A DNA stretch of 47,668 nt, taken from contig JAGWLR010000020.1 of assembly GCA_028864885.1 (NCBI GenBank), forward strand, positions 1-47,668, given 5' to 3'. Positions 1-47,668 of this stretch are shown piece by piece. Each line of letters begins with the position of its first letter. Positions within the stretch are counted from its first letter, which is position 1. Below the pieces are notes generated by a model, which saw nothing but the letters and a program-made list of their open reading frames with translations, had not been told where the DNA came from and did no database searches. Position numbers and translations under genes: made by a program. Source of the stretch: Burkholderiales bacterium. Lineage in GTDB: Bacteria > Pseudomonadota > Gammaproteobacteria > Burkholderiales > Burkholderiaceae_C.

Positions 1-75
1 GGAAAACATGGTCCACCAGACCAAGAACACAAACACGACCAGCGCGCACAGCGCTTCCAGCACAATCAGCCACAT
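1..75 (-). CDS. Small inner-membrane protein, N-terminal fragment cut by the window edge
   Basis: The reverse strand from 75 opens with ATG and reads 25 residues, MWLIVLEALCALVVFVFLV followed by WWTMFS, before the window ends. This is one continuous hydrophobic helix with a Trp-Trp end, a pattern I associate with small conserved single-span proteins of betaproteobacteria; that is recollection, not a search result. It is divergent from mltA and overlaps the codons a longer mltA start would use, which argues for the shorter mltA start. Function unknown, C-terminus not visible, no clear ribosome binding site. Confidence 0.5.
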   Translation of the reverse strand, partial: MWLIVLEALCALVVFVFLVWWTMFS

Positions 76-1327
76 GATGGTTTTGCACAGAGAAGAAAAA
101 AGACAGCTCGGCCTGAAACGGTCGGCGCTGTGGATGCCGACGATGATAGTGGCTTGGCTGGCGGGCTGCTCGTCTGTTCCACTGGAATCGCCAGCGCCCA
201 TCACGGCCTCGCGGCCGGGCGTATCCACACAATTGCCACCCGGGGTCCCTGCGCCTGGCACCTTGATGCCGCAGCCGGATGGCCGGGGTGACCTACTGCG
301 CCCCAAGTCGCAGTGGATCCCGGCCCAATGGAGCGATCTGCCCGGCTGGGATCGCGATCAACTGGTGGACTGGTGGCCGGCCTGGTTGAAAAGCTGCAGC
401 AAACCGGCCCCAGGCTGGTGGGGCCTGTGTCAGCGCGCACGGCAATTGGGCAATCAGCCTGATGAAATCCAGTTGCGCCAATTCGTGCAGAGCCATTTCA
501 AACCCTGGCGGGTCCTCAGCTACGAAGGGCAATCGACCGGGTTGCTGACGGGCTACTTCGAGCCCCTGCTCGAAGGCAAGCGCCAACCCGATGCACGCTA
601 TCGCTATCCCCTCTACAAAGCCCCGGCCGATCTGGGCATCCGCAAGCCGCACTACACCCGCTCGGAGCTCGACAACTCGGTCGATGGACGGGCCTCTGTG
701 GCTGGGCGAGAACTGGTGTACCTGGCCGACCCGTTGGATGTGTTGCTGATTCAGGTGCAGGGCAGCGGCCGGGTTCGTTTGCTGGACGAAACAGGGCCGA
801 ACGGCCAACCCAAAGTGATCCGTTTGGCCTTTGGGGGGCACAACGATCAACCCTACCAATCGGTTGCACGTTGGCTGGTGGACCAAGGGGCCATCACCCT
901 GGAGCAGGCCTCTTGGCAAGCCATCCGCAATTGGGCCAGCCTCAACCCGGATCGCGTGCCGGAAATGCTGCGCGTCAACCCACGGGTGGTGTATTTCAAG
1001 GAAGAAGCCTTGAGCGATCCTGAATCCGGCCCCAACGGGGCGCAAGGGGTGCCTTTGACGCCTCGCCGTTCGGTGGCCGTGGATGTGGACAGCGTGCCCT
1101 TGGGAACACCCATGTGGCTGGACTCGACCCAGCCACAGGCCTGGAGCACCTCGCCCGCCCCGGCCACGCCCTTACAGCGTCTGGTGATGGCACAAGACAA
1201 AGGCGGGGCCATCAATGGCGCGGTGCGGGCTGACTTCTTCTGGGGATGGGGCGACGAGGCCCTGAACCAGGCCGGCAGGACCAAGCAACCGCTCAGCGTG
1301 TGGGTGCTGTGGCCCAGCGTGCCCTGA
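74..1327 (+). CDS. mltA: Membrane-bound lytic murein transglycosylase A
   Basis: MltA cleaves the MurNAc-GlcNAc bond of peptidoglycan with formation of 1,6-anhydro-MurNAc, acting from the inner face of the outer membrane. A lipoprotein signal is visible: basic n-region, hydrophobic stretch and lipobox LAGC about 30 residues in. The MltA barrel follows (LLTGYFEPLLEG, then VQGSGRVRL), and the C-terminal 3D domain contains the family motif AQDKGGAINGAVRADFFWG, whose Asp corresponds to the catalytic acid of the family. The frame stays open up to an ATG at 8, but that extension would overlap the divergent small membrane gene and put a long polar tail before the signal peptide, so 74 or 77 is preferred. 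An ATG at 134 also remains possible. No strong ribosome binding site is seen for any of them. Confidence 0.93.
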   Translation: MMVLHREEKRQLGLKRSALWMPTMIVAWLAGCSSVPLESPAPITASRPGVSTQLPPGVPAPGTLMPQPDGRGDLLRPKSQWIPAQWSDLPGWDRDQLVDWWPAWLKSCSKPAPGWWGLCQRARQLGNQPDEIQLRQFVQSHFKPWRVLSYEGQSTGLLTGYFEPLLEGKRQPDARYRYPLYKAPADLGIRKPHYTRSELDNSVDGRASVAGRELVYLADPLDVLLIQVQGSGRVRLLDETGPNGQPKVIRLAFGGHNDQPYQSVARWLVDQGAITLEQASWQAIRNWASLNPDRVPEMLRVNPRVVYFKEEALSDPESGPNGAQGVPLTPRRSVAVDVDSVPLGTPMWLDSTQPQAWSTSPAPATPLQRLVMAQDKGGAINGAVRADFFWGWGDEALNQAGRTKQPLSVWVLWPSVP

Positions 1328-1350
1328 TCTCAGGCTGAGACAGGATCAGG
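1323..1350. terminator. Imperfect hairpin between convergent mltA and esterase genes
   Basis: CCTGATC pairs with GATCAGG around an inner TCAG/CTGA pair. It spans both stop codons of two convergent genes that lie only 18 bp apart. There is no T-run on either side, so an intrinsic terminator role is weakly supported. Confidence 0.25.
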
Positions 1351-2311
1351 CCCGAGGGGCTGTGCCCAAGGCCTGGCTCAAAGCCTGAGCCAAGGCCGTA
1401 TGGGCTTGCGCGGCCTCAGGGATGAAGCGCTTCATGTTGATGAAGTCATGCAGCACCCCAGGCCACACCCGCACTTCGGCGGGCACCCCCGCATCACGCA
1501 GCTTCTGGGCATACATCTGCCCCTCGTCATACAGGGCATCGCACTCGGCCAGGCCGATCCAGGCCGGAGCCACGCCATGGTGATCGGCCTTGATCGGTTC
1601 GCGTCGCCAGTCGATGGGCTCGTCCTTGACCCGAGCATTGATCTCGAACCAGCGCATCAACTCGGCCGTCAGCAAAGTGCCTTGCGAATAGCGCTTGAAG
1701 GACTCGGTCTGCATGGACGACTGCACCGAGGGATAAAACAAGGCCTGCAGGGCCAGGGGGATACCGGCGTCGCGGGCCATCAGGGCCGTGCTGGCGGCCA
1801 AGTTGCCACCGGCACTGTCGCCGCCCACCGCCAAACGGCTGCCAGTCAAGCCCAGGGTGTGGCCATGGTTGGCCAGCCACTGCAAGGCGCCAAAACAATC
1901 GTCCAACGCGGCGGGGTATTTGTGCTCCGGGGCCAGGCGGTATTCCAATGCCACCACGGCTACGCCACTCTGTGCCACCACCGAGCGGCACATCGCCTCG
2001 CTGGTGTCGATGCCGCCCACCACGAAACCACCGCCATGCATCCACAACATCACCGGCAGCAAGGGCGAGTGGGCTGTGCGAGCCTCGGGGGCCCACAGGC
2101 GCGCGCGCATCAAGCCGGCCGGCCCCGGAATCAAAAAGTCTTCCACGCGTGGCAGATGCTCACGCCCGCCTTCCATGGCCCCCACACTGGCGCTATAGGC
2201 CCGCCGTGCCTGCTCGACCGTGAGCTCGTTGAGCGGCGGGAAAGACGCCCGCTGGATATTGGCCATCAAGGCACGGGTCATGTCATTGAAGTGCTCAAGG
2301 GGATTGAACAT
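1346..2311 (-). CDS. Alpha/beta hydrolase of the hormone-sensitive lipase (HSL) family
   Basis: A 321-residue carboxylesterase or lipase of the HSL family, expected to be cytoplasmic since no signal peptide is seen. The oxyanion-hole motif HGGGF is near residue 92, the nucleophile elbow GDSAGG near 165. The Asp in AECDALYDEG and the His in VLHDFINM supply the rest of the catalytic triad in the usual order. Length is typical. The natural substrate cannot be read from sequence; this family mostly acts on short acyl esters. It is convergent with mltA and followed upstream by an exported protein in the same direction, with 36 bp between them, so the two may share a transcript. The ribosome binding site before 2311 is weak. 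Confidence 0.9.
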   Translation of the reverse strand: MFNPLEHFNDMTRALMANIQRASFPPLNELTVEQARRAYSASVGAMEGGREHLPRVEDFLIPGPAGLMRARLWAPEARTAHSPLLPVMLWMHGGGFVVGGIDTSEAMCRSVVAQSGVAVVALEYRLAPEHKYPAALDDCFGALQWLANHGHTLGLTGSRLAVGGDSAGGNLAASTALMARDAGIPLALQALFYPSVQSSMQTESFKRYSQGTLLTAELMRWFEINARVKDEPIDWRREPIKADHHGVAPAWIGLAECDALYDEGQMYAQKLRDAGVPAEVRVWPGVLHDFINMKRFIPEAAQAHTALAQALSQALGTAPRA

Positions 2312-2347
2312 GAAAGGCCGACTTTCTGGTTGTAAATGGAAAGAGGA

Positions 2348-3049
2348 TCAAGGTGCGGTGATGCGAACTTCCAGTTGCTGGCCACCCTGGTCGTCGATGT
2401 CGCGTGTGGACCAAGTGCCTCGCACGCTTTGCATGTAATTGCTTCGGGTCTGTGCCAACACCACCCATTGCCCCAGGGGCATCGACAAGGTGGTGGCCAC
2501 CTCCTGCCGCTGAATGGCGCCATCCGGGGCGATGCCATCGGGCGCGATGGCTGGCCCTGCCGCTTGCCGCGATTGGGCTTCGATCTCAACCTTGACCGGT
2601 GCCCGCCCACCGGGCCAATGGGGATGCACACTCAAGCCCTGGCCCAGATCGATCCAGGTGGTCTGCGAAACCAGTTGGGCCCCCGCGCTGGCCTGTGCGC
2701 CTGACGCCGATCCGGTTGAAGCCGCCCCAGACGCCCCCACCGTAGGCACCGAGAAGATGAACTGCCAATTGGTTTGGGGTACTGACTGCCCGACATACAA
2801 GCGCGCCCGCCCGCCATTGAGGACGGTCAGGCTGTGCACGCTGTCTTGGCGCTGGCTGACATCCTGGGTGGACAGCTGGACGCCCCCCGCCGTGACACCC
2901 GCCCGTTGCGCCTGGCCGCTGGCCGAGGCCACCACCCGCCACTCCACCATCAGATTGGTGGCACCGCCGGCCTGCGCCAGGCCAGCCAGCAGGCCCAAGG
3001 TGCATCCGATTCCCATCTGCGCCCAAGCGCGCCGTGTGCATCGATTCAT
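2348..3049 (-). CDS. Exported protein of unknown function
   Basis: About 233 residues starting with a clear Sec signal: MNRCTRR, a hydrophobic core and an AQA cleavage site before GGATN. The frame is open to 3100, but the upstream 17 residues would bury the signal peptide, so the ATG at 3049 is preferred. The mature part is beta-rich in appearance, with LNGGRARLYVGQSVPQ, a low-complexity Gly/Ala/Ser segment near the middle, and a C-terminal half ending QLEVRITAP. The VGQSVPQ pattern vaguely resembles short secretin-associated beta domains, but this is impression only. It lies upstream of the esterase on the same strand. No function assigned. Confidence 0.7.
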   Translation of the reverse strand: MNRCTRRAWAQMGIGCTLGLLAGLAQAGGATNLMVEWRVVASASGQAQRAGVTAGGVQLSTQDVSQRQDSVHSLTVLNGGRARLYVGQSVPQTNWQFIFSVPTVGASGAASTGSASGAQASAGAQLVSQTTWIDLGQGLSVHPHWPGGRAPVKVEIEAQSRQAAGPAIAPDGIAPDGAIQRQEVATTLSMPLGQWVVLAQTRSNYMQSVRGTWSTRDIDDQGGQQLEVRITAP

Positions 3050-3255
3050 GTGTGACAGCCTACCAAAGCCAACAAGATGCCTGCCATTGTGAATCGACAC
3101 AACAGGCCTGTTGCACGCGGGTTATTTCCATGGCTTGAAATATCTTTCATCGGCGATGCTCAAGTCATCTTCTGGCCGGTCGATATGACTCAAACCCTCT
3201 GACCTGTCAGGGATCCCTTTTTTTTCAGTCCGAATCGAGATGGAGGCTGGCAAAC

Positions 3256-4083
3256 ATGCAGCTCGAAGCCCTGTTCAAGCAACCACAGGCCCTGCCTGCG
3301 GTACCCAAAATCGTTCATGAGCTGATCGACAGCTTCAACAGCGAGGACATCTCCATCGATGAGATTGCCAAGAAGATCGCTGCGGATCCCGTGCTGTCGG
3401 CGCGCCTGCTGCGTCTGGCCAACTCGGCCTACTACCATGTGTCGCGCAGCGTGGGCACGGTCAATGACGCCATGACTATGCTGGGCTTTGTCACCGTGCG
3501 CACGCTGGTGATCAGCTCGGGATTGACTGGTGGCTACAAGTCCATGCCGGGCCTGGATCTGAATCAGTTTTGGCGCTATGGGCTGCACACCGCTGCCGTG
3601 GCGGGTTGGTTGGCCAAGAAAGTGGGCACCAATGCGGACCAAGCCTTCACCGTCGGCCTGATGCACGGCATTGGGCAACTGGTGATGCATGCGGGCATGC
3701 CAGAGCAGATGCTGCACCTCGACAAGCTGGCGGGACCGCTCGACCCTCGTCGCCTGGACATGGAAGAGTCGTCTTTCAGCTACAACTTTGCCACCGTGGG
3801 CGCTGAGTTGGCACGCCAATGGCGCTTCCCGCAAACCTTTGTGGACGCCATCAAGAACTTCCCGGCCCCTTTGGCGCAGGCCCCATTCGACCCGGTGGCC
3901 GGCATCATCCATGTGGCCGCCTGGCGTGCTCGTGCCGAGCACAACAAGCTGAGCCTGGATGAAATGTCCGCCACCATCCCGGCCGATGTCTGCGCCAAGC
4001 TGGGCTTCAACCCCGAAACCCTCCTCAAGGAACTGCCCCCGATGAGCGAGCTGTGTGAGGGCCTGGAAGCCCTGCTCGGCTAA
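3256..4083 (+). CDS. HDOD domain protein
   Basis: A single-domain HDOD protein of 275 residues. HDOD is a degenerate relative of HD phosphohydrolases; family members usually act as scaffolds or effectors in signalling (chemotaxis, c-di-GMP, type IV pili) and lack hydrolase activity. Family signatures visible: LPAVPKIVHELID at the N-terminus, DPVLSARLLRLANSAYY near residue 50, a GLMHGIGQLVM stretch where catalytic HD proteins keep intact metal ligands, and a C-terminal helical part. GGAGG lies upstream of the ATG at a reasonable spacing. It is convergent with priA: the two stop codons overlap by 4 bp. Nearby kinases and c-di-GMP genes fit a signalling role, but no partner can be named. Confidence 0.92.
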   Translation: MQLEALFKQPQALPAVPKIVHELIDSFNSEDISIDEIAKKIAADPVLSARLLRLANSAYYHVSRSVGTVNDAMTMLGFVTVRTLVISSGLTGGYKSMPGLDLNQFWRYGLHTAAVAGWLAKKVGTNADQAFTVGLMHGIGQLVMHAGMPEQMLHLDKLAGPLDPRRLDMEESSFSYNFATVGAELARQWRFPQTFVDAIKNFPAPLAQAPFDPVAGIIHVAAWRARAEHNKLSLDEMSATIPADVCAKLGFNPETLLKELPPMSELCEGLEALLG

Positions 4084-6191
4084 ATCGCGAGCGGATCCAC
4101 ATCCACCGCCCAGCGGATTAAACCGCTGCGGCGGTTTTTTTGCGCCTCATCGAGCCAGATCGGCTGGGCTGCTTGCAGGAAGCGCAGCAAGGCCACCCGG
4201 TGGGTGGACTCGATCATCATCTGAGCCCGTTCGACGTTGGCCACGCGCTGAATCGGGGTGGGCACGGGTGGGTAGACCAGGATCTGCGTGTCGGCCAGCG
4301 CCTGCGTCAGCTCGGCCGCCTGCTTGAGGAAATGCTGTGCAGCCTCTTGTGTCTTGGCTTCGGCGCGCAGCATGGCCAAGCTGGCGTAGGGCGGCAGGCC
4401 GGCCATCTCGCGCTCCTTGAGTTGCTGGGCCGCAAAGTCGGCATAGTCGTACCGGCGCAGGGCTGCATACAGAGGGTGCGTGGGGTGGTAGGTCTGGATC
4501 CACATTTCGCTGTGGCCAGCCACCTCGGCATCGCGCCCGGCCCGGCCTGCCGCCTGCATCAACAAGGCAAACTGGCGCTCGGCCGCCCGAAAATCGCTGG
4601 CAAAGAGCGCGGCATCGGGGTTGACCGCGGCCACCAGGGTGATGCGCCGAAAGTCATGGCCCTTGGCCACCATCTGGGTGCCCACCAACACATCAACCTC
4701 ACCCGCGTGCACGCTGGCCAGTTGCTCCTCAAGCGCCCCTTTGTGTTTGGTGACATCGGCGTCGATGCGGCCCACGCGCGCCTGCGGCAATATCTCGGCC
4801 AACTGCTCCTCCAGGCGCTCGGTACCTCGCCCCACCGGAGCGATGTCCTGGTTGCCGCAATCGGGGCAGGCTCGCGGCACCCGTTCGGTGAAGCCACAGT
4901 GATGGCACCGCAGAGTGCGGTCGGCCTTGTGAAACACACGCCAGGCGCTGCAGTGAGGGCAGCCGCTCTTCCAGCCACAATCGCTGCAATGCAGCACGGG
5001 GGCGTAGCCGCGCCGATTCAACAGCACCAGGCTTTGTTCGCCCCGCTCAATGCGCTGTTCGATGGCGTGCAACAGTTCAGCGGCCAATGGGGGAGGGCTG
5101 TGTCCCGGCAACGGTTTCGGGATCCGCGTCAAGTCCAGAATGCGGACCGTGGGCATGATGCCGTCGCCGACGCGTGCCGGCATCACCAGTCGAACATAGC
5201 GTCCAGCTCCGCCCTCACTGACGGGCAGGGCGTTGTACCAAGACTCCAAGCTGGGGGTGGCCGATCCCAGGATCACCGGGATGCGCTCGAGCCGTGCGCG
5301 ATACACAGCCAGATCCCGGGCGGAGTAGCGCGCACCATCTTGCTGTTTGTAGCTGGGGTCGTGCTCCTCATCGACCACGATCAGCCCCAGCCTTGGCATT
5401 GGCGTGAACACCGAAAGCCGTGTGCCCAGGATGAGGTCGGCATGCCCGGTATGCGCCAGCAGCCAATTGCGCAAACGCTGGGCCGGGGTCAGGCCGCTGT
5501 GCAGTGACACGATGCGCCGCCCCGCGAAGCGCTCGGCCACACGGGCTTCCAGCTGGGGCGTGAGGTTGATCTCGGGCACCATCATCAACACCTGCTGCCC
5601 CGCATCCAAGGCGCGCTGAGCCTGACGCAAATACACCTCGGTCTTGCCGCTACCAGTGCTGCCCCACAGCAGGAAAGGCTTGTCGGTTGCCGCCGCCAAG
5701 GCTTCCAGTGCCTGCTGCTGCTGTTCGGTCAGCGTGGGCAGCTCGGGTGCTTGGGCGGCATCGGGCGTTTGCTGGATCAGCTTGTCGAGTCGTTTGAGCC
5801 GGCGTCCCCACTGGGTGTCATCCAATTGACGCAATTCGGGCGGCAGCACCATCAAGGTCATCTCGCCCAGGCTGCGTTGGTAATAGCTGGCGGCAAACTG
5901 AATCAACTGGCGCCACGCCGCCGGCAAAGGCGGCAAGCCCGTTAGCACCTCGGCCACCGGCTTCAGTTGGGCTTCGCTCAAGGGTTCAGCCTGCTCGTCG
6001 GTCGTGTCCCACACCACGCCGGTGACGACGCGCCGGCCCAGCGGCACTCGGACCACCGTACCGGCGGACAAGGGCTGGGGACTGAGGTAATCCAGAGGGC
6101 CGAGCAAGCCGCTGTGTTGCGGCGCCTCAACGACCACTCCCACCCGACACGGTGCGACTTCTGGCGGGTGATCCGAATGGGAGGGGGGCAC
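4080..6191 (-). CDS. priA: Primosomal protein N', replication restart helicase PriA
   Basis: PriA recognises stalled or collapsed replication forks and reloads the DnaB helicase; it is a cytoplasmic 3'-to-5' superfamily 2 helicase. The 703 residues follow the family order: N-terminal DNA-binding domain (LGPLDYLSP, VPLGRRVVTGVV), Walker A GSTGSGKTE near residue 180, Walker B DEEHDPSYKQ, an LNRRGY segment, then the zinc-binding insert with paired cysteines (CSDCGWKSGCPHC and CHHCGF, CPDCG), the motif QMVAKGHDF, the motif AAGRAGR, and the C-terminal domain. All Cys pairs are present, so it should be functional. Its 3' end contains the terminator of the convergent HDOD gene. Its 5' side faces the DnaA-box repeats at 6241-6924, a neighbourhood that fits replication. 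Confidence 0.97.
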   Translation of the reverse strand: MPPSHSDHPPEVAPCRVGVVVEAPQHSGLLGPLDYLSPQPLSAGTVVRVPLGRRVVTGVVWDTTDEQAEPLSEAQLKPVAEVLTGLPPLPAAWRQLIQFAASYYQRSLGEMTLMVLPPELRQLDDTQWGRRLKRLDKLIQQTPDAAQAPELPTLTEQQQQALEALAAATDKPFLLWGSTGSGKTEVYLRQAQRALDAGQQVLMMVPEINLTPQLEARVAERFAGRRIVSLHSGLTPAQRLRNWLLAHTGHADLILGTRLSVFTPMPRLGLIVVDEEHDPSYKQQDGARYSARDLAVYRARLERIPVILGSATPSLESWYNALPVSEGGAGRYVRLVMPARVGDGIMPTVRILDLTRIPKPLPGHSPPPLAAELLHAIEQRIERGEQSLVLLNRRGYAPVLHCSDCGWKSGCPHCSAWRVFHKADRTLRCHHCGFTERVPRACPDCGNQDIAPVGRGTERLEEQLAEILPQARVGRIDADVTKHKGALEEQLASVHAGEVDVLVGTQMVAKGHDFRRITLVAAVNPDAALFASDFRAAERQFALLMQAAGRAGRDAEVAGHSEMWIQTYHPTHPLYAALRRYDYADFAAQQLKEREMAGLPPYASLAMLRAEAKTQEAAQHFLKQAAELTQALADTQILVYPPVPTPIQRVANVERAQMMIESTHRVALLRFLQAAQPIWLDEAQKNRRSGLIRWAVDVDPLAI
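4120..4141 (+). terminator. Intrinsic terminator of the HDOD gene, lying inside the priA 3' coding end
   Basis: AAACCGC, loop TGCG, GCGGTTT, then further T residues. It is 36 bp past the HDOD stop codon but still within the last codons of the convergent priA gene (the ...KNRRSGLIRW segment), so the same bases serve as terminator and as protein code. Confidence 0.7.
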
Positions 6192-6196
6192 TGTCT

Positions 6197-6215
6197 TGTC
6201 TCCGAACTTCCTACA
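6197..6215 (+). promoter_or_regulatory. Copy of the TGTC-N4-AAMTTCCTACA motif upstream of priA
   Basis: TGTC, four bases, AACTTCCTACA. The same arrangement occurs upstream of flhD (24710-24728) and, with one base changed in the right part, upstream of flhC (32971-32989). It lies just outside the priA start, reading towards the DnaA-box repeats. No protein is known to me for it. Confidence 0.4.
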
Positions 6216-6240
6216 AGGATTGAACTACAAACGGCAAGTC

Positions 6241-6480
6241 GTTGATTTTATTAGGCGCAACCCTTATCCACGAGGGCTGTGGATAACTTTGTGGGAAAGC
6301 TTTGCGCAGGTGCGCTAAATGCTTGTCGCACCGTGATTTGGCCTAGATTGCTGCAAAGAGAGGCAACGCACAACTTTCTATATGAATCAATAACTTAGCA
6401 CACACTCGCGGACATCTGACCGATTCGCCCCTTTTGGCCCACCTGAGTGCGCTCGTTCGGCACTTTGTGGGGATAAGTGA
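6241..6480 (+). repeat. Origin-like direct repeat, copy A
   Basis: First of two imperfect direct repeats with a constant offset of 444 bp. Landmarks: TTATCCACG at 6264-6272, TGTGGATAACTTTGTGGGAAA from 6278, GCTAAATGCTTGTC from 6314, an AT-rich stretch near 6371-6395, CTTAGCACACAC from 6394, and TGTGGGGATAAGT near 6467. The 6278-6286 site is a perfect inverted match to the DnaA box TTATCCACA; the others differ by one base. Confidence 0.85.
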
Positions 6481-6684
6481 TAGGGCCCTCACAAAGAATC
6501 AGGGTATTCCCGAGTTGCTCGATGTCTGACAAGCTTTGTCATCCAGGTGTGACTTTGTTCACGGATTTCGCACCCGAGCTGAGATCCTCATGACGTGTTT
6601 TGCACAAATCATGAAAATCGGACGACTCGTGACAGACGTTTGCCAAAACGATCCAAAGTGACACTGCAAGTGCCGTCGCTAAGT

Positions 6685-6924
6685 GCTTGATTTCATTAGC
6701 GGCTGATTTATCCACGAATCCTGTGGATAACTTTGTGGGAAACCTATGCACACCCTCGCTAAATGCTTGTCACGACAGGGTTTCCCCTCGATTGCTTCAA
6801 TGTGGTGCAACCTGAAAGTTCATATACAAATCAATTACTTAGCACACACGTACGTGGTTTGGCGGGGATTGACACCGCACCCAAACAGCGCACGACTCGC
6901 ATGCTCGTTTGTGGGGATAAGTCG
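6685..6924 (+). repeat. Origin-like direct repeat, copy B
   Basis: Second copy, aligned without gaps to copy A at +444 for all landmarks checked: TTATCCACG at 6708, TGTGGATAACTTTGTGGGAAA from 6722, GCTAAATGCTTGTC from 6758, CTTAGCACACAC from 6838 and TGTGGGGATAAGT near 6911. The sequence between landmarks has diverged strongly while boxes and spacing are kept. Confidence 0.85.
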
Positions 6925-7064
6925 CCCTGGGATAGCACAAAAACGCGCCAAATCGAGCCGCGAACCAGGCCCAAATTTGTGCTAGCGCTTGCTTGGGGCA
7001 TGAGAAGGCGACACAGCCCTGACGCCCCGGTCACACCGCGTCACCCCGGAAACCACACGCCCCC

Positions 7065-7118
7065 TTGAACCGGGACACAGGAAAACCCTTGAACCCAATA
7101 TGAACAGTCGTTTGAACC
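7065..7118 (+). promoter_or_regulatory. Three phased TTGAACC repeats upstream of the 70-residue protein gene
   Basis: TTGAACC occurs at 7065, 7089 and 7112, spaced 24 and 23 bp, in front of the gene starting at 7166. Two helical turns between copies fits protein binding on one DNA face. The last copies could also act as -35 elements. Confidence 0.35.
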
Positions 7119-7165
7119 GGGTATGCTTGCGTTTTCTTCTCCATTTTTTCCTGAGAGACACCGCA

Positions 7166-7378
7166 ATGAGCTTCTCGATCGAATCCAAACTGGGCGACCT
7201 GCTGGACAACGAAACCACCAAGGCCATTCTGGAAAAGCACATGCCTGGCATTTCCACTCACCCCCAAATCGGCATGGGCAAGGGTTTTGCTCTGTCGATG
7301 GTGGCCAAGTTCTCCGGTGGCCTGATCACCGAAGACATCCTGCAAAAGGTCAACGCTGAACTGTCTGCTCTGGGCTGA
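7166..7378 (+). CDS. Small cytoplasmic protein of unknown function, 70 residues
   Basis: The ATG at 7166 follows a GAGAG ribosome binding site; the frame is open to 7100, but that extension has no such site and unusual composition. The product begins MSFSIESKLGDLLDNETTKA and continues with ILEKHMPGISTHPQIGMGKG and a short helical C-terminus. It has no signal peptide or membrane segment. I recall similar short LGDLL...ILEKHMPG sequences as stand-alone proteins or tails in proteobacteria, but no function. A strong terminator follows 25 bp after the stop. It is the first gene beside the origin-like repeats. Confidence 0.75.
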   Translation: MSFSIESKLGDLLDNETTKAILEKHMPGISTHPQIGMGKGFALSMVAKFSGGLITEDILQKVNAELSALG

Positions 7379-7403
7379 TCCCCAGCACGCTGTTCCAGCT
7401 GCC

Positions 7404-7430
7404 AAAAAGCCCGCACTGAGCGGGCTTTTT
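7404..7430. terminator. Strong bidirectional intrinsic terminator
   Basis: AAAAAGCCCGC, loop ACTGA, GCGGGCTTTTT. A perfect stem with a T-run on both strands, between the 70-residue protein gene and the convergent hybrid kinase gene. Confidence 0.9.
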
Positions 7431-7462
7431 CTTTTGGGCCGTCCGCCCAGACCTTACTGGCT

Positions 7463-9352
7463 TCAAGCCATGCGGGGCTGAAGATCTCGCAAAGGAGTCG
7501 GGGCATGTGGCGCAAGGGGTGCCGCGGATGTATCCGGCTCTGAAGCCGCCGCTGGCGCCAGATGACGCGCCAAGACGGCTTGCAGTTCCTCGGGCGAGAA
7601 GGGTTTGCTCAAAAAGCCATCCATCCCGACTGCCAGACACTTCTGGCGCTCGGGTTCGTCCGCCGTGGCGGTCAAAGCCACGATCGGCACCCGCTGCCGC
7701 AATTGCTCGGCTTCGCGACCCCGAATCTGGCGGGTCGCCTCATAGCCATCCATCTCCGGCATGATGCAATCCATCAAGACGAGGTCGACCGATTGGGTGG
7801 CAAGGCAGTCGACGGCTTTGCAGCCGTCATCCACCACCAACACCTCCAGCCCCAGTTGTCGCAAGCTGGCCTCGGCAACCAAGGCGTTGATGGGGTTGTC
7901 TTCCACCAACAGCACGCGGCGCGCTGCCCATGCTGAATCGCCTTCCGCCAACGAATGAGCCGGCGCGGCATCGTCCAGCAGTTGCCCCACGGGCAGAGGC
8001 AGGGTGCAAACGAAGCGCGAGCCATGTCCGACCCGGCTGCTGCAGCGCAGATCGCCTCCCATGGCCTGACACAGTTGACGCGAGATGGTCAGCCCCAGCC
8101 CGGTGCCTTCACGGCGCTTGCGACGCACGCCATCAACCTGGTGGAAGGCGTCGAAGATGTGGCTAAGCTCTTGATCGGGGATGCCAATGCCGGTGTCTTC
8201 GACTTCGAACACCACGGATTCAGCCCCTGGGGCGCGGAAGATGCGCACCGTGACACGGCCTTCGTCGGTGAACTTGATCGCATTGCCGATGAGGTTGTGC
8301 AGCACCTGCCGAACCCGCATCGGATCGCCCACCACCGGATGACACGCCGCCAAGTTGCTGTGAACCAGCAAGCTCAGGCCCTTGTCTCGGGCGGTCACGC
8401 TAGACAAACCGACCACCTCGTCGATCAACACCCCCAGATCAAAGGACCGTTGGTCGATGCGCAGGTGGCCGGCCGCCATCTTGGAGAAATCCAGTACCTC
8501 GGTCAGCACGGTCAACAGGTGTTCGCCCGAGCGTTCGACCAGCTCCAGCCGGCGGCGCACCTGGGGCCGGGCTTCTTCGTCCTTGAGCATCCGCGTCAGG
8601 CCCAGGATGCCGCTCAGCGGCGTGCGCATTTCGTGGCTCATGGTGGCCAGGAAGCGGCTCTTGGCCTCACTGAGGTGCTCGGCTTCGGCGCGGGCGTCTT
8701 CGCGCTCGCCGGCGACTTTTTCCAGGGTGAAGCGCAAACGCAGCAACTCGCTCATGCGCCGTTGGGCTCGCGAGGTTTCCATTTGCAGGACGATGGCGAA
8801 GCCCGCCAGGCTGATCGCGCCGAAAGTACCGAATTGATCGTGCCGCGCCAAGCAATACAAGGCATTGGGGCCGAGCACAGTCAGTTGCAGGCAGGCAGCC
8901 GCGCGGCCGTCCATGTGCAACATGAAGCTGCCAGTGGCGGCAATGCCCACCACGCAGGCCAAGGTCACCGCAGCCAGATTGAGCTGGGCGACAGGGGTCA
9001 GCCACCAGCCCACCCCGCCCCACAGCAAGCCATCCATGGCCAGCAGCAGCATGAAGCCGTGGTACCAGTGCGCCTGATCCGGATCGCTGGTTTTGGCGAA
9101 AGCTCGGGCGTGCCAGATTCTGGGAACCAGAATCAGCCATTTGGCGGCCAGCCAAGGCCAGATCACCATCGGATTGACCAGCGGATAAATCAGCCAGCAC
9201 ATCGCGGTGGCAAACACACAGGAAAACACGCTGACGGTGGATATATGCCCCATCAACATGCTCGTGCGTGCCTGACGAATCCGCGAATTCAAGCTGCCAT
9301 CGACGATCTCCGACAGCGCGGATCGAACTGTCTGTCGAGTTTCGGTAACCAT
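7463..9352 (-). CDS. Membrane-bound hybrid sensor histidine kinase (HisKA-HATPase-REC)
   Basis: A 629-residue inner-membrane kinase. The first 190 residues hold about six hydrophobic segments with short loops (MCWLIYPLVNPMVIW, FMLLLAMDGLLWGGVGWWL, LACVVGIAATGSFML and others) and no large periplasmic domain, so the sensor is probably the membrane part itself. A coiled segment leads to the HisKA H box (TMSHEMRTPLSGILG), then HATPase with the N box NLIGNAIKF and G boxes DTGIGIP and GTGLGLTI. A receiver follows (VLLVEDNPINALVAE; phospho-acceptor Asp in [15 protein letters not shown]). There is no Hpt domain, so a separate phosphotransfer protein is needed. Monocistronic: a bidirectional terminator lies just downstream and the next upstream gene is more than 200 bp away. 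Confidence 0.93.
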   Translation of the reverse strand: MVTETRQTVRSALSEIVDGSLNSRIRQARTSMLMGHISTVSVFSCVFATAMCWLIYPLVNPMVIWPWLAAKWLILVPRIWHARAFAKTSDPDQAHWYHGFMLLLAMDGLLWGGVGWWLTPVAQLNLAAVTLACVVGIAATGSFMLHMDGRAAACLQLTVLGPNALYCLARHDQFGTFGAISLAGFAIVLQMETSRAQRRMSELLRLRFTLEKVAGEREDARAEAEHLSEAKSRFLATMSHEMRTPLSGILGLTRMLKDEEARPQVRRRLELVERSGEHLLTVLTEVLDFSKMAAGHLRIDQRSFDLGVLIDEVVGLSSVTARDKGLSLLVHSNLAACHPVVGDPMRVRQVLHNLIGNAIKFTDEGRVTVRIFRAPGAESVVFEVEDTGIGIPDQELSHIFDAFHQVDGVRRKRREGTGLGLTISRQLCQAMGGDLRCSSRVGHGSRFVCTLPLPVGQLLDDAAPAHSLAEGDSAWAARRVLLVEDNPINALVAEASLRQLGLEVLVVDDGCKAVDCLATQSVDLVLMDCIMPEMDGYEATRQIRGREAEQLRQRVPIVALTATADEPERQKCLAVGMDGFLSKPFSPEELQAVLARHLAPAAASEPDTSAAPLAPHAPTPLRDLQPRMA

Positions 9353-9565
9353 CTACTACCTCGTTACTTCGCCAATATTGGCAACCCAACACGCCCCTTG
9401 GTAAGGGGTTTTCGAGGAAGTTACGCTAAATCAATGATTTGTAACAACTTTTTTATACCCGCAAATAGGGGGGGAGCAGCATCCCCTCACAGGGTTGTCC
9501 CTCGTCGCATGTCCTTCCTAGGCATCACGACTTTTTGAAATCGGACAAACTCAGCCGGGCATTTT

Positions 9566-10072
9566 TCAAATGCGACCGCGGCATTTGGCGGCGCCGCAGC
9601 GGCAAATCAAACGCCCCGCGTGATGGGTTTCGCCATATTGAGCAGTTAATTCTTCACCTGCATCAATATTTCGAATGGCATAAAAGGCCACCCGCCCTTG
9701 CTGGATTTTGAGGACCATGTTGGGTGCACAGGCGTGGTTGGCAAAGCGCAGGGGATCGGTGGAATGGGTGGCATCCACCGCGCGTTTGTCGGAAATGGCG
9801 ATCATGAAGATGCGTCCGGTCGTGCGCTCGGCTTGCCTGGCCCGCACACGGGCCTCGGCCAAGGACACGAACTCACCCCGGATTTCACCGATCTTGGCGC
9901 CAGCGGGGATGGCCGATTCGGCAAACGCCCCCATGCCATCGATGGCGCTGGGCGCCACCCGAACCGGAAATTTCTGTGGATCGGCCGGAAGCGGCTTCGC
10001 GTGCGGGCTGGATTCGGGGGGCGCCTCGTCGGCGACAGTCTGGTTGCGGGTGACGGTGCGCAGGATGGGCAT
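9566..10072 (-). CDS. SET domain protein methyltransferase
   Basis: 168 residues, no signal peptide. The SET fold transfers a methyl group from S-adenosylmethionine to protein lysines. Visible parts: the entry motif GMGAFAESAIPAGAKIGE, the pseudoknot motif RFANHACAPNM (the bacterial version of the NHxCxPN signature), the GEELTAQYG motif with the active-site Tyr, and a post-SET zinc cluster CRCGAAKCRGRI at the C-terminus. All catalytic elements are present. The target is unknown. The gene starts 18 bp after the stop of the upstream Methyltransf_32 gene with a GGAGT ribosome binding site, so the two are probably co-transcribed. Confidence 0.9.
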   Translation of the reverse strand: MPILRTVTRNQTVADEAPPESSPHAKPLPADPQKFPVRVAPSAIDGMGAFAESAIPAGAKIGEIRGEFVSLAEARVRARQAERTTGRIFMIAISDKRAVDATHSTDPLRFANHACAPNMVLKIQQGRVAFYAIRNIDAGEELTAQYGETHHAGRLICRCGAAKCRGRI

Positions 10073-10089
10073 GGCTGAGGACTCCGAAC

Positions 10090-11298
10090 TCAGATCGCCG
10101 GCAACAGGCCATCGGCCACCAGCAAGGATTCAAGGGCCTGCTCTCGGATGCCATAGAAGGCTTTGATCTCACGGATTTGGGCGACGACTTCGTCCGTGGG
10201 CTGGGGCTTGCTGCGTTTGACTGCCAGGATCATCTTGTTCTTGTTGGTGTGTTCCAACGAAATGAACTCGAAGACCTGGGTTTCGTAGCCGGCGGCTTCC
10301 AACAACAAGGCGCGCAGGCCATCGGTCAGCATCTCGGCCTCTTGCCCCAAATGAACGCCGTATTGCAGGATCGGGCGCAGGGGATGAGGGCTGAGCAACT
10401 GAGGCCGGATCTGCTTGTGGCAACAGGGCGAGCACAGGATGATCTGCGCCCCGGCCCGGATGCCCAGGTGGATGGCGTAATCGGTGGCGATGTCGCAAGC
10501 ATGCAGGGCGATCATCACGTTCAAGACGGCGGGGTGGTAATCACGCACATCGCCTTGCTCGTACGCCATGCCTTCCAGGTGCAGCTTGTCGATCACCCGC
10601 AGACACAGGTCGACCAGTTCAGAACGCAACTCCACACCGGTCACCCTGGCGTCGCGATGCAAGGTGTCGCGCAGCCAATCGTGGATGGCAAAGGTCAGGT
10701 AGCCCTTGCCCGATCCAAAATCGACGACATGGATCGGCTCGTTCGCAGGCAGGGCCGCGCGCTCCAGGGCCGCGGCGAAGACCTCAATGAACTTGTTGAT
10801 CTGCTTCCACTTGCGCGACATCGCCGGAATCAAGTGTCCTTGGGCATCGGTCACGCCCAGCTCATGCAAAAAGGGGCGCGACAGGTCCAAGAAGCGGTGC
10901 TTGTCACGGTTGTGGCCTTGCTGGGCGGGCATGTCGGCCGGCTCATCGGTCTTGCCGATCCGGATGCTGGCCTTGCCTTTCTTGCTGAACGCCAACTGCC
11001 ACTCCTGCCCAGGCGTGTGAACGTGCACATTGCGAAATCCATCGCCCCCGATGGCCGAGAGGATGAAGGCCAACCCTTCCGCCTCTGGCAGGTTCTTGGT
11101 CACGTCCTTGGTCTGATAGCGATGCACGAAAGACAGGCAAGGTTGTTGTTTCAGCACGATCGGCCTGACCAGCACCCGTTGCAACTGCGGCTCATTGCCG
11201 GCATAGTTGGTCATCACAAGCTTGGTCAGGGTGTGCTGCGCGAGCGCGTTGGCCAGGTGCGCACGAAAGCGTTCCAGTTGAGGGGCGTTGTCTTGCAT
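10090..11298 (-). CDS. SAM-dependent methyltransferase of the Methyltransf_32 / METTL25-RRNAD1 type
   Basis: 402 residues. The Rossmann core begins with VVDFGSGKGYLTFAI (SAM-binding loop), then an acidic VTGVELRSELVDLC, ALHACDIATDYAI and the characteristic ILCSPCCHKQI. That last Cys-Cys-His stretch and the VVDxGxGKGxL motif point to the Methyltransf_32 family, best known from eukaryotic METTL25/RRNAD1-like proteins. The N-terminal 150 residues form a separate domain unknown to me. The frame is open to 11589, but that part overlaps the divergent GGDEF gene and has atypical codons, so the ATG at 11298 is used. The substrate is unknown; RNA or protein are both plausible. Likely co-transcribed with the SET gene. 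Confidence 0.85.
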   Translation of the reverse strand: MQDNAPQLERFRAHLANALAQHTLTKLVMTNYAGNEPQLQRVLVRPIVLKQQPCLSFVHRYQTKDVTKNLPEAEGLAFILSAIGGDGFRNVHVHTPGQEWQLAFSKKGKASIRIGKTDEPADMPAQQGHNRDKHRFLDLSRPFLHELGVTDAQGHLIPAMSRKWKQINKFIEVFAAALERAALPANEPIHVVDFGSGKGYLTFAIHDWLRDTLHRDARVTGVELRSELVDLCLRVIDKLHLEGMAYEQGDVRDYHPAVLNVMIALHACDIATDYAIHLGIRAGAQIILCSPCCHKQIRPQLLSPHPLRPILQYGVHLGQEAEMLTDGLRALLLEAAGYETQVFEFISLEHTNKNKMILAVKRSKPQPTDEVVAQIREIKAFYGIREQALESLLVADGLLPAI

Positions 11299-11398
11299 AA
11301 GTTGAGATTGTCGCGCCAAGGTTGAGGCGAGCGACGGCATTCTTGACGCTCTGCCCGCATTAAATGTGCATGGCTGTACCGACAGCGGGGAGCGCTGG

Positions 11399-12367
11399 AT
11401 GCTGGTCGACAAATTGCCGCAGGGCACGGTTCTCATCGTGGACGACGACGCGGTGGTCGTGCAGGCGCTCGGGCGAATGCTGGAAGGGCTGGGGCAAATC
11501 CGCTTTGCACTCAATGGCGAGCAGGCTCTGCGCCTGGTCCGCGAAGCGCCTCCCGACATCATCTTGCTGGATGCCGAAATGCCCGGCACCCATGGCTATG
11601 AGGTGTGCCGCGCCCTCAAGCAGGATCCCGAGCTCAGCGACATCCCCATCATCTTCATCACCGGGCACAACGACGACGACAACGAATTGCGCGGCCTGGA
11701 TGCTGGCGCCGTGGATTTCATCGGCAAGCCGCCCAAGCCGGCCTTGGTACAAGCCCGCGTGCGCGCCCACATGCAGCTCAAACTGGCAACCGATGCCTTG
11801 CGACGCAGCGCCAACACCGATCCCCTGACTGGCTTGGCCAATCGCCGCGCCTTCGAGCATGGGCTGGAACGCGAATGGGATCGGGCGCGTCGGACAGGGG
11901 CGCCCATCTCGTTGTTGATGCTCGACATCGACCACTTCAAACAGTTCAACGACGCGCTCGGGCATCCTGAGGGTGATCGCTGCTTGGTGCGAATTGCCCA
12001 GATGATTCAGCAACTCGCTAAAAGACCAGCCGACCAGGTGGCACGCATCGGTGGGGAAGAGTTCGTGGTGCTGCTGCCTGAAACCGATCAGGACGGCGCT
12101 CAGCATGTGGCGCAAAGCATCGTTGAAGGGGTCGCGCGATTGGGCATTGATCACCCGTCCTCGCCAGTGGCCCCGGTGGCGACCGTGTCGATTGGGGCCA
12201 CCACGATGGTGCGCATTCCGACGGGCGGACGCGGCACCAACGAAGAACCTCAGGGCCCTGATCCGGCGGTGCTGATCCACGACGCCGATCAGGCACTGTA
12301 TCGGGCCAAGCAGGCAGGCCGCAACCGGATTGTTGTCTCGTCGCTGCCTAGCCCGAGCACGACCTGA
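11399..12367 (+). CDS. Response regulator with diguanylate cyclase output (REC-GGDEF)
   Basis: Makes c-di-GMP from two GTP under control of a receiver. The receiver spans about residues 10-125 (VLIVDDDAVVV; phospho-Asp in IILLDAEMPGTHGYE; Lys in FIGKPPKP). The cyclase spans about 145-310, with DPLTGLANRRAF, a metal-binding DIDHFKQFND, and the active-site loop GGEEF. The inhibitory site RPAD sits five residues before GGEEF, so product inhibition is expected. The frame is open to 11366, but a GGGGAG ribosome binding site fits the ATG at 11399. The next gene, a large hybrid kinase with its own Hpt, starts 12 bp downstream, making it the obvious phosphate donor (inference). Confidence 0.94.
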   Translation: MLVDKLPQGTVLIVDDDAVVVQALGRMLEGLGQIRFALNGEQALRLVREAPPDIILLDAEMPGTHGYEVCRALKQDPELSDIPIIFITGHNDDDNELRGLDAGAVDFIGKPPKPALVQARVRAHMQLKLATDALRRSANTDPLTGLANRRAFEHGLEREWDRARRTGAPISLLMLDIDHFKQFNDALGHPEGDRCLVRIAQMIQQLAKRPADQVARIGGEEFVVLLPETDQDGAQHVAQSIVEGVARLGIDHPSSPVAPVATVSIGATTMVRIPTGGRGTNEEPQGPDPAVLIHDADQALYRAKQAGRNRIVVSSLPSPSTT

Positions 12368-12379
12368 CCCCTGGCGAGC

Positions 12380-15300
12380 ATGACCCCGAAGTCTCGTCCG
12401 CTGCTGTGGTCATTGCTGGTGTTCATGCTGGGCTTGTTGGGCACGATGCTGCTCGCGTCCCGACAACAAACGTTCAACAACGCAGATGCGCAATGGCGCT
12501 TCGCCACGCAAGCCAGCGAAAACGCCAACCAGATTGTCGAGCGCATCTTTCGGTTTCAATACGGACTGCGCGGCATCCAGGGTGCGATCTTGGGAGCAGA
12601 TGCTCAGCACCTGTCCCATGACATGTTGGGGGCGTTCCGTACGTCACCCGATATGACACTGGAGTTCAACGGCGCCAAGGGGTTCGGCTACCTCGAAGCC
12701 CAATCCGGATCAACCCCGTGGGTCGAGTCCTTGGATGATTCGCCGCCCGCCACCTTGCGCGCGCTGCTGACAAGCGATGCGGCCATCGCCACGGCCCATG
12801 CGGCATGGGTCGATCAGGCCCCGACCCTCAGCGGGCCGCTGCACCCAGGCTCACCTGCTCAAGACCTATTGGTGCTGCTGCCCGCTCAACCCCGCACAGC
12901 AGAGGGCGCGCCCGCACTGAAGCGGCCAGGCTGGGTGTATGTGATCTTCGATGTGAGAAGCGCACTGGTGGATTTGATCCCGCAAGAGGGTGCCAACTGG
13001 CTGGCCATCACCGATGTGACCCCAGGCACACACGGGGGCCAGATCGTGCCGCCTCGCACCCCACGGCCGACCACCTGGCCTTTTCACTGGCAAAGCACCC
13101 GCGAGGTGCTGGGCCGGCGCTGGTTGATCGAGGCCCGCGCCGACGCCCACTTTGCGCGCCAGCTGAACCAAGTGCGCCCCAGTGCCATCGGCTGGATTGG
13201 ACTGGGCTTGTCGACCTTGCTGGCGGCCCTGAGCTTTGCCTTGACCCACAGCCGTCAGCGCCGGCTCAAACTGCGTCGGCAAGAAGCCCAGTTGGCGGCC
13301 GTTGTCCGCCACACCAGCGATGCGGTCATCACCCACGATCGGCTGGGACGCATCCTGAGCTGGAACCAGGCCGCCGAACGCATCTTCGGCATCTCGGCCA
13401 GCCAGATGCTGGGCCGTCATTGGTCCGTCTTGTTGCGCAACGCCTGGGATGAGGCCCAGGACCGCCACCTGATGGCCAGCGTGGCATCTGGTCAGGCCGC
13501 CAGCAACATCGACACCGTTTTGCAGGCAGCCGACGGCACCGCCATCGACGTGTCAATGAGCGTGGTGGCCCTGTCAGAGGCCCATGAACCCGCAGACACC
13601 TTGTGCCGCACGATTCGCGACAACCGCGAGCGCAAAGCCGCCGAAGCCCGGCTGCGCGATCTGGCCCACGACCTCGAGCGCCAGGTGCAGGGGCGCACCG
13701 CCGAATTGGCCGTGGCGTCGCGTCAAAGCGAAGCCCTGCTAGAGACGATGCAACTGCACGGTCTGTATTCGGTCACCGATCGACGCGGCACGATCATCGA
13801 CGTCAACGAGGCCTTTTGTCAGATCAGTGGCTACAGCCGGCAGGAGCTGATCGGACAAACCCACCACCTCGTCAACTCGGGCGTTCATCCAAAAGCGTTC
13901 TGGGCTGACATGTGGCGCACCATCGCTCGGGGCCGCCCGTGGCGAGGCGAAGTCTGCAACCGGGCCAAAGACGGTTCGCTGTACTGGGTGGACAGCCTGA
14001 TGGCCCCGTTTCGCGGAGCCGACGGCCACATCGAGAAGTACATCTCCTTGCGTTCCGACATCACCGCCCGCAAGCTCGCGGAAGAACGCTTGCGCGCCAG
14101 CAGCGAAGGCTTTGTTGAGCGGGCCGGTCAAATGGCCGGCGTGGGCGGATGGGAGCTGGATCTGGCCACCGGCGACCTGGTCCTGACCCGGCAGACCCGC
14201 GTCATTTTTGGGATCGATGAATCCCACCGGCTCAAGCTGGAAGAGGCGCTGGGCTTCTTCCCGACCTCGGCAAGAGAACTGGTTCGCCATGCCATTCACG
14301 ACGCCGTCCGCATCAACAAGGGCTGGGATCTGGAGCTGCCATTTGTCGATGCCGCCGGGAACAAATTGTGGGTTCGAATGCAAGGTGGGGTGGAACACGT
14401 GGCCGTGGACGAAGAGGGGCGCCCCGGGCGATTGGTGGGTGCCTTGCAAGACGTCACCACGCGTCACCTGACCGAGCAAGCCTTGCTGGAGGCCAAACGC
14501 CACGCCGAAGAGGCCAGCTTGGCCAAGACTGAGTTCCTGGCCAACATGAGCCACGAAATCCGCACGCCGCTCAACGCCGTGCTCGGCATGACGCACCTGT
14601 TGCGCACCTCCCTGCGCGATGCCGAGCAACGCGACTGGGTCACCAAGATCCAATCGGCCAGCCAATCATTGTTGGCGGTCCTCAATGACGTGCTCGACCT
14701 TTCGAAGATCGAGGCAGGCGAGCTGCAATTGGAGCAAACGCCGTTCTCCTTGCGTCGGCTCATCAAGGACGTCGAATCCTTGTTCGTATCTCAGGCCCTG
14801 AGCAAATCGCTGTCGTTTGCCATCAGCGTGCCCGATGACATACCCGACGCGGTGATTGGCGATCCTTTGCGCCTGCGCCAGGTGCTGGTGAATCTGCTGA
14901 GCAACGCCTTCAAGTTCACTGAGCAAGGCCGCATCCAGCTCAGCTGCCGGGTGCAGGCCCGATCCGATGCGGGGGTCGACCTTCGGTTCACCATCGCCGA
15001 CACCGGCCTGGGCATGAGCCCCGACACCTTGAGCCGTCTGTTCGAACCGTTTACCCAGGCCGACGCCTCGACCACCCGACGCTTTGGGGGCACCGGTTTG
15101 GGGCTGTCCATCGTTCGCCGGCTGGTGACACTGATGTCCGGTGAGTTGGGGGTGAACAGCCAAGAGGGGGCCGGCAGCCAATTCTGGTTCGTGATACCCC
15201 TGACGCTGGCACCAGACGACTCGGTGAGCGACACGGCCACGGGGGGCTGGAAGGTCTGGGTGGTGGGCAACCGCGAAGACGAGCAGCAGGCCTTGTTGAA

Positions 15301-16645
15301 ACTCAGCCAGTCGCTGGGCTGGCAAGGCTTGCCGGTGCAGATGGGGGAAGGGGACTCCGCCTTGCAAGACCTGGATCCCGAGCACCCACTGGCGCCACCG
15401 GATCTGGTGTTGATTGAATCGGTGTTGGCGACTTCCCTGTGGTGGCGTGATCTGTCGCATCACTGGATCGAGGACGACTCCCGACCGCCGACGGTGATCC
15501 TCCAATACGACCCCGCCGACCGAACGGGGGCCACGACAGACTTGCCTCATCCCTGGACGGCATTGAACCTGTACAACGCCGTGGCCCGTGCCGCGTGGCC
15601 CCTCCACGCCTCGACCCAGTCGCTTTGGTCTCACACGGCGTGGGATACCTTGTCCGTTCGACAGCTGGAAGGCGTGCGGCTTTTGGTGGTCGATGACAGC
15701 GACATCAACCTGGAGGTCGCCCTGCGTATCCTGCGCAATGAAGGCGCCGATGCTGAAAAAGCCTCCAATGGATTAGAAGCCCTACAAAAGCTGACCACGG
15801 CCTCACTGCCATTTGACGCGGTGCTGATGGACATCCAGATGCCCGTGATGGATGGCATTGAGGCAACGCATACCTTGCGCTTACGCCCTGAACTCAGCAC
15901 GTTGCCTGTGATCGCCCTGACCGCAGGGGCGCTGACAGCGGATCGTCAGCGCGCCATCGAAGTCGGCATGACCGACTTTGCCAGCAAACCTCTGGTGCCC
16001 TTGTCTTTGATCCAGGTCATTCGTCGCCACGTCGAGCAAAGCCGACAGCAGTCGATCCCGGTCCAGGCCGACCTTGCTCGGGTCGATTCCTTGCCGATGG
16101 ATTGGCCGTCATTGCCGGGGGTGGATGCGCCACGGCTGGCCAGGGAATGGGGCCAGGATCCAGCGTTCTATCGAAGCCAGTTGCGCCGCTTCGTCGATGA
16201 GTACGCCGATACAAACACCCCACCGCATGATCTGAAAACCATGTTGCACAAGCTCGCCGGCACGGCAGGGGTGTTGTGCTTGAAGACCATCGGTGAGCAG
16301 GCGCGCCTGACCGAACAATGCCTGGCGGCCGATCCGCATGCCGATGTGATCGAGGCCTGGCAAGGCATCGTACTTGCGTTGCAAGATCTGAGCCGTGCGG
16401 CACAGCCTTGGCTGGCACCAAGCGACCCCATTACATCCCCCGTCATATCCCTGCCGGATTGGATGGCGGCACTGGCATCGCATCGATTGGAAGCCTCCGT
16501 GCAGTTTGAGGGATTGAAGCCCACGTTGGCCACGCGCGTGGCCGCAGCCGATTGGCAGCCTCTGTGCACGGCCATGTCGCAGTTGGACTACGACCAAGCC
16601 TTGGCGATCTTGCGCCGCCATCTGCCGGAGGCCCTCCAAACGTAA
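12380..16645 (+). CDS. CHASE-PAS hybrid sensor histidine kinase with receiver and Hpt domains
   Basis: A 1421-residue phosphorelay kinase. Order: N-terminal membrane helix, periplasmic CHASE sensor (about 45-230, with [16 protein letters not shown]), second helix near 270, PAS ([19 protein letters not shown]), coiled linker, PAS ([17 protein letters not shown], ending in a PAC segment), a third PAS-like domain, HisKA with His725 in [11 protein letters not shown], HATPase ([18 protein letters not shown]), a degenerate receiver around 960-1080, a normal receiver with Asp1151 in [11 protein letters not shown], and a C-terminal Hpt with His1290 in HKLAGTAGV. The degenerate receiver has DLVLIES where the phospho-Asp should be. 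It is 12 bp behind the REC-GGDEF gene, so the relay could end in c-di-GMP synthesis. Confidence 0.95.
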
Positions 16646-16649
16646 AGAA

Positions 16650-16668
16650 GTTTAAGTTTCGCCTAAGT
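16650..16668 (+). promoter_or_regulatory. PmrA/QseB-type box upstream of the OmpR-family regulator gene
   Basis: GTTTAAGTTTCGCCTAAGT contains half-sites TTTAAG and CCTAAG separated by 5 bp, matching the PmrA-type pattern YTTAAK-N5-YTTAAK. The identical 19 bases recur at 18770-18788. Located 50 bp upstream of the regulator start, so autoregulation is likely. Confidence 0.65.
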
Positions 16669-16718
16669 CGCCCATTGCATAGTTAAGCTCGGTGCATGTT
16701 TGGCTGAGCGGAATGACG

Positions 16719-17378
16719 ATGCGACTGTTGTTGGTCGAAGATGATCAGATGATTGGCGAGGCCGTTCTCGATATCCTGAGAGCGGAGCACTACGCCGTCG
16801 ACTGGGTTCGCGACGGGCGCGCTGCCGAAGCGGCCCTGTCAACCGAAACCTATGACCTGATGCTGCTCGACCTCGGCTTGCCTGGTAAAGATGGGCTGGA
16901 CATCCTGCGGCAGTTTCGTGCCGCCCGCAAAAACACGCCGGTGCTGATTGCAACCGCACGTGACTCGATCGAACAGCGCATCCAGGGCCTCGACGCGGGT
17001 GCCGACGACTACCTGCTCAAGCCCTATGACCTGGGCGAGTTGCTGGCTCGGGTGCGCGCTTTGTTGCGACGCGCCTGCGGCCGCACCGAAACGGTTTACG
17101 AACACATGGGCGTGGTGATCAACTCCACCACCCACGAAGCCTCGGTGGAAGGGCAACCGGTGGTGCTGTCTTACCGCGAATGGGCGGTGCTCGACAGCCT
17201 GCTGTCACGCCCAGGGGCGGTGCTGTCTCGCCAACAACTCGAAACCAAAATTTTTGGCTGGGACGATGGCGTGGTCAGCAACGCGGTCGAGGTCTACATC
17301 CACGGGCTGCGCAAGAAGCTGGGCACCCATTTGATCCAGAACGTGCGTGGGGTGGGCTACATGGTGCCGCGACCATGA
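16719..17378 (+). CDS. OmpR/PhoB-family response regulator, PmrA/QseB-like
   Basis: 219 residues: receiver (LLLVEDDQMIGEAVL; phospho-Asp in LMLLDLGLPGKDGLD; Lys in LLKPYDLGELLARV) followed by a winged-helix output domain (SYREWAVLDSLLSRPG, AVEVYIHGLRKKLG, NVRGVGYMVPR). The closest groups by sequence feel are QseB, PmrA and TctD. Three in-frame ATGs are close together; the one at 16719 has GAGCGGA at good distance. The kinase gene overlaps its stop by 4 bp (ATGA). A PmrA-type box lies in its promoter and an identical one precedes the Pal-like gene after the kinase, which suggests a local regulon. Confidence 0.93.
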   Translation: MRLLLVEDDQMIGEAVLDILRAEHYAVDWVRDGRAAEAALSTETYDLMLLDLGLPGKDGLDILRQFRAARKNTPVLIATARDSIEQRIQGLDAGADDYLLKPYDLGELLARVRALLRRACGRTETVYEHMGVVINSTTHEASVEGQPVVLSYREWAVLDSLLSRPGAVLSRQQLETKIFGWDDGVVSNAVEVYIHGLRKKLGTHLIQNVRGVGYMVPRP

Positions 17379-18715
17379 ATGCCCAGGTGACGCATTCCCT
17401 GCGCGCCAGACTGCTCGGCTTGTTGCTGGGCGCCATTTCGCTGGCCAGCGTGATCCAGGGCATCACCGCCTACTCAACAGCCCTGGCCCAAGCCGATGTG
17501 CTGTTTGATCGGCACATGCAGAAGATGGCGAGCTCCCTGCGCAACGGGGTGCCGCTGGGCAATGCGCAACCAGCCCGGCCTTCGGCACAAGATCGGGAAA
17601 GCGAAGACTTTGTGATCCAGGTGTGGAGCAAGGCCGGCATCCCTTTGTTTCAGTCGGCCGCGCACCGCAATCTGAGGCAGCCGGCGCCTCCCGGCTTTTC
17701 TACCATCAAGACGATGGACGAACGGATCTACCGTGTCTATTCACTGAGCACTCCCACCGGCACGGTGCAAGTGGCGCAAGACATGGCCGACCGTCACAAC
17801 ATGGCCACGGCCCTGGCCACTCGAGCCGCCATCCCCAGCATCGTGATGGCCCCCTTGCTGATGCTGATGGTCTGGATGGCAGTCAGTCGGTCATTGGCCC
17901 CGATTTCGGCCGTGCGGGCACAAATGTCGTCGCGCAAGGTCGATGACTTGTCTCCCGTCAACGATGACGGGTTGCCCGAAGAAGTACAGCCCCTCATCCA
18001 GGAAATCAACCTGTTGTTCGCGCGGGTGCGCCGAGCCTTTGAAGCCCAACGCAGCTTCGTTGCCGATGCGGCCCACGAACTGCGCTCACCGTTGGCAGCT
18101 CTGAAACTGCAGGTACAAGGCTTGCAACGCGCCACCGACGACGCGGCCCGTGAACTCGGGATCAAACGTCTGAGTTCCGGCATCGATCGGGCCTCGCACA
18201 TGGTGGAGCAACTGTTGGCCTTGGCTCGTCAGGAGGCCAGCGCCAATGCGGGCGTACCCCTGGAGCCGCTTGACCTGGCGCAGGTGGGGATGATGTCCCT
18301 GACCGATTGTCTGCTGGCCGCCCAATCCCGGCAGATCGACCTGGGTGTGCATCGGGCCGAGGCGGCACTCATCAAGGGTCACACCGAAACGCTGCGGGTC
18401 TTGTTTCGCAACCTGCTGGACAACGCCATCAAGTACACCCCCAGCGGTGGCACGGTCGACCTGGACGTGGGCATCCAGGGCGACTGCGTGGTCGCGTCCA
18501 TCGAAGATTCGGGCCCCGGCATCCCGGAAGCAGATCGCACCCGGGTCCTCGACCGCTTCTACCGGCTGCATCACGGCAACACGGAAGGCAGTGGTCTGGG
18601 GCTGGCCATCGTCAAGACCATCGCCGATCTGCACGGAGCCCAGGTCACGCTCGACACCTCCCCCCGGCTGGGTGGCCTGCGCGTACAACTGTCTTTTCCG
18701 CTGGCTCGCGCCTGA
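17375..18715 (+). CDS. Sensor histidine kinase partner, QseC/PmrB-like
   Basis: 446 residues, inner membrane. First helix near residues 12-32 (LLGLLLGAISLASVIQGIT), a periplasmic domain of about 125 residues, second helix near 150-172 (MAPLLMLMVWMAVS), a HAMP-like linker (LAPISAVRAQMSSRKVDDL), HisKA with DAAHELRSPLAALKL, then HATPase with NLLDNAIKYTPSGG, DSGPGIP and GSGLGLAIVK. The start overlaps the regulator stop as ATGA, so translation is coupled; an upstream open extension to 17180 only reads the regulator gene in another frame. The ligand is unknown; QseC/PmrB relatives respond to metals, antimicrobial peptides or catecholamines. Confidence 0.93.
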   Translation: MNAQVTHSLRARLLGLLLGAISLASVIQGITAYSTALAQADVLFDRHMQKMASSLRNGVPLGNAQPARPSAQDRESEDFVIQVWSKAGIPLFQSAAHRNLRQPAPPGFSTIKTMDERIYRVYSLSTPTGTVQVAQDMADRHNMATALATRAAIPSIVMAPLLMLMVWMAVSRSLAPISAVRAQMSSRKVDDLSPVNDDGLPEEVQPLIQEINLLFARVRRAFEAQRSFVADAAHELRSPLAALKLQVQGLQRATDDAARELGIKRLSSGIDRASHMVEQLLALARQEASANAGVPLEPLDLAQVGMMSLTDCLLAAQSRQIDLGVHRAEAALIKGHTETLRVLFRNLLDNAIKYTPSGGTVDLDVGIQGDCVVASIEDSGPGIPEADRTRVLDRFYRLHHGNTEGSGLGLAIVKTIADLHGAQVTLDTSPRLGGLRVQLSFPLARA

Positions 18716-18769
18716 AACCCCGTCACGCCGATCCAACATATTTCGCATCCCATCCACATGAATGCGGAT

Positions 18770-18788
18770 GTTTAAGTTTCGCCTAAGT
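18770..18788 (+). promoter_or_regulatory. Second, identical PmrA/QseB-type box, upstream of the Pal-like gene
   Basis: The same 19 bases as at 16650-16668, GTTTAAGTTTCGCCTAAGT, 46 bp before the ATG of the OmpA/Pal-like lipoprotein gene. It marks this lipoprotein as a probable target of the adjacent regulator. Confidence 0.65.
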
Positions 18789-18834
18789 ATTAGCCCGCAC
18801 AATCGCATCGTTTAATGACTCCTCAAGGATATTC

Positions 18835-19386
18835 ATGCGCGCGCCTTTGCAATTGATCGGTATGGCGTCGGTCCTGACTCTTCTGGCCGCCTGCAGTACC
18901 ACGCCCCCCACCCAGACCGCTGCCTCAACGGCCCCTGCCGCCGCTGCGAGCTCGACAGCGCCTCAGGGTCAGACCGCGTCGGTCAAGCCCAATGAAGTGG
19001 ATCAGGCGCAACTGGCGGCCGAAGCTGCAGCCAAGCAGCGCATCGAGCTGAATGGCAAAAGCGTGTTCTTCGACTTTGACAACTACACGGTCAAGCCGAG
19101 CTACAACGACATGCTGCAAGCCCAGGCTGCCTTCATGAAGGCCCAGCCCAGCGACCACCTCACGCTGCAAGGTAATGCCGACGAACGCGGCAGCGCCGAA
19201 TACAACCTGGCCCTGGGCCAGAAGCGCGCCGATGCGGTTCGCAAATCCCTGACCTTGCTGGGCGTCCCCAATGATCGCATCGAGGCCATCAGCTTCGGTA
19301 AAGAAAAGCCTCGCGCCACCTGCCACGAAGAACAGTGCTGGTCACAAAACCGTCGCGCTGACTTCGTTCACGGCGACAAGCGCTGA
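18835..19386 (+). CDS. OmpA/Pal-like outer-membrane lipoprotein
   Basis: 183 residues. Lipoprotein signal with lipobox LAAC around residue 20, then a Thr/Ala/Pro-rich linker of about 40 residues, then an OmpA C-terminal peptidoglycan-binding domain (VFFDFDNYTVKP, LTLQGNADERGSAEYNLALGQ split here into its two motifs, and QNRRADFVH at the end). The NADERG and NRRAD motifs bind diaminopimelate in this family, so it should anchor the outer membrane to the wall. It carries two Cys in CHEEQC. It is outside any tol operon, so it is likely a Pal paralogue tied to the two-component pair upstream. AAGGA precedes the ATG. Confidence 0.9.
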   Translation: MRAPLQLIGMASVLTLLAACSTTPPTQTAASTAPAAAASSTAPQGQTASVKPNEVDQAQLAAEAAAKQRIELNGKSVFFDFDNYTVKPSYNDMLQAQAAFMKAQPSDHLTLQGNADERGSAEYNLALGQKRADAVRKSLTLLGVPNDRIEAISFGKEKPRATCHEEQCWSQNRRADFVHGDKR

Positions 19387-19398
19387 CACGCTAACGGG

Positions 19399-19430
19399 TT
19401 CGGGGGCGATCGCGGTTGGCGCCCCCCGAA
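19399..19430 (+). terminator. Hairpin after the Pal-like gene
   Basis: TTCGGGGGC pairs with GCCCCCGAA around a 14-base loop, 12 bp after the stop codon. There is no T-run, so it may be a weak or Rho-assisted terminator. Confidence 0.4.
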
Positions 19431-19441
19431 GACACCCGAGG

Positions 19442-19470
19442 CTGACACACTGCTGTCATCAAAGACAGCG
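19442..19470 (+). promoter_or_regulatory. Candidate Pho box upstream of pstS
   Basis: CTGACAC, four bases, CTGTCAT, four bases, GACAGCG. The first two 7-mers are spaced 11 bp like PhoB half-sites; the second is a perfect CTGTCAT. The third is a poor match. A possible -10, TATGGA, lies at 19475-19480. Confidence 0.5.
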
Positions 19471-19506
19471 ATCCTATGGATGTCTTCAACCCCTTTTTGC
19501 AAAATC

Positions 19507-20544
<1,038 letters not shown>

Positions 20545-21465
20545 TCAGGCCAGGGCGCTGAGCATGTCGCCTTCGCGGCGTGCCAGCCCCAGCTTGACCA
20601 TCTGCTCGGCGGCCACCTGGGCCATCAGCTCAGGCGCCACCGGGTAGTACGCCGCGATCACCTTGTGGGTGATCGCACTGTGGCGAAACAGCTCGGCAAT
20701 GTCGTTCACGCTCATTTGCCGAGCCGCCAGCAACTTGAAAGCCAGCAAGGCCTTCAGCGCGTTGTCGGCATTGCGTTTGGGATCCGCCGCCAGCCATTTG
20801 ATGCGCGACTGCGCCGCATCCAAAGCCGCCTTCACGTTCGTGAACGGCGCACCATGCCCCGGAATCACCAGGCGCGGATCGAGTTGACCAATCAGATCCA
20901 GCGTGGCCTGTTGCTCGGCAAAGCCCGATTCACCCACGATCTCCGGAAAGATCACACCAAACCCGTTCTGCCAAAGCGCATCGGCACTGATGAGGATGCC
21001 GTGTCGCTCACACCAAAGCATGACCATGTCGTTGTCGTGCCCTGGCGCGCCCAGCACCTGCCAGTCATCGCCGCCCAGCTCAATCGTGTCGCCGGGTGTC
21101 ATCACGGCATCGTGTCGAAACTGCGGGCAATGCTGCCCGGTGGGGGCGTAGCTCAATCGGTCGGGGTCCCACTCGGTCACGGCATCAGCCAGGCCCGGCG
21201 GAATGACCGTCAGGCATTCGTAATGTTGCTGCAGCAGCGCATTGCCGCCAGCATGATCCGAATGCAGATGGGTGTTGAGGATGCGTTTGAGGGGCCGCCC
21301 TTGCAGGGCCTGGCGCACCAACGCGAGGGTCTGGTCCGCATGCGTGCCATAGCCCGTGTCGACCACGGTCGGGCAGTCGGGATCCAGAAAGACGATGTTG
21401 TTGGACGAGAGCCAGCCTCGCTCCAACACATGGATGTGTGCAGGCAGTGTCATCAGGTGGACCAT
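20545..21465 (-). CDS. Metallo-beta-lactamase-fold hydrolase
   Basis: 306 residues, cytoplasmic. The dinuclear metal site is intact: HLHSDHAGG near residue 65, HD in GAPGHDNDMVMLW, the Asp in ISADALW, and the His in VIPGHGAPF. A C-terminal helical extension of about 80 residues follows, with LLAARQMSVNDIAELFRH suggesting a small winged-helix-like tail as in LACTB2/glyoxalase-II-like enzymes. The substrate is unknown; thioester, lactone and phosphodiester hydrolases all share this fold. It abuts pstS tail to tail with no intergenic bases, so the two transcripts must overlap. Confidence 0.9.
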   Translation of the reverse strand: MVHLMTLPAHIHVLERGWLSSNNIVFLDPDCPTVVDTGYGTHADQTLALVRQALQGRPLKRILNTHLHSDHAGGNALLQQHYECLTVIPPGLADAVTEWDPDRLSYAPTGQHCPQFRHDAVMTPGDTIELGGDDWQVLGAPGHDNDMVMLWCERHGILISADALWQNGFGVIFPEIVGESGFAEQQATLDLIGQLDPRLVIPGHGAPFTNVKAALDAAQSRIKWLAADPKRNADNALKALLAFKLLAARQMSVNDIAELFRHSAITHKVIAAYYPVAPELMAQVAAEQMVKLGLARREGDMLSALA

Positions 21466-21497
21466 CTTAGCGGCCCACCCTCGAACCCATCAAGGGA

Positions 21498-21836
21498 TCA
21501 GACGCGCATACCCTTGACGATGCGGGCACGTTCTGTGGCAATCGCCTTGACGCGCTCGACGCGATGGTGAGAAGCCCGCATCACCGGCACCGGATGGTCA
21601 TGCTCATGTTGAACACGCTCCCACAGGGTGATGGCCTTGCTGACCCAGTCGCAGTAGTGGGGATCTTCGGGCGAGTAAAACGGGATGCCACGGGCGGTCA
21701 AGGCTTCCAGCTCTTTTGCAGCCTTGGTTTCGGGCGCGTGTTCCAACTCCAGCTCCAGAACATGCAATGCGTGAACCCGTTTGGTGGTCTCAGGTGCCAT
21801 CAATTCGGAACGCAGTTCTTGGGCGGTGTGTGGCAT
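21498..21836 (-). CDS. Small conserved protein of unknown function, 112 residues
   Basis: The ATG at 21836 has GGAGAA at good distance; a longer frame to 21893 lacks this. The product is highly charged and helical, beginning MPHTAQELRSELMAPETTKR, with a middle ARGIPFYSPEDPHYCDWVSKA and a basic C-terminus. There is no signal peptide or membrane segment. It sits between the hydrolase and ahpF, all on the reverse strand, but a terminator separates it from ahpF. No function assigned. Confidence 0.7.
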   Translation of the reverse strand: MPHTAQELRSELMAPETTKRVHALHVLELELEHAPETKAAKELEALTARGIPFYSPEDPHYCDWVSKAITLWERVQHEHDHPVPVMRASHHRVERVKAIATERARIVKGMRV

Positions 21837-21949
21837 GGAAGTTCTCCAGATGAAACAGGACGACCTTAGTTTTGTCGGCCTTCCCCGCCTCACCTTGAGA
21901 GGCTGCCGGGACCCCCAGTGTCGCCGCCGTGCCTTTTCCCTATTCCCCT

Positions 21950-21974
21950 GAAAAACTGGCCGGAGTACCGGCCA
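21950..21974 (-). terminator. Intrinsic terminator of ahpF
   Basis: On the reverse strand: TGGCCGG, TACT, CCGGCCA, then GTTTTTC. A perfect 7-bp GC stem with a T-run, 15 bp after the ahpF stop. Confidence 0.8.
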
Positions 21975-21989
21975 ATTCCGTGCATTCGA

Positions 21990-23546
21990 TCACGAACGGA
22001 TCAGGTGATCGAAGGCACTCAGAGCGGCCTTGGCACCATCGCCGGCGGCGATCACGATCTGCTTGTAGGGCACCGTGGTGCAGTCGCCCGCCGCAAACAC
22101 GCCAGGCACATTGGTGTGGCCCTTGGCATCGACAAGGATCTCACCGAACTTGGACAACTCCACCGTGCCGCGGAGCCACTCGGTGTTGGGCACCAGGCCG
22201 ATCTGCACGAACACGCCTTCCAGTGCCACGGTGTGCTCCACACCCGTGGCGCGGTCCTTGTACTTCAGACCGTTGACCTTGCCATCGGCCCCGGTGATTT
22301 CGGTGGTCTGCGCGTTGGTGTGGATGGTGACGTTGGACAGGCTCTTGAGCTTGTTGACCAGCACGGCATCGGCCTTGAGCTGATCGGCAAACTCGATCAA
22401 GGTGACGTGCTGCACGACGCCCGCCAGATCGATCGCCGCTTCGACCCCGGAGTTGCCGCCGCCGATCACCGACACGCGCTTGCCCTTGAACAGCGGGCCG
22501 TCGCAGTGCGGGCAGTAGGCCACGCCCTTGTTCTTGTATTCGGCTTCGCCTGGCACGTTCACATTGCGCCAGCGCGCGCCAGTGGACAAGATCACCGTCT
22601 TGGCTTTCAGCGTGCCGCCGTTGGCCATCTTCACCTGCACCAGGCCGCCCGGCTGATCTGCGGGGATCAGGCTTTCAGCGCGCTGCAGGTTCATGATGTC
22701 CACATCATAGGCCCGGGTGTGGGCTTCGAGCGCGGCGGCAAACTTGGGGCCGTCGGTTTCGAGCACCGAGATGTAGTTCTCGATGGCCAGCGTGTCGTTG
22801 ACCTGACCGCCAAAGCGCTCGGCCGCCACCCCCGTGCGGATGCCCTTGCGAGCCGCATACACGGCAGCCGCCGCGCCGGCAGGCCCCCCGCCAATGATCA
22901 GCACGTCATAAGGGGCCTTGGCATCAAGCTTGGCCGCTTCCTTGGCCGCCGAGCCGGTGTCGAGCTTGGCCACGATCTCCTCGACCGTCATGCGGCCAGA
23001 GGCGAACACCTCGCCATTGAGGAAGACCATCGGCACGGCCATGATCTCGCGCTTCGTGACCTCATCCTGGAAGGCGCCGCCCTCGATGACCGTGGTCTTG
23101 ATCTTGGGGTTGAGGATGGCCATGAGCGACAGCGCCTGCACCACGTCCGGGCAGTTGTGGCAGCTCAGGGACATGTAGACCTCGAAGTGGAAGTCCCCAT
23201 CCAGCGCGCGGATGCTGTCGATGACGTCGGCTTCGACCTTGGGCGGATGGCCACCGGTCCATAGCAGGGCCAGCACCAGCGAGGTGAACTCATGCCCCAG
23301 CGGCAAGCCGGCAAAGCGCAGGTGGTTGTTCGCCCCCACACGTTGCAGCGTGAAAGAGGGCTTGCGCGCATCGTTGCCATCGGTGCGCAAGGTGATCTTG
23401 TCGGCGCGCAAACCTTGGATGGTTTGCAGCAGCTCCAGCATCTCGCGAGAGTTCTCAGAGTCGCTCAGCGATGCCACGATCTCGAAGGGTTGTTGTACGC
23501 GCTCCAGATAAGCGCCGAGTTGTGCCTTGAGGTTGTCGTCCAACAT
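21990..23546 (-). CDS. ahpF: Alkyl hydroperoxide reductase subunit F
   Basis: NAD(P)H-dependent flavoprotein disulfide reductase that recharges AhpC. 518 residues from the ATG at 23546, which has AAGGA at good spacing; two upstream in-frame ATGs are less well placed. Domains: N-terminal double-thioredoxin-like part with redox centre CHNC near residue 129, then a thioredoxin-reductase-like part with FAD motif [19 protein letters not shown], redox centre CPHC near 340, NAD(P) motif [17 protein letters not shown], and a C-terminal [14 protein letters not shown]. Both CxxC pairs are intact. ahpC lies upstream on the same strand with a 159-bp gap, so the two are likely one oxidative-stress unit. 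Confidence 0.97.
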
Positions 23547-23705
23547 GGTGTGCATCCTTTTCAATCAAGCGACTTTGAGAACTGGCCTCCTATGGGTTTT
23601 CAGGCGGCCAGAGGGCTCCCCGCAGGCCTCTTGAGCCCGCAGGGAATGCAAATTCATCAACGATGTGGTGAGGTCAGGCCTCAGCACAGGTCAACGAGAA
23701 ATAAT

Positions 23706-24281
23706 TTAGATCTTGCCGACCAGGTCCAGCGACGGAGCCAGGGTCTTGGCGCCTTCGTTCCACTTGGCAGGGCAGACTTCGCCAGGGTGAGCGGCGGTGT
23801 ACTGAGCGGCCTTGAGCTTGCGCACGGTTTCTTTCACATCGCGAGCGATTTCGTTGGAGTGGATTTCCAGCGTTTTGATGGTCAGGTTGGGGTCGATGAT
23901 GAAGGTGCCGCGCAGCGCCAGGCCTTCTTCAGGGATGTGCACGCCGAAAGCGTTGGTCAGGGCGTGGGTGGGGTCGCCAACCAGGGGGAACTTGGCCTTG
24001 CCCACGGCAGGCGAAGTTTCGTGCCACACCTTGTGCGAGAAGTGGGTGTCGGTGGTCACGATGTAGACCTCGGCGCCGGCCTTCTGGAACTCAGCGTAGT
24101 GCTCAGCCGCGTCTTCGATTTCGGTGGGGCAGTTGAAGGTGAAAGCGGCCGGCATGAAGATCAGAACGGACCACTTGCCCTTCAGCGTTTGCTCGGTGAC
24201 TTCGATGAACTCGCCCTTGCCGCCACGGTTGACGAAAGCTTGGGTCTTGAACGGTTGGACTTGCGTGTTGATCAGAGACAT
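23706..24281 (-). CDS. ahpC: Alkyl hydroperoxide reductase subunit C (2-Cys peroxiredoxin)
   Basis: Reduces hydrogen peroxide and organic peroxides in the cytoplasm; recharged by AhpF. 191 residues from the ATG at 24281, preceded by AGGAG. The peroxidatic Cys is in FTFNCPTEIE near residue 51 and the resolving Cys in GEVCPAKW near 171; the family more often has Val before that first Cys. The active-site Arg region is present as GLALRGTFIIDP. An OxyR-like site lies about 72 bp upstream. Confidence 0.97.
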   Translation of the reverse strand: MSLINTQVQPFKTQAFVNRGGKGEFIEVTEQTLKGKWSVLIFMPAAFTFNCPTEIEDAAEHYAEFQKAGAEVYIVTTDTHFSHKVWHETSPAVGKAKFPLVGDPTHALTNAFGVHIPEEGLALRGTFIIDPNLTIKTLEIHSNEIARDVKETVRKLKAAQYTAAHPGEVCPAKWNEGAKTLAPSLDLVGKI

Positions 24282-24352
24282 GTCTGGCTCCTGTTTGGTT
24301 GAGATCAGGGATAAAACAGGACCGATCTTAGGCCAGCCAGACAATTGTCAGG

Positions 24353-24389
24353 ATTGATTGATCCAATGACTTTGATTGACACCCACTAT
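24353..24389 (-). promoter_or_regulatory. Candidate OxyR-binding site upstream of ahpC
   Basis: On the forward strand two 15-mers, ATTGATTGATCCAAT and ATTGACACCCACTAT, are separated by exactly 7 bp. Against the pattern ATAGNTNNNANCTAT each has 7 of 10 fixed positions. It sits just upstream of a plausible ahpC promoter (CTGACA at 24351-24346, TAAGAT at 24330-24325, a short 15-bp spacer). Confidence 0.45.
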
Positions 24390-24515
24390 GTGACGCCTCA
24401 GACCAACAGGTGCACAACGGACAAGATGCCAAATGGATCACGGGTTTGCCCCGGTCTCGTTTGTCGTGAAATATGACACATTGCCCTTTACGTACGTACT
24501 ACGGCAAAGGGTTGT

Positions 24516-24749
24516 ATGCATTCCGTTGTCCCGCACGAAACTGGCCCCTCCATGGACCCGGCATCGGCCCAGGCCCTGGAGCGGGCACTGGCCCTGACCA
24601 TCGGCCAGCTTCAGCCGCGCGTTGCCACCGAGCCGCCGGCGGAGCCCCTGCCGGTCGCCGAAGCCCAGGAAATCGATTGGGCAGAGTGGTGCGAGGCCAC
24701 CGCCGGCTCTGTCGGACAACTTCCTACACAGCAAGCAGCCAGACGCTGA
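24516..24749 (+). CDS. Possible small protein upstream of flhD, 77 residues
   Basis: An ATG-initiated frame with strong GC bias at third codon positions from 24552 to about 24710, typical of coding DNA here: ...SAQALERALALTIGQLQP... and IDWAEWCEATAGS. No signal peptide; acidic and helical. Its last 13 codons lie inside the flhD leader repeat (24710-24827) and look like leader, not protein, so the gene may have lost its original end or may be spurious. No clear ribosome binding site. Function unknown. Confidence 0.35.
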   Translation: MHSVVPHETGPSMDPASAQALERALALTIGQLQPRVATEPPAEPLPVAEAQEIDWAEWCEATAGSVGQLPTQQAARR

Positions 24750-24827
24750 CCTGTCTTACAGACGGCGTCCTATCAAGGAAATTGGCCGGTGTTTGCACAA
24801 TAACTCCATCGACAACGCCACAGCGCA
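24710..24827 (+). repeat. flhD copy of a duplicated leader/promoter region
   Basis: Aligns without gaps to 32971-33088 in front of flhC (offset 8261), about 80% identical by hand count. Best kept blocks: CTTACAGACGG at 24755, TCCTATCAAGGAAATTG from 24768, TTTGCACAAT from 24792 and TCCATCGAC from 24805. The repeat ends 20 bp before the flhD start. Confidence 0.85.
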
Positions 24828-24846
24828 GAAACGAAGGAGAAACGAG

Positions 24847-25170
24847 ATGAACGCCGACCAAATCCTCGCCGAAATCCGCGAAACCAACCTGTCCTACCTG
24901 ATGCTGGCTCAGACCCTGATCCGCGAAGATCGGGAGCAGGCGCTGTTCCGCCTCGGCATCTCGGAAGACGCGGCCGACCGTCTGGCTTCGCTGAGCCCGG
25001 CTCAGTTGCTGAAGATCGCTTCGACCAACACCCTGGTGTGCCGCATGCGTGTGGATGACGACCTGGTATGGACCCTGCTGACCAACCATGGCAAGGGCAG
25101 CGCCGTGGGCGGCATCGGCCAGCTGCACGCCAACATCCTGATGGCCGGTCGCCATCAAGAGGCGGCTTGA
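24847..25170 (+). CDS. flhD: Flagellar master regulator subunit FlhD
   Basis: FlhD joins FlhC in the heterohexamer that activates class II flagellar promoters together with sigma-70 RNA polymerase. 107 residues, typical length: IREINLSYL-like start (here IRETNLSYLMLAQTLIRED), AMFRLG-like centre (QALFRLGISEDAADRLASL) and a C-terminal helical part ending LHANILMAGRHQEAA. AAGGAGA precedes the ATG. flhC does not follow; it is 7.9 kb further on. The last 16 bases overlap the end of the convergent hybrid kinase gene. The gene looks intact. Confidence 0.96.
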   Translation: MNADQILAEIRETNLSYLMLAQTLIREDREQALFRLGISEDAADRLASLSPAQLLKIASTNTLVCRMRVDDDLVWTLLTNHGKGSAVGGIGQLHANILMAGRHQEAA

Positions 25171-27356
25171 AGCGATTGCTCCAGACGCGTCAGACATTGA
25201 CGCAAAGTGTCATAGAGCACGGCGGCCCGGTCAAATTGACCGGCCTTGCCCGCTTCGACCAATTGCCTGCTGACGTGGTGCATGGCTTTGGCCGACAGGC
25301 TGCCGGTTGATCCACTGACATGATGTGCGGCAGACACCAGTTGCCGCGCATCACCCGAGCGAATGGCCGACTCCATCTCAGCCAGCCTCCTGGGGCTGTC
25401 ACTGAGAAAGACGTTGGCAAGCTCCATGAACAAGGCTTTGTCGCCACCGCAACGCTCGAGCGCTTCATTCAAGTCCAAGTCGGGCAGCGTGTCGGCCAAG
25501 TCGGCCTGAATCGACATCACCCGATCAATTTCGGCCATCATCCGATCCACCAGGATCGGCTTGCTGATGTAGCCATCCATGCCCGCTTGCAGGCAACGCT
25601 CGCGGTCACCTGACATGGCATTGGCTGTCATCGCCACAATGGGCTGATGGCGAACGCCGCCTTGTTCGCGCAAGCGAATGGCCCGGGTGGCGTCCAAGCC
25701 GCTCATGTGGGGCATTTGCATGTCCATCAACACCAGGTCGTATTCACCGCTGGCCGATTGGTCAACGGCCCGCACCCCGTCGGGGACCACATCGACTCGG
25801 TGCCCCAGGTGACTCAGCAAGCTCACCGCGAGCTTCTGGTTGACCACATTGTCCTCGGCCAACAAGATCTTCAGACCTTGGTGAGTGCGTTTGATCGGCT
25901 GCGCCAGACGCGGTGGCGCCGGGGTGGCGACCACCGAGACGGATGGGTCAGGCAAGGTCACGGGAAAGGTCACATGAAAGGTGCTGCCCTGCCCCAGCTG
26001 GCTTTCCACCCAGATCTGCCCGTTCATCAACCGAACCAGCCCGGCGCAAATCGTCAACCCCAAGCCGGACCCACCAAAGCGACGGGTGGTGCTGGCATCC
26101 GCCTGCGTGAAGGCCTCAAAAATTTGCCGTTGCTGCACTGGAGAGATGCCGATCCCCGAGTCGCTCACCAAGAGATGCAGTTGTTGTTGCTTGCTCGTTG
26201 CCGTCTCGTATCCGATATGCAAACGCACCTCGCCTTGCTCGGTGAACTTGATGGCATTACCGACCAAATTGATCAAAATCTGGCGCAGGCGAACCGGATC
26301 GGCCACCACGGCATCCGGCACATCGGGACCGGCGTCGACCCGAAGTGCCAAACCCTTTTCCCGGGCCCGCAAGGTAAGGGCTTGAATCCCCACCCCAATT
26401 TCATGACGCAGGGAAAACGGCACATTCTCGATGGTCAGCTTGCCGGCTTCCATCTTGGACACATCCAAAATGTCATTGACGATGACCAACAGAGAGTCTG
26501 CCGATGACTTGACCAGTTGCAGATACTCCCGCTGTTGCGTTGTCAATTCAGTGGCCAGCGTCAACTCGGTCATGCCAATGATGCCGTTCATCGGCGTACG
26601 GATTTCATGGCTCATATTGGCCAGAAACTCCGACTTGGTTCGACTGGCGCGTTCGGCGTGCTCTTTGGCCTCCACCAACTGTTGTGTCAATTGCTTGGCC
26701 TCGGTGTTGTCCAGAATCAAGCCATCGAAGTACAGTAGCTTGCCGCGCTCATCGAAAATCCCCTGACCCTTGCCATAGGCCCAGACAATGCGCCCATCCG
26801 TATGATGAATACGGTAGTGCACCTCATAAGACCGCCGTTCGGCAACGGCCGCTCGCACCTCTCTGTCGATAGACGGCAGGTCGTCAGGCACCACGATGTC
26901 AGACAAGCAGACTTCGCCAGACATGAACTGGGCTGCGGTTCGCCCCGAGAGCGCGGCGATGCCATCCGTCAAGAAGAGCATCGTGTTGCATCGGTCAGGC
27001 AGACACCGGTAGACACAACCTGGCAGGTTGGCGATCAACCGCAGATATTTGTCCTCGCTCTCTACCAGAGCCTGCTGGGTCTGCGCGCGCAATTTGTCAT
27101 GCGCTGCAATCAACTCCTGCGACGACAGCTCAAGGCTACGCGTACGCAGCGTCAGATCCCGCTCGTACTGGTTGTAGCTGTCATCGACCATGGCCAGAAA
27201 TCGGGGCAAGCGCTCCGCCCATTCCGCCAGTTCGCCGCAAATGGCGTCCCCTGATGCCGCCTCACGCAAACGGGTTTGCCACGACGCCAGGGCCTCATCG
27301 CTTTCAAGGCCCAAACCCCGCTTGAGCTGACGAATCAAGGATTTGTTCGACAACAT
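25155..27356 (-). CDS. Cytoplasmic PAS hybrid histidine kinase with receiver and Hpt
   Basis: 733 residues, no membrane helix. An N-terminal helical region of 100 residues (ending in a coiled coil), PAS/PAC domain about 100-220 (LIANLPGCVYRC, HTDGRIVWAYGKG), HisKA with His250 in [12 protein letters not shown], HATPase (NLVGNAIKF, DSGIGISP, GGSGLGLTI), receiver (ILLAEDNVVNQKLA; phospho-Asp in LVLMDMQMPHMSG) and C-terminal Hpt with AAHHVSGSTGSL. It is the last gene of a four-gene operon; its start is 11 bp behind the FIST gene, a common partner of such kinases. Its 3' end overlaps flhD by 16 bp on the opposite strand. FIST protein as input is inference. Confidence 0.95.
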   Translation of the reverse strand: MLSNKSLIRQLKRGLGLESDEALASWQTRLREAASGDAICGELAEWAERLPRFLAMVDDSYNQYERDLTLRTRSLELSSQELIAAHDKLRAQTQQALVESEDKYLRLIANLPGCVYRCLPDRCNTMLFLTDGIAALSGRTAAQFMSGEVCLSDIVVPDDLPSIDREVRAAVAERRSYEVHYRIHHTDGRIVWAYGKGQGIFDERGKLLYFDGLILDNTEAKQLTQQLVEAKEHAERASRTKSEFLANMSHEIRTPMNGIIGMTELTLATELTTQQREYLQLVKSSADSLLVIVNDILDVSKMEAGKLTIENVPFSLRHEIGVGIQALTLRAREKGLALRVDAGPDVPDAVVADPVRLRQILINLVGNAIKFTEQGEVRLHIGYETATSKQQQLHLLVSDSGIGISPVQQRQIFEAFTQADASTTRRFGGSGLGLTICAGLVRLMNGQIWVESQLGQGSTFHVTFPVTLPDPSVSVVATPAPPRLAQPIKRTHQGLKILLAEDNVVNQKLAVSLLSHLGHRVDVVPDGVRAVDQSASGEYDLVLMDMQMPHMSGLDATRAIRLREQGGVRHQPIVAMTANAMSGDRERCLQAGMDGYISKPILVDRMMAEIDRVMSIQADLADTLPDLDLNEALERCGGDKALFMELANVFLSDSPRRLAEMESAIRSGDARQLVSAAHHVSGSTGSLSAKAMHHVSRQLVEAGKAGQFDRAAVLYDTLRQCLTRLEQSLQAAS

Positions 27357-27367
27357 CCGTTACCGCC

Positions 27368-28510
27368 TTACGCGACTTCGCTGAGGTAGGTGATCGTCAT
27401 GGTTTGGTTATGCAGCTTGCAATCGAGGCCTTTGACGGTTGGGCTGATTTCGCCGTAAGAATAGAAACCTGACACCGTGGCATGGCGTCCGAATACCGCC
27501 GCGACGGCTTCAACCTCTTCATCGACATGGGCCCCCATCACCAGTTTTCGGCCAACGCAACTCACCAGTAACGCCAAGCCATCCTCATCGGGCAGGGATT
27601 CTTCTCGCACCCGTTCAGCCGCGATTTCGGCGCCAGTGATGAGTGAATCGGTTGTGGCGTGCATCAGGCGCAGATAGCCGTCCTGCACTACCTCGCCAGC
27701 CAGAATCAAGCTACCTTGGGCCTCATTGATTCCCAGGATCGTGCGTATCAAACCCAGTTCATTGCGGTCGGCACCGAGCATTTCGAATGGAAAGAGCAAG
27801 CCCGAGCCAGGCAGATCACGCGCGTAGTCACCCAGATAGCGCTTGTAAATCTCAAGCGCTGGCTCGCCGTCCAGCTCATACAGAACATTCCCCTCGCAAC
27901 GGGTGACCCGACGGAGCACGCCGAACGGTTGCCAGCCATGGAAACTGCCATGACGCAGCTTCAGCTTGGGCCCGGACAAGCCTAGGGCGACCAACTGGCT
28001 GGGCGAAATGGCCGTGTCCGAGACCGTCCATGTTTGCTTGAACGCGCCGGCGTCACCCGCCAGACCACCCGAAATCGAAACCTCGCGAGGCAGCCGACTC
28101 TGCAGCCCCTCGATCAAGGCACTGCCGTTGATCGCCACCCCCTGCCCCAGCAGGATCACACTGTGGACATCCGAATCGCTCAATTGACTGGCGAGCCGCT
28201 GCCCGGCTGCAAATGAATCGCCCATGTCAGCCAGATCAGTCGTGACGAGCTTGAAGCTGGGCTGCGCCAGATTCACGGCGGAAATGACCACCCCGCCGTT
28301 CGTGACCCCCTCGTTGGAGATTTCACCGGCGGTGCTGCACCCGATCAGGTTGACGTTGGGTAAGGCCGCCTTGAGTTGTGCGAGGGATGAGTCCGATGCG
28401 AGGTGCCGCGCATCCGCAAACACAAAGGCCAGTTGAGGATCGATCGCCAGTAGTTCAGCGCATTCGTCGGCGTTTGGAATATGCTCCCAGAGTCCTTGCG
28501 CCACCTTCAT
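27368..28510 (-). CDS. FIST sensory domain protein (FIST_N plus FIST_C)
   Basis: 380 residues, soluble. FIST domains are predicted small-ligand sensors, proposed to bind amino acids or similar compounds. Typical features: LIGCSTAGEISNEGV near residue 75, an ISGGLAGDAGAFKQT segment, LVALGLSGPKLKLRHGSFHGWQPFG, then FIST_C with LDGEPALEIYKRYLG, DGYLRLMHAT and SCVGRKLVMG, ending in GFYSYGEISP, which is the family end motif. The start overlaps the HD-GYP stop by 4 bp (ATGA), so the two are translationally coupled. Encoded next to a hybrid kinase on one side and an HD-GYP protein on the other, it is probably the sensor of the module. Confidence 0.95.
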   Translation of the reverse strand: MKVAQGLWEHIPNADECAELLAIDPQLAFVFADARHLASDSSLAQLKAALPNVNLIGCSTAGEISNEGVTNGGVVISAVNLAQPSFKLVTTDLADMGDSFAAGQRLASQLSDSDVHSVILLGQGVAINGSALIEGLQSRLPREVSISGGLAGDAGAFKQTWTVSDTAISPSQLVALGLSGPKLKLRHGSFHGWQPFGVLRRVTRCEGNVLYELDGEPALEIYKRYLGDYARDLPGSGLLFPFEMLGADRNELGLIRTILGINEAQGSLILAGEVVQDGYLRLMHATTDSLITGAEIAAERVREESLPDEDGLALLVSCVGRKLVMGAHVDEEVEAVAAVFGRHATVSGFYSYGEISPTVKGLDCKLHNQTMTITYLSEVA

Positions 28511-29568
28511 GCTGGCTCCTCGCCTGACGTCACGAGATCGTCCTGGAACCGCGCCTTGATCGCCAGCACCTCATTCATGTGATCCAGAAACGCCTTGATG
28601 CAGACCGGATCGAAATGGCTGCCGCTGTTTTCTTTCAAGAAGTCGACAGCACGATCCACCTCCCAGGCCTTTTTGTAGGGACGCTCCGACGTCAAGGCAT
28701 CGAACACATCGGCCACGGCGACGATGCGCCCGACCAAGGGGATGGCCCCTCCAGCCAGGCCCTTCGGGTAGCCGCTGCCATCGAATTTTTCATGGTGGGT
28801 GAGGGCGATCACCGCGGCCATCTGCAGGAACGGCGAGGTGCTGCCATCCAGGATTTCGAAGCCAATGGCGGCGTGCTCACGCATGATCGTCATTTCTTCC
28901 GGATCGAGGCGACCGGGTTTGAGCAGGATGTGATCAGGCGTGCCGACCTTGCCAATGTCATGCATGGGGGCGGCATCCAGAATCAGTTCCTGGTCTGCTT
29001 TCGACCACCCCAGCTCGCGCGCAATCAACTGCGAGTAATGCGCCATCCGCAAGAGATGGGCCCCCGTTTCAGGATCGCGGTATTCGGCTGCCCGCGCCAA
29101 CTTCAGCACGGTTTCGCGTTCACGCGCCACGATAGCCGCAGTGGCCTTGGCCACTTCCTGGGCCAGCCAACTGGCGCGATCGGCCAACTCCTTCTGATTA
29201 CGGCGCAGCACCAGCATGTTGCGCGTGCGGGCCAGAAATTCAGCCCGGTCCACCGGCTTGGTCAAGAGGTCGTTGGCCCCTTTTTCCAGCGCCTGGAACT
29301 TGACATCGGTGTCGCTGCTGGCGGTGATCATCAGGATCGGGGTCAGCGTCTTGCCCGGGGCCGCACGAAACGCTTCGATGAAGGCCATGCCGTCGAGCTC
29401 GGGCATCATGTAATCCACGATCAACAGATCGGGATCGTTCTGCAAGCACCAGTCCAGCCCTTGGCGCGCATCGAGAAATTCCACCGTTTCCGTGTCTGGC
29501 AATTGCCGGGCCAAGACCTTGAGCAAGGTGACGTTGACCGGGTTGTCATCCACGATGGCGATCTGCAT
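28507..29568 (-). CDS. Response regulator with HD-GYP c-di-GMP phosphodiesterase output
   Basis: 353 residues: receiver (IAIVDDNPVNVTLL; Asp52 in LLIVDYMMPELDG; Lys in LLTKPVDRAEF), linker helix, then HD-GYP domain with HLLRMAHYSQLIARELG, HDIGKVGTPDHILLKPG, and HHEKFDGSGYPKGLAG, all metal ligands and the GYP triad present. It should hydrolyse c-di-GMP. A GCGGAG ribosome binding site precedes the ATG. It follows the MASE3 kinase by 49 bp and overlaps the FIST gene start. In many bacteria lower c-di-GMP favours flagellar motility, which would fit its position inside the flhD-flhC interval (inference). Confidence 0.95.
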   Translation of the reverse strand: MQIAIVDDNPVNVTLLKVLARQLPDTETVEFLDARQGLDWCLQNDPDLLIVDYMMPELDGMAFIEAFRAAPGKTLTPILMITASSDTDVKFQALEKGANDLLTKPVDRAEFLARTRNMLVLRRNQKELADRASWLAQEVAKATAAIVARERETVLKLARAAEYRDPETGAHLLRMAHYSQLIARELGWSKADQELILDAAPMHDIGKVGTPDHILLKPGRLDPEEMTIMREHAAIGFEILDGSTSPFLQMAAVIALTHHEKFDGSGYPKGLAGGAIPLVGRIVAVADVFDALTSERPYKKAWEVDRAVDFLKENSGSHFDPVCIKAFLDHMNEVLAIKARFQDDLVTSGEEPA

Positions 29569-29617
29569 GAGGGCTCCGCACGGACTGATGGTTTAGAGGT
29601 ATCGGCAGGGGGCGTCT

Positions 29618-32830
<3,213 letters not shown>

Positions 32831-32970
32831 GACCCCCTCCAGGGTTGTGCGGGCTGCTCCAACGTCCATACCCCCGCATGGTTCATTTTTTCTGATTTGA
32901 CGGATCCACATTATTAGGGGTGTTGCCAGCCATTTGATTGGGCAGTGTTTACCCGGCTATTGCAGGCTTC

Positions 32971-33088
32971 TGTCAGACAAATTCCTACAAAACGTGTAGC
33001 AAGACACCGACCGCGCTTACAGACGGGCTCCTATCAAGGAAATTGAGCTGTTTTTGCACAATGAATCCATCGACGACGCAACCGCGAT
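32971..33088 (+). repeat. flhC copy of the duplicated leader/promoter region
   Basis: Gapless partner of 24710-24827. It lies in the 284-bp divergent region between the MASE3 kinase and flhC and ends 26 bp before the flhC start. It begins with TGTCAGACAAATTCCTACA, in which TGTC-A-GACA is an inverted repeat. Confidence 0.85.
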
Positions 33089-33114
33089 CTGAAATCTGAA
33101 CCGAGGAGACCCCC

Positions 33115-33651
33115 ATGCGAGCCAAGAGCCTGTTGACCGAAGCCAAGCAAATCGAAACCGCCGTCACCCTGATCAATCTGGGTGCCCGCCTGCAGGTGCT
33201 GGAATCGGAAACCAACCTCTCGTATGAGCGTCTGCTGCGTCTGTACAAAGAAGTGTCGGGCAAGTCGCCCTCGAAAGGCCAACTGCCTTTCTCGACCGAC
33301 TGGTTCATGACCTGGCAGCCCAACATCCACGCCTCGCTGTTCCTGAACATCCACGAGTATCTGAACAAGGCAGCCGAGATGGACGAAATCGATACTGTCA
33401 TCAAGGCCTACCAGCTGTACCTCGAACAAACCCAGAACCAAGGTCTGGAAGCGCTGTTGTCGGTCACCCGTGCCTGGCGCCTGGTGAAGTTCATCGACAA
33501 CGGCATGTTGACCCTGACCAAGTGCTCCAAGTGCGGTGGTCACTTCGTCAGCCACCCCCACGAAATCTCTCGCCACTATGTCTGCGGTCTGTGCAATCCC
33601 CCTGCACGCGCTGGCAAGGGCAAAGCCTCCGGTGCCATCCAGATGCACTGA
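33115..33651 (+). CDS. flhC: Flagellar master regulator subunit FlhC
   Basis: The DNA-binding and zinc-binding partner of FlhD. 178 residues, intact. N-terminal helical part with RLLRLYKEVSGKSPSKGQLP (AxSP-type motif), a middle FSTDWFMTWQPNIHASLF, and the C-terminal zinc cluster CSKCGGHF...YVCGLCNPP with four Cys. GGAGA precedes the ATG. It has its own leader copy and its own terminator 53 bp after the stop. motA and motB, which commonly follow flhDC, are not present. Confidence 0.96.
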   Translation: MRAKSLLTEAKQIETAVTLINLGARLQVLESETNLSYERLLRLYKEVSGKSPSKGQLPFSTDWFMTWQPNIHASLFLNIHEYLNKAAEMDEIDTVIKAYQLYLEQTQNQGLEALLSVTRAWRLVKFIDNGMLTLTKCSKCGGHFVSHPHEISRHYVCGLCNPPARAGKGKASGAIQMH

Positions 33652-33704
33652 AGGATGAGGACTCCTGTTTGATTGTGTTTGCTCCGTAGATTGCATGTTG
33701 TTGC

Positions 33705-33736
33705 GCCCCGGATCCTCGGATCTGGGGCTTTTTTTT
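33705..33736 (+). terminator. Intrinsic terminator of flhC
   Basis: GCCCCGGATCC, loop TC, GGATCTGGGGC, followed by eight T. One G-T pair in an 11-bp stem. Confidence 0.9.
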
Positions 33737-33806
33737 GCAACACGTGCTGGTCTTCAGCGCCACTCCATAGTCTGATCGCCTGCTGCCTGACCCAAGGGAC
33801 TTTCCT

Positions 33807-34028
33807 TCAAAAGCCTTGCGATCCCGCGCTGCTTAGAGACGCATGGCGCTCAGCTGCGCGTTCTACACAGCGGGCTTTTTCGTCCTCAGTCATTCGGGTC
33901 CACTGCGCGATTTCTTGCAAAGTGCGCCCGCAACCCACGCACACGTCGTTCTGGTTAAGACGACAGACCTGTACGCAGGGGCTGGCCACGGGAAACCGAG
34001 TTTGATCGGATCCATCCGGATAGTTCAT
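33807..34028 (-). CDS. DUF1289 family small cysteine protein
   Basis: 73 residues with the full family signature: SPCVQVCRLNQNDVCVGCGR followed by TLQEIAQWTRM and a charged helical end. The four Cys in a C-x3-C-x7-C-x2-C arrangement suggest a metal or iron-sulfur site. No function is established for the family to my knowledge; some members are fused to oxidoreductases. It is divergent from the exported protein gene at 34124 and convergent with flhC. Confidence 0.9.
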   Translation of the reverse strand: MNYPDGSDQTRFPVASPCVQVCRLNQNDVCVGCGRTLQEIAQWTRMTEDEKARCVERAAERHASLSSAGSQGF

Positions 34029-34123
34029 GCACTCACCTTTGCCCCAGAATTGTCCAACAAAGGACAGGAAGGTGAACCAAAGCTGGCTAAAAGGATCTAC
34101 TCACTTTTACCGAAAGCCCAACC

Positions 34124-34570
34124 ATGAAGCACTCGATGCACCTTCCAATCGCGTTGGCCGCCTCTTTGCTGATGGTGGCCACACACGCCCCAGCCCAAAC
34201 CACCGCCAATTCAGACCGCCCATCCTTGAAGGGCAGTTGGCAATTCCGCCCCAGGGGCACCGGGTGCACTGAACAGTATTTCTTCCGCTCAGATGGCACC
34301 TTGATGGTGCAAAGCGCCCATGAGGTCAGTGAAAGCACTTATGTGCTGGCCGATCAACCTGAGCGGGGTGGCTTTTACAAATTCGAGACGCAGGTCACGC
34401 AGACCAACGGCCGACACGATTGCCAGGGCAAGCAGACCCCCGTGGGCAAACAATCGAGCAGCTACCTGCGGTTTCAGGCCAACGGCAACCGCTTGATCTT
34501 GTGCCGCGAGGCCAACCTGTCGGCCTGCATGGGCCCCCTGATCCGCCTCAAGGGACGGATCGGGGCCTGA
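34124..34570 (+). CDS. Exported protein of unknown function, 148 residues
   Basis: Sec signal peptide (MKHSMHLPIALAASLLMVA, cleavage near APAQ-TT). The mature part has four Cys (GTGCTEQY, RHDCQGK, LILCREAN, SACMGP) that could form two disulfides in the periplasm, and a beta-rich pattern (LKGSWQFRP, YFFRSDGTLMVQ, YLRFQANGNRLIL) like small lipocalin-type barrels. This fold idea is only an impression. Monocistronic, convergent with the NarL-type regulator. Confidence 0.7.
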   Translation: MKHSMHLPIALAASLLMVATHAPAQTTANSDRPSLKGSWQFRPRGTGCTEQYFFRSDGTLMVQSAHEVSESTYVLADQPERGGFYKFETQVTQTNGRHDCQGKQTPVGKQSSSYLRFQANGNRLILCREANLSACMGPLIRLKGRIGA

Positions 34571-34577
34571 CCTCCCA

Positions 34578-35210
34578 TCACAACGGCGTCATGCCGTGAC
34601 GGATGGCGCAGCGAACCAGGTCGGGGTTGTTCGTCACGCCCAGCTTTTGCATCATCCGCATCTTGTGGGTGCTGACGGTTTTCGGGCTGAGGTGCAGATT
34701 GTCGGCAATGCTGCCCAAAGGCATGCCCGAGACGATCATCTGCAGAATCTGGTACTCACGCTCGGACAGGACCGCCTTGGGATGGGCGTCGGTTTCGCCG
34801 GCCGTGAACACGACGGACTCAACCAGCGCTGGATCAATGAATTTGCCGCCCGCCGCAACACGACGCACGCCATTGAGCAGCACATTGGGTTCGCTGTCTT
34901 TGGTGATGTAACCCTGCGCTCCGGCCTTGAGGGCACGCTGAACGATCTGGCCTTCGTTGTGCATCGACAAGATGAGTACAGGCAGAGAGGGCATCTCCGC
35001 ATGCAAGACCTTGAGCATTTCCAACCCACCCAATGAGGGCAGGCTGATGTCCAGCAAAAGCATGTCGACGTTGCCGGCCCTCACCAGGGCCAGGGCCTCT
35101 TCGGTCGTACTGGCTTCGGCCACCACCTGGATATCATCCGTGGTGGCCATGATCTGACGGATACCTCCACGCACGATGGCGTGGTCGTCGGCGATCACCA
35201 TGCGAATCAT
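34578..35210 (-). CDS. NarL/FixJ-family response regulator
   Basis: 210 residues: receiver (IRMVIADDHAIVRGGIRQI; phospho-Asp in MLLLDISLPSLGGLE; Lys in YITKDSEP) and LuxR-type helix-turn-helix (LSEREYQILQMIVSGMPLGS, LSPKTVSTHKMRMMQKLGV). The start overlaps the upstream kinase stop by 4 bp (ATGA), fixing the start at 35210 and marking the kinase as partner. In the helix-turn-helix entry the usual Gly-Lys pair (GKSNKEI-like) is GMPLGSI. Targets unknown. Confidence 0.94.
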   Translation of the reverse strand: MIRMVIADDHAIVRGGIRQIMATTDDIQVVAEASTTEEALALVRAGNVDMLLLDISLPSLGGLEMLKVLHAEMPSLPVLILSMHNEGQIVQRALKAGAQGYITKDSEPNVLLNGVRRVAAGGKFIDPALVESVVFTAGETDAHPKAVLSEREYQILQMIVSGMPLGSIADNLHLSPKTVSTHKMRMMQKLGVTNNPDLVRCAIRHGMTPL

Positions 35211-36334
35211 GGCGTAAGCTCCTTGTTCAAAGGCAATTGAATGTCTATGGTTGCGCCCGCACCCGGCTGACTGATGATCAACATCTGCCCACCCCATGCC
35301 TGGACTCGCTCTCGCATCCCCTTCAAGCCAAAAGCCTGACGGGCCAAGACTGTTGCAGGTAAAAATCCCACCCCATTGTCAACGATCCTGAGGTAAAGCT
35401 TGTCGTTTTGGCAATTCATTGTGATGTCGACGTGGCTAGCCTGAGCATGGCGCATCACATTTGTCAGCGATTCCTGCACACATCTGAAGATGACCGTGGC
35501 CTGGTCTGATGACAATCGTGCAGATATCGCATCTCCCTGAGAGCACTCCAGGTCGATGTCCAAGCCGCAACGTCGCTGAACTTCCTCGACCAGCCACTCG
35601 ACACCAGCGAAGAGGCCCAGTTCCAGAACCGGTGGACGCAAGTTACCCGCAACCTGGCGCACGACGGTCATGATGTGTTTAAGCTGGCTTTGGATGTCGG
35701 ACACAGCCACATCCATCCCTTCTACCTGAGCGAAGCGACGCCCCAAGGTTGACACCTCCATTTTCAGGCCGGTCAGGAGTTGGCCGAGCTCATCGTGCAT
35801 TTCGCGCGCGATGGTTCGCTTTTCGGCTTCCATCTCGGCGTGATGATGCGCGGACAAGGCTCGCAACTGGTCCCGCGCATCACGCAGCGCCCGCGTGACT
35901 TCCCGCGTGGATGAAATGTCTTGGACACTGATGACCCGAAAAATCGGTTCACCCCTCTCGTCCCTGACCACGGTGGCATCCACCAGGACAGGGAACTCGG
36001 AGCCATCACAACGAATGTGTCGTGACTCGAACTGGTGCTGGCCCTGTTCGTGTACCTTGGCGATATTTGCCTTGGCCTCTTCCCAGGCTGCGGGCGCAAA
36101 AACCTTCTCGACCGGCGCGCCCTGCAATGCTTCAACTTGATAGCCGTGCATGCGCGCAAACGCGGGATTCACCTCGACCAGCGTCTGGCTGTCGCACGAA
36201 CTGATCGCCATTCCCCAGCCTGCGTTGCTGAAGAGGCTTTCCAGCAAGCGCAGCCGACGCGTGCAGGCGTCGGCGTCAGAGGCCGCCTGAGGCGACACAG
36301 GGTGATTCAGAATCGGTGGGGAAGCTTCCAACAT
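35207..36334 (-). CDS. PAS sensor histidine kinase of the NarX/HisKA_3 type
   Basis: 375 residues, soluble. PAS/PAC about 28-145 (LLESLFSNAGWGMAISSCD, HIRCDGSEFPVLVDATVV), HisKA_3 with the H box in KRTIAREMHDELGQLLTGL, then a short HATPase with QESLTNVMRHAQASH, DNGVGFLP and GLKGMRERVQAWGG. All key residues are present. It is the first gene of a kinase-regulator operon and divergent from a second, longer HisKA_3 kinase 79 bp away; the two share the same catalytic type, and only one regulator is nearby. Confidence 0.94.
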   Translation of the reverse strand: MLEASPPILNHPVSPQAASDADACTRRLRLLESLFSNAGWGMAISSCDSQTLVEVNPAFARMHGYQVEALQGAPVEKVFAPAAWEEAKANIAKVHEQGQHQFESRHIRCDGSEFPVLVDATVVRDERGEPIFRVISVQDISSTREVTRALRDARDQLRALSAHHHAEMEAEKRTIAREMHDELGQLLTGLKMEVSTLGRRFAQVEGMDVAVSDIQSQLKHIMTVVRQVAGNLRPPVLELGLFAGVEWLVEEVQRRCGLDIDLECSQGDAISARLSSDQATVIFRCVQESLTNVMRHAQASHVDITMNCQNDKLYLRIVDNGVGFLPATVLARQAFGLKGMRERVQAWGGQMLIISQPGAGATIDIQLPLNKELTP

Positions 36335-36413
36335 GGTGACGCATCATAGAAGGACCACGCAAAGTGTCAAAGCCGAAAAAGCTGGTCAACAGCGGGAAAC
36401 CGCCTGACTGGGA

Positions 36414-38201
36414 ATGGCAACTCAAGGCGGCATACTGGCGGGGCTTCGCCATGCACGCTTCATGATTCCCCCACGTCGATTCCCTCCAGCTTTGGCTATT
36501 CCAGCCGCTGCGTCCTTGACCTTGATAGCCGGCACGCTGCAAGGGCTTTTGAAATCCCATGCTCCGGGCGCCATCTGGCTTTTGTTTTACCCGGCCGTTT
36601 ATCTCAGTTCCTGGCTTGGCGGGTTGATCGCTGGGGTCACGTCGGCGGTGGTTTCGATCGCGATTGTGTGGCTTTGGATGCTTCCGGGTTCCTTGACACT
36701 GCCGGGCGCCCTGTTGGCAACCGCAGTGTTTGCCTGTCTTTGCGGTCTCATTTGTTACAGCCATGAGCGCGGCCGGCGCTCAGAGCAACGTCTTCGTATC
36801 TTGTTCGCCCGCTCGGCAGATGCCATCATCGTGGCCGACATGTTCGGATGCTGCCGGGCCATCAACCCATCGGCTTGCGTAATGCTGGCGTATCCCCGAG
36901 CCAACTTGATCGGGCAATCCATTTTCGGCTTTGTTGCACCGGAGGATTCCGAGCGCGTGAAGCAAGCCCTGGACCTGGCTCGGCAAGGTGGTATCGACCG
37001 TCTGGATATCCACATTGTCAATGCATTGGCTGAATCGATTCCAGTCGAGTTAAGTACCAACGCACTATCTGGCGATGAGTGGTTGATCAACATTCGGGAC
37101 AGTCGCCCCCGCAAGGAAGCTGAGGAATCGTTGCTGCAAGTAAGAGCTGAGCTGTACGAGGCGCAACGCTTGGCCCAAATCGGAAACTGGCAATGGGATA
37201 TGACGTCGGACCAGATGAAGTGGTCACCTGAGCTGTTTCGAATCTACCGATGGGACCCGGCAAAGGCACCGCCGTCCATCGACGAACTGGAGGTGTTCTA
37301 TGCCGCGCAGTCACGAGAGTCTCGCAAGACCGCCATGCAGGAGGTCATGACATCTGGCAAGCCATACACCGCAGAGCGCGAAATCGTCTTCCCAGACGGA
37401 ATGAGGCGCTGGATACTTGTGACCAATGAGGGCATTCGTGGCCCCGACGGCAAGATCACCAAACTGCGGGGCACTGCGCAAGACGTCACCGACCGTAAGC
37501 GGATGGAGTTGCAGCTCATCGATTCGCAATCAGAATTGCGTGAAATCGCTGCCCACAGAGAGCTTGAACGAGAAGAGGAACGCAAGGCTATCGCCCGCGA
37601 AATTCATGATGAGTTGGGCCAACTGCTGGCTGCCATGCGCATGAATGCGGTTCAGATCCAAGCGCATTGCAGTCCGGCTCCAGCAGCCCGGGTTCATCTC
37701 GATGATTTGAGCAAGCTGGTTCAGCGCATGTTCGAGGTCGTACGCAGCCTGGCCACCAGCCTTCGTCCAGCAGCCCTTGATTTGGGGCTGGTCAGCGCAC
37801 TCGAGTGGTTGGTGGAAGACTTCTCAATACGGTGGGAAATCCCCTGCAAATTACAAATTCTTGGCGACGAGCCTGAGCTGCGAGACGCCCTCTCCACGGC
37901 TGTTTTTCGTGTGGTTCAAGAATCGTTGACCAACGCGGCCAAGCACGCGCAAGCACATCAAATTGACATTCAACTGAGCTTCGAGGCACAACTCGTGCGA
38001 GTAAGCATTCGGGATGATGGGTGTGGATTCATACCCGAGCAAACTAATCGACCTGGTCACTTTGGATTGATTGGCATGCGTGAACGAATCCTATCGCTTC
38101 AGGGACACATCGACATCAAAACCGCGCCTGGACAAGGCACCCAGGTGGCTTTTGAAGTGCCTATCAATGACAGTCACACCTTGACTTTGCAGAAGACCTG
38201 A
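36414..38201 (+). CDS. Membrane PAS sensor histidine kinase, NarX/HisKA_3 type
   Basis: 595 residues. N-terminal membrane part with three to four helices resembling DUF4118 of KdpD-like kinases (LLFYPAVYLSSWLGGLIAGV, VVSIAIVWLWMLPG, LATAVFACLCGLICY), a PAS domain (FARSADAIIVADMFGCCRAINP), a second PAS/PAC (AQIGNWQWDMTSDQMKWSPE), HisKA_3 with ERKAIAREIHDELGQLLAAM, and HATPase (QESLTNAAKHAQAH, DDGCGFIP, GLIGMRERIL). The start is uncertain: 36414 or the in-frame ATG at 36462, neither with a clear ribosome binding site. There is no regulator gene behind it; it may feed the NarL-type regulator across the divergent promoter (inference). A fragment of a related kinase follows. Confidence 0.92.
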   Translation: MATQGGILAGLRHARFMIPPRRFPPALAIPAAASLTLIAGTLQGLLKSHAPGAIWLLFYPAVYLSSWLGGLIAGVTSAVVSIAIVWLWMLPGSLTLPGALLATAVFACLCGLICYSHERGRRSEQRLRILFARSADAIIVADMFGCCRAINPSACVMLAYPRANLIGQSIFGFVAPEDSERVKQALDLARQGGIDRLDIHIVNALAESIPVELSTNALSGDEWLINIRDSRPRKEAEESLLQVRAELYEAQRLAQIGNWQWDMTSDQMKWSPELFRIYRWDPAKAPPSIDELEVFYAAQSRESRKTAMQEVMTSGKPYTAEREIVFPDGMRRWILVTNEGIRGPDGKITKLRGTAQDVTDRKRMELQLIDSQSELREIAAHRELEREEERKAIAREIHDELGQLLAAMRMNAVQIQAHCSPAPAARVHLDDLSKLVQRMFEVVRSLATSLRPAALDLGLVSALEWLVEDFSIRWEIPCKLQILGDEPELRDALSTAVFRVVQESLTNAAKHAQAHQIDIQLSFEAQLVRVSIRDDGCGFIPEQTNRPGHFGLIGMRERILSLQGHIDIKTAPGQGTQVAFEVPINDSHTLTLQKT

Positions 38202-38208
38202 AATTCAC

Positions 38209-38283
38209 ATGAGTGCTGTGATCGAACGCACCTTCGAAGTGGTACGCAGCGTTGCCACCAGTTTGAGACCATCGGTGCATTGA
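38209..38283 (+). pseudogene. Relic of a HisKA_3 kinase gene
   Basis: The frame reads MSAVIERTFEVVRSVATSLR then PSVH and stop. It matches the segment QRMFEVVRSLATSLRPAAL of the intact kinase just upstream (37719-37770) in protein and DNA. No other part of a kinase is visible. The remaining stretch to 38493 holds a 22-codon frame at 38292-38360 (MRQYETADGHSGYLAWRAQR plus two residues) that may be another relic; nothing else is recognised there. Confidence 0.65.
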
Positions 38284-38493
38284 TTAACATCATGCGTCAG
38301 TACGAGACGGCGGATGGGCACAGCGGCTATCTGGCGTGGCGTGCACAACGACGAACATGAAACGACTCAATCGAATCGCTTTCTTGACCTAAACCGCCAA
38401 CCTTGATCCAAAACGATCAGGACATTTTCGCTGGCGGGCGTCACACGCAGTCCCTAAGCTTCGTGACCTCAGCTGTCATCACGGAGAACCAGG

Positions 38494-40449
38494 GTGTCTC
38501 GCATCAATCGCCGTCAATTCGTCCATCGCACCGGCGCCGCCCTTGGCGCCTCGATGCTGCCCGCCAGCCTGCAGAAAGTGCTGGCCGCGCCCGCTCAAAG
38601 CGGCACCCTGGGCTCGATCGCGCACGTGGTGATCTTCTCGCAAGAAAACCGGTCGTTCGACCATTACTTCGGCGCGATGCGAGGCGTTCTGGGCTTCGGG
38701 GACGACCACCCCATGCTGCGACAAAACAGCGGCAACCAAAGCGTGCTGCTGCAGCAAGACCTGGTGGTGACTGGCCTGACGCACGCGCCGTTCCACCTCG
38801 ACACCAGCTGCGTGTACGACATCGCTCATGACTGGAGCACCCAGAACACTGCCTACAACGGCGGCCGCATGGACGCCTGGCTGATCGCCAAGGGCCCCTT
38901 CACCATGGGCCAATACAACCGGCAAGACATCCCCTGGCACTACGCCCTGGCCGATGCCTTCACGCTGTGTGATCACTACTTTTGCTCCACCCGCACCAGC
39001 ACCGACCCCAACCGCCTGTACCTGATGAGCGGCACGCTGGATCCTGCCGGACTCAACGGTGGCCCCGCCACCTCCAACAGCTTTGGCGACCTGACTTGGA
39101 CGACCTACCCCGAGCGATTGCAAGCCGCGGGGATCTCCTGGCGCATGTACCAGGAGCAGGACAACTACGACGACAACGCCTTGGCCTGGTTCAAACAGTT
39201 CAAGAACGCCGTGGTCGGATCGCCTCTCTATGAAAACGGCATGAAGCGCCGCACCGTGGCGGACTTCCGCAATGACGTCATGAACGATCAGTTGCCAGCC
39301 GTGTCCTGGATCATCGCGCCTCAGGATCAATCCGAGCATCCGCGCGGCCAACCCAACGCCGGCGCCAACTACGTCAACCAGTATCTGGATGCCCTGGCCT
39401 CCAACCCGGCGGTGTGGGCCAAGACCGTCTTCATCCTGACCTACGACGAGAACGGTGGCTTCTTCGATCACGTCAGCCCGCCCGTGCCACTGCCCGGCAC
39501 GCCTGACGAGTTCGTCAACGGCCAATCCATCGGCCTGGGCTTCCGTGTTCCCACCATCGTCTGCTCGCCGTGGAGCCGTGGCGGCTGGGTGGCCAGCGAA
39601 ACCTTCGACCACACCTCGATCCTGCAATTCCTGGAGAAGTGGACCGGCGTGGCCGAGCCCAACATCTCGCAATGGCGACGCCAGGTGTGCGGCGACCTGA
39701 CCTCATGCTTCGATTTCAGCGTCAGCGACACCAGCCGCCCCGCTCTGCCCGACACTGCATCCCTGGTGGCCACCAGCGCGACCCAGTGCTCCACCCTGTT
39801 GGCCTTGCCGGCCTACAGCAGCGACATCCCCGCTCAGGAAGCAGGGCAAAAGCCGCTGCGCGGTCAGCCCACGCAGCTGGAGTGCTGGCTGTCGTCTGAC
39901 CTGGCCAATGGCAAGGTCTGGATCAACTGGGCCAACCACGGCACCCAATCGGCATCGATGCAGATCAACGCCAACAATGACCGCACCGATGGCCCCTGGT
40001 TCTACCAGGCCGACCCGGGTCAATCTGGCAAGGACTACTGGCGCGTGGTGCTGTGGGGCGGCGGCTATTACGATCTGGAGTTGCGCGGCCCCGCCCAATT
40101 CATGCGCCGTTTCCGTGGTTATCTCAACGCGTGGGCCGTGAATTGGCAACCCGAGCCCGACATCAAACTGCTCACGCAAGGGCCCGGCCAACCCGTGGCC
40201 ATCACCTTCAGTAACCCGGGCAGCCGCGCCGTGACCCTCAATGTGGTCGACCGGATCGGGCAGGGCACCACCCACTGGGCCATCACGCTCAATGGCAAAG
40301 AGACACGCACCGTGCTCTTCCCGACCACACAAGACTGGTACGACTACGGCATCACCCTGGTCGGAGAAAGCTACTTCTACCAATCGCTGGTGGGCCGCGT
40401 GGAAGGGCGCGACGGCTTGAGCAAACCGCCAGTGTTACGCTGGGCCTGA
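38494..40449 (+). CDS. Tat-exported phospholipase C (phosphocholine-type, PF04185)
   Basis: 651 residues. Hydrolyses phospholipids to diacylglycerol and a phosphorylated head group outside the cytoplasm. GTG start at 38494 with GGAGAA before it. Twin-arginine signal INRRQFVHR near residue 5, then GAALGASMLPASLQ. Catalytic domain with VVIFSQENRSFDHYFG, HDWSTQNTAYNGGRMDAW, YDENGGFFDHVSPP and PWSRGGWV; then a C-terminal beta-rich DUF756-type region (WINWANHGTQSASMQI). One such tail domain is seen where longer PlcH/PlcN members have two, and the protein is a little shorter than those. A small GspC-like gene overlaps its stop codon (TGATG). Confidence 0.93.
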   Translation: MSRINRRQFVHRTGAALGASMLPASLQKVLAAPAQSGTLGSIAHVVIFSQENRSFDHYFGAMRGVLGFGDDHPMLRQNSGNQSVLLQQDLVVTGLTHAPFHLDTSCVYDIAHDWSTQNTAYNGGRMDAWLIAKGPFTMGQYNRQDIPWHYALADAFTLCDHYFCSTRTSTDPNRLYLMSGTLDPAGLNGGPATSNSFGDLTWTTYPERLQAAGISWRMYQEQDNYDDNALAWFKQFKNAVVGSPLYENGMKRRTVADFRNDVMNDQLPAVSWIIAPQDQSEHPRGQPNAGANYVNQYLDALASNPAVWAKTVFILTYDENGGFFDHVSPPVPLPGTPDEFVNGQSIGLGFRVPTIVCSPWSRGGWVASETFDHTSILQFLEKWTGVAEPNISQWRRQVCGDLTSCFDFSVSDTSRPALPDTASLVATSATQCSTLLALPAYSSDIPAQEAGQKPLRGQPTQLECWLSSDLANGKVWINWANHGTQSASMQINANNDRTDGPWFYQADPGQSGKDYWRVVLWGGGYYDLELRGPAQFMRRFRGYLNAWAVNWQPEPDIKLLTQGPGQPVAITFSNPGSRAVTLNVVDRIGQGTTHWAITLNGKETRTVLFPTTQDWYDYGITLVGESYFYQSLVGRVEGRDGLSKPPVLRWA

Positions 40450-40886
40450 TGTCACGCTCGATTCGCCTTCTGGCCCTGACGACCCTGCTGCTCACCTTGG
40501 CGCTGCTGCTGAGGTGGGTCTTCTCGCCCGATTCGCGCACACCGGTTCGCCTGATCCCGCATCCTGCAGCGACCCATCTCGCTACGCCGGCCCCCGCCAT
40601 TGAGCCGCCAGCCCCGTCTTGCACCATGACGGATCTGAATGCTTGGCAAATGCCGATGGCGACGGACCCAAGCAGCCAGCGCGCGACCCTCTACAGCGAT
40701 GGCACCGGAACCCGCAGGGTGGCACCAGGGGACTCCTTGACACCCCAAGTGAAGGTCGAGCGCGTCAGCTCGTCACAGGTCATGGTGGCCTGCATGGACG
40801 GACGCCTTCGCCGTGTCCTCACTGCGCCGCAGGCATCGACACGCCCCATCGCCCCGGATCGCCCCCCGGCGCCTTTCGGCAACTGA
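40449..40886 (+). CDS. Small membrane-anchored protein resembling the GspC homology region
   Basis: 145 residues. One N-terminal membrane segment (LLALTTLLLTLALLLRWVF), a Pro/Ala-rich periplasmic linker, then a domain RRVAPGDSLTPQVKVERV followed by SSSQVMVACMDGRLRRVLT. This order (Gly-Asp, strand, Val, strand, Gly-Arg, Leu) resembles the HR domain of the type II secretion protein GspC. The ATG overlaps the phospholipase stop codon (TGATG), so translation is coupled. In Pseudomonas an accessory PlcR gene also follows plcH directly; a comparable helper role in release of the phospholipase is inference. Confidence 0.7.
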   Translation: MSRSIRLLALTTLLLTLALLLRWVFSPDSRTPVRLIPHPAATHLATPAPAIEPPAPSCTMTDLNAWQMPMATDPSSQRATLYSDGTGTRRVAPGDSLTPQVKVERVSSSQVMVACMDGRLRRVLTAPQASTRPIAPDRPPAPFGN

Positions 40887-40946
40887 ACCTTTCGCCATGG
40901 GGTCGGCCCGTGCGAGAATCGACCTCCCTTTCTTTGGAGCGACGCC

Positions 40947-41303
40947 GTGGATCTGCAGGTGCCTGTGAAAATTTTTGACGAACTCGAAGACGAAGTCATC
41001 GAGTCCACCGGCTTGCTGGACCTGGCCAGCGGCGCCATCACCCAAGTCAAGTACCTGGACTACGACTGCGAAGGCCGTGGCCTGCCCGCTGAAAAAGAAG
41101 ACTACGACTTCACCTGCGGCATCTTGTCCAACAATGGCAAGGACGTGGAGTTTCGCGTTGAAGTAGACCTGTTCACCGGCAAATATTCAGTGAGCGCCAA
41201 CGAGCTGCTCGAAATCAAGGTGCGTGCCGCCAAGCTCTTTGCGGGCATCGATGGCAAGGACCTGGCCAATGGCGCAGCCAAAGGCAAGGGCAAGAGCCAC
41301 TGA
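40947..41303 (+). CDS. Conserved hypothetical protein, 118 residues
   Basis: GTG start at 40947 with TGGAGC upstream. Soluble and acidic: DLQVPVKIFDELEDEVIEST, a central YDCEGRGLPAEKEDYDFTCG, then VEFRVEVDLFTGKYSVSANE and a Gly/Lys-rich tail. It has no signal peptide. I have seen similar short proteins in Burkholderiales, but no function is known to me. Its stop codon directly abuts the stop of the convergent PTPS gene. Confidence 0.75.
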   Translation: MDLQVPVKIFDELEDEVIESTGLLDLASGAITQVKYLDYDCEGRGLPAEKEDYDFTCGILSNNGKDVEFRVEVDLFTGKYSVSANELLEIKVRAAKLFAGIDGKDLANGAAKGKGKSH

Positions 41304-42398
41304 TCAAATCGGCAGCGCCGGCCCCTCCTGCCCCACCATCGCCAGGGCCCCGCTGCCGCGCGTTTCATACAGATCCACGCGATCGACCTGAGGCAACACC
41401 ACCCGGGCCTTGTGCAAGATCCAGTGCGCAATCGACGCGGCATCGCAGTCCACCAGATCAGGAATCTCGTGCAGCGGCTGGTGATCCAGCATCTTGAAGA
41501 TCGGCTTGAACAGCGCCTTCACGTCGCCGAAATCGACGGTCCACCCCATCACCTCATCCAGCGGCGCCGACAAGTGCAAACGCAAGGTGTAGGTGTGCCC
41601 GTGGATCTGCGCAAATGCATCCCCTGAAGGCGCCTGCTTCAGCATCAAGGCGCTGTCGAGCGTCATCTCTTTCCAGATCCGGTAGTCCTGCCCATTGAAG
41701 TTGGCGCCACACGAACCGGTTTCATACACGGTCACCCATGACAACTCGGGCAACACCGGTTTGAGGCGTTGCCACAGCCATCCGGCGATCACCTCGCTGG
41801 TCGGATTGTTCAAGCCCTCGATGTCGTTGAGATAACGATGGTGCAGTTGGTAGTGAAAGGGCGCCCACACCTCGTCCAGGTGGTCGTGGTCGATGCTGAG
41901 ATCGCGCCCACCTGCATCCTGATTCGCATGCAAGATCACCTCGAAGCCGTGGCCATGCAAACGGCCACATTTGTGCCCCAGGGGCACGTTTGGCAGCTTG
42001 TGAGCAGACTGAAAGCGGTACCGGCGCCACACATGGGCCTGATCCTGTTTGTCCAAGTCCACACCTTGATCCTGCGTGCTCTGAATGCCCACCTGTTCCA
42101 GACCCGGCACGTCTAACTGATCGCGCAACCAGCGCGCCAGGTTTTCGTCGGTGGGTATGCTCAGCACCTCGTTGAGCAAGCAGTAATCGAGCTGCCGGGT
42201 GCATGCCAGCAACCGATCCGACAAAGTTTGCACCTCGGCCCCCGGGTAGGGCGCCCAACCCTCAGGCAGCGCCGCACGAATCTTGGCCGTGAAGCTGTGC
42301 CCATGCAGCCCATGCGAGCGATGGCCGGGTGGCAACACCTGGACCTCTCGGGCAGACTCGAATCCCTGAGAGGCGGTGTGCAAAGTGGTCAAAGACAT
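41304..42398 (-). CDS. Protein of three tandem PTPS/QueD-like domains
   Basis: 364 residues, soluble. QueD-type enzymes turn dihydroneopterin triphosphate into 6-carboxytetrahydropterin in queuosine synthesis. Three T-fold units of about 120 residues are seen. Unit 1 has HGLHGHSF but lacks the first His of the zinc site and the closing Glu motif. Unit 2 is complete: FQSAHKLP, catalytic Cys in CGRLHGHGF, and YETGSCGANF. Unit 3 has IHGHTYTLRL and YETRGSGALA but ALMLK where SAHxL is expected and no catalytic Cys. So only the middle unit looks active; the others may be structural, since T-folds assemble into rings. Divergent from the thioesterase gene. Confidence 0.9.
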   Translation of the reverse strand: MSLTTLHTASQGFESAREVQVLPPGHRSHGLHGHSFTAKIRAALPEGWAPYPGAEVQTLSDRLLACTRQLDYCLLNEVLSIPTDENLARWLRDQLDVPGLEQVGIQSTQDQGVDLDKQDQAHVWRRYRFQSAHKLPNVPLGHKCGRLHGHGFEVILHANQDAGGRDLSIDHDHLDEVWAPFHYQLHHRYLNDIEGLNNPTSEVIAGWLWQRLKPVLPELSWVTVYETGSCGANFNGQDYRIWKEMTLDSALMLKQAPSGDAFAQIHGHTYTLRLHLSAPLDEVMGWTVDFGDVKALFKPIFKMLDHQPLHEIPDLVDCDAASIAHWILHKARVVLPQVDRVDLYETRGSGALAMVGQEGPALPI

Positions 42399-42480
42399 GA
42401 TCAGCGGCCCCAGCGGTTAACAGGTCAACACAAAGCAGTATGCTGATTGGATCACCAATCCCGTGCGTGCACCTTGACCC

Positions 42481-42933
42481 ATGACGAATGCAGTGACCGA
42501 ATTACCGTGGGATCTGCCTGCCCCTCACATCCTGCCCGTGACCGTGCAGCCGCAGCACATCGACCTCATGCGCCACACCAACAACGTGGTCTACCTGCAG
42601 TGGTTGGAGGACGTGGCCTGGTCTCATTCCAAGGCCTTAGGCGTGGGGCCAGAGACTTTTCATCGACTGGGATTGGGCCTGGTGGTGCGCCAGCATGAGC
42701 TGACCTATGTGCAAGCCACGCGGCTGGATGAAGCCCTGTTGCTGGGCACCTGGGTGACCCAGGTCGATAAGCTGGCCTTGCGTCGTCAATACCAGTTCAT
42801 CCGGCCTGCAGACGGTGCCACGGTGTTTCGCGGGCACTCGCACTTTTTGTGTGTGGAGATTGAATCAGGGAAATTGCGGCGGATGGCGCCGGAGTTTTTG
42901 GAGTTGTATGGGAGGGCGGTCGCCTCCCATTGA
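42481..42933 (+). CDS. Acyl-CoA thioesterase of the 4HBT hotdog family
   Basis: 150 residues, single hotdog domain: QPQHIDLMRHTNNVVYLQWL (helix entry), EDVAWSHSKALG, VVRQHELTYVQATRLDEALL and a VFRGHSHFLCVE strand. The usual catalytic Asp of YbgC-like DxxGHxNN is replaced: here the motif reads DLMRHTNN, with the Asp kept four residues before the His-Thr. The substrate is unknown. Monocistronic, followed by a strong terminator shared with the convergent Tle1 gene. Confidence 0.9.
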   Translation: MTNAVTELPWDLPAPHILPVTVQPQHIDLMRHTNNVVYLQWLEDVAWSHSKALGVGPETFHRLGLGLVVRQHELTYVQATRLDEALLLGTWVTQVDKLALRRQYQFIRPADGATVFRGHSHFLCVEIESGKLRRMAPEFLELYGRAVASH

Positions 42934-42939
42934 TTCAAC

Positions 42940-42967
42940 GAAGGGCCACTGACAAGTGGCCCTTCTT
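42940..42967. terminator. Bidirectional hairpin terminator
   Basis: GAAGGGCCACT, GACA, AGTGGCCCTTC, then TT. A perfect 11-bp stem between the convergent thioesterase and lipase genes, short T-runs only. Confidence 0.8.
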
Positions 42968-42971
42968 CCCC

Positions 42972-44912
42972 TCACGTCGAAGTAGTTGGCTTGAAGACAT
43001 AACGGGAGTTGTCCGCGTACTTCAACTCTTTGTCACCACCGATGTAACAACAGCGCGGATCAGAAGGTAAGGTCACGTCTTTGGCAAAGCCAGCCAATGA
43101 GTCATGGACAAATGAATCGTAGAAGTCAATAACCAGCGGATCAGTTAGTCCGCGACCATGAGTGAACTCATCGTCGTAGGCCTGTAGCAAGCGCTCATAG
43201 TGTGGACGCAGCTTCTTGCCGGACGCCAATTGACTCTTCAAGTAATTGACGTCCTTGATGAGATGCTCGTCATAGAGGTCGAGCTTGCCGATCAATTCGC
43301 CTTTGTAATCGGGCAGGGTGTCAAGCTTGCCCTTCTCTTTGAGATAGGCGTCCAACGCACGCTCGTGACGCATCTTTGCATCCATGTACGCCTGGTGCCT
43401 GGCCTCATGATCAAAATCGGGAGCATGCTGACTCGCAGTCAGCCACGCGTTGTGCTTGCGTTGCATGTCTCGCTCAGCTTGATCCGATTGCTCCTTCAGC
43501 TGATCAACCCGCTGCTTCAAGCCACTGTGGCCATCGTCTCCCTCTGCCTCTCGTCGGAAAACGCTTTCCTCCTTTTGAATCTCAGCAAATTCTTGCTCTC
43601 GCAAACGAAGCCGAATTTTTCGGAATCGCCAGCGATAGTAGAGTTGACTGTGCGCCAACAATGCATCGCCCAGCCGACCCTGAGTAAAGCCTGCGTGCGT
43701 CATAACGCTGTTGAAGCGGTCGGCTAGTTCAGAATCGAAAGCAAAATCATCAGCTATCTTGGGGTTATCCAACGGTAGCAAGGGGACGCCATTACTGACC
43801 GCTTCCTCGTACATCTTTCTCAACGGAATTTTGCTCAGCATGAACTCACGCCGAAGCGACTTCCCAGCCTCACCAGGTCTGTAACCGCCTCCAACGTTCG
43901 AGTGGGCTCCCGGATACACAATCTCTGTAGCCCCCGCCGGAAGTTCATTGCCATTCCAGATCGTGTCGAGCGGAAACGAGTTGCGTAGTTCGTTCATCGC
44001 CATCAAATGGATCGTGCGCGAGACCACAGGCGGAATTCGCAAGTCGTGCGCCCACGCCATGTGTCCATCAAAGATCCAAGGGGTTGGATCTGCCCCCGGT
44101 GAGTCGCCAAATGCTTGCGCTTGCAAGCCTGAGCCCCAACCCGTCCGACGTGAATCCAATTTCTTGTCGAGAACACTGGCGTCAAATGCCACTTGACTGG
44201 CTCCCAAACCGGTACTGGCGGGCAATCCGACCGACGCCACAGTATCAAACAGCCCAAGAAAGTGAATACACAGGGACTTGTTTACCGTTGGCCAAATGGC
44301 CTCATTGCCCCGCCAGTCGCAGCGTGCATCGACGCGCCGAGCAAACGCGCGAGCCAGGGTGGAACCTCGAGAAAAGCCAAATACCGACAATTCAATCGAT
44401 TCAATTTTGTCGGCAGGATGCTTGGCTATCGTTTCATCCAGCCATTTCATGGCCTGATCGAGTCGATCCTCTCCGCGTGCGCCAAAGCCATTGCCCCAAT
44501 CACCACCTTCGTCGCCTATTTCGCGGAAATAAGTACCCAGCCCGGGGATGTAGTGTTTGTAGATCCCTTTGTCCTGATCCACGTCGTAAAAGGCTCTGAA
44601 CAACCGAGCAACATTACTGTGCTCGTCGGTTCCGACGTCTGCGTCCAAATTGTTGCCGGTTCCATCGAAGAAGAACCCAATCTTCAACTTAACTTTGCAC
44701 GTGTAAGCATTTGGCGTAGTACCTAGTCGCGCATGCAATGCTGCTGAGGCAGCGAACGGATTCAATTCACCAATTGGCGCGTCTGGTGGAGGCGATACAG
44801 GCGCCAGAAGCGTATCCAAGGCCGATGCACTGCTCGACAATCCGTTGAGCGGCTGGCGTAAACCCGGCCCCTGCTGTGACGGGCGATAATCAATTCGATT
44901 TGAGTATGTCAT
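42972..44912 (-). CDS. Tle1-like type VI secretion lipase effector (DUF2235)
   Basis: 646 residues, no signal peptide, as expected for a cargo carried by VgrG. DUF2235 hydrolase with LKIGFFFDGTGNN, nucleophile elbow GFSRGST near residue 180, LGLFDTVASVG and YPGAHSNVGGGY; Tle1 enzymes are phospholipases acting in the periplasm of target cells. The last motif has Asn where I recall Asp in many relatives. A charged coiled-coil segment (around 430-510) and a short C-terminal domain follow. The frame stays open to 44996; start at 44912 gives the smallest overlap (23 bp) with the preceding immunity gene, 44963 is possible. Codons are poorer in GC than in the rest of the window, suggesting transfer. 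Confidence 0.88.
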   Translation of the reverse strand: MTYSNRIDYRPSQQGPGLRQPLNGLSSSASALDTLLAPVSPPPDAPIGELNPFAASAALHARLGTTPNAYTCKVKLKIGFFFDGTGNNLDADVGTDEHSNVARLFRAFYDVDQDKGIYKHYIPGLGTYFREIGDEGGDWGNGFGARGEDRLDQAMKWLDETIAKHPADKIESIELSVFGFSRGSTLARAFARRVDARCDWRGNEAIWPTVNKSLCIHFLGLFDTVASVGLPASTGLGASQVAFDASVLDKKLDSRRTGWGSGLQAQAFGDSPGADPTPWIFDGHMAWAHDLRIPPVVSRTIHLMAMNELRNSFPLDTIWNGNELPAGATEIVYPGAHSNVGGGYRPGEAGKSLRREFMLSKIPLRKMYEEAVSNGVPLLPLDNPKIADDFAFDSELADRFNSVMTHAGFTQGRLGDALLAHSQLYYRWRFRKIRLRLREQEFAEIQKEESVFRREAEGDDGHSGLKQRVDQLKEQSDQAERDMQRKHNAWLTASQHAPDFDHEARHQAYMDAKMRHERALDAYLKEKGKLDTLPDYKGELIGKLDLYDEHLIKDVNYLKSQLASGKKLRPHYERLLQAYDDEFTHGRGLTDPLVIDFYDSFVHDSLAGFAKDVTLPSDPRCCYIGGDKELKYADNSRYVFKPTTST

Positions 44913-45492
44913 CGCTGCAATTGGGATAGACGTGTCGGATTCCTGGGCGATCAAAATGCTCATCTCGTGGAAGGACCACTCGTGGTGGAGACTCACCTCG
45001 CGTTACCGATCCCTCGACGTGACCGTCTTGATAGATATGGATTTCGAGCGCGTATGGATGGCCATTGGAGCGGTCGTCAACAAGTGCTTCTGCCTCCCGC
45101 CAGATCGGTATCCGATCTTCAAAAGTGCGCTGGCCAAAAGAATAGGGGTTAGCAACTTGACGCATGCAGTAACTAGCAGTCCAACGAACCTTCACTTTCA
45201 TTGGCAGCTTTACTCCTGGGACATAAGAGACGCAACAAACAGAGCCACTTCCACCCGAGGTAGGGCTGCTCACGTACAAGTTCCCACCGCCCTGTCCATT
45301 AACAGTAAAACTATCTATGTAGTCATCGGTGTAGTTGTAGCCTTGAATCAATAAGGCCACGGATTCTCCGCTCGACCTTTCTGAGCGCGCATTAAGGCCA
45401 GGCACTTGCGCGCAAGCCTGAAGCCCGACGAGCATCCAAGCACTTATTAAAAAAGCCATCCACTTCACAAAATGTCCTTCATTGCTTCTCAT
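44890..45492 (-). CDS. DUF3304 lipoprotein, probable immunity protein
   Basis: 200 residues from the ATG at 45492, which overlaps the DUF4123 stop as ATGA. Lipoprotein signal (WMAFLISAWMLVGLQAC, lipobox LQAC). The mature part has DUF3304 features: IQGYNYTDDYIDSFTVNGQG, GSVCCVSYVPGVKLPMKVKV and a C-terminal LEIHIYQDGHVEG. DUF3304 proteins are common next to Tle1 effectors and a periplasmic lipoprotein fits protection against a periplasmic lipase; the immunity role is inference. Low GC, like the effector. Confidence 0.85.
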   Translation of the reverse strand: MRSNEGHFVKWMAFLISAWMLVGLQACAQVPGLNARSERSSGESVALLIQGYNYTDDYIDSFTVNGQGGGNLYVSSPTSGGSGSVCCVSYVPGVKLPMKVKVRWTASYCMRQVANPYSFGQRTFEDRIPIWREAEALVDDRSNGHPYALEIHIYQDGHVEGSVTRGESPPRVVLPRDEHFDRPGIRHVYPNCSDDILKSN

Positions 45493-46364
45493 CGAGTCGC
45501 TTGCTTGACCGCTTGCAACAAGGTGATCTTTCCTTCCTTGATCGGATCCAACAACGCCTGCCATTGAGGCTGGGTCAAAAAGTCAATGCCAAGCTTGAGC
45601 GCCAAAACGGTCAATAAAACCCGATCAGCAAAGCTTGTCAAATTCAATTCATTGGCTTGATTCAACCAAGCGCGGGTAAACGGCACACGTTGGACTGGAT
45701 CCAACGACAGGAACTGATTTGGTACTTCACGAACCAGCTCTGGCATGACTTGATCGACTTCAGACGCCGCAAGCATCTGATCAAATTGCTGTTGACTCAA
45801 GTGCAAAGGCGCATTGAAACTGTCTTGCACACTTTGGAACAAGGAGATCGTTTCGAATTGTCTTGCTCGGCTCACATAAGCCCAACTGTGACCCAAGGTC
45901 CACCAAGAACGGGCCTGCTCTGCGTTCAAGGCTGTCTTTAACTCGGGTAGCACACGTGGATCAAAAAAGCGCAATAAAACTGCGTAGTGATCAGGCAGCT
46001 CTGCAAAAGTGCGTTGATGCAAGCGTTCTGACAGCGCGTCCGGTGGCAGGTCACTTTTAAGCCAAGTCACGCAAGCGCTCTGCTTGGCCCACGCGATCGA
46101 TTGATCCAACGTGATGCTAAATCCTCGGTGTGGCAAGGTCGGAAGTTCAGCCAACCAGACACCCGCTTCCTGTGCATCAGGACGAGCATCACGTAAGATG
46201 TTCTGCGCGCCGCAATTCATCAATACCTGAAGGGCGGCTAGACGTTGCTCATGAAGGTTAGCCAGATCGACCAAGGCAAAGATCCGAATTTCGCCGGCGA
46301 CATGTGAGGCCCAATCTCGAAGTGAGGACTCCCACATGGGCTGGGTTGGCAATTTTTGCACCAC
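45489..46364 (-). CDS. DUF4123 adaptor/chaperone for a type VI effector
   Basis: 291 residues if read from the GTG at 46364, two bases after the vgrG stop, with GCGGGG upstream; an ATG at 46337 is the alternative, and the open frame further upstream only reads vgrG in another frame. DUF4123 features: IFALVDLANLHEQRLAALQ at the N-terminus, HRGFSITLDQSIAWAKQ, YAVLLRFFDPRVLPEL near the middle and ARSWWTLGHSWAY. DUF4123 proteins load specific effectors onto VgrG. Placed between vgrG and the effector-immunity pair exactly as expected. Confidence 0.88.
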   Translation of the reverse strand: MVQKLPTQPMWESSLRDWASHVAGEIRIFALVDLANLHEQRLAALQVLMNCGAQNILRDARPDAQEAGVWLAELPTLPHRGFSITLDQSIAWAKQSACVTWLKSDLPPDALSERLHQRTFAELPDHYAVLLRFFDPRVLPELKTALNAEQARSWWTLGHSWAYVSRARQFETISLFQSVQDSFNAPLHLSQQQFDQMLAASEVDQVMPELVREVPNQFLSLDPVQRVPFTRAWLNQANELNLTSFADRVLLTVLALKLGIDFLTQPQWQALLDPIKEGKITLLQAVKQATR

Positions 46365-46366
46365 GA

Positions 46367-47668
46367 TCAACCCCGCTTGGCAAAAGGCGAGCCACTCTTG
46401 GCCGCGCTCAGCAAACACGCAACGCAAACACTTTGCGGCATGGTTGGCATCTGCCAAGACATCGTCCCGCCCCCCACCATCGACTTCATCCCCGCCTGCA
46501 CGGTGATCTTGCCGGGGCACTCTGCCTTGAAGCTGCCGCCTTCAATCGTGATGCTGGCGCCGCCCGCCACAGCGAGGGTGATCTTCTTGGCCGAGGCGAT
46601 GTTGATGGCACCATTGGCCGATTTGATCTCTAAGGCCTGCTTGGCAGCCACTTGGGCCGGTCCGGCCTGCGCTTGCAGATCGATGTCGCCTTGCGCGGCA
46701 ATCAGGCTCAAGCCTTTACCCATGGCCTCGTTGCCGGCCTGAATCGCGCCAGCCAGGATGCCGATGGCTTGCCCGGTATGGATGCGTGCCTGGCCGCCGG
46801 AAGCGATCTGGCTGTCTTGCCCGCTGGCGATCTGGGTGGTGTCGTTGGCAGACACGATCCAGTCTTGCCCTGCGGTGATCCCCACACCGGCCTTGCCCAC
46901 GATGGCAAGGTTGGCATCTTCCATGTGGGGCAGCTGGGTATCCGGCAAGGTGTGGCCGAGGCTTTGTGGCAGCTGGGCATGGTCGCCCTGGGCGCTGGCC
47001 AGGGCCACGGTTTGGTGCGTGGCAGCCGCCTGGTTGAAGGTGCTGGCCAGTTGCTGGGCTTGTTTGGCCAGGGCGGTGCCGGGTGCGTTGTCGCCAGCCG
47101 GTGTGGCGGGTTGCCCCGCGCCGCCCCCTAATCCAAACGTAGTCAGCATCACGCCCCGGGCCGCACGCAGGCCACCCCAGGCGTCGGTGCGCAGCTCGAA
47201 GCCCTGGCCACGGAAGCTGCCGCGGTGGTTGTCGGCCTGATGCAGCAGGTGGCCCATTTGCAGCCAGGTCTGGCTTTGCGTGCTGTGCAGTTGGGTGCGC
47301 AACTGGCTGGGGGTGTCATCAAACACCAGCTGGTTGTAGCCGTCACCGCCAAGCTCTTTGCTCTTGATGCCGCTCATCGCGGCGGCGTTGTTCTGCCCCG
47401 GCTGCCCTGGCGCGGCGCCGTGCCAAGGCGGGCTGTTCCCGCCGGTGCCGCTGTTGATCAGGTTACCTTGGGCGCTGGGGTGGTGATCGGTGCTGTCGGC
47501 AAAGGCCGTCGTGTCGGCACTTTGGGTTTGCCCGCCTGGCGTGGGCGGGGTGCCGCCCTGGCCTTGGCCGTTGTACAAGCTGGCCAGCACGAAGGGCTGG
47601 TCGATGTCGTTGTTGAGGAAGCCCACCAGCACTTCCTGCCCAATTCGGGGGATGAACTGCTGGCCCAT
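46367..47668 (-). CDS. vgrG: Type VI secretion spike protein VgrG, C-terminal part (5' end outside window)
   Basis: 433 residues visible. It opens inside the gp5-like OB-fold part (GQQFIPRIGQEVLVGFLNND), followed by a Gly/Pro/Gln-rich linker, a KSKELGGDGYNQLVFDDTP segment, then the beta-helical DUF2345 region with repeated short motifs (GITAGQDWIVSA, SQIASGGQARIHTGQ, ALEIKSANGAINIASAKK). The tail ends CVACLLSAAKSGSPFAKRG, a form I associate with betaproteobacterial VgrGs. There is no extra effector domain. The gene is high in GC, in contrast to the cargo genes downstream. First visible gene of the vgrG-DUF4123-DUF3304-Tle1 operon. Confidence 0.95.
   Translation of the reverse strand: MGQQFIPRIGQEVLVGFLNNDIDQPFVLASLYNGQGQGGTPPTPGGQTQSADTTAFADSTDHHPSAQGNLINSGTGGNSPPWHGAAPGQPGQNNAAAMSGIKSKELGGDGYNQLVFDDTPSQLRTQLHSTQSQTWLQMGHLLHQADNHRGSFRGQGFELRTDAWGGLRAARGVMLTTFGLGGGAGQPATPAGDNAPGTALAKQAQQLASTFNQAAATHQTVALASAQGDHAQLPQSLGHTLPDTQLPHMEDANLAIVGKAGVGITAGQDWIVSANDTTQIASGQDSQIASGGQARIHTGQAIGILAGAIQAGNEAMGKGLSLIAAQGDIDLQAQAGPAQVAAKQALEIKSANGAINIASAKKITLAVAGGASITIEGGSFKAECPGKITVQAGMKSMVGGGTMSWQMPTMPQSVCVACLLSAAKSGSPFAKRG

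Follow-up and report, generated by a model that had tools for sequence, protein, structure and literature searches.

The window analysed here is the whole stretch of 47,668 nucleotides at positions 1 to 47,668 of contig JAGWLR010000020.1 from a Burkholderiales bacterium. It contains flhD and flhC, the products of which form one complex that is expected to need co-transcription of both genes. In the window the two genes are arranged as follows.

21990..24344, reverse strand: ahpF and ahpC, the conserved left flank that identifies this place (locus A); both over NCBIfam cut-offs
24708..24846, forward strand: flhD promoter and leader block of the locus-A type, with the palindrome TGTCGGACAACTTCCTACA at 24710-24728
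24847..25170, forward strand: flhD, extra ahpCF-linked copy, intact (open reading frame and FlhD domain, 135.2 bits)
25155..27356, reverse strand: PAS-HisKA-HATPase-REC-Hpt hybrid kinase in a NosK-like position (open reading frame and domain search)
27368..28510, reverse strand: FIST/FIST_C protein, NosP-like (domain search)
28507..29568, reverse strand: REC-HD-GYP protein (Pfam HD_5/HD), NosR-like (open reading frame and domain search)
29618..32830, reverse strand: MASE3-PAS-HisKA-HATPase-2xREC-Hpt hybrid kinase, the reading frame being open to 32911
32969..33087, forward strand: duplicate of the flhD promoter block, ahead of flhC, with the palindrome TGTCAGACAAATTCCTACA at 32971-32989
33115..33651, forward strand: flhC, extra copy, intact (open reading frame and FlhC domain, 284.5 bits)
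33705..33736, forward strand: intrinsic-terminator-like hairpin with T-run 3' of flhC (terminator scan)

A sequence-only reading of this DNA had described flhD and flhC as intact and 7.9 kb apart with four reverse-strand signalling genes between them, and the reading frames, domains, strands and coordinates agree with this description. FlhD and FlhC of the window are matched over their full length above the curated Pfam and NCBIfam cut-offs, and by eye the flhC product has its two CxxC pairs. The gap from the flhD stop to the flhC start measures 7,944 bp and carries genes of the opposite strand, and the pair is thus no flhDC operon in the sense of same-strand adjacency. The overlap claimed for the PAS kinase gene and flhD is also there: their 3' ends share 16 bp, tail to tail. 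The start of the MASE3 kinase is probably at 32830 rather than 32911, since the ATG at this position is preceded by a GGAGG conserved in a sister species (G030, see below), which would place approximately 284 bp between the kinase start and flhC. The terminator scan gave no terminator-like site at the junction of flhD and the kinase gene; its total was 11 sites, not clearly higher than the shuffle mean of 9.4. Far downstream, the product encoded at 42972-44996 of the window has a Tle1-like T6SS phospholipase domain (Pfam, 88.8 bits).

The split pair has a counterpart elsewhere in the same genome. A second, adjacent flhDC operon had been named as one of two findings that would speak against a switch built into the master regulator, and such an operon exists on contig C78. 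Both of its genes are over the family cut-offs, flhC starts 47 nt past the last matched position of FlhD, and motA adjoins flhC. The split pair is therefore not “the” master regulator. The genomes of the genus that were covered, 42 in number, carry G-numbers here, G000 being the genome of the window. At least two flhD matches occur in 28 out of 37 genus genomes, G000 included, with some of the matches being fragments at contig ends. Judged from these sequences, it is usual in the genus to possess two flhDC operons, one linked to motA and an extra one linked to ahpCF. The window pair shares with the canonical flhDC operon (FlhD4C2, often beside motAB) the same genes over the cut-offs and the same palindrome; it differs in consisting of two units 7.9 kb apart, in the separate promoter copies, and in its coexistence with an intact operon.

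Some further flhDC-like sequences were observed in the genus. Contig C80 of G000 (20934-21407, L065) encodes an FlhC-like protein (36 bits compared to a cut-off of 27) with no FlhD match nearby; its neighbours are Toprim primase-like and DUF932 genes, and it is perhaps part of a mobile element. Weak FlhC-like matches resembling this protein are found in other genus members. Plasmid records searched with FlhC yielded 56 records, 55 of which have less than 60% identity. In L184 (G065, contig C48) flhC is matched as two pieces in different frames and is perhaps broken or misread. Tandem, nearly identical flhDC operons flank one cytochrome P450 gene in G016 (L069) and G034 (L070). Duplication of flhDC around other genes thus happens in the genus, although these copies are not at the ahpCF-linked place.

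To put the spacing into context we considered 53 flhD copies of both loci from 32 of the 42 genus genomes. Distances start at the last matched FlhD position, with the stop codon counted in; adjacency can be judged only away from contig ends, which in several genomes fall within flhD or flhC or next to them. In 50 of the 53 copies flhC follows 31-79 nt behind the FlhD match. The remaining three are G022, where the contig ends just past flhD, and two split copies, the window and contig C17 of G030. A blast search with the window gave the same picture for the extra locus alone: the ahpF-ahpC left flank is followed by adjacent flhDC in 20 out of 21 unsplit locus-A copies, with G022 being the 21st.

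G030 is another species, and it has the same split with the same four genes in the same order, the same 16-bp overlap and the same PAS kinase domains. Its locus spans two contigs, with the flhD half on C17 and the flhC half on C156, and the contig ends match each other over 140 bp at 99.3%. DNA identity to the window is approximately 75% at the split locus. The presence of the same split in a second species is an argument that the split is old and no assembly error. Several contigs of relatives do end inside flhD or flhC, as near-identical copies would cause, and this could hint at an artefact of assembly or binning; against this, a single contig spans the window, and the same order at such a distance speaks against misassembly, so that we attach practically no weight to this explanation. 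Immediately past flhC, G030 carries a further PAS hybrid kinase (C156, L068:7148-10246), unlike the window, which has no PAS hybrid kinase reading frame there.

The content of the gap is not random among close relatives, contrary to what had been named as a possible refutation, because G030, the only other genome found split, has an identical gene set and order. In its organization the gap module resembles a NosRPK-like c-di-GMP phosphorelay to which a MASE3 kinase is added, as far as domains and gene order can tell, and it is probably transcribed from a promoter of its own. In Burkholderia, NosP is a FIST protein with heme as its NO sensor, and the kinase under its control phosphorylates a regulator of the HD-GYP type (PMC12570481); according to a review, NO and/or heme may be ligands of FIST domains (PMC8846402). 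The gap has the same succession of REC/HD-GYP, FIST and histidine kinase genes, all on one strand, as is given for nosRPK (PMC12570481). Differences exist as well, as the kinase of the gap module has PAS, REC and Hpt domains, a MASE3 hybrid kinase heads the cluster, and the HD and GYP motifs are intact by eye, while the NosR of that paper is called degenerate (PMC12570481). The FIST protein reaches 60.3 bits with the NosP model (NF041558, cut-off 450), and the REC-HD-GYP protein has its best hit in the NosR model (NF053512) with 146.2 bits at a cut-off of 400. Both scores stay below the cut-offs; the module proteins may work like NosP and NosR, yet by this test they do not belong to these families. 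In a check for a heme ligand, residue H187 of the FIST protein was found to be present in 75 of 80 relatives, which we do not take as evidence of heme binding, and no solved structure was matched at an E-value of 0.01.

Close relatives of the FIST protein (E ≤ 1e-60, at least 72% identity) occur in two of the 42 genus genomes, G000 and G030 (72% identity), and relatives at 42-45% identity in five further ones; weak or decayed further cases could escape the cut-off of 1e-60. A look at the best 80 out of 304 named FIST-relative loci, some with short flanks, yielded 79 loci without flhD or flhC in the flank. The one exception, L084 (7,412 bases), has the same extent and match positions as contig C17 of G030. 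The order HD-GYP, FIST, kinase-like gene is also present in at least two named relatives (L085, L086). The proposal to look for the same four genes in the flhD-flhC gap of other genomes thus had a divided outcome: they recur in G030, and the best 80 of 304 loci, with flhD or flhC in the visible flank of 1, give no support for a recurrence across the Burkholderiales. The right flank of the locus (34200-38300) has a similarly narrow distribution, with long matches among the 42 genus genomes in G000 and G030 only, and short ones in G003 and G062.

The region in front of flhC is itself a copy of the flhD promoter block. Positions 32969-33087 are identical to the flhD promoter region 24708-24826 at 94 out of 119 positions, while the second-best match within the window reaches 55. 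As reference we took 21 unsplit locus-A promoters, with 63 positions conserved at ≥95% and 60 variable ones; G031 was excluded, its 3' half being unlike the rest. The copy ahead of flhC keeps 60 (G000) and 61 (G030) of the 63 conserved positions, and the flhD promoters of the two split genomes keep 62 (G000) and 56 (G030), the latter being the lowest value of all alignment rows. At the 60 variable positions the copy ahead of flhC matches 36 (G000) and 30 (G030), the flhD promoters 33 and 34, respectively. The 21 unsplit promoters themselves range from 60 to 63 conserved and from 29 to 46 variable positions. Among the best 15 candidates per genome, a promoter block without flhD behind it was found in two of the 42 genus genomes, again G000 and G030. 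One base is common to all four promoters of these two genomes and absent from the 22 other alignment rows, and the promoter copy therefore arose within their lineage. Of 11 informative columns six group by gene (flhD with flhD, flhC with flhC), two by species, and three cross. This gene-wise majority favours a duplication before speciation. The promoter was thus probably duplicated before the two species parted, and then kept. A sigma-70 scan of 24300-34200 returned no promoter-like site at all, flhD included; what is found ahead of both units, flhD as well as flhC, is the conserved block with its palindrome.

These observations bear on the sensory switch proposed earlier, spelled out here such that convergent transcription of the module would repress flhD and a divergent promoter would couple flhC to it, so that the activity of the module would set the FlhD:FlhC ratio. 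The 16-bp convergent overlap is kept in G030, both split genomes carry the same four genes, and the flhD/kinase junction is free of terminator-like sites in the scan, all of which would suit such a switch, and it is possible that the convergent kinase gene interferes with flhD. A divergent promoter shared with the module has become less probable as the link to flhC, as flhC has a promoter of the flhDC type for itself and the kinase probably starts some distance away, at 32830. The adjacent, motA-linked operon can moreover supply the complex. The switch on the master regulator is to be regarded as an idea rather than a finding, and we consider it rather improbable.

A palindrome of the form TGTMRG-N7-CYKACA opens each flhDC promoter and is the same in the motA-linked copy on C78. 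It precedes the 53 genus flhD copies without exception, at either locus, and three out of eight copies of other families. While one must keep in mind that the pattern was written after viewing these promoters, which makes the 53 out of 53 circular in part, this does not apply to its absence from the remainder of the loci: they comprise 912,186 bases with 58 sites, all of them located 100-230 nt before flhD (56) or flhC (2), and the reversed pattern has no site in the same bases. In the whole G000 genome the palindrome is hardly commoner than the reversed pattern (six compared to five sites); three of the six are those of the C78 operon, the window flhD and the window flhC. The palindrome may bind a regulator. 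It may also bear a likeness to RcsAB or GacA boxes. The enteric flhDC promoter has a site bound by a regulator of the FixJ/NarL type, namely RcsB (PMC5829831). The window itself encodes a NarL-type response regulator (34578-35297) together with two HisKA_3 kinases in 34578-38201. This response regulator is probably not the one that acts on the palindrome throughout the genus, because its flank is matched at length only in G000 and G030 out of the 42 genomes.

The question whether the split copy is decaying can be addressed by comparing G000 and G030. For the split pair the ratio dN/dS amounts to 0.09 (flhD) and 0.04 (flhC), similar to the 0.13 and 0.04 of the motA-linked flhD and flhC. By these values, purifying selection acts on each gene of the split pair. 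In the flhD tree the window copy is sister to the G030 copy (100/93). In the flhC tree all four G000 and G030 copies form one group (90/95, with the bootstrap not settled) and the loci are not separated; the split flhC may therefore stem from the motA-linked copy, or have been converted by it. An exchange of flhC between the loci in the ancestor of G000 and G030 is likely on the grounds of this tree. Within a genome, the two FlhC proteins resemble each other more closely than the two FlhD proteins do in 14 out of 17 comparable genus genomes, with ties in three; for C78 and the window the identity is 94% for FlhC and 76% for FlhD. FlhC may be homogenized between the loci while FlhD diverges.

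Selection is also the point at which a purely passive history can be weighed. The module could be a lineage-specific island that entered a redundant operon, was tolerated as the motA-linked operon works, and has no link to the control of motility. The intact operon on C78 would provide the redundancy, and the occurrence of close FIST relatives and of the right flank in so few genomes, together with the 79 of 80 module-relative loci without flhD or flhC nearby, are what one would see with an island. Neither the purifying selection on both genes nor the 60 to 61 of 63 conserved positions kept in the second promoter is expected of a decaying copy, and we regard this history as unlikely.

We therefore favour, with a probability of roughly 70%, the reading that the window contains a split extra operon under twin promoters, with a sensory module between its halves, which continue to be regulated together. 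The extra ahpCF-linked operon would have been divided by the four-gene module in the common ancestor of G000 and G030. In the course of this the flhDC promoter would have been duplicated, so that flhD and flhC would each have obtained one copy, the palindrome included. Tandem duplication of flhDC around the new genes is a likely route, after which the first copy would have lost flhC and the second flhD. Inspection by eye revealed no trace of a lost flhD in the sequence before flhC, nor of a lost flhC in that after flhD; the reciprocal loss is therefore not proven, and an insertion with capture of the promoter fits equally well. The split copy would be transcriptionally active, and the conservation of the promoters points to co-expression of the two units. 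The same regulator could still switch both halves together, which would lead to a second FlhD/FlhC complex. The order of these events, as well as the signal of the module, is inferred.

A more far-reaching version of this reading would be a dedicated second master regulator, with its subunits under the twin promoters and a NosP-like relay that tunes the dosage of FlhD and FlhC independently by convergent transcription and c-di-GMP, leading to an adjustable stoichiometry; we consider it quite improbable.

Among the PMC papers listed for duplicated or separated flhDC (in one case 10 of 48), no title or abstract opening mentions a split flhDC. The split extra operon is a natural case in which flhD and flhC are separated, kept through the divergence of two species, and provided with the same promoter on each half. 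It may represent one way for co-regulation to persist after an operon has been broken up, and it could serve as a test system for the question whether FlhD and FlhC must come from one mRNA to reach the stoichiometry of FlhD4C2. The organism belongs to a genus whose members usually have two flhDC operons that share one conserved palindrome.
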